NCBI GenBank assembly: GCA_963930775.1
Contig: OZ005692.1
Span: forward strand, 2,404,135 to 2,468,134
From: Cliona cf. orientalis
Lineage: Eukaryota > Porifera > Demospongiae > Clionaida > Clionaidae
Direction: 5' to 3'
Length of the DNA: 64,000 nt
The notes under the pieces are model-generated. The model saw nothing but the letters and a program-made list of their open reading frames with translations. It was not told where the DNA came from and made no database searches. How positions within the stretch are numbered: position 1 is the first letter of the stretch; the number at the start of each line of letters is the position of its first letter. This document shows, piece after piece, positions 1 through 64,000 of this stretch. Position numbers and translations under genes: made by a program.

Positions 1-345
1 TACTGCGCACGCGCGTTAGCAATAAAATTCATAGAGGCGGCCTGTAAAAATTGGGACGGGCGGGGATGAGAATCAAGTAAGTTATTTTATGTGGCCTTAT
101 GTCCACTCATTGATATCATTTCCCCCCCCCCCCCCCCCCCCCCCCTTTTGTAGCTGGGGGAAACCCTAGGACCCTATATACATGTAGCTCTAGATCTCCA
201 TGGCACTGCTGCCACACATTAAAATTTATGATCTTGCTAGTGTGGGTGCATTAGCTTTAGAGCCATGCCAAATTATGTAGCTATGACAGTAGGTGTACCA
301 GCTGCACTCATATAATTATACAAATTGTGTTTGGGAATGCATATT

Positions 346-856
346 AGGCCACTACGAAGAAATACCTTGTTTCCGGTAACCCGACAATGGCTTTGCAGAG
401 TGAGTCGGTCGGTCGGTTCGTCAATAGGCCGGCGCCCGCCGCTTTGGTAGCCACGCCCACAACCAGGGATAACCACACCCCTATTTTCTGGAACTTTGAG
501 GAGTCTATCACGAACCAGAATCTTAGCCCCACTCACCACGGACGCGCAGATGCCTACAGAAGTCATGGCGTGGTCTCGGTCTCCAGCTGAGCTGTGGGAG
601 CTACGACGACGTACGTTGTCGGTGGTCAGCATGCACTGGCGCGCACTGGCATATATGGAGGTGATGTCAGCTGATTTTTATGAACATCTGCGCATGCGTA
701 AATCCCGAACTATGGCGCCAATTGGGCAAGGCATGGGCGGTCACACACCCCATTGACCTTTATACTCTATGTAATTATAATAAATGACACACCCCCCGCA
801 GGCCATTCAGTGGGTCGGTCGGGTTACCGGAAACAAGGTATTTCTTCGTAGTGGCC
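346..856. mobile_element. MITE-like element with about 40-bp terminal inverted repeats
   Basis: The left end (346-385, beginning AGGCCACTACGAAGAAATAC) is repeated as its exact reverse complement at 817-856. The 511-bp interior has no domain-bearing ORF. Long matching ends suggest a recent non-autonomous DNA transposon. The superfamily is not assigned. Confidence 0.85.
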
Positions 857-954
857 TTATTATAGTTAAAACAGCACAATGTCGCGCATATATGCATGGT
901 AGATATTATATCCATGTGTGGTCAACTGGTGTGTATGATTAATTAATTTTTGTA

Positions 955-1310
955 GCAGTGGCGGATCCAGAGGGGGTTCGATGGGTTCGAACGAACCCCC
1001 CTTTCTGACTAGCTGTCTAGTACTTGGCCTGTGTAGTAGTGTAAAATCTAGGCTTCATAGAACCCCCCTTCCTTTTAGCTAGCTACAGTACTAAAGCCTC
1101 TGTCTCTAGCTCACCTACTTGGACGTTTCTTAGTGAATATTTGGTCGATTTGAAGTCTTGGAGCGCCTTACAAGACCCACAAATATGCCATCTAGCGAGA
1201 AATGGGCGTGGTCAACGAGCGAAGTGGGCGTGGCTTAAATTTTTCGCGCGCGCTTCGCGCGCATTCTATTAGTAAGAACCCCCCTCTGATAGATCCTGGA
1301 TCCACCCCTG
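955..1310. mobile_element. Short inverted-repeat element with CAGTGGCGGATCCAG ends
   Basis: The left end has GCAGTGGCGGATCCAG and the right end CTGGATCCACCCCTG, in inverted orientation. The interior is C/G-run rich and contains a small CGCGCGCGCTTCGCGCG palindrome. It is non-coding. Further copies of the same terminal motif occur at 1545 and near 3000. Confidence 0.65.
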
Positions 1311-1544
1311 TGTAGTGGGCCATATATTATAGATCATTTGATATATATAGAGTATATACGTACTCTATACTATTATGATCTATGGTAGTGCTCATGGTCC
1401 TAAAATTAATTATTATCAAGTGAGAATTCTTCATCATTTTCGACGCTACCATGTATGATGGCCAGTGCTTTCCACTTGCAAAGAAACCTAGCCGTTGAGA
1501 TCTGGTGGCGCAAATTTAACTTACACAACATCAACCAACAATAG

Positions 1545-3010
1545 CAGTGGCGGATCCAGGATTTGTTGAAGAGGGTTCTGTCATATTCTTGCGCGCAAAG
1601 CACGCACGAAATTTTTTGTAGCCACGGCTAAAACCACGCCCATTTTCGATCATTTTCATTACAACTACCAGTAGGCATATTACATCAAAATTTTAGATTA
1701 TTCCTTACACTTTCTTTACCACACATAATAATAAAGGAGGCTTCAAGATACAATTTAGTCTTTGTTCCGTAAAATTTCATTGAGTGGTTGTGGAGATATG
1801 GCTGTTTTAATATTTCTAAACATCACAATATTTCTGCTAGGCTTGTGTGTACTATTCCAATAGGGGAATGGCACGTAACATGTTGATTACTTTAGAGGCC
1901 TATAACTCAAAAACTACACTATTGATTAAATCCAAACTTGAAATATAGCATGTAAGTACATCTCTACTTATTCTACTGATGAATTTAACATGCCTTATTG
2001 AATAAAATAAAAATTGGCATGCATAGATGTTTGGCTGCTACTGTAGCTAACACTTCACTGCCTCAGAATTCCAAAAGCTGACTTCATGCATGATTTTTTG
2101 AAATTACTAGTTTAGATGTCCGCTCAAACACATACGTAAGTTTTCATAGTGTTACACAAACATGTTCACACGTGTACATGCTCGTATGCACATATTAATA
2201 TTGTTTCTGAAGTGGAATCTATTCTTAAAGTGTAAGACGAGCCCTGAGTTCTTTAGAAGCAACAAAGAGTTTAAAGTGCGTGCACTTTCTATGTATCATA
2301 TTGCTAATGGATAACTTCAACTTGCTCCACGTTGCTCACTTCTCCAGAGCATTTTATGCTCCTAGGGGTGAATCAAGGTGCTGATTTCAAATTTTTTAGT
2401 AGTTTTAACCATTTTTGAAGTGTTCGATTGAAAAGAGATCAATAAGCATTTTACTTTGTGTAAAATAACATGTATGCATACGAGAAAATGTGTTGAAAAT
2501 ATGAAAAATGAAATTTTTGGCTCAAACTACCCCTAGCTAGACTATTTCTGTCAAAAAATATTTGTGTGCCACAGTTAGTTGAGTATGTGGTATTTATGGA
2601 GTTTCCCTGAAGCCCTGCAATGCCAGAAGTGGTTATAACCCAACACTTTAGATACTGTAGTGTAGTGCTATCTTTGCTGAAGCCTGTGGTGCAAGTTTGG
2701 TGTTCGTAGCACATTGTAGTGAGTAGTTATGATCCCTGAAACTTTGTAATATTTACATGTGTGCAGGTTTTTTTATAGGCAATTTTTTGGGGTTCTGATA
2801 TGCCTACTACCAGCCTAACCAGTCTCATCGATGGATTTTGAACGAATTTTCTGCAAAAACATGCTAAGGTGAGTCATAGCAGCAGTTTTCTTAGTTCTGT
2901 AGTCAGAGAGGAGAGTTCCATTTAGCCTATCATCAGTACTTCTTAGCACTACAGTAGGTGCAGCCCAGTTCTGTCGAAACCTCCGAAACCCCCCTAAATC
3001 CGCCACTGAA
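1545..3010. mobile_element. Possible longer element of the CAGTGGCGGAT family
   Basis: AGCAGTGGCGGATCCAGG at about 1544-1561 faces AAATCCGCCACTGAA at about 2996-3010 in inverted orientation, framing about 1.46 kb. The interior has only short open frames without recognisable domains. The two ends could also belong to two separate, partly lost elements. Confidence 0.4.
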
Positions 3011-3162
3011 TAGAGCAGCAATAATTATTATAGCTACTATGATTGTATGCATGATAATTGATACTATGATTATGTGTGCATGGGGTATAATAATATTAAA
3101 TCTATAGTAGCTACATTCAAAAATTAAATGTATGGTTGTAATTATTGCGACCTATATTAATG

Positions 3163-6100
3163 TTACTTCAGACTACCAATATCAACTTGCTGCAAACAAT
3201 TTCCTCCTGCTATGAATAGCTCTCCGTTAGGTAGAACTACGCAGGCACACCCCTTTCTAGTTGAAGCAAGGTCACCAACTTTCACCCATCTGTTGCAGCT
3301 AGGCTTATAAAGGTAAATATCTGAGCAACACTCTCCTCCAATAGCTAGTAAAGCTCCATTTAAAGCCAGAGCTGTGCTTTTCAAAACTGGAGTGTTAGGC
3401 ATGCCTTGCCATGATTGTGAAGAGAGCGTTTGAAAAATTGCATCATGTATAAGATCATCAATGCAGACACAGAAACATTGATTGGATTGGCCTAAAAGAT
3501 AGCCACCTAATAGGTACCACATATTTCCGATGACTGAGGATGACATCTTGTACTGCCTATCAGGAAGAGGTGAAGCACGGTACCAGTAGCTAGTAAGAGT
3601 ATCTAAGATTTCAACTGTCGAATGGTAAGCGTTCTCATTACTAAATCCCCCTGCTACCAATATCCATCTGTTTTTATACGTAACCACAGTAGGTCCACTA
3701 CGTGCAGTGGGCATTGGTGGTAGCATATGTGTCCAGCAATTTGATTCCTCGTTCCATGTTCCTAATTGATTTGCTCTTCGTTGGGATCCTAGCATCGATA
3801 TCACTCCTCCTACAACTACTAGTTTATTGTCCAATGATGTCATTCCAAACCAGTAGCACTCATATTCAGGAAGTGAGCTCCACTCATTGTTAGGGATGTT
3901 ATAGACCATCACCACTTCATTTCTATTACCATGGGATATACCAGCTCCAACATATATTTTTTCATTAAGCACAATAGCCTCTGGGTAGTAAGTCATATCG
4001 TGTGGCATTTCTTTATAACTCCGCCAATCTATATTCAGAGGATCTTTTGTTTCAGAAAGTGGTACCTAACATTAAGAAAAAAGATCCACAATTAATATCA
4101 GTTTCTATATATAATATTATGCATGCGATGATACTAGATACAGTAACTGTTATGATTAGGGTATAATAATAATTATCTATACCTGTAAATGTAGGCCTTT
4201 TCTGGTTTGATTAGCCTGCTTTTCACCCGAGAGTCCAGCGCTCTGCAAATCAGTATCATTATTATATTAATAACTTTTTATTATGATAATAATTGGATAA
4301 AAGATACTTACTGGAATGTTCTGCTGCATGTGGCATTGTGCCAGCTGTTCCTCAAGCCTGCTTATATCAGCACCTCTTTGTCTTAACTCAGCTTGATGAT
4401 TTTCTTCCATACTCTGTTCAGAATCATCAGGCCATTCAGAATTAAATGTTTGTTTGAACTAACCCGACCAACTGTAAATTTAAAGCATCCAATAGCCTAC
4501 GGGCATAATATATACCGACTCAGACTGTTAGTAGGACTGTCTAACTAGAGCTCTCTAGAGCACCAAACCCTCAGCACGTTGCATGGCATTAGTTGCACTG
4601 AGCAGGCAACGACGATATAAATAAATGTTGCCTTGGGGACGTTTGCTAGGTTCTTCAAAACATCTTGCGTCAGCAAGTCTAAACTGATCAATGATGAGCC
4701 AGTCGTCTTAAGCCCTGTTTACAGGTACCAATTGTAAACTGAACCGGATTAAACCACGTTTATACCCACATGCTTGACCCAAGTTAAGATATTCATAGCC
4801 CACTACTAAGCACGTAACCCACTTTTAGTCATAATTTTAACCAAAGAATTTTAATTACAAGTGTCAGTGTTTCTATGTAAACTTGTAGTATTCCAGCTGT
4901 CTATAGTGGCTTAAAAAATACATTTTTAACCCTGGGTGCATGCATGTGCAAGAGTTATAGTAGTTGTTTGTGTGTCTGTCTGTCTGTCTGTTATCAAGCT
5001 AGTGGCTACATACCTTGTTTTCAATTCCAAAATGCTGTCATAAGGTTTCTTACGGTGATCCAACGTTTGCTGATTCTTGACTTGACTTTACGTATAAATA
5101 GAAAATTGAGTGTCACGTGCTTGTGAATGTACACATGCTGTCCTATCCTTAGCTAATTATACTCGTAATCATAATCAGCAAGATCATGCATATGGTCAAG
5201 GTATAGCTAGCCAGCTGCCAACCTGAATTTTAAGACGTAGCTGGTGAATTATTTCATCCTTTGCTACTAGTTCGTTCGTTTGCTCCCTCACAGTGGATTG
5301 TGTCCCAATGAAAGCCTTCATCATGACCACCTGTCTCACAGCATCAGCTCTGGCGACAGCTCCACAAGGACCTTCAATGTCTGCTCTCATTCCCTCTAGA
5401 GTAGCTACAAGCTGCTCGGCTGTGGGTCGTCTTGAAGGAGAGTTGTGGAGGCATTGCTTTGTCATCAACACACAGGGATGCCGTGCTCCAAGCATAGTGC
5501 CCTCCAATTGCTCAAAGTAATCTCTACGACGTTCAACTTCAGAACGGGCAACAAGCTCATCAGAATCATTCGGATTGGTGTAGTTAGGTTCAAGAAGGTC
5601 ACCAGGAAATATCTACGGAACATATAATCACATTCATTATAAGAAAATTAAACAACTGTGAACTCATTTTATACCCATTTCAATGCGTACACATACATCC
5701 TAAAGCTAGTTATGGCAGCTACATATACATGTATAGACTCAGTTACCTGAGTCAAGGTAAACAAAGCAAGATGACCAAATGAGAACACGTCAAGGCTGGG
5801 GCCATAACGAGAAGCTGAAGTGAGTGCTTCGGGTGGCATGTAGACCAGTGTGCCTGGTAACCGAGACAGTGTGCGAGCTAGCTGACCAGGCTGTAGGTTC
5901 ACGATACGAGAATTTCCAAAATCAGTAATTTTAGCCACAAGAGAAGAGGTCAATAACACATTTTTTGCCGTCAGGTCACGGTGGACGATTTGAGGATCGT
6001 GTTTATGCAGGTAGAGCAGACCCTTGGCGACATCTTCAAGCATGGAGCGTTTCAAGGCCAAAGGAATATTTGGAACCGTTTCAAGCAAACTATCAAGATT

Positions 6101-6527
6101 CCCATCCAGTCTCTCCATCAGCAGCACAGGGAGTTGGCAGTTGGGGAGGAAACACACACCCATAAATTGAGTGATGTTGGGGTGACGAAGGTCAGACATC
6201 AGCTGACACTCCTGCACGTATCTGCTAGCGACATCTTGGACACCAACATTGCCAGCATCAAGTAAAGCCTCGTGGATCTTCTTTCCAGCACATATTAAAC
6301 CGTTGACTTCGACCTGTGGTGAATAAGTGGAGCTATACGTGACACACCCCGCGTTTCAACGCTATGCTGTTTATAACCATAATTTCAGTCCGACATTTCC
6401 ACTTTACCTCTTCCACTGATCCGTAAGACCCAATGCCTAGCTGGCTGTCTGTGGTAGTTCCCTCCACTACGAAGCGAGCGATGTTTGGATCGTTCTGAAA
6501 GACCTGAAAACGTCTTGGAGCCGCCAT
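3163..6527 (-). CDS. Kinase gene A: TKL-like protein kinase-coiled coil-Kelch protein
   Basis: Six exons on the minus strand, all joined at phase-0 introns: 6527-6408, 6313-5747, 5612-5223, 4413-4312, 4242-4183 and 4065-3163, giving 713 aa. The kinase domain (about residues 25-300) has a glycine loop GIGSYGSVEE, HRDLTAKN catalytic loop with Asp and Asn, DFG magnesium motif, and a C-lobe SPSRRPTAEQL motif, so it should be active. HRDLTAKN sits between tyrosine- and serine/threonine-kinase consensus, suggesting the TKL group. A short coiled coil follows (QAELRQRGADISRLEEQLAQ). The last exon is one Kelch propeller with repeated hydrophobic-GG strand ends such as IYVGAG, LVVVGG, LVAGG and LAIGG. 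No signal peptide or membrane span was seen. The start is the first ATG of the kinase frame and matches genes C and D. Its substrate is unknown. Confidence 0.88.
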
Positions 6528-6766
6528 ACTTCAATGCAAATCTATACACGTACAAGTGGTCGACAAGGCTACAGTGTCATGGAAATTCCCTTAAGAATGC
6601 GCATGCGCATTGGCTGATGCATATTGGCATTCAAGCTCATATAAATAAAGTGTTGTATTAAATTATACACGCATGCCTAATAATATTCTGATAATGAAAT
6701 TAAACTTGCTACACATTAAACAAGGAATAAAAATTAATAACGTACCGACAATAAAAAGAATTAACC
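6528..6766. promoter_or_regulatory. Short spacer between DNase gene 3' end and kinase gene A start
   Basis: About 240 bp separate the kinase A start codon from the DNase stop codon. The spacer holds an AATGCGCATGCGCATT palindrome at about 6595-6610. No clear TATA box was chosen. Any kinase A promoter must lie here or inside the last DNase exon. Confidence 0.35.
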
Positions 6767-9700
6767 TCACAATAAAATAATAGCTGTGAGCACAATGAGG
6801 AAAACAGAGAGCAACTGAGACCACCTCAGAGATAATGCTCCATCAGTACCAGGCCCAGGAAATGACACAGTTACAGGTCCACTGGCCGTGGACTGAAGTT
6901 GGAACTCCACTGGATAGTGATCGCTGACGTTTGATGTTAGTTGAGAACTTAAACTGTATGCAGTGTCAAATCTAAACACTTGAGCACTTTGATTAGCAAC
7001 GAGGTTGGTAATTTCACCGGCAGTGATGATTCTGTGTGCGTGGGTGAGTGAGAGAGAGAAGGAGAGGGGCACATGTATACAAATTGAGAGAGAATCATCA
7101 ATTGTAGGGTACATATATAGTATAATAATATTGTAGTACGTATTTAGTTCCTAGTTGTAACAAATACAGTGATCTGATTGGTTAAACTGAAGTATCTATC
7201 CTTCATAGAAAATCATGAAAATTTTCTTGCCTATGGTTAAGGTAGTTGCTAGGCAGCAGTTTATGTGTCAATTGCAAGCTTTTGGGCATTGTTGCTATAT
7301 AGGATCTAAAGTAAGTTAGATGCTGTTTAGTCGATTTCTATTGTGATTTAGAAGACCTCAGGGCTCAGTAGAACCTATTATTTATACATATGTACAGAAA
7401 TAAGTTTACTACTACAACAGTTTACCTATCATAGGCACAGACAGTATTGCCAGTAGTGGTATCTTCGTTCAGCAGCCATGTAAACCTACTATCCGTCACC
7501 AATTTGAGCTGACGGTACCTAGCATTCGATAGGTATTGGCAGTCTGCATTGAAGTCACCCAATAAGACGCCATTATTGGTTCGAAGGAGGTTGGAGGTCA
7601 GGTTGTAGACACCCACTAGAGCGTTCAGCTCCACTGAAGTGTTCACATTGTGTGGCACAGCATGGAGACCAGTTAGAAAGAAATCAGGGATACCTGTAAA
7701 AATACATAATACTTATTACAACAGCGGTTCATTCAGATTTCTCAATAGAATTTTCTGAAGGTGAAATGGGAGGGTGCATGCATGCAATGCCATGTGTTTT
7801 GGGTTAAAATCCAATCTCCGCCCACCATAAGTTCAAGGAATATACTGGGGAGAACACTGGTGTGTATTTTATGAAAAATGCATACTATGTTTATGCTAAT
7901 AAAACACATGATCACAAGAAAATTCGTTTTTTAGGATTTTTCGGAGCGCGTAACTACCAGAAAATTGCGTGAAATTTTAAAACCCTAATAATAATTATTT
8001 TTTTAACTTGCATTCTATTAGCATAAACACGGTAGTTTAAATTGTCTTAGGACAGCTTTTAATATAGACTGGCACCCAACACTTGAAGGGTTAAATTGTA
8101 CACCTATATTCTTGAAGCTAGCTGGATCATACCGTATAGCCGGAAAATTTGGTGGTTTGGCGGTCTATATTACAACCACCAAATTAAAATCTGCCAAAAT
8201 TTCCTACTCGCATATATACGTATGGCCATCCCGTACCAAACCGTCAAATTTAAATCCGCCAATATTCTTGTAAATAAATAACGATTTGGGGCTCAACCGC
8301 CAAATTTAATTCCCGCCTATATTTTCGGCTATATGGTAAATCCTAGTATATGGGAATATCCTTAATTTTGTCCCAAGACTGCTCCTCCCAGCTTCGCAAT
8401 GCTCCAAAATCTGACTGTACTACAGCAACATACCTTCCAATTTGCTCCTTATAAACACTGTGTAAGGCTCCCTCTGAAAAACATCCTCCGCAGAATCATC
8501 AAACTGGTATGTCGACAGGATCTCCACCCTAGCTGTTCTGTAGAGGAAGGCATACTGCTCCTTGGAGTTGGTTCGACCCAGACGCTCACTGATCGATATG
8601 TTGTATGCTGGCACAGAGTTCTCCATTTGACAGCTGTAGCAATATTATTATAATAAATGCTGCAATAAAATTAATTCTGATTGGCTGAAGACAGATATTA
8701 CCGTATAGCCAGCAAATTTGGTGGGGAATTAAATTTGGCTGTTTGGCGGTCTACATTACAACCGCTAAATTAAAATCCGCCAAAATTTCCTACTCGCATA
8801 TAATATATTTGGCGATCCCGTACCGAACCGCCAAATTTAAATCCGCTAATATTCTTGCAATAGCGATTTTGGGCTCAACCGCCAAATTTAATTCCTGCCA
8901 ATATTTACGGCTATACGGTATCATGTTTATAACACCTACAAAGTCCTGATACCCACAAGTTTATCACCCTACATTATTACTGTATAATATAATGTACGTA
9001 TCACAGAAACTGTCCCTAATTTTCTCATAGCTACTCGTGTGCTGATGTATTAATTTTCAGTGACCATAAGTTCTCAGTTGGGATCCACACTTACATTAGT
9101 TAGCTAGATTGTATTACAGCATCTAGTCCAGGACATTATAATTTTTAATAATTATTATGAAAACTTGACCACGTGCCCAGTAACTGCATAATGGTTCGTA
9201 TGGTAAAAGGTCATCAAAAATAGTGCGTACACTGTCTAAGCCACATCGATGTCAGCGCCTCAATCGCAGAGATGGCGTCTGAGACCGACTCTCGACCTCA
9301 ACACTGACAATTTTCAATCACAGGAGACGAACTCGACATCGCCATACAGCTGGATTGGTCGTGGCATGGAGTGCTATATATAGCGCAAGGCTAGCTTTAT
9401 TTATCCATGGGATTACGTCATCCAAGAGAACGCGTGAAGTTCGGCCGGTGGTACTTGTCAGAGAAAGTAGCACTGAGCTTGTAATGTATTCGCTGGATAC
9501 ATGCATTAGATACTCTACATATATACCGTTCAAGTCTTAGAAAGGCTCCATGAAGGCCCTGAATTTTCTGGCAATTACCTCATAGATTACACCATAGGTT
9601 TCATCATACATTACACTATAATTACCTCATTATCTCCACAGTAGCAATTTATTTTTCTGTGGTTATGAGGTAATTGTGGTGTAATCTATGATGAAATTAT

Positions 9701-12592
9701 GATGAAATTATGGTGCAACCTATGAGGTAATTATGAAAAAATCCAGGGTCTCGCTGGAGCCTTTCTGGGACTTGAAAATCAGTAAATATGTAGAGTATCT
9801 TACGCGTGTATCCAGCGAATACATTACAAGCTGAGCGCAATTTTCTCTGAGAAGCACTGTTGGTTGAACTTCACGTGTTTTCTTAGCTTACGTAATGCCG
9901 TGGATAGCCTTGCACTATATAGCACGTATCATTGTCACAAGGGGCTGGCCCGCGCGAGACTGCAGCAGCGCGACTAACCTGAAGTTCGGAAGGAATACTG
10001 TGCTGTCGAGTTCGTCTCTGTGATTGAAGCATCGAAACTTGTCGCTATCAAGGTTGAGAATCGATCTTAGACGCCATCTCCATGATTTCTGGGGCCAGCA
10101 TCGGTCGATGTGTACGCATTCTATTGACGCATGCACCATTACACAGTGCAGCTACTGGGGAGATGGTCAAGGGTTCATAACCACAGAAAAGTAAATTGTT
10201 ACTGGGCACGTAATAATAATCTTTTGACTATCAATATGATCTATTACTTATGTTGTGATAGTTTTTCTCCTGAGCAAACATACATGTAGGTGGCCAGTTT
10301 CAAGTGAATTAGTAACAAGAAGCCTCAAGTGGTTTGCAAGGTTGATCAATAATAATGTTACCATATAGCAAGAAACTTTCAAGGAGAAAACTTGTGTGGA
10401 TCGGTAGGAAGGGAGCATTTCGTAGAGAAAACTTTTGTGGACTGATAGACATTGATTGCATAGATGGATATGGCGTGCCTAAAACTTCATGGAGAAAACT
10501 TTCACGGGTGGCTATAAAATTACAGAATTAATTTGTCTCCCTCGAAAGTTCCCGCTATACGGTATTGTCACTATCACTCTCATTAATGCCTACTATCACA
10601 AACAGGACAATAGTTTTCTAAACAGTACACGTATACGTTAACGTGACCAACAATTGGGAATGGGCTACACCTTAAGTGTATTCATGGCCTGTTGTCAATA
10701 AAAGTTATCATATGATTTTGGTGTATGGTTATAATATAAATATTATATTCATGAGAATAAGAATTTTCCCTTATTGATTACTGTGTGTATATTATGCACA
10801 CATCAGCATAACAATAATATTATTGCTTAGAGGAGTAGTTTATTGAACGATTCTTGAGTGTAGATCGAAATTATTCATGAAAAGAACATGAGATAGGATA
10901 TGTTTCCGATTCATGGTCCTTCTTTAGCTTTTCATGAATAATTTCTAAAAATTGCTCAATAAACTCCTCCCCTAAGCATTAAGACAATGTAGTTGTGAGC
11001 CTATAATCAATTATAACAATAATATTAATATTTGAAGCCTTGGCTTAAAATTTTGTGGCTTGTATGTGGAAATGGTATAATCCTTGTGCTCTTGACTATA
11101 GCAGTGCATGATTAGTGGGTACAAACTTATGAGCTTTTGGGCCAATTAATCCGCAACATTATAGACCAGTTATTGCTTAATGTACATATATATATAATAT
11201 AACCACATTATAATTAAACAGAATGAATAATGCAGTATCGATAGGCTCAGATGGCCCACGTATCATTGAAGCACCCACGCACCAAATTTCAAGGGATCAA
11301 TTTAGCAGCTCCATACAAATGCATTCCTCTACCCATATTAGGCTAAACCTGAACTATCACAAAATTAATAATATAGTATCTCCCAGGTGGACCGAAATAG
11401 CGAGTTTAGTGGTCATGAATGCTTACCCTGAGGGGGTTAAAATACCATAGTGTCCCGGGTAAGCGCCCATGGGCGCTTCGCTATTTTGGCCCGCATGGGC
11501 GCTTACCCGGGATCAAAATCCCATACGTTCGCATAGAAGCTGCTACATTGACCCCTTTTAAATGCGGTACATAGGTGCTTGCCTGGGAGCGGGCGCTTGC
11601 CTGGGATACTACGGTTATTGCATGGATAGGCAATAGTTGACGGAGAATGCACTCAATGCACTTACATACATTCTACAATTACTAATTTTTATTAACTACA
11701 ATCTGCTTGGACTCCAAGAGAATTACTAGTTTCTGATCCTATAATTAACACTTACTTATTAACGGTACAGAGCAGGTCTTGAATAGCTTGCCCTGAGGTG
11801 TCCCGTATCTCTTGAATTAGAATGACATCATATCGCCGTACGATCTGTATAAGTCGGTGTGTGCACCATGCGTGTTGACATGTGTATGTATGAATGAAAT
11901 CTGCTGGATAAACAAATATTGAACTTCTTCTAATAGCTGCAACAGAACCCACAACCAGGATCATGCAATGTTTTAACAGGCCAATAATATTTCTTATCTT
12001 AATTTGATTTGGAGTGGACTCCTATCATAGATGACCATAAAGGGCCAAAACTGTGAACAAAAAATTTAATATCTCAAAAACTATTCAATGGGCTATTCCA
12101 GTTAATAAAGATACACCCCTGTTGAGGAACGATAATTGTATCCTGAGGGGGTAGCTTGATTTGATGAAGTCTTGGGGGGTGTTGAGGCTATTTTAATGAT
12201 GTTCTGGGGGTAAAATGGTGCATTTTAACGATGTCTTGGGGGTCACAGCCTCCATTTTAATTAAGTCTTCTGGGGGAAATTTATCCGATTATTTGTCTTC
12301 AGGGGAACTGGAAAAGTGTTCCTCAACAGGGGTGTATTCTTATTAACTGTACTGGCCCAATGGCTAAACTTACATCAACTAGTACTTGTAGGACTCCGTC
12401 CCTCTGCAGTTTATTCACTCCAAATACTTGTATGTTGAATGCTCCGATCCTCAGCCGCGAGTCCGTCACATCATCACTAGACTGCCTGGGGGCAACAGCA
12501 ACAGCGCCGATCAACCCTCGTCGAGACACTGCGACAAGCAGAACCAGCGCACAAAGAATTGCTTCAAACAGATTCAGCTGTAGGCCTTTCAT
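6767..12592 (-). CDS. DNase I-like secreted endonuclease
   Basis: Five exons on the minus strand with matching phases: 12592-12374, 11844-11756, 8633-8434, 7693-7426 and 7031-6767; 346 aa. Family hallmarks appear in order: FNIQVFG near the mature N-terminus, IVRRYDVILIQEIRD with the metal-binding Glu, GLHAVPHN with the catalytic His, GDFNADC with Asp and Asn, CAYDRI, and SDHYPVEF with the C-terminal Asp-His pair. All catalytic positions known for DNase I are present. The N-terminus has a hydrophobic stretch that reads as a signal peptide. The C-terminus ends in a hydrophobic run (LLSVFLIVLTAIILL) with nothing after it, which fits a GPI-anchor signal or tail anchor, as in DNASE1L1. It would hydrolyse extracellular or endosomal DNA. 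The introns are large and carry inserted repeats. Confidence 0.92.
8131..8340. mobile_element. MITE with ACCGTATAGCC ends, copy 1
   Basis: About 210 bp in a DNase intron. It begins TACCGTATAGCC and ends GGCTATATGGTA, with an AT-rich interior repeating the theme CCGCCAAATTTAA. It is very similar to the copy at 8700-8921. Non-coding. Confidence 0.8.
8700..8921. mobile_element. MITE with ACCGTATAGCC ends, copy 2
   Basis: Begins TACCGTATAGCC and ends GGCTATACGGTA, with the same interior order as copy 1 about 570 bp away. It flanks the third DNase exon on its 5' side (gene orientation). Confidence 0.8.
9170..10211. mobile_element. Composite head-to-head inverted-repeat element in DNase intron
   Basis: A reverse copy (about 9170-9627) abuts a forward copy (about 9628-10177) of the roughly 560-bp family also seen at 16841, 45650 and 56292. 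The outer boundaries are the perfect inverted pair ACGTGCCCAGTAAC and GTTACTGGGCACGT. Inner landmarks shared by the copies include TATTCGCTGGATAC, GCTATATATAGC and a GAACTTCACGTG-like stretch. There is no transposase, so it is non-autonomous. Confidence 0.8.
10359..10565. mobile_element. Short inverted-repeat element with CTTTCAAGG-type ends
   Basis: Starts ACCATATAGCAAGAAACTTTC and ends GAAAGTTCCCGCTATACGGT-like in inverted orientation, about 205 bp, non-coding. The outer ACC-TATAGC motif resembles the family at 8131 and 8700, but the interior differs. Confidence 0.65.
10823..10985. mobile_element. Imperfect palindrome, probable MITE
   Basis: TGCTTAGAGGAGTAGTTTAT at the left end mirrors ATAAACTCCTCCCCTAAGCA at the right. 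The two halves can fold on each other, including a TTCATGAAAAG / CTTTTCATGAA core. Non-coding. Confidence 0.7.
11443..11615. mobile_element. MITE with ACCATAGTGTCCCGGG ends
   Basis: GC-rich ends (ACCATAGTGTCCCGGGTAAG and CTTGCCTGGGATACTACGGT) flank a repeated GGGCGCTTACC theme. Related copies lie at 37507-37693, 50174-50336 and a partial one at 31625-31757. Confidence 0.75.
12100..12350. mobile_element. MITE with GATACACCCCTGTTGAGGAAC ends
   Basis: The left end at about 12110-12130 is repeated inverted at about 12318-12341 (GTTCCTCAACAGGGGTGTAT). The interior has four rough repeats of a GTCTTGGGGG motif spaced about 55-65 bp apart. Located just inside the first DNase intron. Confidence 0.75.
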
Positions 12593-13485
12593 GTTCGACG
12601 GCTGCGACGTTTGATCATGATCAACAAGCCATGGGTCAACACTTTTCCAGGAAGTCTAGTCAATTTTGGAGCTGGAGGTACGTGCGTAGGTGGGGTCATA
12701 GATATAGATATCTATGGTGGGGTCTAGTTTCCGAAGGTAAAGGTCGTCATAGGGGCGTGGAACCGTTTTAATTTTTCATTATTTCCGTTATTTAGCAACT
12801 AACCGTAATTAGCACCTATGATGAATCAAAGATTCACAGTTTTTCGCTTAGCTCCAGCCATCCTACCGTCGTGAATCCAGCGCCTCTCGATCTCTCTGGA
12901 CGTGCTACTGTTAACCGGCCGATCGATCTACGCGATACATCGAAGGCTGTCTACCAAAATTTCGCCCGAAGCCCACGTTGTCATATAGCCCCACGGTATA
13001 AAAGAAGAAGCAAAGGGTATCACGGGGCCTATGTATCGTAGGAGTGTACGCTGAGTTTACACAGGGAATATCGTGCAAACAGAAACAAACAAAGGTGTCG
13101 GAGCTAAAGGTTAAAAGCCATCGAGACGGGCAGATTATCGGCGGCGTCTCGTGAAAAGGTCGGGCTATACCTAAGGCTACTATTTGTGGTGGATATCACG
13201 TTTCACTGTGGCGTGTGTATGTCTCTGACGGTGCACAGTGGCCAATAACTGAGCGGCTTCACTTCAAAAACGGGCCTACAACTCGATTGGGATATTTCAG
13301 AAGACACACACCTGCTCTGAAAGACTGTACTGAGCAGCTGTTCAAAAAGCAGAAACCAAGGAAGAGAGAGAGTTGGAAGCTATATGTATACGTATGGGAC
13401 ATTGAAAATAAACTATAGAAGAGTTTACGAACACAAGTCTATATCGGTGATCCAACGTGATATAATATTAGTCAACTGATCTGCC
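12593..13485. promoter_or_regulatory. Divergent promoter region between DNase and FRMD4 genes
   Basis: The two genes start back to back, 893 bp apart. The spacer is less AT-rich than the flanking introns and contains no repeated element that I could detect. Each gene's promoter and 5' UTR must lie here, so the pair may share control elements. No specific transcription-factor site is claimed. Confidence 0.45.
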
Positions 13486-13916
13486 ATGCCTGAGACATCT
13501 AGGGAGTGCGTGGTGGTGCTACTGGACGAGACGTCCTTCAGCGTCCCAGTCAAGGTACGTGTACATACATGTACATGTACGTCGACACATGTTACGGTAA
13601 CTGTAGGGACGGGTTTTTGAGCACACCTGGGATTTAAGTCCATTTAGGTGATGTTTGATAGCCATGAAATGACTATAGAGTTCTCTGTGGCATCTTTTTA
13701 GGCTGTTTGATGATATAATTATGGCAATAATTTGCAGCAAATACTATTATATTCTTTAGTTGGCTGTCTTAGCTGCCTTGCAGTCTGAAAGGACTCCGCC
13801 CTTTATTTGGTCTAAAAGGATGAGCTAATGTTTGTGTGTTGAGAGAGGAAGCTAACCTTTTTTTGATCTCAGATTGAGCCATCTCTCTCTCTGTCTCTCT
13901 TTCTCCGTCTTCCTTC

Positions 13917-13988
<72 letters not shown>

Positions 13989-16900
13989 CACGCTAACTAC
14001 CTAGTTCATTTGTATATAGAAAGGAAGCCAACTTGAATTGGCTATCTGTATCTAGGGAGATGCAGGTGTTTAGTTGCCAAAATGGTGATTGTTTGGGGGC
14101 TTTTGGTGGGAGGGTAGTGTTTTGGTGACTGTTGTGGCCTCGCAGTTTTGAATCTGTGGTCGGCTTGTTGGCTAAACAGGTGTACACACTGGCAGTCAGT
14201 ATGCCATTGGGTAGCTCATCTCTTTTGAGGAGTTCTATATACTCTAGCCCTACTACCCATGAACACAATGAGACTGGACACCTGAGCTGTATGGTTTAAT
14301 ATTGTATTGTACTGAGCCCATGTGCAGATCTGGTTAGGATGTGTTTACGTATTATAGTACATGGAGTCTCTCTCTCTCTCTCTCTCTCTCCCTCTCTCTC
14401 TCTCCCCTCTCTCTCTCCTCTCTCTCCCTCTCTCTCTCTCTAAAACGTGTCCACACATTCCTTCTTCCCTCGTCATACACACTTAATTACTATTCCTTGT
14501 TCATGTACTGTAACAGTGTATGCATGTAGTCATGTTCGTTTGAGTAATCAGGTGCATACTTTTATTAAATTAAGAGTTCATGCCTCTGTTTGCCTACAGT
14601 ATCGTAATTAGTAGACAGATGGGTATATTAAAAGGAGTTGGCATGAGCCCATTCGTCGTGATTGTGTGAATGAGTGTAGTTACCCGTGAGAAATAGCTGT
14701 ACCGGGTAATGATGGTTGAATTGGGGCTTAATTAGTTGGAGAGAGGGAGCGAGAGAGAGAGAGGGGGGGGAGCGAGGAGGAAGGGAGAGGAAGGGGGAGA
14801 GAGGGGGGGGGGGGGGGGAGGGAGAGAGAGAATGGGAGGAGAGGGACTAGCTACCGCTAGTCAGTAAGATTCAAAGGATAGCACTGACATACTGAAGTAG
14901 CTAACTGCTTCCCTGTGTAGCTATATGCGAGTCGGTATCAAGGGTTACGTAAGTACACTTGTAAGTTGAAATCAATAGGTGCATGATACTCGAGCGTAGG
15001 GATGTACATGTATAGTGGATGTGATTATCCTTACGAATCTTGTTTGTGTACTTTTTGGCCCTGCCATCCCTACAATTTTACTATTAAATTTATACATGTA
15101 AAAATGACTAGTGGGATCATGCAAGTGCATGTCATGCGCTCTCCTGATGTTGCACGTATGAAGAGACTTAGTGAGTATATTTACCCTGAAAGCACAACCT
15201 GCACTATAGTTTGTTATCCTACAGTGTGTATTGAGAAGAATGGCAACAAAACAGAGTATAGTAGATTGTTATTTCTAGCAAAAGTAGTACAATTTAGTTT
15301 TGCCCTCGATATATTATCTGTGGAACTACATGTACCATTTTTCTGATAGTGTATGAGATGTAGTATGTATACAATGTACAAATTGCTAGCATAAGGCTAT
15401 TTGCCTTATAAAGCCTCTAGTGATAGCACTCCCTCGCAAGAAATTAGCCCTTAGTACCAGAGTGTGTTCAGCCCCTCCCACTTTACGTAAATACTTTACT
15501 GAAAGTCACTAAGTTAAACACTGAGTATTCTCTAACCACAGGGCTAGGGCAAGGCTTATTTGTGCTTGTATTAGCAGTGAGGTAGTTTACCCCACACATG
15601 CAATATGTAGGAAGTTGGCCCTTGGTACCTGGCTATATATAGAGCACCCCCTCCATTTTGCGAAATACCCGTAGAACAGAGCACCATGTTGATATCAGGC
15701 AGTCCATGACTGCCTTTTACGGTTAGCTTCTACTAATGATAACAAAGTGGTTCCAAAAGAGGATATTTAGTCCTTTCTGCTGTAGTTGATAGATTATAGA
15801 CCAATAACCCCCCTCCCCCCTCCTTGCTTCAAACAAAGTGCACCATTGATAGTCACAACACTGAATATTGGGCTTTTTTGCAGTTTCTAATAGCAGTAAG
15901 GTGGTTCCTATATAATGTATGTGCTTAGAAAGCCAGTCTGTTTATAGTGAATAATGGCTACCCCCTGTACAGGATATACTGCATGTATATAGCTTCTGAT
16001 GCTGGCAGCAAGGTGGTCCCAAAACATGAAATTTACCTCTTTCTACTGTAGACTACAGACTAGCTCCTCCTGTATCACAAAGGGGTAATGAGCAAAATGC
16101 CACATTAATAGCCATAACACTGCATAATATTGCTAATTCTGCAGCTTCTATTAGCTCCCACATACATGTAGGTATAGTGCCATTTATACTGGTCAGTAGA
16201 CCAACCCCTCCCACTTATTAACAAAAGATCTGCAGAGCATGCTAGCAAGTATGTACATACATGTAGCGCCTCGTTAAAAGCAATTTTATTGAACAATGGG
16301 TAATAAAGCTGCCTTTAAGAAGTACTGCCGTAGCAGGGCACATGACTTGTTGGAAATCAGCCTTCAGTTGTGGCCAGCTCCTCCCACTTTACAAACGAGG
16401 ATTGTGTTTACCACGCTGATTATACTAAGTGCAGTTGATTGATCTCTGATTAGCTTATCAACCATTTTTTGTTTTATGTATACTACATCGTATTAGAGTT
16501 GTGACCAACTCCACCCACTTAACAAATACCAGCCGCTGTTAGCACTGAGCTGAGGAAAATATTTTCCATACTAAGTGAAGTTGCTTTGTCTTTCCATGGT
16601 TAGCTTATCAGCCATTGCCATTTTCATGTATATGTACTACATTTATTAGTATGGTAGCACCAGCTCCTGACATCTGGCTAGGGAGTTCCTTTAAAGATTG
16701 ATAGGACTACAAACATGGAAAGATTTGGGGATAGTGTAGTACAGTACCAACTTTGGCGTGGTACATGTACATGCACATGCACATGCACATGCACATGCAC
16801 ATGCATATGTACATGTACCTGTACATGGGTGATTATATTATTATCTCCCCAGTAGCAATTTACTTTTCTGTGGTTATGAGGTAATTGTGGTGTAATCTAT

Positions 16901-19368
16901 GATGAAATTATGATGAAATTATGATGCAACCTATGAGGTAATTATGAAAAAACCCAGGGCCTCGCTGGAGCCTTTCTGGGACTTGAAAGTCAATAAATAT
17001 GTAGAGTATCTTACGCGTGTATCCAGCGAATAGATTACAAGCTGAGCGCTACTTTTTCTGAGAAGCACTGTTGGTTGAACTTCACGTGTTTTCTTGGCTT
17101 ACGTAATGCCGTGGATAGCCTTGTGCTATATATAGCACGCATCACTGTCACAAGGGGCTGGCCCGCGCGAGACTGCAGCAGCGCGACCAACCTGAAGTTC
17201 GGAAGGAATATTGTGCTGTCAAGTTCGTCTCTGTGATTGAAGCATCGAAACCTGTCGCTACCAAGGTTGAGAGTCGATCTTAGACGCCATCTCCATGATT
17301 TCTGGGGCCAGCATCGATCGATGTACGCATTCTATTGACGATCTTTACCACATGCACCATTATACTGTGCAGCTACTGGGGAGATGGTCAAGGGTTCATT
17401 GTATGTGTGTATGAGGATATACACATGCACTAGTTGTGCTTGGTTTGCTCCCTTCCTCATTGTGGCTAGAGTTTCATAGAGAAATGTGATACACACGCAC
17501 TAGTGAGGCCATACCACGCCAATTCAGTGGCTCCAGTTGATAGTGAGTGCAGTTTCAATTGCCCCAGTTAGCAGGGACTGTTCCTCGCTGATTCATGGCG
17601 GAAGTCATTTTGAGAAAACATTAGGGTCGACCATTCAGTGCTGCGTGGTATCCGTGCTATTCACCGCTCGGGACAGGAGGCTTGCTATAGTTTCTAACAT
17701 TGGAGTCTGTGGAAGTAGAAGGCCCAAACTGCCTACAAACCAAGTCTGAAGTCTGGGGCTCTGGAGGCCTTGGAATGGTGATAGTTTGAAATCAATAAAA
17801 AATATCGCGTTTAGCATGACATGGTCCCTTTTCTCAGATCCTATCGCGCACTATTATGTGATGTGTCTATGTACATGATTATGTGTGTGCATGCACCACG
17901 TACATGTGTAAGATGAAGTTAGATGTTGATCGATATTCATAGTTATTTTGGAGAGTTTCTGAGCTGCATGAGATCAATAGTTAATTAGCATTCCTCACTC
18001 CGCCTAGCATCCAAATATGGAAAGTAGCCGCTCTTTCTACTTGGCTAGCTCTGAACATTTTGAACATGATGTGTCTATACTGATAATACCGACTTCCCAC
18101 TAAAACATTTTTATAAAAAATTTACACCACTTGAAAGAAACTGTGTCTACCTTAATAATCCAATTGGCAACCTAGTCCTGTGAATCACTGTAAATAGTGT
18201 GTTGGGTGGTTGTATAGATCGATGCTCAAAGAACAGCGCCATGAAGTGTGTGGGTGAAGTGGGGGTGGAGAAGTAAGAAAGAAAGGAAGAGAGAGTCAAA
18301 GATAAAGGAAGGGAGAGAGAGTGAGAGTGACTGAGAGAGAGAGAGAGAGAGAGAGCGAGTTAGTAGGCAATTAATTTTGATAGTTGTGTATACAATGTAC
18401 ATGTAATTCCTACCTATCGCTCTAATGACAATGTAGACGCAACATTTACAATAGTGGTGTGATGTCATTAATGATATTCATTGCATAACTATATTATACT
18501 AACGTGTGAATTGCAGGTGTGTACATACATTTTGCTAATTAATATGCATGCATGAGTTTATGTCTAGTCTAAAGCCTACATGTACATGTACATGTATATA
18601 GCTGTATTTGTATTACTCTCTCTCTCCCTCTCCCCTTTCTACCCTCCCTCCTCCCTTCCTCTGTCTCCCCCCCCCCCCTCAGCCCACATTACTGGGCAGT
18701 GATCTTCTAGACATGGCTGCCTCCCACATGAAGGTGAAAGAGAAGAACTACTTCAGTCTCTACACTGAGGGAGAAGGGTAAGCATAAATGAGAGAGGAGC
18801 GGGCAGAGCTAAAAGTACTTTAGGGGTATTAGGGCAATCCTCATTCAACATACATGTATAGGGAGGGCCAATTTCCAAGGAGGGGGGGGGGTCTGCCCCC
18901 CCCCCCCCCTGAAGTAAACCTTATACTTGACTCCTAGCTGTGCCCTAGCCTAGCCTAAGCTCTCATGTTCCGGTGTGGGTAGGGATTCTTGAATCACTTA
19001 ATCTACATACAAAGTGCATAGTGTATCCGCCATTCACGGAAGTACAGCCAACTCTTTGGTGGCGGTTCCCCAACTATACAGTAACCATAATACATACAGT
19101 GTACATATACACGTGTATAAACATAATATTTAATGTGCAAACGTACAGCTGTACATACATGTATAATTTAGTTTCTTGTGTAGCCCATATTTGAAGGCTT
19201 CTTGTTGAGATTTTCTTTGAGTTGAGTGATTACTCATTGACAGCTAGTGGCCTTTTTCTACGAACTGTTTGTGAAGCTTTGAAAGCCCATTCTCTTTTAA
19301 ACATTGATACAGTACATGAGTTGTACATTCACAGTGCTTTGAGCTTGTTTAGGTCAAGCATCTCTGCA

Positions 19369-19413
<45 letters not shown>

Positions 19414-21621
19414 TCCTCTCCCTTTCTCTCCCTCTCTCCCCCTCCCCTCACAAACACAGTTACAAGAACTGGCTTGAGATGGATAAGCCAGTGCTGGATC
19501 CTGCTCAAGACCTGCCAAAAGGCTCTCAGCCTGTCAAGATCTTCTTCTGCTTCAAGTAAGTGATATTTATCAGTAGCTAATGTGTGAGGTATTAGGTATT
19601 TTTGTGTGCCATACATGTACATATTATATTAAATGTACAATTGTACATGTACATGTACGATACATGTACTACATGCTGTGAAACAGGGATGATCGATTAT
19701 TACTTAAAAGAGTCGATAATTTTATAATACCTATTGTATTACATGTATGTACATGTACATATATGTATCGTGTATGTACCATGTACATGTAGGTATTTTA
19801 TTCACAACCTTCGTTACTTCAATGACTTCATGACGGTGGAGCTGCTGTACCTCCAGTCAAGACAGGCCATCTTTAAGGTACTAAAGTTAATATGTACATG
19901 TATGTGTACGTGTGTACAATCGTGTGGTAGATCATACACATTTTAAGCTGTGGCAGCTAGAGTGTATGGTGTAACATACTGATGTGTATTTTTAGTAAAT
20001 ATATTGCACTAATCCCAGGTGCTTTAGACCTACATGTAGGAAATTGAAAGTTTTTCACTATACTGAATGCAAGCTGTGATTTTTGATAGCCTACGGGTAT
20101 TAGCAATTGAAAGGAAACCCATGAATATAGTATTATTGTATATTCATGTATATCGCAACGTATTTACCTCTCTCTCTCCCTCCCTCCCTTTCTCTCTTCC
20201 TCTCCCTTTCCCTCTCCCTCTCTCTTTCCCTCCCCCTCCAGGGTGAGATACTCACTGATGAGGAGACGGTGTTTGAGTTGGCTGCCTGTGTCATGCAAGC
20301 TCAGCATGGAGACTATAAATCGTACGTCGAAACGTCACGACTGAGAGGGGGCATGTACACATACATGTATACATGTAGTGGTCCTGCCGTTTGCTGGATT
20401 GACATAGACTTGCCTGAGCTGGCAGGGAGACAGTTAGTCTATCAAGCTACATGTAGACCCCTTTTTCGTCCCGTGTGGATAGAGTGGATAAAGGTCTTCG
20501 GGCGAAAAGGGGTCTAGCTTGATAGCTAGACTAGGAGACAATGGTTGAACTCTTGGATTGGGATTGATTATAAAAGATGCGTAGACCTACTAAACATTCA
20601 TGTAGTACATGTAATCAGTACCTGTGGGCGTGCGTGTCTATAGTTGTGAATCGGTGTTTATTCCGTGAAGGTCTTCTGTGTATGGTATACGTCCTGACTC
20701 ACAGTAGCTCTATTGGATGTGTTGATGGCTTATCACTACTCATTCCATCCAATTATCCACCAATTTTGGCCTAGCTAGCTGCTGTTCTTCCATGTATGTG
20801 TAGTCTCATACATATGAACAATAGTTACATGTACGTGTAGGTTTGCCTGAGCAGGGATTGCGATGGCTTCTCCTAGGTTTGGGATTAGTAGTTGAAGATA
20901 GATCTGATCTATCTTACATTACATACTAATTAATATGCGTACTATGGGAGTACAAGAAAAAATGGTATAAGAAGGGAGATGAGTGACTTGTAATGTATTC
21001 TTTGATGTGGTTTCGGTGATGTTGTGATTATTAGTAGCCACACAATTAGACAAAGTATATGATGTACATCCTGCCCGCTCAGCATATCCTGGTGTGTTTG
21101 TATGTGTATGTGATGTACATAAGTTTTGTTGGAACTGATTTTTTTTATTTGAGCTAGATGGACATATTGATGGCTCCAGGAATACATTAAGTAATGTTCG
21201 AAGCGATGTTCTTGATTGCTTTGTGTGTCCTCTCTCTCTCTTGCAGTGATGAAGATGCTAAGCAGCAGCTGAGTCACTTACCCGTTCTTCCTGTCAACAT
21301 CTTCAACAGCAAAAGTATACATTATTGGTAAGTTGAAGCCTGTGACACGTGTGTGTGCTGGTACTCTACTTACATGCATGGTTATTTCAGAGCTCAGAAT
21401 TCCAAAAAAAAACCACATATCGTACATGAAGCAGTGTTGTAGCCAGCTCATATTTTAAAGGGGTGTTGGTTAAAAGATTAGAGTATTATTGTGGTTTTAA
21501 TAACCACATTAAATAAAATTGAGGTCAGAAAGGAGGGTGGCTGCCCTCCATTTTACCCTCTGGCTACAACTCTGCATGAAGTAATAATAATGAGTTACGA
21601 TTGTTTTCCACCTCCCTCCCT

Positions 21622-21659
<38 letters not shown>

Positions 21660-24145
21660 CCCTCTCCTTCCCTCCATCTCTCTCTCTTTCCCTCTCTCTC
21701 CCTTACCCCCCTCTCCCTCTCCCCACCTAGTGAGGAAAGAGTGATGTCCTACTACCGCATGATGAACGGTCTGTCTCGAGGTGAAGCTGTCTTCAAGTAC
21801 CTCGACATCATACAGTCACTTCCCATGTACTCCATGCACTTCTTTGAGGTCAAGGTACGTCCTAGCACTAACAAGATTAATTGTGGACTCTTGATCTTCA
21901 TGGCCAACATTACATGTACAACAATGTACCGTAAATCGCGAATATTTCGTTGTTAAAATATTTTTGGACAGCCTGGCTTGTGCGAAAATTAAACGCACGA
22001 AATACATATGCAATATTAACGATAATGCGGTACAGGGTCGTTTGTCCGAAAATTATTTAACATGAAAATTTATCACATGAAATATTTTAGACATGAAATA
22101 TTTGCGATTTACGGTAGTTCTGTTCGCCAACCTATTTCAGATATCATATATTAGCTAACTGCACGAATACCGAGCATGTGTGCATCTATACATGTAGCAA
22201 TTTTTAGATATTGATCAAGTAACAATGTGGAGCTAGTCCCAATCATCTAATCGATCATTAATTATTTTGGCCCTATTAATTAACTGGTTTAATTATTATT
22301 AATGATTTCAGGACAAGAAGGATGTTCCCCTGTGGTTGGGGGTGGGGCCTGATGGGATCTGTGAGTGCCTCAAGCACGACAAAAATGAACAGACCAACGT
22401 AAGTCCTTCACATACATACGTATGCATCACATGACTATCATGTGATGTGTTGGCATTTGTATGTCATGTGACTATCATATGATTTTATCTCCATAGCGAT
22501 TTCAGTGGCTCCAGCTGCAGAATATCTACTACAAGGATAAGAAGTTTTCAATGGAAGTTTACCGCAGCAATGCTAGGTATGTATATATATATACATGTAT
22601 GTGCGTGCATGGAGTGGAGTGGATGGGTAAAGGGTCATCATACCACTAGATTGTATGTAATCAAAATGGTCTAATTCGAACCTATACTGAAGTCAGATGT
22701 GGTAACCGCTATGGCTCATCGCTTTCCACTGCCTGTACTTAGTCTGACATAGTCTGCTTGGATTGACCCATAAAGTTTTTCCCCTTCTACCTTGCTAGAA
22801 CTTTACAAGCATGACACACAGATCGATATAAACGCACCATCTATATAGCTATAATTATGTTAATTGGATTAAACTAATTACCAATTAAAGCCTGAACAAC
22901 ATCCGCTACTCCCTCGCACCCTCTGGCCTGTCTCCCTCTAATACTTTGGCTGCGATAAACAATCAATGACATGTGATCACTAATTGAATTAAGCTAATTG
23001 AGAACACAACAGGTTTCTGTCAATTCAGGGATTTCCTACGCATTAGCCAAATTAGCCATTTTACATGCTGCTATAGAGTACATGTATCACAATGTCATTT
23101 TGATCACTAAACATTTCATATGATTTTTTGATGATTTTTTGATGATTTTTGTGCAGGTCTGGTAGAAAGGGTGCTATTCTGGGGCCTGTGTCCGTCCACG
23201 CCTGGTACGGGAGCAGTTCAAAGGTCATCATAGCGATATGGAAGATGGCTCGTGATCAGCACATGTTCTACAGGTCTAAGAGAACTACTAGGGTGAGTCA
23301 GTGGTAATCAATGGTACAATTGTAGCAGTGTTTTTCCCAGCATACATAAGGCATGTCGGCCCAACAAGCCTTCAGTTTATAATTCCCTTCGATGTGGGAA
23401 TAGTGCTAATTAATCCACAAGCTTTGATGTGGCCACAGTCTCCACCCAAACTACGTCCTATTATCATGCCTTAAATTTTGTCTGGGGAGAATGCTATAGC
23501 TTGAATTTTGACAAAATTTAATGATCATTTTCAATATCAAGCTAGTGTACTGTGACATTGTGGTTTCAGTGTTCATTACAGTAACTATAGGTATCTATAC
23601 CAGAATGGGCATAATCTTGTTCTAATTTGGAGTCTATAAATTTTTGTTAGCATTTATAAGAGTTATGGGGGGGAGCGGCATTTGGATCCCCCCCTCCCCG
23701 AATTTACATTGTACATAATAATAATAACCTAGAGGCATACTAATTTGTCCAGTGGTTGTGTATCGTTCGTTGGTTGTTTGATCTCCACAATCTTTAACAA
23801 TAACAAACATCATTGTTTACATAGCACCGTATCACCATGCACACCCTGCTTGTGAAATCTAGTTCTAGTACAACAGTACAAGTGTACATGTATTTAAGAG
23901 ACCAGGCATATGCTATACATGTATGTATACTACATGTATATATACATTCAGGATCGTCAAATGTGTGTATATGTATTCGTTGACATCGAAATATTTTCAT
24001 TTTGCAGGATCCTCAAGCTGGCATGAACTTGACGGAGATTATCCGTCAGTTGAACAAGCATCACCGTGCCAACATATCTCCGAGTAGTAGCCACTCCTCG
24101 CTCAGTATGGACTCGGCAAAGTCTAACCCACAGCAAGGTGAGGGA

Positions 24146-24209
<64 letters not shown>

Positions 24210-27200
24210 GAAAGAGAGGGAGAGAGGGAGGGAGGGAGAGAGCATGCATGGAACGCTGTATAGACTGTGCCATGGAAGCTCAGACACATGCCTGGACTAA
24301 TAATTGGTGTCCTAATTTAGGAGGTATCCTCATTTAAGGGGCGATATTGGTCATTTTCCTATGTACGTACGTTGAAGTTGGGACTACTGTAAATTAGCGA
24401 GACACTTGGTGCACATACAAATTAAATGACTGTGGTCACATGATTGTATCACATGACCCACACACAGCGTCAGCGGAGGCTGTGGCAGCTGCCAAGGCGG
24501 CCCAGACTGAGATGTACCAGGCTCTGCTGAGTCGGCGAGCAGCACTGGTCATCGACTTTGAGAAGAAGGCGGCCAGATACAAGGAGATACTCATCAAGGA
24601 AATGGTTAGCTGGAGTGTGTGTGTGCATACTGTACATACTGTAATGTTTCTTGTGGAGTGGATGCATCAATGATCTTGCCAGAAGCACAGGTGGACAAAG
24701 TACTTAATAAACTATGCTACAGTGATACAGTTATTTAGCATGGGAAATACAGTCGAGCCTCTAATAAAGGACCCTCCAAGAAAGGCCGGGACACTGTACG
24801 TGTGTTGGACCTCTTTTTAAGGGACACTGTTTGGAGTCCCAAAAACTACCATTCCCTATAGTTTCTATTCATTGAGAACCTCCGAGAAAAGGACAACCTC
24901 TCTATAAGGGACAAAATAGCTAAATTTATATTGTCCCCAAAGTGTCCTTTGTTTGGAGGTTCGACTGTATACGGAGGGGGTGGGATAGATTAATTAGAAA
25001 TTCCAATAGCCTGTAGGTGCTTGATACATGATACTGCTGCCCTCCTCTATCTCTGTCTCTCTTCCTCTCTCCCTCCCTCTCTCACTCTCTCTCTCCCTCC
25101 CTCCCCCCTCCTTTGCAGCAAATCACTGGTATTCCTCCTGATGGATTGACCCCTGAGGAAATTGAGAGGATGAGAAAGAAATTTGGCGTCAGCTTTAAAT
25201 TCTCCAAATTTGTCTTAGATAAAGGTGTACAAGTAAGTCATACCCATAATAGAGGTCATGTACATGTATGTATGTCATCCAGTGTCAAGTAACTAATTCG
25301 AATTTTCTTTTTTCTTATATTTAGGGTGAAGAGGATGAGGTGGAGACACTTGAAAAGGAAGTGGAAATCAATCAGTCAATATTGAGAGCAAACAAAGTTA
25401 GTTGATCACGTACTTAGACTACACATGTACATGTACATGTACATGCACTCCATATCCCCCCCCCCCCCCCCCCCATCTCATGAATTATTACCAAATTTTT
25501 TTTTGTAATGCTTGAATGCCAAAACATATCAAGACTTGAGAGGCCCATTCTGATAATTTTTTCTTAATTATTGCTAAACTAACAAAGGGATCATAAATTT
25601 TTGTATCTAACATTACGTAGACACTGCTGGATCAAACTAGGGATAGAAAGCTGAAGAAGGACCGCAAAAAAGACATCAAAACTATGGAGGAAAAGGTGGG
25701 GTAAATTTGCTTTATATTATGTATACATGTACCTCAAAAATACGTGATAAAATTAATATGGATGGGGATCTTTACTTACGTATTATACGCCCTGTATGAT
25801 ACAGCTTCAGAAACTCGAGGGCAAGGTTGAAGAGTTGAAGAAGAACAAAAGAAGTAGCACATCCTCCACGGGGTCAAAGTTCCAGATGGACTCCCCAACG
25901 TCAAGTAAGCATGCACTTTTGCCCTTGTACAAAAACTGCCATAACCCCTACCCTCTCTGCCTAGTCCTTCCCAATCCACATTGTCCATTGCAACTCCTAC
26001 ACATCTACATGTACATGTATACATCGTATGACCTCCCTCCCCCAATAACACACAATGTACATGTATGTGCATGTACACTCCCTCCTTTCCCTTCCAGGTG
26101 TTCTAGCTATCCTACCTACAGCGTAATGTACATGTATGCGTGTCCAACCATACCCTATAATCCCTTCCCCAACAAACACGTTAACAATATACATGTACAT
26201 GTACACAATGTCATACATGTACACCCTCTCCTTTCCCTCCCAGGTGTTCTTGCTCTTCCTGGGTCGGTCCCAGTCAATCGCCGTCGCAGTGGCACTCCAG
26301 GGGGCGGGAGCATCGACGACAACTTTCTCGCAAGCATGATCTTTGACACGCCCACCAAACCCACGTCCCATAACACCACCCCTCAACCTTCGAACCTTCA
26401 AAAGTCACCCCTTCATAAAAGCACCTCGGCTCTCAATGATATGCCCTCGACAACTTCGACTCCGCCCACTGGGTCGTTCGCGCACTCTAACAGGCAGCAC
26501 AGTCAGGTTTCGACATCGCACTCAATGGGACCTGGTAATTACCAGGGGCATCCCCCAAGCAGTCACGAGCATGCATATTCGGAAAATTATACTCGATATT
26601 CTTATGGCAACGATTCTCATTTTATGGTAGGGGGAGACTCCTATGCTGACGAGTACGATTTGTCGCCTCAAGGAAGTCTCGTAAGTGGGAGTGGCTCCGT
26701 CTTTTCTCCGCCCAATTCCAACAACACTTCTCGGAGGAGCGATTACGGACCGAGAGAGTCCAATCTGACGGACGATTTTCTTCAACATTTCAGCAGCTCG
26801 CGAGGACATCCTCCAGCTCAACATCACCCACAACACCAACACTACACCCCAGAAAACCGCTCCCCCATGGCAACGGTGAGATCAGATGCATCCTTAAAGA
26901 GTCGCATTCCCGTTCCTCGTAGGTCGAATGTGTCCGATTCTGTCACCGTTCCGGCTAATTCGTCACCCATCACTCGATACAAGCGAGCCTCGAGTCCAAC
27001 ACTTGGTTTTCCTGTCGAAGGGAAGGCCGGATATGTTCAAGCGTACAGGGAGCAGCGGGAGTATTCTCCTGATACTCATCACTCTCACCGTGCCCCCCAT
27101 GGGGGACAGTACGATCATACCCCCCAACAGCAACACTATCAGCAGGAGGTACAGTATCGCCGCAACCCCCAAACACTGCCACACTCATACCAGACACCCT

Positions 27201-27688
27201 CACCTATCTCTGCCGGGAATTACAGTCAACATTATCCACAAGGCTCGTCATCAACAGGGAAACCTCCTCACTCTGGTGGTGCCCCTTCAATGTCCCGTAA
27301 GGCTCCACCCACTAATCTACCCTCGCCCCAGAAGCCACACCCCTCACAGTATGGCGGTCATTCTGGTCAAACGAGAAGCAATGCGCTCTGGTACGATGAC
27401 AATTCAGGGATTGAAGCCGCGTCATCTGGGAATGCTGCAGCTCAAGCAGGGGGACATCCTGTACACAGAATGTCAGGTGGTAGTCACATGACTGCCAGTG
27501 GTGGTCACGTGATCAGTGATGGGCAGAGAAAGAATCAACCTCCTGGTGGTCAAGCTCCACCTAGTTCACAAACACAAGGTATTACACTACCTAGACAGCA
27601 GTCAGAGGAGAGTTATGGTCTTCAGGAGATATTGAACATTTGGGACAGTAGCAGTAAGAGCCCTTTTGGCGAAGGAACGTTGGTATAG
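13486..27688 (+). CDS. FRMD4-like FERM and CUPID domain scaffold protein
   Basis: Seventeen exons with fully matching phases give 1001 aa: 13486-13554, 18683-18777, 19460-19555, 19793-19877, 20242-20321, 21247-21327, 21731-21854, 22312-22398, 22497-22576, 23157-23292, 24008-24137, 24468-24604, 25119-25232, 25325-25396, 25621-25695, 25805-25904 and 26244-27688. Residues 1 to about 311 form a FERM domain. Stretches such as FQWLQLQNIYYKDKKFSMEV and SLPMYSMHFFEVKDKKDVPL closely follow vertebrate FRMD4A/B. Residues about 355-510 match the CUPID/DUF3338 region (ALLSRRAAL, then a basic coiled coil), which in vertebrate FRMD4 binds cytohesins and links to Par3 at epithelial junctions. The tail (about 520-1001) is Ser/Pro/His/Gln-rich and disordered, ending EGTLV. 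Intron 1 is 5.1 kb. The 3' end converges on the Kelch exon of the NACHT gene, 188 bp away. Confidence 0.93.
13919..13986 (+). repeat. (CT)n microsatellite in FRMD4 intron 1
   Basis: An almost perfect CT dinucleotide run of about 65 bp. Other CT runs occur at about 14368-14440. Confidence 0.95.
14750..14835 (+). repeat. GA-rich and poly-G low-complexity tract
   Basis: Alternating GAGAG blocks surround a run of 14 Gs. It is a possible site of polymerase slippage or assembly error. Confidence 0.8.
15460..16690 (+). repeat. Degenerate tandem repeat in FRMD4 intron 1
   Basis: A unit of roughly 130-250 bp recurs about seven times. It is marked by CCCCTCCCACTTT-like blocks near 15474, 15650, 15812, 16062, 16205, 16380 and 16510. 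Between them lie a GGTGGTTCC or GTGGTTCC block and a TTAGC-TTCTA block. Units are strongly diverged. No coding potential was seen. Confidence 0.6.
16745..16830 (+). repeat. ACATGC/ACATGT tandem microsatellite
   Basis: GCACAT hexamers repeat about six times, flanked by GTACATGTAC units. The same TACATG theme is scattered through most spacers and introns in the window. Confidence 0.9.
16841..17399 (+). mobile_element. About 560-bp inverted-end element, copy in FRMD4 intron 1
   Basis: Starts TTATCTCCCCAGTAGCAATT and ends GCTACTGGGGAGATGG, making ATCTCCCCAGTAGC terminal inverted repeats. The interior is nearly the same as the copies at 45650 and 56292 and the forward half of 9170-10211. Non-autonomous. 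Confidence 0.85.
18880..18912. repeat. Poly-G / poly-C hairpin
   Basis: A run of about nine Gs is followed within about six bases by about 15 Cs, so either strand can fold on itself. It lies about 100 bp after FRMD4 exon 2. Confidence 0.8.
20433..20532. repeat. Hairpin-forming inverted repeat after FRMD4 exon 5
   Basis: AGTCTATCAAGCTACATGTA, then GACCCCTTTTTCG, pairs with CGAAAAGGGGTC and TAGCTTGATAGCTAGACT downstream. The arms span about 100 bp with a short loop. Likely a mini MITE. Confidence 0.75.
21432..21576. mobile_element. Small MITE with GTTGTAGCCAG ends
   Basis: AGTGTTGTAGCCAG on the left is mirrored by CTGGCTACAACTCT on the right, about 145 bp apart, in FRMD4 intron 6. Confidence 0.7.
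21927..22116. mobile_element. MITE with TACCGTAAATCGCGAATATT ends
   Basis: About 190 bp in FRMD4 intron 7. The left end is mirrored by AATATTTGCGATTTACGGTA on the right. The interior repeats GAAATATTT and CGAAAATTA themes. Confidence 0.85.
24138..24250 (+). repeat. (GA)n tract directly after FRMD4 exon 11 donor
   Basis: The donor GTGAGG runs straight into about 100 bp of GA dinucleotide repeat. Confidence 0.9.
24748..24970. mobile_element. Tc1/pogo-like MITE with ACAGTCGAGCCTC ends
   Basis: TACAGTCGAGCCTC at left mirrors GAGGTTCGACTGTA at right, about 220 bp, in FRMD4 intron 12. ACAGTCGAACCTC-type ends flanked by TA are typical of Tc1/mariner-related non-autonomous elements. No transposase is present. 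Confidence 0.8.
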
Positions 27689-27876
27689 CAGCTGTCATGA
27701 TTGTATAAATTATATGATTATTCTCAAATTTAATTTTCGTACTATAGATTGTGTTATGCCTTATAAGAATAATATATTATGAATATGATTGTGTTTACAT
27801 AAATTAATTTTAATATTATGCTATATACAGATCAGTGCTCGCTCGACACATTTAATACACACAGGTATTGTAGTGT

Positions 27877-28833
27877 TTACAAAATTGATGCTATTTCTAT
27901 CATTTGGCATGTTTCATCGTCACCACCACCTTCGGATCCAGCAACTAACAGTTCTCCAGTGGGTAGAACAATGCATCCACTGGTACATCGTTTGGTAGGT
28001 AGCTCTCCAGCCATGACCCAACTATTACTGCTAGGTTGATAAATGTGGATAGCTGAGCTTCCTGAAGACCCACCACCAATTGCTAGCAGAGCTCCATTGA
28101 AGGCTAAGGTGGTGGAGTAGTCCATTGGTGTATCAGGTAATGACTGCCATGGTGATGGCACTGGTATGGGTGGAGCACTTGCACTTGTTGGTTGGGAAGC
28201 AGCTTGAGAGATGAGGTCATCCAAACACACGCTGAATACCTTTTTGGATGGACCTTCCTCAGTGAAGCCACCCAAGAGATAACACATGTTCCCAATTATA
28301 GCTAATGGTGCTTGTTTACATGGCTGAGGTAGTGATGCAGCTTGGTACCACTGTACTGGCTCAGTAGTGTCCAAAATCTCAATTCTTGAGGGGAAAGTGT
28401 ATCCATCACCTTCACCTCCCATCACCATCAGCCACCTGTTGTTGTGGGTAACTACTGATGGTGAGTTGCACGCTGTGGTCATTGGTGGCAATGGGTGAGT
28501 CCATCTCTTTGACTGCTCATTCCATACCCCCAGCTTATTGGTCTTTTTATGATGCCTTTCTTTTTCACGTCCACCGACCAGTACTAGTTGGCCACCAACA
28601 ACAGCCATGGAAAAGTATCTGTGTGTATACAGAGGTAGAGTATCCCAGGAGTCCTGCTTAGGCTCATAGACTATCACTTTTAGCTCATCCCTGTCTGATG
28701 ATGTCACCCCTCCTCCAATGTACACCTTCTCCTTGACCATCACCACCCTTGGGTATCCATACATCCCAATAGGCATATCCTTCCCTCTCCTCCATTTCAG
28801 CCTCAAAGGAAGCTTCAGTTCCACTAATGCAGT
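27877..28833 (-). other. Kelch terminal exon (copy B) of the NACHT gene
   Basis: A single 957-bp exon encodes a Kelch propeller with strand ends VYIGGG, LVLVGGR, MVMGGEG, YLLGGF and LLAIGGG, then the stop codon. It starts at phase 0 after a CGCAG acceptor. The same exon type ends kinase gene C (41130-42083), which is very similar, and kinase gene A (3163-4065), which is more diverged. The preceding exon (30445-30342) ends at phase 0, so the join to the Death-domain exons is in frame. Confidence 0.9.
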
Positions 28834-31800
28834 CTGCGTACAACAACAAAAATAATAATATTATTATCGTTGTATCACCAAAATTAATAATGAATACTCA
28901 TGTATGAAATTTGAAATCAAAGACAAGACCCATCAGTTTAAACCTACTTAGTCTAGATTTGTAATACATGTTATAGGATTAGCTAGATCAAAGCAAATGG
29001 CTAGTGGATCCACAGCACATAATTATTCTGAGCCGAATGATATCGATGTATTGTAGCCTAATTATGATTAAAGTGCCAAGTACCAATAAATACACAGTCA
29101 TATATAATATATAGCTACATTTTGAAACTTGTTGCAAATTGATGCATACATTGGCCACCTTCAAAGCATGGTGAAAATGGCGTAAATTCATGATCAAACA
29201 TAATGCAAATGCATCATCAGCATTATCAAGCCAATACAATGTCAAAATTAATACGATTGCACTATCAGTATTATCAAATGCAAACACATTTCAAATAATT
29301 TAATGCAAAATTAATGTATCATTAGCAGTTTAAATTATGAATGAATAGTTAATGTGATATCAACTGATTCAAATTTGTGTATATAATACATGTATAGCCA
29401 ATATTGCCATCAATAGTCTCACCAGCCAGTCTGCATGTGGATTGGGCTGGTTACCAGAAGTTATAGTAGGTTAAAATGAGTGAATGGCACCAGTGAGTGA
29501 GATAGCAGCCAACTACAAGCAAGTAGAAGCAGTGGAAACTACAGTGGACTCTCCGAATAACGGACACCTTGGTACATAGGCTTCTGTCCTTTATTCAGGG
29601 TACAATATTATATGTCCTTTATTGGGATGTTTTACTTTAGTCACCCCCCACTTCATCTAACTCAATTTTATAGCCAATAATTCATTGTTATAAAGAAATT
29701 TATGACATACTCAACTTGAAGTGTTTTCACGACATTGTATTGCACTAGCTATTCAGTCTGTTTCAAAGAAGTGATCGACTCGACGAGTGTCAATTGCGTC
29801 GACGTCATGGTGGACGAATGGCTAGCTACTTGGCATTTGAGCAAGTAAAGCAGTGGCTGTTGTCATTACTATAGCTAGACAAAGTACTACCGTTTTTTTA
29901 GAGTGTCTACATGTATTACCGTCTTATTATTTTTGTACAGATTGTTAATAATGCCATGAACTGCATGTATACAAAGGTCATGCGCGGGGTTAGCTGCACC
30001 CACCGCCGTCCGTTAGTCGGAACGTTTTTTGTATAGTACTGTATACTTCGTGCAAGCTGCTGTGTCCATTATCCGGAATTCGGAGGTTGTCTGCTATTCA
30101 GGTGCTGCTACTATATAAAACATAATATGGAGATATCGGTAATTGGTACATATAGCAGTGTCCGTTATTTGGTAGAGGTCCGTTATTGGGAGTGTCCGTT
30201 AATAGAGAGTTCACTGTATATATAAGAAGCCCTGTTTCAGCAGACATCACACCTCCCACTAAGCGGACATTTGCATGCATGCGGTAAATATAATTATGTC
30301 ACTCTCCTGCCCCCTACCACCACCAAGTATATGTACATTACCTTGGAAGGTTGCTCTTTATTAAGATTTCTATCCGTGAATTGTGGTACAAAGGACTTAT
30401 TTTGTGACTTGAGTACCTCCTCACTGCAAACTTCACCTGCATCTCCTGTGATCCACATAATATAGTAATAATAATTATTATTACATGGTTTCTCAACTAG
30501 CTAAGTGATCCAAAGGGTAAAGTTTAATAATAATGGCAGATGCTAGATGTAGTACTGTTCAGGAGATTTCTATGTCAGCTAGTATGATCAATAGATTATA
30601 ATTATGCTAGAGAAGATCATCGAAATCCGGACGGTTTTTATAAAGCAACCCATAACTTTCGGACATAACAATGATTTTAAATGATAGAGTACTCAGTAGA
30701 TAGAGCTACCAGTCAGCTAACGAATGACGCAAACCGTATGTCCCAATCTTTGTTGCAACGCGTGCAAATTGTGCTCAAAGATACAGTGTTACAAATTTAA
30801 AACCGGACCTCCGCTTCAAATCTCGGACATGCTTGCATATTCTATATCTTGGTGATGATCAGAATCGGTCAACGCTGCTACAGGTACATGCACTAGCAGC
30901 TAACTCTGGTCCACCATTTCGATCGTGTTTAGCCACGCCCACCAGTGGGACTCCACCCAATCATTTTCGATGAATCGGACGCAAATAGAGGATGACTACT
31001 GGCTAGCTCCACTTGTAAGCTAAAGAAAGTTGTAGAAAGCATGGAATCATTTAGTATATGGCCTACCATGACTGTGATTCCGACCAAACTCATCTAAAAC
31101 CGCATGTCCGGGATTCGACGATATCCGATGATTGGTAAATTACTCTACCAAGCAAATAACCTCACCGTATACATGTAAATATTTCTACAGAGCCTTATAT
31201 AATTGTCTATGAAGTTTCAATTAACTGAAAGTACTTGCTATCAATATACTATAATAGTCTTGTACTGTTTGACCATGCAGTTCTTATACCTTTTGGGAGA
31301 TTTTCTTCTTTCACCATGACATACACCGCAGTTGACTCAGTCGATGTCAATGGTTGTGGAACTTGAGGTAGTACATGTGGTTTGTAATCTGGGTATGCTG
31401 GGGGTTGCTCTATTTGAGGATGCTCCTCTCCACTGCCACTGGAATCATCTGTGTCACTGTTGCTAATGTGAGCAATCCTTCTTACTTTATCAGCATAGCT
31501 TTTATAGCCAGCTTGCTCAAAGATCTTTATCAACTTGCCATAGGTTGCCTTGGAACCATTCCTTGTTTTCCAGGTATACAATGCTTTTCTCCTACAATAA
31601 TAATTATAATTATTAGGTGGCAAGGATTATTACACCGCATTTCATGGGGTCAATGTAGCAGGTGCTATGTATACAAATAATATCCAGGATAAGTGCCCAA
31701 AATTATGAGTTATATACATTTAAGTGGTTGTGGCTGCTTACCCAGGACACTATAGTATTATCAATCTATGAGTACACTTCTTCCCAGGAAGACTCACGTT

Positions 31801-34800
31801 TGTAAATTCAATTCTCTTGGGTACGCTGTCTTGATATTTGCAATATCCTCTGGTTTCAGTTTGAGCTTATCGGCAATGGGACCTTCCCACTCAGTCATTG
31901 AATCAGCTACCTTACCAAGGTGGCTCTCTTCAACCTCAACATCCAGCTGATTAACAGCAGGTCCTGTAATAATTTTATATATAGGTATCAGTTCTCATAA
32001 TCCTAAACCATAAATTATATCATTATATAAGATTATAGTTGTCCGTCCACGGTCTGTCCGTTACGGAAGGTCGCCGGCGGAAGTGATTTGACCTCGCGAC
32101 ACAAGTGGCTATATCCCTGGCCCTGGAGCATTAGAAGCTAAAACAAGGCGATCTTTGTGAGCGCCAGCCTAGGCACTAGCTACAGGCACGAACACTACCT
32201 TCTTGGACGGACTGTACAAAACTAAGCAACAAATGGGGACTTAATTACATTCAGTGGCCTGCAGTTAGGCAAGCAGCTTGATTCGTGAGAAGTCGTCGTC
32301 CTAGTGGTCATCACAGAGGTAGTAGATTCTGACTTTGGCTTCTTGCGCTCTCGAGTGTTGCGAGCAAGTTAACGACCTTTTTAGACAGTTGATTGATTTA
32401 GCCATGTGCTCAAGCAGGATACGATAAATGCGCATGCTCAATAGAATGTTCCAGAACAGGTCATGGGTGGTTTCAGCCACCTGCAGTTGCAATTAACCTA
32501 GAACTCTGGCCTCTGGCCAGGCGCTTAGAAACACAGTTCTAGCGGACAGTTGGTATCATAACTGCGCATGCTGAATAGATTGCTCCAGAACGCAGGTATA
32601 AAGGGTAATCTTAGCTACTCAACTATCCTCTATTAATTATAATAGCTATGTGACCCATAAAAAGCAGGGGGCGAGCGGAGCGAGCCCCCCGTGCTTGTAT
32701 ATATTATAGCTATAATATGATACCTCTTTTATAGATGTTCCATATCTTATAGCCTTTTGGTGGACGAGTGCGTTTGTGAAAAGTTTTGCATCGTAGCTTG
32801 AGAGGTTGACTTGATGCGATCACAGCTGGATGTGGGTGGGTTTTGCACTCAGGCAGTGTGCAATAAAATGTCCAACAATATTCACATTTCTTGTACAGTT
32901 TTGTCACAATTTTCATACACTTGTCAATCTGTGTATGCACTTCCTTGTAGGCAAGATTTCTTGTGAGTTCTGTTTCAGATTCTGAACTTTCATCGGAATC
33001 TGCACATGCAGAATTATCTTCCTCGGGATCCAAAGCAATTTCAAGGTGGGTGGGTAGGATTTTGAGAGTAAGATCATAAGCTCCAATATTGAAAGAAACT
33101 TGATTTCTGAATATTTTATGTGGAAGGAGATACCATTCCTTTCTTGAATTCATTTCGTTGGTCATCAGGCACTTAATTAGAGCTCCAGCTATGCCTCTGG
33201 GACAGAAGCCAGTTTCAAATGCAATCACCACTTCTGGTGGTGTACGGGGAGGTGTTAATTTTACTGTGGGATCTGGAGCCTTTGAAACATGGCAAAGAGC
33301 TGATGGGAAGAAAAATTTTTCTCCATACTGATCCTTGAACAAAGCAGCCAGTCGAAGTTGATTTAGAACCTTCGTCAGCCACGTCAATGGTAGCTGAGCT
33401 TTTCCACTGGATCCCTCACTGATTCTTTTCACGACTGCTAAAGAAATGATACCCCTCTGACGAAAGTCTTCAATTTCTTTATGAGTGGCAGTTTTACCAC
33501 TAAACGTTTCAATTATCAAGTCTGTGATTTTGTCGAATAGAATCTGAGGATCGACCACTACCAGTGAACTGAGCTCATCTACATCAAAGTACCGCACAAG
33601 CCCCAGCCTGGAGTGAATGAAAGAAAGGGCTATTGTTAATTCTTCTTGGTTTGATATTCCACATTCTTGAGCTATCTTGAAGCAATCCTCAAACCGCAAG
33701 ACTCGATTTGATTTATGTTTTTCGCGGAGAATTAAGCTGAAAATTAGCCACGAGGAAGGGCACCGCACTGTAAACTCTTTGTGGCATCTTTCTTCGACTG
33801 TTTGCTGCACTGCAAAACGTATCTTTTGAAAATCAATATCACCTTTGGATAAATTATTCACTGTAAAAAGTAAGTGATCTTCATCACTACTTTCAAAATC
33901 TGAAGCAAACTGAATTGAACCTTGATGGTAGAGAGAAGTTTGCTTGACATATCTTTGAATTTTTTCATCAATCTGGACTATCTCTTCTGTCTCAGACTTC
34001 AAACAATCTCTATGCGTTCCAATTATGAAAACAGTGGGTTTTAGGGTGATCTCCTCATCACGAATTTGAACACTGACAAAGTCTAGTGTGTAAATTGTTG
34101 CAAGCGTTTGGAGAATTTCTTCCATTAGCGAAGAAGGTGATGAATACTCCTCTACCGAACCATCAGAATACTCGTATCGTACTTCGTATGGCTTATCTAG
34201 ATCGTGGTGAAGTGGAAATGTGACAAAAAATATGGAAGGACCACAAACTAGGAGGGGGAGATGTTCCTGAAACTCAATCTGTCCACCAGTGTTGGTGAGG
34301 TAGAGAGACCATGATGATTCTAGATGCTCACGAAGTGCATCCATGCGTCTTAACTTCACTGCCTTCTTGAAGACGTCTACTGGTGCCACATCAGAACGGT
34401 AGACCATTATATGTTTATTCTCTTCTTCAAAAGTATCTGTATCATCACTGGTAGTACTTTCGGACTCTTGAGGTTTGTCTGCTGTAGATGAGTCTTGTTT
34501 CGATGCTTGATCCAATTTAGTTTTGGAAGGCAGTGCTAATGGTTTCTTATCTTCCACAGAATCTGATTTCTTTAGATAAATATACTTGATTGTGACTGGT
34601 CTTGGTATGTCACTAGAATGTGAATAATTTTTGGCTGTTGTCATCATTAACTCAAGTGCCTCTTCATCATACTTCAACTTCCGCCACTTCAGATTACATT
34701 TATCACTGGCTACTGCACACAGCTTCTTCACTTCCACTTTAACTACATTCTCCAGTACTCCAGTGCTTGGTGATACTTCACTGGGATCTGGTGGTCCTTC

Positions 34801-37800
34801 TCCTGTCAAACGTTTTAATAAAGTATTCTTTCCTGATCTTCCAGGACCAACAATCACGCCGTGAGCAATGGTGTGATCGATAGTTCCTTTGGTCCTTATT
34901 GACTCTTCCATTATAGTCAGAAAGTTCTTATCCACTTCAGACATGTCATCCAATCGTAGATCAAAGTTAGTGCCAAGCCTAGCAGTGAGCTGAGACACTA
35001 TAGCACTGAATTCTGGATCATTGCATGCACCTACTTTGTTACTAGAAAGATCAAGTCGCCGTAGGCATTGGCACTTAGTCGAAAGAGTTGTGGCAAAGCA
35101 TTTCAAGAAACTCGCATTAATATCTTCTGCAAGTGATCCTTTTAATAATAAAATTTCCATTTCTTTCGCACCATCTTTGTTGATATGTTTCTGAAAGGAC
35201 TCTAAAGATGCTACTGAAAGAGAGTTAAAGGAGAGGTCTAGCTGGATGAGACTCTTACATGAAGAGTTAGCAAATGCATCAATAATCGCCCGGAAACCTA
35301 CTTCTCCTATATCACAGCTACGAAGGAACAGCTTTTCCAACGAACGAAAAGCAGATGAAGCTCTGCTAAAGAAATCAGCTATTATTGCGTCACTGAGCCC
35401 ATTATCACTAAGATCAAGCCCCTTCACTCGAATCACCTTGGATCGATCGCCAAGCACACCAGCTAACTTGGGAACCTGCCTCGCTTTTAGCTTACAATTT
35501 TTAAAGTTGATCTCCACACTGCTTGGTTGCTCTATCTTCTCCAGTACATGCACCATAGCAACACACTCATAAGCATTCTGAGCATGAAGCATGATCGTAG
35601 AACCTGAAGCATGCAGTGATTTAGCTACCTCTTGATCGACAATTTCATTCTTAGATTCAAATGAAAGAAGACACATATCTTTGCAGCAATGGTGCAGCTT
35701 TTGAACAACTTCTGACACAATATCAGAGCTCGGGTTTTCACTCACACTCAAGTAGAATCTACAGAACATGGGATTAATGTGACGCACGCTCTTTATCACC
35801 TCTAACTGTTCACTTTGTGGCTGTGTTGTGAGATATGAAACAGCAAGGTAATATCTGAAAGCAGGACAGAGAAAGGAGAACATCACTTCGTCACTACCAA
35901 CAGCTGCAGGCTTAAGCAGGCCAAACATTTCCAACTCTGTTGACAGATAAGTGGAGGCGATTGTTTGGGAAAAATCAGCTTGGCATTTTTCGAAACCTAA
36001 CTGACACAAATGCGACCACGACTGCTGTAATTCATTAGGAAGGTCTTGATATTTCTGAATTAATTTATTTTCATACCCTTTAGTGCTATCAATAATTTTC
36101 AATTGAGCAAGGTTCCAAGCAAGCTTCTCGTACAACTCTGGCATAGTGTTGGGAAGTGCGTCGTCACATGACTGAAAATAGCTGCATATCATGGAGATAT
36201 TAATAGGCACACTACATACACTTCCCAGTAGGGGGTTACTCTCTAACTGTGTCATGATGGAGGTTAATTTCTCTGGATTGCTGTTAAATTCGCACTGGAT
36301 ATAGGACTTAGTCGTTTCCTCACTAAATCCTTTAACTGTAATGAATCGGCTGATGGACTGCTGGGTTGTTGGAGCAGATTTAGATGTTACTACTATCGTC
36401 AAAGATGAACTGGGGACAAGGTCGCCAAACAGAAGGCGATACAAGAAGGATTCTTTTGAGCTATTGGACTCTGAAAGCTCGTCCCATCCATCGGCAATCA
36501 TAAGAATATTCTCTTTCTTGTTAGCCTTTAAGTATGTTGCTACAGTAGAGCACACTTTGCCATCAAATTCAAGATTTTTGAAAAGCTCTTGTAGATTTTG
36601 AGCTGAGGCGACACCCCTCTGGTTGAGTGGAAGGAGAAATACCATAAGAAATTCCTGAAAGAGCTTCCCATTTGCCCAGTCCTCAGCGATCGAAGCACAA
36701 AGAATAGTTTTTCCAATGCCAGCTTCGCCTACGATAAGAATCCTTGAGTTGCCACCCTCCTTTCTATCCTGGTCTCCCTTGAAAAGGCTACTGTAAGAGA
36801 GGTGGATCGATTTTCCAGTGATGCCCCTTTCATCAGTTGATTGATTGGACAAATACTGCTGACTTTCAAGTAATTCTAAATTGGCTATGTTCCTTAACTG
36901 GCATGGACACTGCTTTTTGTAAGCATTTTTTATGTTCCTGTACTTGTTTCTGATTTGGGAGAGGATGTGGTCTGGAATTTCAATGTCCATTGCAACTTGC
37001 TATTTATACCGAGTGTATGTGTGTATGTGTATGGGGAAGAGGGAGAGTTAGGTGAGTGAGCTGGTCCGTACTAATGAATTTAATTATATTGTCTAAGTAC
37101 CAATAATTATTATTAATTTGCAACATTAATAAAGAAACTCATTGAACTCAATACTCAACCAATGAGCCTTACCTTAGTGATCTGGGATGAGCTTGATGCA
37201 CTGATGACACTACTGGTTTCATAGCCAGTGTCAGCATTAGAAACTGTATCTTCTGGCTTTTCTCCCCCTTGTTTGAGCAACTGAGTACCCTAAAAATTAT
37301 TTCAATACCGGTATTCACATGAATACTTAACCATAATTAACTGTGCCTTACATCAGTTATCAGAGATGAGCTGAGAGCAATGTTGGTGTCACAAGTAGTA
37401 TCAGTATTAGAGGCTGTATCCTCCGGCTTTTCCATAGCCTGTCCACTCATGGGGGCCAATTTATCATCTAATGACAAAACAGTACATAATATTTAAGCAT
37501 GTTGTATACCATACTGTCCAGGATAAGTGCCCATGGGCGCTTAAACATAACTCGTGATTTTGGCCTGCGTGGGCGCTTATCCGGGATACAACTTCCATAC
37601 GTTTGTATAGAAGCTGCTACATAGACCCCTTGAAATGAGATATAATACATGGGTGCTTACCCGGGGGTGGGCGCTGCTCGGGATACTACAGTATAGATGT
37701 ATGTGATGCTTCACATTAAATTAACAATATTCCAAGTACAGCTGGAAATATAATGCATATGAAAGCAATATAAGATGTACTTGAGAGGATTCGTTATGGT

Positions 37801-38918
37801 TTCCTGCTAGTAATTAATTCCACTATCCTTGCAGTACTTCCCTACATGTTGTAACAAGGGCCATTGGGTCCACCAGAGAATGGAATGTGAAACATTTATT
37901 TGGTGTAATTCGATACACACACATCTACGTATAATAGCGGCAGTTTATATACAACACCAGAATGGAAGCCAATTGTACAATGTTACGTATGTTGTGTGCT
38001 GTGTTGTACTAACTATATGTTAACATTGTGTGTTGCTGTACTCCACCTTTAGCTTGATGCTCTCTAGCAAGTTTCTCAAACAGGGGTTGGTCCACTCTGC
38101 TAACTGTTTTCAGAAGTGATTTCCAGGAGGGGAGACCGTATTTCTCTGTGTTATAGTCTCGTAGAATCCACTGCATGAGAGCCTCGTTCCAGGATCCTTC
38201 ATTATCATCATTACTGTCCTTGATGGTACGAATTGTTTTGAAAGACAAACCCATAAATCCGCTAAGCTGTTTCCACTTAGCAGCCAGTGGGCTACAAGCG
38301 ATTATGACATCATTCCAACTCTCCTCATCTGAAAGAATACAGCACATAACATTTTCCCTTTTTTCACTCTCTCTGAATAGAAATAGGCAGCTATGTACTC
38401 ACCGAATGTTGTGTCATCAACTGTCGAGAGGATCTCATCAACTGTTTCTATAAATCAGCAAAGTGAATACATGATTTATATGGTGTAGTTGGTACTGGTA
38501 TATGTGCACACATGCCCAGTGCATATAATATTAAATTTCAATATTATGCATATTATACAAAATACTATATACAATCATGCACAATACAGGTGCACACATA
38601 CCAAATATGGGCAATCATTATTCAAAGCACAGTCTAATAATTATTATGTGTATAATAATAATATTATTATTTTTAATCTAGTGTCAGTCCCCATCCCCTT
38701 CAAATCTACAATAATATTATAAAACTGGAATCATATTTATTATCCTACCAGCATATTATGTTTAATAATGATTTTAGTGGCCTACCTTGACCGAGAGGCC
38801 CAGGGTTGAGTTCCACATCCCCAGACATGAGTAGACATTGACGCTTGACCACCAAGAAGTAGGCAATCGTGTGGTAGAGGTACAATATCACTGATACTGA
38901 CTGCTTATCTAGAAACAT
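27877..38918 (-). CDS. 2A leader-Death-NACHT-LRR-Roc-COR-Death-Kelch protein (predicted 2165 aa)
   Basis: Ten exons, minus strand, every junction GT-AG and phase-matched: 38918-38786, 38447-38403, 38328-38047, 37467-37352, 37289-37173, 36999-32724, 31963-31798, 31591-31290, 30445-30342 and 28833-27877. Domains with approximate residues: hydrophobic leader and 2A motif 1-41; Death domain 60-152; two similar Ser/Thr-rich exons 154-231; NACHT from about 320, with P-loop GEAGIGKT at 322-329 and Walker B-like MIADGWDEL near 400; LRRs 730-915; Roc GTPase with P-loop GPGRSGKN near 950, G3 NTGGQ near 1135 and G4 GTHRD near 1226; COR about 1300-1470; second Death domain about 1670-1760; Kelch 1848-2165. 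It resembles an NLR fused to the Roc-COR-Death tail known from DAPK1-type proteins, plus a propeller. A cytosolic or membrane-linked sensor is inferred. The chosen ATG (38918) is the first in frame with A at -3. Confidence 0.82.
29540..30220. mobile_element. pogo/Tigger-like non-autonomous element in NACHT gene intron 9
   Basis: ACAGTGGACTCTCCGAATAA at left is mirrored by TTAATAGAGAGTTCACTGTA at right, about 680 bp. The interior repeats GTCCGTTATT-like motifs near both ends. Ends of the ACAGTGxACTCTC type are typical of pogo-related MITEs. No intact transposase. Confidence 0.75.
30612..31131. mobile_element. MITE with ATCGAAATCCGGACGG-type ends
   Basis: ATCATCGAAATCCGGACGG at left pairs imperfectly with CATGTCCGGGATTCGACGAT at right, about 520 bp. 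Internal GGACATxx motifs recur. Non-coding, in intron 8 of the NACHT gene. Confidence 0.7.
31625..31757. mobile_element. Partial copy of GTGTCCCGGG-type MITE
   Basis: Shares GGGTCAATGTAGCAG and GCTTACCCAGGACACTAT-like blocks with the copy at 50174-50336. Truncated at the left. In the intron that splits the second Death domain. Confidence 0.6.
32665..32697. repeat. GC-rich short hairpin downstream of the giant NACHT exon
   Basis: AGCAGGGGGCGAGCGG is followed by AGCGAGCCCCCCGTGCT, forming a compact stem. It lies within the intron, 27 bp beyond the donor of exon 6. Confidence 0.6.
37507..37693. mobile_element. GTGTCCCGGG-type MITE in NACHT gene intron 3
   Basis: Ends ACCATACTGTCCAGGATAAG and GGGATACTACAGTAT with the same GTGGGCGCTTAxCC interior theme as 11443-11615. 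Confidence 0.7.
38796..38822 (-). other. 2A ribosome-skipping motif GDVELNPGP in exon 1 of the NACHT gene
   Basis: Codons for GDVELNPGP match the D-V/I-E-x-N-P-G-P consensus of 2A peptides exactly. At a 2A site the ribosome fails to join the final Gly and Pro but continues, so one reading frame yields two products. Here the split would fall after residue 40, releasing a 40-aa leader and a protein starting at Pro41. Just upstream is a hydrophobic stretch (SVSVILYLYHTIAYFLVV, residues 7-24) that could act as a signal or signal anchor. From memory, similar leader-plus-2A arrangements are known for NLR-type proteins of sea urchin and sponge. Confidence 0.9.
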
Positions 38919-39939
38919 ATTTTTCACCACGATCAGTTCTGGTTGGGCGAGACAGATGGTCAGGTCAGCTTAGCGGCGTATAAATGGATGAATACAACAA
39001 TCAAACCACAAATTTATGACCACTCCCAATCGGTTAAGAATTCACTAGTCTAAGATGTTTAGCAGCTATAATATTATAATATCAAGTTCGATGCTGGTCC
39101 ACTGAAAACTCAGCTGTGATGATAAGCCTGATCTCAGGATCGATGTAGCCAGCAGTGGGCCACACACTGTGATGACAGCGGTACAGTCTGTAGCTTTGTT
39201 GATTAGTCAAGTAGGAATAATGTGGTGAGTATCAACAATAATAGTGGGATGAGGAATTGGGATGGCGATCTAATGAGTGAGTGCTGGAACGGATAATGTT
39301 AAATAATCAATGTAACTTTTCCAGGGAATTAATCTTCAAAATTAGCCTCTCATTGCTCGTAGCTAGCTATCTATTAAAATAGAGTTCATGAATCCTCAGC
39401 TCTCACCGGAAGTTAAAGTATTATGCTAATTTACTATCGGCGCTACGTATCAGACGCAGTTCTATTAAAGCAGTAGCTAACTGCCTTCCTAGTTCAATGG
39501 AGCGCAAATTCTACTACTCACCTAAAGCCAAAGATGAAGACGGTTTGCGTGTGTAACTTGCGAAAATCCAGGAACACGTCTGACGAGTTTATAATTAAAA
39601 ATCCTTGCTTGACACAGCCGTATAATTATAGCTGGGGGAATTTCCCATTTTTCTACGCCCACACAATATTCTACCACACCCATCCATAGTCTGGCAGGCC
39701 CAACCCCTTCACAAAAGTGGGAGGGGCTGACCATGAGGATAACTCCACTGCAATAGAGGGGGGAATCATTCAATCCATCGGTTCATACATCTACTATCAT
39801 CTACCACCATTTATATGCGCTCCTGCTACTACTACTGATGACAGCCACTACAACTTAATTATAAAGTGTAGGATTCATAAACACTGATGTCGAAACGTAA
39901 AATATTAGCTATCGTCTCTACTGTTCATTGATTCCATGG
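38919..39939. promoter_or_regulatory. Upstream region of the NACHT gene
   Basis: This 1-kb spacer separates the NACHT gene start from the duplicated FRMD4 fragment and must hold the NACHT promoter. I see no gene, no clear TATA box and no repeated element. The frames reading through it lack domain similarity. Confidence 0.4.
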
Positions 39940-40933
39940 GCAGCCATCCTCAACATCACCCACACTGGTACATTACACCCAGGCCAGAAAACTGCGGCAC
40001 CCCCATGACGTGAGTGAACATTAAAAGGTCAGAAACTTAAAGAGCCTGGTCAGTTCCTGGATCTATATGGAAGGACGACTCGCGAAAATATTAACAGGTC
40101 CCCGAAACCCAAACCCTGTCACGCTAAAGCGAAAATTTGGAGTCGTTCATCCATATTGAACCCATTTCCTGAGTCTAAGGTGTCCAATTCTATCACAGTT
40201 TTATCAGCCAATTCGTCTCCAAATCTTGGTTTTCTTATCAAAGGGAAGGCTGGTTATGTTTGGGGAACAGTGGGAGTACTCTCCCAGCACTCATGATTCT
40301 TATTACTCCCTTGCCCCCCATGGGTGGCAGTAGCTACATTAATCATGCATGCCGGCGCCTTCCAACAGCAACCCCCACACCAAACACTATCAGGAGGTAC
40401 GTACCAACACTGCCACACTCGTATAATGTTATTATATTATTATCACACATGCTCTCCTATCTCTATCTCTGCCAGGATTTACAGTCAACATTATCCACAA
40501 GGCTCGTCATCGACAGGGAAACCTCCTGTGCCCCTTCAATGTCCCGTAAGGCTCCACCCACTAATCTACCCTCTCCCCAGAAATCACACCCCTACAGTAT
40601 GGCGATCATTCTGGTCAAATGAGAAGTACTGCTCTCTGGTACGATGACAATTCAGGGATTGAAGCTGTGTCGTCTGGAAATGCTGCTGCTCAAGCAGGGG
40701 GACATCCACACAGAATGTCAGGTGGTAGTCACATGACTGCCAGTGGTGGTCACATGACCAGTGATGGGCAGAGAAAGAATCAACCTCCTGGTGGTCAAGC
40801 TCCACCTAGTTCACAAACACAAGGTATTACGCTACCTAGACAGCAGTCAGAGGAGAGTTATGGTCTTCAGGAGATATTGAACATTTGGGACAGTAGCAGT
40901 AAGAGCCGTTTTGGTGAAGGAACGTTGGTATAG
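39940..40933 (+). pseudogene. Truncated duplicate of the FRMD4 3' exon
   Basis: This matches FRMD4 exon 17 from about position 26806 to its stop codon at 27688, in the same orientation. The upstream half is rearranged and shifted in frame (a GTACGTACC insertion and other indels near 40400-40620). The last 104 codons (40619-40933) remain open and nearly identical, ending SRFGEGTLV against SPFGEGTLV in the parent. It lacks FERM and CUPID exons and has no visible start, so it should not make an FRMD4 protein. It converges on kinase gene C's Kelch exon exactly as the parent converges on Kelch copy B. Confidence 0.9.
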
Positions 40934-42100
40934 TAGCTGTCATGATTGTATAATTATTCTAAAATTTTGTACTATAGATTGTGTTATGCCTATGTAATAA
41001 GAATGTTATGAAATTAATATTGTGTTTACATAAATTAATTATAATTTTATATTATGTTATTACAGATATTAAATTTTATTACAATGTGCACTCGATAGCT
41101 ACATTTAATACACACAGGTATTGTAGTGTTTACAAAATTGATGCCATTTCTATCATTAAATTTTGGCTTGTTTCACCACGACCACCTCCAGCAATTATCA
41201 ATTCTCCAGTGGGTAAAACAATGCAGCCACTGTGACCTCGTGGAGTAGGTAGCTCTCCAGCCATGACCCAACTATTACTGCTAGGCTGATACATGTGGAT
41301 AGCTGAGCTTCCTGGAAATTTCCCACCACCAATTGCTAGCAGAGCTCCATTTAAGGCTAATGCAGTGGATCGATCCATTGGTGTATCAGGTAGTGACTGC
41401 CATGGTGATGGCACCGGAGCATTTGTACTTGCTGATTGGGAAGCAGCTTGAGAGGTGAGTTCATCCAAATTCACGCTGAGTACCTTCTTGGATGCAGCTC
41501 CGGGACCCTTGATGAAGCCACCCAAGAGATAACACATATTGCCAATTGTAGCTGATGGTGCTTGTTTACATGGCCGAGGTAGTGATGCAGCTTGGTACCA
41601 CTGTACTGGCTCAGTAGTGTCCAAAATCTCAACTCTTGAGAGATTAGTGTATCCATCACCTCTACCTCCCATCACCACCAGCCACCTGTTGTTGTGGGTA
41701 GCTACTGATGGTGCGTTGCATGCTGTGGTCATTGGTGGTAAGGGGTGAGTCCATCTTTTTGATTGTTCATTCCATACCCCCAGCTTGTTGGTCTTGCTAT
41801 CATGGTTTTCTACTTCACGTCCACCCACCAGTACTAGTTGGTCATCAACAACAGCCATGGAAAAGTATATGTGTGTGTACGGAGGTAGAAAATCCCAGGA
41901 GTCCTGCTCAGGCTCATAGACCATCACTTTTAGCCCATCCCTGTCTGAGTCTGTCATCCCTCCTCCAATGTACACCTTCTCCTTGAACATCACCACCCTT
42001 GGGTATCCATACATTCCAAAAGGCATATCCTTCCCTCTCCTCCATTTCAGCCTCAAAGGAAGCTTCAGTTCAGCCAATGATGTCTGCAGACAAATGATAA
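39940..42100. repeat. Segmental duplication of FRMD4 tail plus Kelch exon
   Basis: The order FRMD4 3' end (+), AT-rich spacer of about 190 bp, then Kelch exon (-) is present at 26806-28860 and again here. Spacer motifs such as TTAATACACACAGGTATTGTAGTG also match. The 5' part of FRMD4 exists only at the first site, so this copy is the derived one. Confidence 0.88.
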
Positions 42101-44929
42101 TTATTATTGTGTTATAGCCAAAAATGGTATATTTATCATGTATGCATGGACTAATCCTGACCATATATTTATTTACAAACAATACCGGCATTGTTTGTAA
42201 ATAAATACATGGTCAGGATTAGTCACTTCTGTATGCATATATTTCATGTATTTCCTGTTCTCTACTCATGATCAGTCATCTCAGTTGTGCTCTCTAATAA
42301 TAATAATAATATTATAGTATACTATTTGTATGTATAGCTATGTCCTTGTGCACTTAAAAAAAACAACATTTATCTCAGTCAGGATAGTGCTAGCTAGGAT
42401 AGACTTGCCAATTGCAAGTTAGTCAGTTAGTTAGCTACTTATTATATATAGCAGTCTCTTTCATTGGTGGTGTGATACACCACAGATATTATAATATTAT
42501 AATTGCCAGTCAGTCTATGCAATTAAGATCCAAACAAACAGCTATATTATTAAATAGTGGATCCACAAGTACCACATGCATTCATATTATTATATTATTC
42601 ATATACCTTTTCTATCTTCATTACCCCAGTACCAGAGTGCTGCACTGCTCTCTGCAACAATTTTTAATATTAGTGAATTTCTTGTAGGAAGAGTTATAAG
42701 TTTATACAATGTCATGATATGCACAAATTAATGTACAAGATACTATAAATTTACTATTGATGGCATGTCCAGCAGTAATCTCACTATCTCGCTCTGTAAT
42801 CTGCTGATATCAGAATTCTTCTGTTGGAGTTCCCCTCTTAATTCTTCTTCTCTCTGTCGCTGTCTCTCTTCTAGTTGGTGGACTGCTGTCATGTGTTGGA
42901 TATCTTTTTGTTGGAGCTCTGCTCTGTGTGTTTGTTGCAGCTGAGTCATCTCTTCCTGTAATTACGAGAACATTAATGGCAGTTATTTTTATGTACTAGC
43001 TAATAGTTTCCTTATACCTCAGAGTCTAAGTTTACCTGAACTTGCTCCAGCTGGGTGTTCTTCTGTTGTATTTCCTCATCCTTTTGATAAAGCTCTGCTC
43101 CGTGCCTTTCACTAGCAATCTGTAATATCTGCAAATTAATGAATTCACTAAAATAATTTCGTGACAACAATAACCCTCAGAAGTTAAGCTACCCAAATTC
43201 AATACCTTCCAGTAGCCATTATCTTGATCAAGAAGTCACTTAATTGTAGCTATACTAATGCTGACCCTGTGTATTTACTAGTACAGTCTAGAATGTTAAG
43301 AGTGCATGTATACCTCAAGCTGATGTTGTAATTGCTGTATCTCCTGATCTTTTGCAGCCAACTGATTGAGTTTTTCTTTCTTCAAAGTCATTGCTGTCCT
43401 CACTTGCCTAGCAGCGTCCATCGTTGTCAATTCTCCACAAGGTCCTTCAATGTCTCCCTTTACCTCCTCCAGTGCTGTCACTAGCTGTTCTGCTGTGGGT
43501 CTCTGTGAGGGATCATTGTGTAGACAGGTCTTGATAAGAGCCACAAGAGCTCTCCCTTCCAGTTGGTCAAAGTAAGGCTGACGTCGCTCCACTTCAGAGC
43601 GACCCAATAACCTCCCTGGAGAGTCTGGATCAGCATAGTTAGGTTCCAGTAGATCACCAGGAAATATCTACATATGAACAAATCAAATTAAAGTGCAGCA
43701 GTGATATAATTATAGTGTTTAACGCATATTACACAGAAAATTATTATTATGTAATTGGTACTGTTGAAAGATCGTTGGCTAGTGTTGACTGAGTGAACTC
43801 TTTAAAATTAATGGCTTTGCCAGCTTGCTAAGTCTAGGCTATCTATAATCTAAGCTTGCCAAAAGAATAATAATTATAGCCATGCACAACATAATAATTT
43901 TTATTATAGGACCAGATTCCGAGACAATATTCTACATATCATATTACATTGATACTCCCTCCATAAATTCACTTACTAATGATTATACTATCAAGTTTGG
44001 TATACATAGCTTAGAGAAGATGTGATCAATGACATGTGGATGGTGGATAGGAAACAAGGAATCAATATAATATCATGGCCTACAATGAAATAGCTCAATA
44101 CAAGCCTGATTGGCTAAGCGCTTAAGCATGCTACCTGTAGAAGGGTAAAGAGAGCGAGATGACCAAATGAGAAGACATCAAGGCTGGGGCCATAGCGAGA
44201 TGATGATGAAAGTGCTTCAGGAGGCATGTACACCAGTGTCCCTGGTAACTGAGATAGCGTCCTTGCTTGCTGGCCAGGCTGTAGATTCACGATACGCGAG
44301 TTTCCAAAATCTGTGATTTTGGCCACAAAGTAGGATGTCAGCAGGACATTCTTTGCCGTCAGGTCCCTGTGGATGATTTGAGGAGTGTGCTTGTGCAGGT
44401 AGAGCAGACCCCTGGATACACCCTCTAGAATGGATCGCTCTAATGCTAGAGGGATGCTGGGGACTGTTTCAAGTAGATTATCAAGGCTACTGTCCAGTCT
44501 CTCCATCAGCAGCACAGGGAGTTGGCAGTTGGGGAGGAAACACACACCCAGGAATTGCGTGATATTGGGGTGACGAAGGTCAGACATCAGCTGACACTCC
44601 TGCACGTACTTTCTGGTTAAATTTTCTATTCCAGCATTATCATCATCAATGAGAATTTCATGGATCCTCTTGCCAGCACATACCAGACCATTCACTTCAA
44701 TCTGAAGGGAGGGAAGTTCCTTATTAGACTAATCCCCATCATAAAATTAATAATTATTTTACTGATGCTAAAAATTATAACTACTGTCCTGATCAGGGTT
44801 TCTGCATGTCTTTACCTCTTCAACTGATCCATAGGAGCCTGTGCCTAGTTGTTTTCCAGTGGCTCTTCCTTCTATTACAAATCTAGCCAGTTGGCGATCA
44901 TCGCGCAGAACTAGAAGACGTCGAGCCAT
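41130..44929 (-). CDS. Kinase gene C: TKL-like protein kinase-coiled coil-Kelch protein
   Basis: Seven exons, all introns phase 0: 44929-44816, 44701-44135, 43667-43314, 43128-43036, 42955-42755, 42651-42607 and 42083-41130, giving 775 aa. Kinase motifs: GTGSYGSVEE loop, CAGKRIHE with the probable ATP-binding Lys, HRDLTAKN, DFGNSR, and NDPSQRPTAEQL. Two coiled-coil exons follow, rich in Gln and Glu (AELYQKDEEIQQKNTQLEQ and ERQRQREEELRGEL), then a 15-aa linker exon and a Kelch propeller. Exon 2 has the same 567-nt length in genes A, C and D. The fifth exon has lost the donor used by gene D and appears to use a GTAAAT 18 nt further on. The ATG is chosen by alignment with genes A and D; the open frame upstream of it lacks an ATG. 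Confidence 0.88.
42150..42224. repeat. Near-perfect long hairpin beside Kelch exon C
   Basis: GACTAATCCTGACCAT through TTACAAACAAT is mirrored by ATTGTTTGTAAATAAAT through GGTCAGGATTAGTC, with arms of about 36 bp and a tiny loop. It sits about 65 bp upstream of the Kelch exon acceptor, inside the last intron. Confidence 0.85.
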
Positions 44930-45219
44930 CGCTGTTCGAGTCACACCCACCACTACGAACCGTACCAGCCACACCCCTTTTTTATTTGTGGGGCATGCGA
45001 ACATAATGTGCGACAATAATATGACCAGCTGCAGCGCGGTATTTAATAGCTAATATCACGATGGCTATTTGTTATAATAATAATATTACTATGAAATTTG
45101 TACAGCTACAGATCACTACATTAATTTTGTTAATCATAGATCAAGTATGAGCTTGATGCATGGTTGTGGTCACACAAAATTAATTTACAGCATACAACAG
45201 TGTTTATGATGTTTATAAA

Positions 45220-45508
45220 ATCTAGGCTATTTCTATCATTTGGTGTGTTTTATCAAAACTATAAGTAGCTACCTCCAGCAATAATATTATCAATAATTCT
45301 CCACACGACCCAATCTTTAATACTGCCAGGATAATATATGGCATTGTACATGTAGATTGTTGATCTTCCTGAATAATCCTCACCACCAATTGCTAGCAGA
45401 GTTCCATTGACAGCTAAGGCAGTGGATCCATCCATTGGTGTGTCAGGTAGTGACTGCCATGGCCATGGTGGTGGCAGAGCTGCAGGTATGGGTTGAGCAC
45501 TTGCAATT
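45220..45508 (-). pseudogene. Kelch exon remnant
   Basis: The minus strand encodes a Kelch fragment (SLPDTPMDGSTALAVNGTLL, then AIGGEDYSGRSTIYMYN) matching the C-terminal blades of copies B and C. It loses the frame before the usual end. ATGATAGAAATAGCC near 45230 matches the family's last codons. Upstream blades are absent. It lies 5' of kinase gene C. Confidence 0.85.
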
Positions 45509-45649
45509 TCCCGCTATACAGTATCATTCGGGCGGGTGACCAGAAACTAATTAATGATTTATTTGGAGTGGCCTAATAGTCTATAATACATATAGCTACA
45601 TGTACATGTATGTGGTATGTGGCCCTGTACTCAGGCTAACTTCATAACA

Positions 45650-46226
45650 TTATCTCCCCAGTAGCAATTTACTTTTCTGTGGTTATGAGGTAATTATGGT
45701 GTAATTATGATGAAACCTATGGTGTAATCTCTTAGGTAATCTATGAGGTAATTATGAGAAAATTCAGGGCCTCGCTGGAGCCTTTCTGGGACTTGAAAAT
45801 CAGTAAATATGTAGAGTATCTTACGCGTGTATCCAGCGAATACATTACAAGCTGAGCGCTACTTTCTCTGAGAAGTACTGTTGGTTGAACTTCACGTGTT
45901 TTCTTGGCTTACGTAATGCCGTGGATAAATAAAGCTAGCCTTGCGCTATATATAGCACGCATTGTCACAAGGGGCTGTCCCGTAGTCCCGCGCGCGACTG
46001 CAGCAGCGTGACCAACCTGAAGTTCGGAAGGAATACTGTACTGTCGAGTTCGTCTCTGTGATTGAAGCATCGAAACTTGTCGCTGTCAAGGCTGAGAGTC
46101 GATCTTTGACGCCATCTCCATGATTTCTGGGGCGAGCATCGATCGATGTGTACGCATTCTATTGACGACCTTTTACCACATGCACCATTACACTATGCAG
46201 CTACTGGGGAGATGGTCAAGGGTTCA
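45650..46226 (+). mobile_element. About 560-bp inverted-end element (ATCTCCCCAGTAGC family)
   Basis: Same ends and interior as 16841-17399, forward orientation. It separates the Kelch remnant from the eIF4G fragment, whose downstream exons are missing here. Confidence 0.85.
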
Positions 46227-46390
46227 TTATAATATTATAGCAAGTATTGCCATAAAATTTATTATGCACACATGCACCCACTCACTCCTGTGCATGCACC
46301 CACCCAACACACACACACACACACACTCGATCACCGTAATTTTTAAAGTTCTAGTGTTCATCCACTATATATATAATAATTATTATGGTG

Positions 46391-49300
46391 ACCGTTTTCT
46401 GTCCCTCATCCATCTTGTCCTGAGGGGGCTGCATGTGGTGCTCTGTGCTTGCCCTACCTCTGGGCTGCTGCTGGTATTGTTCCTGCTTCGACTGAGAAGA
46501 TGGTCTAGCCACTGCCTGCTGGACGGCTTGGATAGCGAGGGCCCTCGAGATCTCTGACTGCTTGTCGGGCGTAGAGGTGGAGAGAGCTTTCTTAGCGCCT
46601 GAGCCTGAGCCGCAATCACTGATCAAAAGCTTATCTTTGTCAGAACACTTGCTTGCTACCACTAGAGCTGGTTCTATTAAACAGTAGCTAGGATATTTAG
46701 TCCTTCTCTATCTTTCTCTCCCTGCATACCTTGATGGTCTCTGACGGGGGCGTAGCTAGCATAGGGCTCACAGGGCTCAAGCCCCCCTGTCTTCCCAAAG
46801 TGGGCTCAGTGTGTGGGACCACTATCTATGGATAATCAATACTATAGCTTGGCCTTACAAGCTGATCAAAGCTGCATGATGCATGTAACTATTATTTACA
46901 ACTAAAACAGGATAAGTTTCTATACATGTACTTAAAATGTGGGAGCAGCCTGGGTACAAGGCTAGCTGCTATAAAGCACTTAGGCTACAATTGAAGCAGC
47001 AGTACAGCGCAACTCCTAGATACGAGAGTAAACGGTAGGCGTGGTTGACTGCACAGTAATAATTCTACTGTTTTATGAATAACATTAATTAGCCATGGCT
47101 ACATGACAATAATTAGTGGGCAGGATCAACTGCCCCCTTTAAATTCTGGCTATGCCCCTGTCTCTTGTCTTTATCAGTCTCGGTCGAGTCCTGTGCACCA
47201 GTTCCACCACGCCCCCAGCCTTGAGGTTGAAGGCCACTACCTGGTCCTAATGTTGGTGCCTGAAGGATTAGAACACAATTGCACCACACGTATTTTAATA
47301 TAATGGAATATTAGAGAGGGATTAGGTTTTTGCTACACAAAATACACAAACACAAACTATAATTTTGCCTGACTGAAAAAAAACTCTCTATTACGCACAT
47401 GTATACATGTAACCCTACCCCTAGGCCTTTCTTTTCTCTGTATTTCAAGAGAAGCTGCAGCTTTCGTGCATCGAGCTTCTCCTTTGGCTTATCTCTGTCT
47501 CTGTCTCTATCTCTCTCCCGATATTGATATCGATCCTTATCTCTCCTGTTGCGGTCCCTGTCCGCCTTTCCTCCTGTGCCTCTCGGCCAGTTGTCGTGCT
47601 TTGTGGAGCCACGCCTACTTCCTCCTCCGTGCTTCATGCCACTAGCAAAGGCCTGAGTTACAAACTGCTTCTCCTTCTCTTCCTCCACTATTGCTTCATG
47701 GTAGATCTATGGGAGTGGGTGGGGGTGGTTGGAGAAGCATGCGAGACATACAAAAATGGAGTATAAATTTGAAATGAACATGCATTTACATGTATACACA
47801 CATACATATACATGTACATGTACATGTGTGTACATGTAGATACTGACATACACACACATCATACGTACAATTGTCACATCTGCAGCAGGTCCATTATTTA
47901 TTTAGTCTCTGGCCGACCCTGTTTCTAAACTGACAGTGGTCTACGTACTTGGCTTCACTTAATTATCATGACTATTGTTCCCATACACTCCCCTACCCCT
48001 TCATAAATTTGAACCACAACAATAATGTACATGTACATGTATGTACTCCACCCATTCAATCTGCCCAACTCTCTTAGACTATCTCTCTCTCTCTTCACTC
48101 TCTCTCTCCCCCCTCACCTGATCAATATACTCGAGCGACTGTTCTTGGCTCTGTCTGGGTACCCAATTGTTCCATCGCAGTTCTTGGACATCTTGGAGCA
48201 TGAATTTGGTTCTTGCAGGAACCTTCCCCTTCTTGATGATCTCAGCGATGCGAGTGAAATATTGGTCTATCCGAGTCTGTATGCATCATAGAGAAACAAA
48301 CAGTAAAAGTAAAAGCTATGGATATAATTCAGTGGAATTTATAATGTATCCCATTATGTACATTATCATGACAGACACGTGAAATCATATGCATGTACGT
48401 TACCTGTGAAATTCCCTGCATGGAAGATAGTGTAGACATTAATTTTAGGCACTCTACATGTATGGACACTCAGTATCACAGTACACATACACCTTGTCCC
48501 CTACGTTACCTTAGCCTCTGGTCTGTCCAGATCCTTCCCCACGGTGGTGATGAGCCCAGCAAAGCACTCGAGCGATTCCCCATCGTACGAAGACCGTAGC
48601 AGGCGAACCACACACTCGTGCATGATGGTCTCCGAGAGCATCTTCAGCTTGAAGAGTTCTCCAATGAAACGAATGTTGTTGAGGGATCGCTTGCGGTTCT
48701 TCACCTCACACGCCTCAAGGTCATCTTCCAACTGCTTTCTCTTCTCTGACTGCATGGGGTTGGGATTTGGTTATTCTACACATTTACTCTTTCAATTCCA
48801 TCTTCCAGCCATAATACATGTACATGTACATGTACATGTACCATACATGTATATCTACTATGAACAAAATACATGTACTTTGGAAGAAAAATTTGTAGCT
48901 GTACTCCAATCGACAGAAACTTTTCAACCTGAAAATTTTAGCACTCACATCCTCAGTCTCCTTGATGGCATTGAGCATGTTCTCTCTCTCCTCGTCTTCC
49001 CTCTTGTCCTTTTCAAACTCCTGCTGCATCTTGGAAAAGAGGACACAGCGAAATGTAATCACCTTTGGTTTTTCCTCAGGCTCCGTGGGGACCTCGACCT
49101 TAATCGTGCTCATCACTTTACTCAGGTTGGCATAGACAATGCTAAATATGGGCTCCGCAAGTGCCTGTGAGAAGATATGAAAAAGAAAGCTAGCTTTGGA
49201 GGTTTCCTAGTGACAAGGATTCTGTGAGGGACACTTCAACCTGTTCCTTTTTTGTCCTTCCTTCCCCTCCTCCCTCTGTTCTCTCGCTCCCTCCCTATAT

Positions 49301-49524
49301 ACGTCCCTCCCTCCCTTCCTCACACTTGTGAATATCTTGTCAATGCATCCCTCCAGTCTCTCTTCGTTGTCAATCTTCAACTGGAGTACCTGCTTGGCCA
49401 GATTCTGGAACTTCTGTGGAGTCAGCTTATTCAAGATTCCCTGGAACTTTCTGAAGAGCTCCTCTGTCTCTCTGTCCTTTCCATTTCGCCTCACCCAACG
49501 ATGCTCAGATTTATGGAGATCAAC
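46391..49524 (-). pseudogene. eIF4G fragment: MIF4G domain exons, interrupted downstream
   Basis: Phase-matched exons at 49524-49324, 49164-48949, 48749-48510, 48276-48118 and 47706-47419, plus one beginning at 47259, encode a clear eIF4G MIF4G domain ([48 protein letters not shown]). In full-length eIF4G this region binds eIF4A and RNA during translation initiation. The exon starting at 47259 runs into an inserted element near 47163 and meets a stop inside it. A further open, Gln/Ser-rich segment lies at about 46660-46440. The N-terminal PABP/eIF4E-binding part and the C-terminal MA3 and W2 domains are not visible. The first exon accepts at phase 0 just 225 bp beyond the last exon of kinase D. 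It may be a broken duplicate or part of a kinase-MIF4G chimera. Confidence 0.75.
46741..47163. mobile_element. MITE inserted in an eIF4G exon
   Basis: ACGGGGGCGTAGCTAGC at left faces GGCTATGCCCCTGTC at right, about 420 bp. Read on the minus strand it interrupts the eIF4G frame after codons for TETDKDK and adds a stop codon. Sequence resembling the exon's end (GTCAGAGACCATCAAG before GTATGC) resumes on the other side. Confidence 0.75.
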
Positions 49525-49748
49525 CTACGTATGCAGATAAAAGGGACAAGAGCATGTAACATCAAACTATTATAATATGCCATTTCTACGTAGTTGCTAA
49601 GTGGAATATATGCTAGCGCTGCTTTGTGCCATACATCCCTCGCACCCATGATATTATAACTATTACATAAATGACAGTACAAAACACAATAATTATGGCT
49701 ACACTATAAGGAATGTGGCTAATTAACATAAGCTCTCAGTGCACCAAC

Positions 49749-52078
49749 CTGTAATCTCTCTATTTCGCTCTGTAATCTACTGATATCAGAGTTCTTCTGT
49801 TGCAGAAGAACCTCCTTTTGTTGTAGTTCCTCTCTCACTTCCTCCTCTCTCTGTCGCTGTCTCTCTTCTAGTTGGTGGACTGCTCTGGTGTGTTGGATAT
49901 CTTTTTGTTGGAGCTCTGCTCTGTGGGTTTGTTGCAGCTGGGTCATCTCTGCCTGTGATTACATGAATACTAATGAATGGTAAAAATTAATCTATACAAC
50001 ATTCATGATCGATTTCTAAATAATTTATCTGGACTTGCTCCAGCTGAGTACTCTTTTGTCGTATTTCCTCATCCTTTTGATGTAGCTCCGCTTCACGTCT
50101 TTCATCAGCCGCTTGTAGGATCTGTAATTAAATGATAACTTTGTGACAACAATTACTACTCATAATTACACGTACCATAGTGTCCTGGGCAAGCATCCAT
50201 GCACTGTGTTTCATGGGGTCAATGTAGCAACCAGCATACAAATGTATGCTATTTACATCCTGGATATAAGTACCTATGCAGGCCAAAATCGCGAGATCTG
50301 TTCGAGTGCATAGGTGCTTACCTGGGACACTATTATTATAATAGTAGTTTGATTTTATTATTAAGTTCTTGATGGGCACCCCAGATTAGCCAAGCTATAT
50401 AGATCCATTGCACATACAATGTAAAAGTCCATAAATTGTCTATGATATATTACCCCCTAGTGTTATATACCTCCAGCTGAGTATTCTTTTGTCGTATTTC
50501 CTCATCCTTTTGATAAAGCTCTGCTTCACGCCTTTCATCAGCCGCCTGTAAGACCTGCAAATCAACAAACGTGATAATTTTGTGGCAATACCGTCAGCAA
50601 AAAATTAAGCTACTTGTACTTACCAGATCAGCCAAGCTATACATATTCAAGACCTTCAATAAGCTATTGTTTTGATCAAGAAATCGTTTTGTAGCTACTA
50701 GTGCTGACCCTGTGCATCCACCTTAGCTTTAGACAGTTAAGAGTGTACATACCTCAAGCTGATGTTGCAGTTGCTGTATCTCCTGGTCCTTTGCAGCCAG
50801 CTGATTGAGTTTTTCTTTCTTCAAAGCCATTGCTGTCCTCACTTGCCTAGCAGCGTCCATCGTAGTTAATTCTCTACAAGGTCCTTCAATGTCTCCCTTT
50901 ACCTCCTCCAGTGCCGTCACTAGCTGTTCTACTGTAGGTCTCCGTGAGGGATCATTGTGTAGACAGGTCTTAATCAGACCCACAAGAGCTCTCCCTTCCA
51001 GTTGGTCAAAGTAAGGCTGACGTCGCTCCACTTCAGAGCGACCCAATAACCTCCCTGGAGAGTCTGGATCAGCATAGTTAGGCTCCTGTAGGTCACCAGG
51101 AAATACCTATGCACACACATAGTGAAAGAAGAGTCAATAAATTAATTGGGGTTCCCAAGAGACTCAGTTATCACATAAAGCAAATTTAATAAGCTTCATT
51201 AGTTATTATAATCATGCGACAAGCCTGGTGAGAGACTCTAATGATGCTTAAGCAAGCTATATACCTGTAAAAGTGTAAAGAGAGTAAGGTGACCAAACGA
51301 GAAGACGTCAAGGCTGGGACCGTAGCGAGATGATGATGAAAGTGCTTCAGGAGGCATGTAGACCAGCGTCCCTGGTAATCGAGACAGCGTCCTAGCTAGC
51401 TGGCCAGGCTGTAGGTTCACAATACGAGAGTTTCCAAAATCCGTAATTTTGGCCACAAAGTAGGATGTCAGCAACACATTTTTTGCCGTCAGGTCCCTGT
51501 GGATGATTTGAGGAGTGTGCTTGTGCAGGTAGAGCAGACCCCTGGATACGCTCTCCAGAATGGATCGCTTCAATGCTAGAGGGATATTGGGGACTGTCTC
51601 TAGTAGCTCGTCTAAACTCCCATCCAGTCTCTCCATCAGCAGCACAGGGAGTTGGCAGTTGGGGAGGAAACACACACCCAGGAATTGGGTGATGTTGGGG
51701 TGACGAAGGTCAGACATCAGCTGACACTCCTGCACGTACACTCTGGTAACATTTTCTATTCCAGCATTATCAGCATCAATAAGAACTTCATGGATCTTCT
51801 TGCCAGCACAAACCAGACCGTTCACTTCAATCTGAAAGGAGGGAAAATACTGATTAATGAATCTGCTGATGGGCCATAGAATATATATAATTATTATGGG
51901 GAATGGGGCGAATCTGTGTTGAAGATGCGCCACTTTTCTCTACTAGTATTTCTGCCCTTACCTCTTCAACTGATCCGTAGGAGCCAGTGCCCTGTTGTTT
52001 TCCAGTGGCTCTGCCTTCCAACACGTATCTAGCCAGTTGGCGATTGTTGCGTAAAGCTCGAAGACGCCGCTCAGCCAT
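49749..52078 (-). CDS. Kinase gene D: TKL-like kinase and coiled coil without a Kelch exon
   Basis: Exons 52078-51962, 51831-51265, 51106-50753, 50554-50471, (50121-50029) and 49952-49749, all phase 0. The kinase matches gene C closely (GTGSYGSVEE, HRDLTAKN, DFGNSR, NDPSRRPTVEQL). The two coiled-coil exons at 50554 and 50121 are duplicates of one another. The second ends CAG|ATAAAT instead of a GT donor, so it is probably skipped, which keeps the frame. The exon ending at 49749 has a normal donor (GTTGGTGC). No Kelch exon follows. The next downstream acceptor with coding support belongs to the eIF4G piece and has the same phase. Reading past the donor instead would add nine residues (VGALRAYVN) and stop. 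Confidence 0.82.
50174..50336. mobile_element. GTGTCCxGG-type MITE in kinase D intron
   Basis: Ends ACCATAGTGTCCTGGGCAAG and GCTTACCTGGGACACTAT, about 160 bp, the same family as 11443-11615. It is inserted between the two duplicate coiled-coil exons. Confidence 0.75.
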
Positions 52079-52301
52079 TGTTCCATAAACTACACCCACG
52101 AAGATAACCAGCCACACCTCCATACGAGGTATATAACAAGGGTCAATTTGTTTTGTGCGCATGCGCGTACTTCTGACGGCGGAATCCCCGAGGTCAAAAA
52201 TTAGATGCGGACTCTGATCTGATAGAATTGGTACAAAATAAAAATTTAGATACAATCACACTAGGGATAATAGACTACTTGCATTCCCAGTGAGGATCGA
52301 G

Positions 52302-52930
52302 CTAACCGAAGTCTCTGAACTTTGAATACAGAATTGATGCTATTTCTATCGTTTGGCGTGTCACACCATGATCACCTCCAACAACTAGCAATTCTTCACT
52401 GGGTAGAGTAATACAACCACTGCCCCATCGTTTGGTGGGAAGTTCTCCAGCCTCGACCCAGCTATTACTGCTAGGCTGGTAGATATAGATGACTGGCCTT
52501 TCCAGAATGCTTAAGCTCCCACCACCAACTGCTAGCAGAGCTCCTTGGAAGGCCAAGGCAGTGGATTGCATCGTAGGTGTATCTGGTAGAAACTGCCATG
52601 GTGAAATCGATGGTATGGATGCAGAAATCAAATTTGGATTAGTGACAGCTTGAGAGATGAGGTCATCCAAATATGCGCTGAATGCTCGCTTACTTGCTGC
52701 ACCTCCCTCAGTGTATCCACTCAAAAGATAGCACGTTGCCAGTGGTAGCACATGGTACTTGACGGCAAGGCTGAAGTAGTGATGCGGCTTGGTACCACTG
52801 CACTGGCTCAGTAGTGTCCAGAATTTCAACTCTTGAGAGAAGGCTTCTATCACCATTACCTCCCATCACCACCAGCCACCTGTTGTTGTGGGTAGCTAAT
52901 GATGGTGAGCTGCATGCTGTGGCCATTACC
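52302..52930 (-). pseudogene. Kelch exon pseudogene (copy D)
   Basis: Two overlapping minus-strand frames encode one Kelch exon interrupted by a frameshift near 52730: MATACSSPSLATHNNRWLVV in the first part and ATCYLLSGYTEGGAASKRAF in the second. The 5' third of the exon is missing at about 52930, where the homology stops abruptly next to a GTCTGTCTGT-rich stretch. The last codons (IEIASIL) match the family but the stop comes eight codons later. It lies upstream of kinase gene D, so it cannot be its C-terminal exon. Confidence 0.85.
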
Positions 52931-53151
52931 CCGGGCACTCATGCGCAGCAAGGGGTAAAGTAATCGGTTTTGTCCGTCCATCTATCTGTCTGTCTGTATG
53001 TCTATCTGTCGTCAAATCAGCAGGATATGACCCTTAATTACAACAATACAAAAAAAAAATAATTAACCATTATTGTCAAAAGTTTACACAATCATTTCTT
53101 AGTCATCATCTTTTTTCTCGAGCTGTATGGCTGCTGGTTGGATGGCAGCTG

Positions 53152-56170
<3,019 letters not shown>

Positions 56171-56291
56171 CTAATTAATGGAAATTACTTCTTATTATTT
56201 GCATGTATGTACATTTGTTGGCCACATTTCGTGAGTATGATATAGATGGAAATGGTACAGGTTCGACAAATTCGAATGTTTGTTCTTTACT

Positions 56292-56855
56292 ATGAACCCT
56301 TGACCATCTCCCCAGTAGCTGCACAGTGAAATGGTGCATGTGGTAAAAGGTCGTCAATAGAATGCGTACACATCGATCGATGCTGGCCCCAGAAATAATG
56401 GAGATGGCGTCTAAGATCGACTCTCAGCCTTGACAGCGACAAGTTTCGATGCTTCAATCACAGAGACGAACTCGACAACACAGTATTCCTTCCGAACTTC
56501 AGATTGGTCACGCTGCTGCAGTCGCGCGCGGGCCAGCCCCTTGTGGCAGTGATGCGTGCTATATATAGCGCAAGGCTAGCTTTATTTATCCATGGCATTA
56601 CGTAAGCCAAGAAAACACGTGAAGTTCAACCAACAGTACTTCTCAGAGAAAGTAGTGCTCAGCTTGTAATCTATTCGCTGGATACATGCGTAAGATACTC
56701 TACATATTTACTGATTTTCAAGTTTCAGAAAGGCTCCAGCGAGGCCCTGAATTTTCTCATAATTACCTCATAGATTACACCATAGGTTTCATCATAATTA
56801 CACTATAATTACCTCATAACCACAGAAAAGTAAATTGTTACTGGGGAGATAACAT
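56292..56855 (-). mobile_element. About 560-bp inverted-end element, reverse copy
   Basis: Starts TGAACCCTTGACCATCTCCC and ends TTGTTACTGGGGAGATAAC, the reverse complement of the 16841 and 45650 copies. It lies about 120 bp upstream of the first recognised HOIP exon, i.e. in an upstream intron or at a breakpoint. Confidence 0.85.
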
Positions 56856-59021
56856 GTAGCTAATGTTTTCTTTTGGGGGGGGGGGCAATCCTACACAAAC
56901 GTCAAACATTAGACCAGTAAGATCTAGCAGGGGACAGGTAATGCATTAGAAGCGGAACAAATTAAACTACAATAGCAAGCAGCATTTATTATGTAATATT
57001 CTTTGCATAATTATATAACTGTACGTGGAAAGGAATACACAAAAGTACAGCTGAGCACTTGCTACCAAGTCAATTAATGGGTGGAAATTAAAATAACGCC
57101 ATTAACCTGGTGCCGCATCAGGCCAATCAAACTACATTATTAATTTCTCGTCCACCCGTTTTATATTTCTATGCGGGCGGGCGGTCATTATTCATTGTTC
57201 ATTATTCAATATTATGGCATTTTGAAGGAGTGGTTTCCTGGAACCGCCCAAACAGTTAGCAAAAAAGAGGTGTGGCTGGTGTTTCAAAGGCAATAATGAA
57301 GGCAGAAGCGGTAGGTTGAAATAGACGCGGGAGGTGATGAGAAACTAACCAATAGTAATCACAGACACAACCTCTGTTAATGGAGAGAGAGCAGTATAAA
57401 TTAATTATTGCATGCTCACTGGCTGCATAATGTGTACATGTATATATGAGTGTGAGTGTGTGTGGGGTGCATGCTATAAGTACTCCACATTCCAAAAGCA
57501 GGCATAAGCAACTGACGTAGAGTGATTCAGAGTGACGAGTGAATTCTGCGCATAGCAGGCCACCCTATTATGGCAATCGATCGAAACACTGTTTATCATA
57601 CCGTGCTATAAAATTATGCTCTCGATGATGCTCTCTTGATGTTCTGACACAAAAGTATGAGACGTGCATTCTTGAAAAAGAAATAAATTGCAGAAAAGTT
57701 ACTAATTTTAAGATGCCAGGAGTACCTTGAGCAATTAATAGGTCAAACCACATGGATGAGGGGTCACCCAAAGGTCAAGTGGACAGCACTCAAAATTTAA
57801 TATTGGATGCTAATTTCCTTAATTGCATGTGGTTATGTAACAATAATATGTAATGCCATAATATGTACACACGTCAGAAATACATACAAATGCTTGATAC
57901 ATGCCATGCACATATCACATAATAATAATACTAAATTAATTTTTAATTTATTTTATTATTATCAAGCTACCGTGCACACTAAGCAGAAAAAAAACAAACT
58001 GCGGCACATAAGTATACGTACCTACATTGTATACGTTCGCACAAATTAATATGCACTTAGGCTTAATTGTTTACCATGCAGATACATACACTGCAATACT
58101 TTATGTACATTTGGTATATATTACTATGGTAACAACATCTAATGTCACTAAAACCATTCTTCAGTAGAGTAGAGCATCCATAGTCAAATCATGTTCAAAA
58201 CAGCTACCCTAGCCCACAATAATTTAATCAGTGTACAGTGCCTGTACGATTTAGCATTGGTATACCATAGTAACAATACCAAGTACCTTAGATTATTTCC
58301 ACCCGCTCTAACTGCGCCGCAGGCGCAGTTATAGCTTGCTGGAAATCATCTAAGGAGCTACCATGCACACTAAGCACAAATAGTTCCACATAATTAGAAA
58401 CATGCATGTATATAATATTCACACGCTACAGTATAATAATATTATTATAGTCATCCCGAGTACTACTGTAAAAAAAATTGTCCAGAAACCACCATATAGT
58501 TGAACTGGATGCCCATACAATCGGAAACAAGGCCGTCTATGCTCCTAATAGAGCCTAGAAAACTCAGAGTATATGATCAGTGTTGAGAGGTTCAGTACCA
58601 GTGGCCGCTGCAATACGTTACTTCCTACTAGTACTCAAGTATATGATCAGTGTTGAGAGGTTCAGTACCAGTGGCCGCTGCAATACGTTACTTCCTACTA
58701 GTACTCAAGATCACCACAGCACACACACAAGGCTAGGGGAAGAGGTTCAGTACCTGTGGCCACTGCAACACGTTACTTTGTACGAGTACTCAAGATCACC
58801 ACAGCACACACACAAGGCTAGGGGAAAAGCACAAAACAATTTTAGTTATGTTTCTCAACTAGATATACTTTCCCACACATCCACACATACATAATGTAAA
58901 ACTATAGCTGTATTACCCCACCTACCTCTCAGCAAAAACGGGAGAGTTACTGTTGTGACTGATTCCTCATCCATTCAGCAAGTCTCTGGATACAATACCA
59001 GCTCCATGGTAGCCTATGCAT
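56856..59021. other. AT-rich spacer without recognised gene
   Basis: No exon with domain similarity was found on either strand, although the upstream exons of HOIP would be expected here if its introns were short. It holds a poly-G run near 56875, isolated CACACTAAGCAG-type repeat ends near 57975 and 58375, a hairpin at about 58287-58355 around GCGCCGCAGGCGC, and a local tandem repeat. Confidence 0.5.
58570..58830 (+). repeat. Tandem repeat of about 70-85 bp
   Basis: Two near-identical units begin TATATGATCAGTGTTGAGAG and end TACTAGTACTCAAG. A third diverged unit (GAGGTTCAGTACCTGTGGCC) follows, and the trailing GATCACCACAGCACACAC segment is repeated too. Confidence 0.9.
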
Positions 59022-60034
59022 GTACAGTGCAACCTCGATTATCCGGACCCCTTTGTCCACCGGCCAATCGCTGCCATACCGGATAAGTGAAATGTCCGGA
59101 TAACTGAAATGGCTACATTTCTCGCCTGGTTTATGATACCTAGCCTATAAACGATACCTATACAGTATGATCATGGCCAGCAGTGTTCAGAAAAGTACTT
59201 TGGTTAGTCAATTGTGGCCAAGGCAAGCCTGTAGAGTCCATAGCTCATCACTCAATCTACAACCACACCCACAAAAGACCATCGGTCACGCCTTTTGCGC
59301 ATGCGTGGTAATGTATTTTAGGTCTCTGGCTATGTATAGGTTACATCACGAGGTAGAGGTCTCTACGCGATTTACACACCGAGGGCCGAAGGCCCGAGGC
59401 TGTGTATCGCGTAGAGACCGATACCGAGTGATGTAACCGACTTATACCATGGGCTACGTGGCCCTGACAACGCATTCTGGGCCTAACAACTAGAGCGTCG
59501 GCCATAAAAGGCTCGAGCGCGTACCTGGCAACCCGGCGTCCGCGTTCAAACAGTAATATCGTCGATCCCACCGCCAACATCGATGACGACAGTAGCTTGT
59601 TCAACTCTGATTTTTTCTTGCCACCTTGCGATTCAAGACTATGATACTGTTGCTTGGAGCTGTGTTCAGCTTTATTAAAATTTAATACTGGTAGGACATC
59701 GTGTCAGCTAGCTACAACTGCATAGAGAATTGCAATTTGCTGACTCGGCGAAAACAGTCAATTGCTCCGCCCAAGCAATTAACGTAAGACCTGCCCACTA
59801 CTCTCGGAGCATAGTACACCATAGCAGTTAAGTTTGAACTGCATTCTGAGGATGCTGTAATTAGCCTAATGAGACACATAGCTGTAATAGCCTGAAGGCC
59901 AACTTATTCACCTCCCCGGGAGGTGTGTATGTGATTTATTCACCTGATATGAAGCAATCTGATTGGACTAAATTTATAACCATGGTATAAAGTCCGGATA
60001 ATCGAGGTTCCGGATAATCGAGGTTGCACTGTAC
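59022..60034. mobile_element. Tigger/pogo-like element with ACAGTGCAACCTCGATTATC ends
   Basis: The left end GTACAGTGCAACCTCGATTA is mirrored by TAATCGAGGTTGCACTGTAC at the right, about 1 kb apart. The end motifs (CCGGATAA) repeat two to three times, as in pogo-like elements. The interior holds a long imperfect palindrome (59338-59445) and no intact transposase. The frames inside have no known domain. Confidence 0.82.
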
Positions 60035-62880
60035 TGGACTAGCGATTTTCTAAATAACGCACACCGGGACTCAAAACATTGCAAACACATGGCTTCCCTG
60101 TACAAACATATGGGTAAACTTTAAAGGGCCATAACTTTAATTCTAAGACATGAATCAAAATTCCCCAGGGTCAAATCTCTAGTTTCGACCCATTCTGCGT
60201 GCCCATGTAAAAATTATCTCCCCAAGTGCTCCCAAACCCCCCATGGATTTTTATTTTACTTTTTTTTCAAGGAGACCAGAACACTAAGCAGAAAAAAAAT
60301 TGTCCAAAACCACCACATAGTTGAGCTGGATGCTTAGTAGAGCCATACAATGCAAGCAGGCACCCTATACTCCAATTTTGACCAAAGTAGGTAAAGGTCG
60401 TCACGTTTGTGTGCGCGCGCCTAACGGGGATTTCTCGTTTTCACGTAGCGCGTGGGCGGAAAACATTGCAAACGCATGGCTTCCCTATACAAACATATGG
60501 GAAAACTTTAAAGGGCCATAACTTTAATTCTAAGGCGTGAATCAAAATTCCCCAGGATCAAATCTCTAATTTTGGCCCATTCTGCGTGCCCATGTAAAAA
60601 TTATCCCCCCCAAGTGCTCCCAAACCCCCCATGAATTAGATTATTTATTTAATTATTTAAATATGCTTTTTTTTCTACTTAGTGTGTAACAAGGAGACCA
60701 CACACTAAGCAGAAAAAAAGTCCGAAAATCACCACTTAATTGAGCTGGATGCATAGTATAGTCATACAATGCAAGCAGGCAGCCTATACATCAATTTTGA
60801 CAAAAGTGGGTAATGGTCGTCACGTTGATGTGCGCGCTTGGCGCCGCCCCTCACATAGCGCGTGGGCGGAAACATTGCAAATGAATGGCTTCCTATACAA
60901 ACATATGGGAAAACTTCAAAGGGCCATAACTTTAATTGTAAGGTGTGAATCAAAAATCTGTCTGGTCAAAATTAATCTCTAATTTCGACCCATTCTGTGT
61001 GCTCATGTAAAAATTATCCCCCCAAGTGCTCCCAATCCTCCCATGAATCAGTCTACACTAAGACTACCCGTTTAATGGCAAACCGGAAATGATGTTTTAC
61101 TGCGTATGATTACGCACGCGCGCGTACGTATTACGCGGGTACACGCAATAATCTCGTATACGTCCGCATATCTATCCGTGTACCGCGCCCTACCCAGGAC
61201 AGAATGAATTTTTCTCGTTTTCGAAGGCTCGTTTCTCGAAGCGCCTCGAGCGGTTCTGTTCCACGCTACTGCTATACACTGCCACTATGGTATAGACATC
61301 GAGGATGCCTCGTTTTTGGTTCTGGAACGAGAGTTACTGATTTGCCCCCAATTCAAAGTTCCATTCAGCCAGAAAAGATCGAAAAATGGACGAGCGAGTT
61401 GAAGTATCACGAAGAAAGTACTCAAGACGAAGAGTTGGTAGCTATAACCTAGCTAGTTTAGTAGCTAAAGTTTAGTATTTTCTTTGGTTGACAGTCTAGT
61501 TAACTACTACTAAGAAAATAGAACAGACTAAAGTGATAAATTATTTTCGATCTTCAAAGAGCGCTCATGGTGGCAGAGTGGTCCTGGAAGACTCGGGATT
61601 CAGCGGAATAACTGCTCTGGTACTTACCTACTTGTGGACCAAGTCCCCTAGCGCTGGTTTGATAGTTACTGATTTGCCCCCAATTCAAAGATACCCTCAG
61701 CCATACGCAGCCGAAATCTTTGTCATCTCTACATCGGTCATCTTGGCACGCTTACTCTTGTTCTTGGTATCAAAGTGAAGCTCAGCTCTTCCTCTTTTCA
61801 ATGGTACTTGAGATAGAACGATAGCTACCTCACACTAGAAGATACGGTTGTACATAGACATGCACTATTTTTGACCCCACATGCATGGCATGCATATCAT
61901 TAACCCCCATAGGCGCCATGCAAACCGCGCGTTGACATTAAAATGTATTGTACGTATATGGACTTCCGGTGGTCTTAGTGTAGACTGGAATTAGATTATT
62001 TATTTAATTACAAGGGGACCACACACTAAGCAGAAAAAAAATGTCCAGAAAACACCATATAATCGAGCTGGATGCATAGGAGAACCATACAATGCAACCA
62101 GGCAGCCTAAACTTCAATTTTGTCAAAAGCTGGTAAAGGTCGTCACGCTTATGTGCGCGCGAGGCCCCGCCCCTCACGTAGCGCGTGGGCGGAAAACATT
62201 GCAAACGCATGGCTTCCCTATACAAACATAATATGGGAAGTGCCATAACTTTAATTCTAAGGTGTGAATCAAAATTCTGCGCCATCAAATTTCGTATTTT
62301 GACCCATTCTGCGTGCCCGTATAAAAATTACGTCCCCAAGTGCTCCCAATTCCTCCACGAATTATTTCTTTTTTTTTCTACTTAGTGTGTAATTCAAATA
62401 TGCTTTTTTTTTCTACTTAGTGTGTAATTTCTACTTAGTGTGTAACAAGCTAGCGTGCACACTAAGCAGAAAAAAAATTGTCCAGAAAACCACATAATAC
62501 ACCTAGGATGCATAATAGAGCCATACAAAGCAAGCAAACAACCTATACTCCAATTTTGAGAAAGTTTCTAAATAACGCACACCACGGGTATTCCCCGTTT
62601 TTCACATAGCGCGTGGGCAGAAAACATTGCAAACGCATGGCTTCCCTATACAAACATATGGGAAAACTTTAAAGGGCCGTAACTTTAATTGTAAGGTGTG
62701 AATCATATGATCTGTCCGGTCAAATCTCTAGTTTCGACCCATTCTGCATGCCCATGTAAAAATTGTCCCCCCAAGTGCTCCCAAATCCCCCATGAATTAG
62801 ATTATTTAATTCTTTATTTAATTATTTAAATAGGCTTTTTTTCTACTTAGTGTGTAACTACTTAGTGTGTAACTTAGTGT
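60035..62880. repeat. Cluster of related repeat units with CACACTAAGCAGAAAAAAA ends
   Basis: At least five copies of a 400-450-bp unit (about 60040-60290 partial, 60280-60690, 60700-61045, 62020-62400 and 62455-62870). Each begins CACACTAAGCAGAAAAAAA and ends TTTTTTTCTACTTAGTGTGT. Shared interior landmarks include TGAGCTGGATGC, GTAGCGCGTGGGCGG, GGCTTCCCTATACAAACATA and AAGGGCCATAACTTTAATT. Short frames inside are repeat-derived. Confidence 0.88.
61050..61987. mobile_element. Nested element with AGTCTACACTAAGACTACC ends
   Basis: About 940 bp inserted in the repeat cluster, bounded by AGTCTACACTAAGACTACC and its near-mirror GGTGGTCTTAGTGTAGACT. It holds two small plus-strand frames (61204-61452 and 61533-61778) that share the peptide VTDLPPIQ, hinting at an internal duplication or an exon pair. 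The first begins MNFSRFRRLVSRSASSGSVP, basic and mitochondrial-presequence-like. No transposase motif was recognised. Confidence 0.7.
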
Positions 62881-64000
62881 GTAACATTATTGTCAGAATG
62901 TATATACAAAATTCATACCATTATATCAATATTAAGCATTGCCTACAGGAATGCCAATTGGAAATGGTTTAAAGGGAAGCCATCCTATGTATATTATGTA
63001 CACGTATATGTGACCGTCCACGAGAAAACCATGCATAATGCGCTGGATATCAATCTGAGATACAGGCCAAAATAGTTACCTATGGTGATAACTATCGATT
63101 TTCATTTTTTGGTATAGATCGATAGAAGAATCATTCCTCTACACAAAAATCTGCTTCGTAGCTTCTAGAACGCTATAACTACCAAGTTATGGCTAACATT
63201 GACCATCCATGATACGGAGCCGTTGCCATAGTTGCAGGTAGTAGCGAGTCCAAAGGATAATTATAACTCGCAAAAATGCGTCGCTTGTTTTTACGCGTTT
63301 ATAGTCTATCTAAACGTGGCACCATAAAGTGACATTACAAATTTTCACGCCCACAAGCCAATTCTCGACCGTTTTCCATGCTTCGCACGTCAATCGGCAG
63401 CTCTTTTGCTGTACTTTCTGGATTTGATAGTAAGGAACATCAATACATAATTTTTCTGGCACTTATTTCTGTAGTTTCTGCCTGGGTTTATGAGTATTCA
63501 TTACCTCCAAAACTTTTAGTGGTCCTTACCGTGACATATAGGTTTTTTTTAGTGCTGATTTCAATAATATGCATCATTGCAAGTCATTGATGGCCTACGT
63601 TTTTGTGGAATATACTTTTTAGGTAATTTCATTCAGATTTAGTGATATAGTTATAGCTTGGTATTGTGGAAAGAAACTCACTCTGCTGGGCTCTAAAGAT
63701 AGTTAACATACAGAGGCCCCAGGTTCAGCAGTAACCTAAAGCAGTATTGAAGTCCCACTATCATGTTATTTGCAAGTGCTATCCAACAGTATTTGTAACA
63801 CAATCATAAATAAAACCATTGCAAGGCAATATGGCATACCCATCCAAACCACTTTCTCCATATAAACTTAATAGCTACAAACAAAAATGAAGCTAGCAGC
63901 GCTTCTGTGCAACCAATTTACATGGTTAAGAGGTCAACTGAAAGCTAATTCTGTGAGCTATCTGGTGCAATTTGTTTCATGATTGAATTCCTAACCAGAG
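62881..64000. other. Right flank without recognised feature
   Basis: AT-rich sequence. One plus-strand frame (63378-63590, 70 aa) is very hydrophobic, but it has no family match I can name and no splice support. I do not call it a gene. Confidence 0.5.

What the first reader, a model, noticed from the sequence alone, without database searches (positions are those of the whole stretch)
27877..38918. Single gene predicted to fuse 2A leader, two Death domains, NACHT-LRR, Roc-COR and a Kelch propeller
Seen: ten minus-strand exons with GT-AG borders, and every intron phase (1,1,1,0,0,1,2,1,0) matches across the join, giving a 2165-aa frame without a stop. Known: NACHT-LRR (NLR), Roc-COR-Death (DAPK1-like) and Kelch are separate modules of innate sensing and cell-death proteins. 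Inference: one protein carries two different P-loop NTPase switches (NACHT and Roc), two Death adaptors and a propeller that could bind ligand or substrate. I know of no described protein with this full order.
Basis: partly seen in the sequence, partly recalled or inferred. Interest (0 to 1): 0.95.

Follow-up and report, generated by a model that had tools for sequence, protein, structure and literature searches.

The report
Immune NLR-ROCO gene with swapped tail
This animal gene joins two immune-type molecular switches and cell-death adaptor domains in one protein, and its last exon, a propeller domain copied from a neighbouring kinase gene, looks like one of several interchangeable tails found behind sister copies in the same genome.

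Summary
The ten exons, GT-AG borders, phases and 2165-aa frame are as described. Exons 1-9 are well supported as one gene: in the six closest copies the 2A-leader exon, the N-terminal Death exon and the Roc-COR exon lie in the same order on one strand, and the 2A core is identical in 6 of 6. Roc-COR, missed by Pfam Roc, is supported by conserved motifs and a fold match to LRRK1/Roco/LRRK2. The Kelch exon is not part of this shared gene. It belongs to a family with 126 matches, mostly behind kinase exons where read, and duplicates the exon at 42.1-41.1 kb. At its place sister copies have SH2, kinase-Kelch, Death-C2, an ARF-like GTPase or SH3-SH2-tyrosine kinase. Exon 9 ends in a conserved phase-0 donor, and the Kelch exon keeps acceptor and frame (6 of 6 indels in frame, 4 of 20 outside). 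Fusion is therefore likely (about 0.7) but not shown: no RNA. Best reading: a lineage-expanded NLR-ROCO-Death receptor with exchangeable C-terminal modules. Variable tails are known for sponge TRADD-N proteins; I found no description of this core in my searches.

The parts
38786..38918 (-). Exon 1: hydrophobic leader ending in the 2A motif GDVELNPGP (aa 33-41)
   Evidence: 2A core identical in 5 of 5 sister exons fetched
38403..38447 (-). Exon 2: 15-codon linker
   Evidence: Frame and borders only
38047..38328 (-). Exon 3: N-terminal Death-like domain
   Evidence: 18.5-20.5 bits, below Pfam cut-off; upstream of Roc-COR in 6 of 6 closest copies; single-sequence fold model gave no significant match
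37352..37467 (-). Exon 4: linker
   Evidence: 73.7% identical in L021
37173..37289 (-). Exon 5: linker
   Evidence: 78% identical in L021
32724..36999 (-). Exon 6: NACHT, LRR, Roc and COR
   Evidence: Pfam; 319 database relatives; alignment; fold match of the C-terminal half
36280..36747 (-). NACHT domain; P-loop GEAGIGKT at 36729-36706
34825..34848 (-). Roc P-loop GPGRSGKN (G3 NTGGQ 34293-34279, G4 THRD 34017-34006)
31798..31963 (-). Exon 7: second Death, first part
   Evidence: Joined with exons 8-9: Death 39.4 bits
31290..31591 (-). Exon 8: second Death, second part, and linker
   Evidence: found in L021, L041, L042, not in L043
30342..30445 (-). Exon 9: linker with conserved phase-0 donor AAG|GTA
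   Evidence: Found in the window and 4 sister copies
28834..30341 (-). Intron 9: NACHT-family homology to about 30262, Kelch-family homology from 28906, between them repeat-like and unmatched DNA
27877..28833 (-). Exon 10: Kelch propeller, candidate tail
   Evidence: Pfam; 126 relatives in the genome; duplicate of 42083-41133
40372..42144 (-). Source-like duplicate: last exon and 3' flank of the neighbouring kinase-coiled coil-Kelch gene
   Evidence: 84% identical to 28906-27122

Best explanation
It is one member of a lineage-expanded family of intracellular immune-type receptors whose fixed core is 2A leader-Death-NACHT-LRR-Roc-COR-Death (exons 1-9) and whose C-terminal tail differs between copies. 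Here the tail is a Kelch propeller, acquired when a partial duplicate of a kinase-coiled coil-Kelch gene (terminal exon with its acceptor and 3' end, without the kinase) came to lie downstream of exon 9, whose phase-0 donor can splice to the phase-0 Kelch acceptor. Likely working, inferred: the 2A leader gives two pools of protein (leader-fused, secretory; leader-free, cytoplasmic), as shown for a sea-urchin NLR leader; LRR and/or tail sense a ligand or bait; NACHT oligomerises on ATP; Roc-COR is a second, GTP-dependent dimer switch; the Death domains recruit adaptors; the tail decides what is recognised or acted on. Shown: exon frame, conservation and order of the core, origin of the tail, different modules behind sister copies. 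Inferred: splicing onto Kelch, biochemistry, immune role.
For: Core: leader and Death exons upstream of Roc-COR on the same strand in 6 of 6 closest copies; 2A core identical in 6 of 6; exons 4-9 in L021; exon 9 with phase-0 donor in 5 of 5 copies read there. Roc-COR: invariant G1, G3, G4 residues; all 28 PDB fold matches at E<=0.001 are Roco proteins. Tail: Kelch exon is 80% identical in protein to 42083-41133, the duplicate starts at most about 75 bp upstream of the exon; 6 of 6 indels in frame inside the exon, 4 of 20 outside, Fisher p 0.0009; phase-0 acceptors of the Kelch, L021 SH2 and L042 Death tails. Variation: SH2, kinase-Kelch, Death-C2, ARF, SH3-SH2-kinase; 14 of 65 Roc-COR places have an SH2 within 5 kb downstream on the same strand, 0.08 expected.
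Against: No RNA. Window-branch omega 0.52 is not significantly below 1 (p 0.062). Part of the outside indels lie in a coding frame of the other strand (25757-27685), so that control is not purely non-coding. In L042 a similar Death-C2 unit also lies upstream of the gene, so tails may be mere neighbours; the acceptor phase of the L041 kinase is unclear; L043 (two TGA in its Roc-COR frame) shows no clear tail. Nine of the 14 SH2 cases are one tandem cluster. NACHT was not read in four of the six closest copies. L030 shows that a Kelch copy without a kinase match in about 8.7 kb upstream also exists elsewhere.
Confidence: 0.68

Rival explanations
1. The NLR-ROCO-Death transcript ends elsewhere and the Kelch exon is a truncated neighbour, a decaying or separately transcribed remnant of the kinase-Kelch array.
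For: The gene lies among kinase-coiled coil-Kelch genes; Kelch fragments without kinase exist at 52926-52329 and 45456-45343, and L030 has a Kelch exon with coiled-coil frames but no kinase match upstream; 14 ATG-capable residues aside, an in-frame ATG occurs 18 codons into the exon.
Against: Frame kept through 6 indels; exon 9's donor is conserved and needs a partner; the duplicate holds no upstream exon of the kinase gene.
Confidence: 0.27
2. The 2A leader and first Death exon belong to a separate upstream gene and the NLR-ROCO protein starts in exon 4 or 6.
For: The exon 3 donor (GTGGAG) is weak and exons 4 and 6 hold ATGs; in the L021 copy the Death exon lies about 10 kb and the 2A exon about 21 kb upstream of exon 4.
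Against: Leader, Death and Roc-COR exons stay in order on one strand in 6 of 6 closest copies on three chromosomes, with the 2A core unchanged.
Confidence: 0.1
3. A pseudogene: the open frame is a recent relic.
For: One close copy, at C11:5.94 Mb, has two TGA in this half.
Against: No stop in 2165 codons; NACHT and Roc motifs intact.
Confidence: 0.04

Closest known systems
Sea-urchin NLRs with N-terminal 2A leaders (Roulston et al. 2016, PMC4981915; passages read)
   Same: 2A-like leader at the N-terminus of a Death-NACHT-LRR protein; there shown to recode translation and to act as a signal sequence
   Different: The passages name no Roc-COR and no added tail; recoding here is not tested
Roco proteins LRRK1/LRRK2 and DAPK (solved structures matched; layouts recalled)
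   Same: LRR-Roc-COR order; Roc-COR fold
   Different: Here a NACHT precedes the LRR, a Death follows COR, and no kinase is present in this copy
Amphimedon TRADD-N proteins (Kaur et al. 2021, PMC8195603; passages read)
   Same: Sponge expansion with Death-like domains and variable C-termini that include kinase and SH2
   Different: Core is TRADD-N, not NACHT-LRR-Roc-COR
Sea-anemone novel gene NG3 (PMC5094078; passages read)
   Same: Death, Roc/COR, SH3 and protein kinase in one protein, ascribed to domain shuffling
   Different: Has TIR; no NACHT-LRR named in the passages
Dysidea avara NLRD genes (PMC12909245; passages read)
   Same: Expanded sponge Death-NACHT-LRR genes
   Different: Terms for COR domain, Kelch, SH2, GTPase, LRRK and tyrosine kinase do not occur in the main text, and the one 'roc' hit is 'rocky'; supplements not read
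Plant NLRs with integrated domains (recalled)
   Same: Constant receptor, changing extra domain
   Different: Different NTPase class and kingdom; here the extra domain is not shown to be spliced on

Membership tests
NLR (NACHT-LRR) | NACHT domain | tested here: met
   78.9 bits, cut-off 26.7; nearest solved chains NLRP3 and NOD2-like
NLR (NACHT-LRR) | LRR after NACHT | tested here: met
   LRR_6 and LRR_1 above cut-off
NLR (NACHT-LRR) | N-terminal death-fold domain | tested here: inconclusive
   18.5-20.5 bits, cut-off 22.6; related L042 exon 28.1 bits
Roco | Roc GTPase domain | tested here: inconclusive
   Pfam Roc not matched there; G1, G3, G4 residues conserved; Roco folds are the 28 best PDB matches of a model with mean pLDDT 59
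Roco | COR directly after Roc | tested here: met
   COR-A 31.5 bits, just below cut-off 35.3, but above it in sister copies L021 and L028; fold match
Roco | GTP binding and turnover | not testable with these tools
   Needs purified protein
2A-led NLR | 2A motif at the N-terminus | tested here: met
2A-led NLR | Recoding and signal activity | not testable with these tools
   Needs translation and localisation assays
Kinase-coiled coil-Kelch family | Kelch terminal exon of the family | tested here: met
   80% identical to 42083-41133
Kinase-coiled coil-Kelch family | Kinase exons upstream of the Kelch exon | tested here: not met
   No kinase match between exon 9 and exon 10
DAPK | N-terminal kinase and ankyrin repeats (recalled) | tested here: not met
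   Neither in the Pfam results for exons 1-10

The most novel reading that the evidence does not exclude
The NLR-ROCO core (exons 1-9) is a 5' cassette with an open phase-0 splice donor that has been copied into different gene arrays, each copy splicing onto local downstream exons (Kelch, SH2, kinase-Kelch, Death-C2). That would be a tail-swapping immune receptor system in an early animal, convergent with the integrated domains of plant NLRs and, where kinases are captured, with LRRK2-like layouts.
Probability: 0.38. Interest if true: 0.88.

Novelty: new variant of a known kind. Interest (0 to 1): 0.72.

Why it matters
Animal NLRs are usually described by their N-terminal domain and LRRs. A large family with a constant core that carries both a NACHT and a Roc switch, and with different domains behind near-identical sister copies, would give animals a counterpart of plant NLR integrated domains and a natural series for asking what the tail does. 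Sister copies followed by SH3-SH2-tyrosine kinase would couple an NLR directly to phosphotyrosine signalling. It also bears on how LRR-Roc-COR-kinase proteins such as LRRK2 relate to innate immunity.

Tried and rejected
Rejected: that the whole ten-exon order is a conserved architecture (no close Kelch at that place in L021, L042 or L043; a divergent one behind a kinase in L041). Rejected: an SH2 tail hidden in the window (tblastn with two different SH2 tails, best E 0.77 and 0.69). Discarded: codon-model run with a wrongly placed root, replaced. No use: sigma-70 promoter scan (wrong kind of organism), Rfam (no match), relatives in bacterial and archaeal genome contigs and viral contigs (none confirmed), fold model of exon 3 (no match at E<=0.001), tandem repeat scan (one short array in intron 9). 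Not used as evidence: TAZ-like zinc finger about 4.5 kb beyond the C17 Death exons, which may be another gene.

Limits: downstream DNA was read for 7 of 65 Roc-COR places (window, L021-22, L041, L042, L043, L024/26, L028-29) and partly for one more (L049). One search lists 66 rows; I dropped one (C17:1778171, a second piece of the C17:1778621 place) before counting. Genome searches score only the best candidates, so family sizes are lower bounds. Paper searches: all in an open-licence library; papers not named as passages read were seen as listings only.

Full report
Setting. The window is C4:2404135-2468134 of an unnamed 216.8-Mb genome in 149 contigs. A sponge is likely from the gene content but was not tested.

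Pfam gives NACHT, LRR and Kelch above cut-off, COR-A just below, the second Death above cut-off once exons 7-9 are joined (39.4 bits), and the first Death below.

The core is a repeated gene. The Roc-COR half of exon 6 has 65 places in this genome (66 rows, one a second piece). For the six closest (window, C4:2.355, C7:8.732, C4:2.207, C11:5.939 and C4:2.889 Mb) the 2A-leader exon and the N-terminal Death exon lie upstream, on the same strand and in the same order, in 6 of 6. The leader core LMSGDVELNPGPL is identical in 6 of 6, and the three-frame translations show a GT donor after it in each. The NACHT half was matched or read in two of these six; in the other four I infer it from open frames of about 1430 aa. 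The 89% identical copy L021 carries exons 4 to 9 with GT-AG borders. Exon 9 was found in the window and four sister copies, each ending AAG|GTA in phase 0; exon 8 was not found in one of them, L043. Relatives of exon 6 in the protein database number 319 at E<=0.001, of which 120 were listed, 825 to 1611 aa long and without genomic context.

Roc-COR is real although Pfam Roc misses it. In 37 aligned sequences G718, P719, G720, R721, G723 and K724 of the Roc P-loop, all five residues of NTGGQ, and T995 and D998 of THRD are invariant. The AlphaFold2 model of the 732-residue half has modest confidence (mean pLDDT 59, pTM 0.62), yet all 28 Foldseek matches in the PDB at E<=0.001 are Roco proteins, led by LRRK1, C. 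tepidum Roco and LRRK2. A sequence-profile search of the PDB found NLRs and LRR proteins but no Roco protein among its 56 matches at E<=0.01, so this rests on fold, motifs, and COR-A, which is above cut-off in sister copies L021 and L028.

The Kelch exon has another origin. It matches 126 places in the genome, many close together on C4. Of 17 Kelch exons in the other fetched stretches, 15 have kinase matches upstream on the same strand; the exceptions are a divergent one at the end of L034 and L030, where coiled-coil frames but no kinase match were found in about 8.7 kb upstream. The window holds three such kinases and two further full Kelch exons behind kinases, plus two Kelch fragments without one. 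The segment 28906-27122 is an 84% duplicate of 42144-40372, the last exon and 3' flank of the kinase-Kelch gene just upstream of our gene. The alignable duplicate starts at most about 75 bp upstream of the exon, so it brought acceptor, exon and 3' end but no kinase exon. Between NACHT-family homology (to about 30262) and Kelch-family homology (from 28906) lies repeat-like and unmatched DNA.

Is it spliced on? For: exon 9's donor is conserved in phase 0 and needs a partner; the Kelch acceptor is intact and in phase 0; all 6 indels between the two Kelch copies inside the exon are multiples of three, against 4 of 20 outside (Fisher p 0.0009; part of the outside lies in a frame of the other strand). 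Weak: a codon model of 7 sequences and 300 codons gives omega 0.52 on the window branch, not significantly below 1 (p 0.062), and 1.0 on the kinase-linked duplicate. Against: no RNA; the exon could be a truncated neighbour with its own start. I put the fusion at about 0.7.

Sister copies carry other modules at that place. L021: four further exons that continue the frame and code an SH2 above cut-off; the only other relatives of this SH2 tail found are at C15:6.57 Mb. L041: kinase exons from about 0.4 kb after exon 9, then coiled coil and weak Kelch; acceptor phase unclear. L042: two Death exons with a phase-0 acceptor and no ATG at the start, then two C2 domains; a similar Death-C2 unit lies upstream of that gene too, so it may be a neighbour. 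L043: no clear tail. C8 copy: a long acidic exon and an ARF-like GTPase. C7:2.02 Mb: SH3, SH2 and tyrosine kinase. Genome-wide, 14 of 65 Roc-COR places have an SH2 within 5 kb downstream on the same strand (0.08 expected; 1 of 65 upstream, 0 of 65 on the opposite strand); 9 of the 14 lie in one C7 tandem cluster, 5 elsewhere. Of the 22 best SH2-kinase places, 15 lie within 15 kb downstream of a Roc-COR place. No SH2 trace was found in the window.

How it likely works (inference). The 2A leader, by analogy with a sea-urchin NLR leader shown to recode and to act as a signal sequence (PMC4981915, passages), would make a secretory leader-fused pool and a cytoplasmic leader-free pool. NACHT and Roc-COR are two nucleotide switches in one chain; Death domains recruit adaptors. 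The tail, different between copies whose core is 87-89% alike, would set bait, substrate or output; for Kelch I favour binding over catalysis.

Known context. Variable C-termini on a Death-bearing core are described for Amphimedon TRADD-N proteins, kinase and SH2 among them (PMC8195603, passages). Death, Roc/COR, SH3 and kinase occur together in sea anemones with TIR (PMC5094078, passages). Sponge Death-NACHT-LRR genes are described without Roc-COR in the main text (PMC12909245, passages). Searches pairing NACHT with Roc-COR, Roco or tyrosine kinase gave no paper that I saw to describe this core (four of the papers listed there seen as listings only or in passages). Hence: new variant of a known kind.

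Noticed in passing
C7:1.88-2.15 Mb and C15:3.24 Mb (L049): Roc-COR copies followed within a few kb by SH2-tyrosine kinase frames; the one read, at C7:2.022 Mb, has SH3, SH2 and tyrosine kinase in Src-like order.
   Followed up: partly
L024, C8:837.8-833.8 kb, minus strand: A 44% identical NACHT-LRR-Roc-COR-Death copy followed by a long acidic exon and ARF-like GTPase exons: possibly a third P-loop NTPase in one gene.
   Followed up: partly
L041, C4:2.199-2.207 Mb: Core followed by kinase, coiled coil and Kelch-like frames: if spliced, LRR-Roc-COR-Death-kinase-propeller, reminiscent of LRRK2.
   Followed up: partly
window 51861-50732, 44710-43311, 6355-5199, minus strand: Three kinase genes of a kinase-coiled coil-Kelch family; a kinase query of similar kind returned its maximum of 150 scored places.
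   Followed up: partly
window 25757-27685 and 40018-40930, plus strand: A 643-aa plus-strand frame without Pfam match whose 3' part is duplicated together with the Kelch exon.
   Followed up: no
L042 and C7:8.696-8.746 Mb: A cluster of C2 frames with Death exons nearby in which one NLR-ROCO copy sits.
   Followed up: no
window 49210-49524, 20131-20514, 54328-55320: MIF4G-like (24.7 bits) and FERM-like (18.3 bits) frames, both below cut-off; the third has no Pfam match and resembles HOIP/RNF31 from memory only.
   Followed up: no
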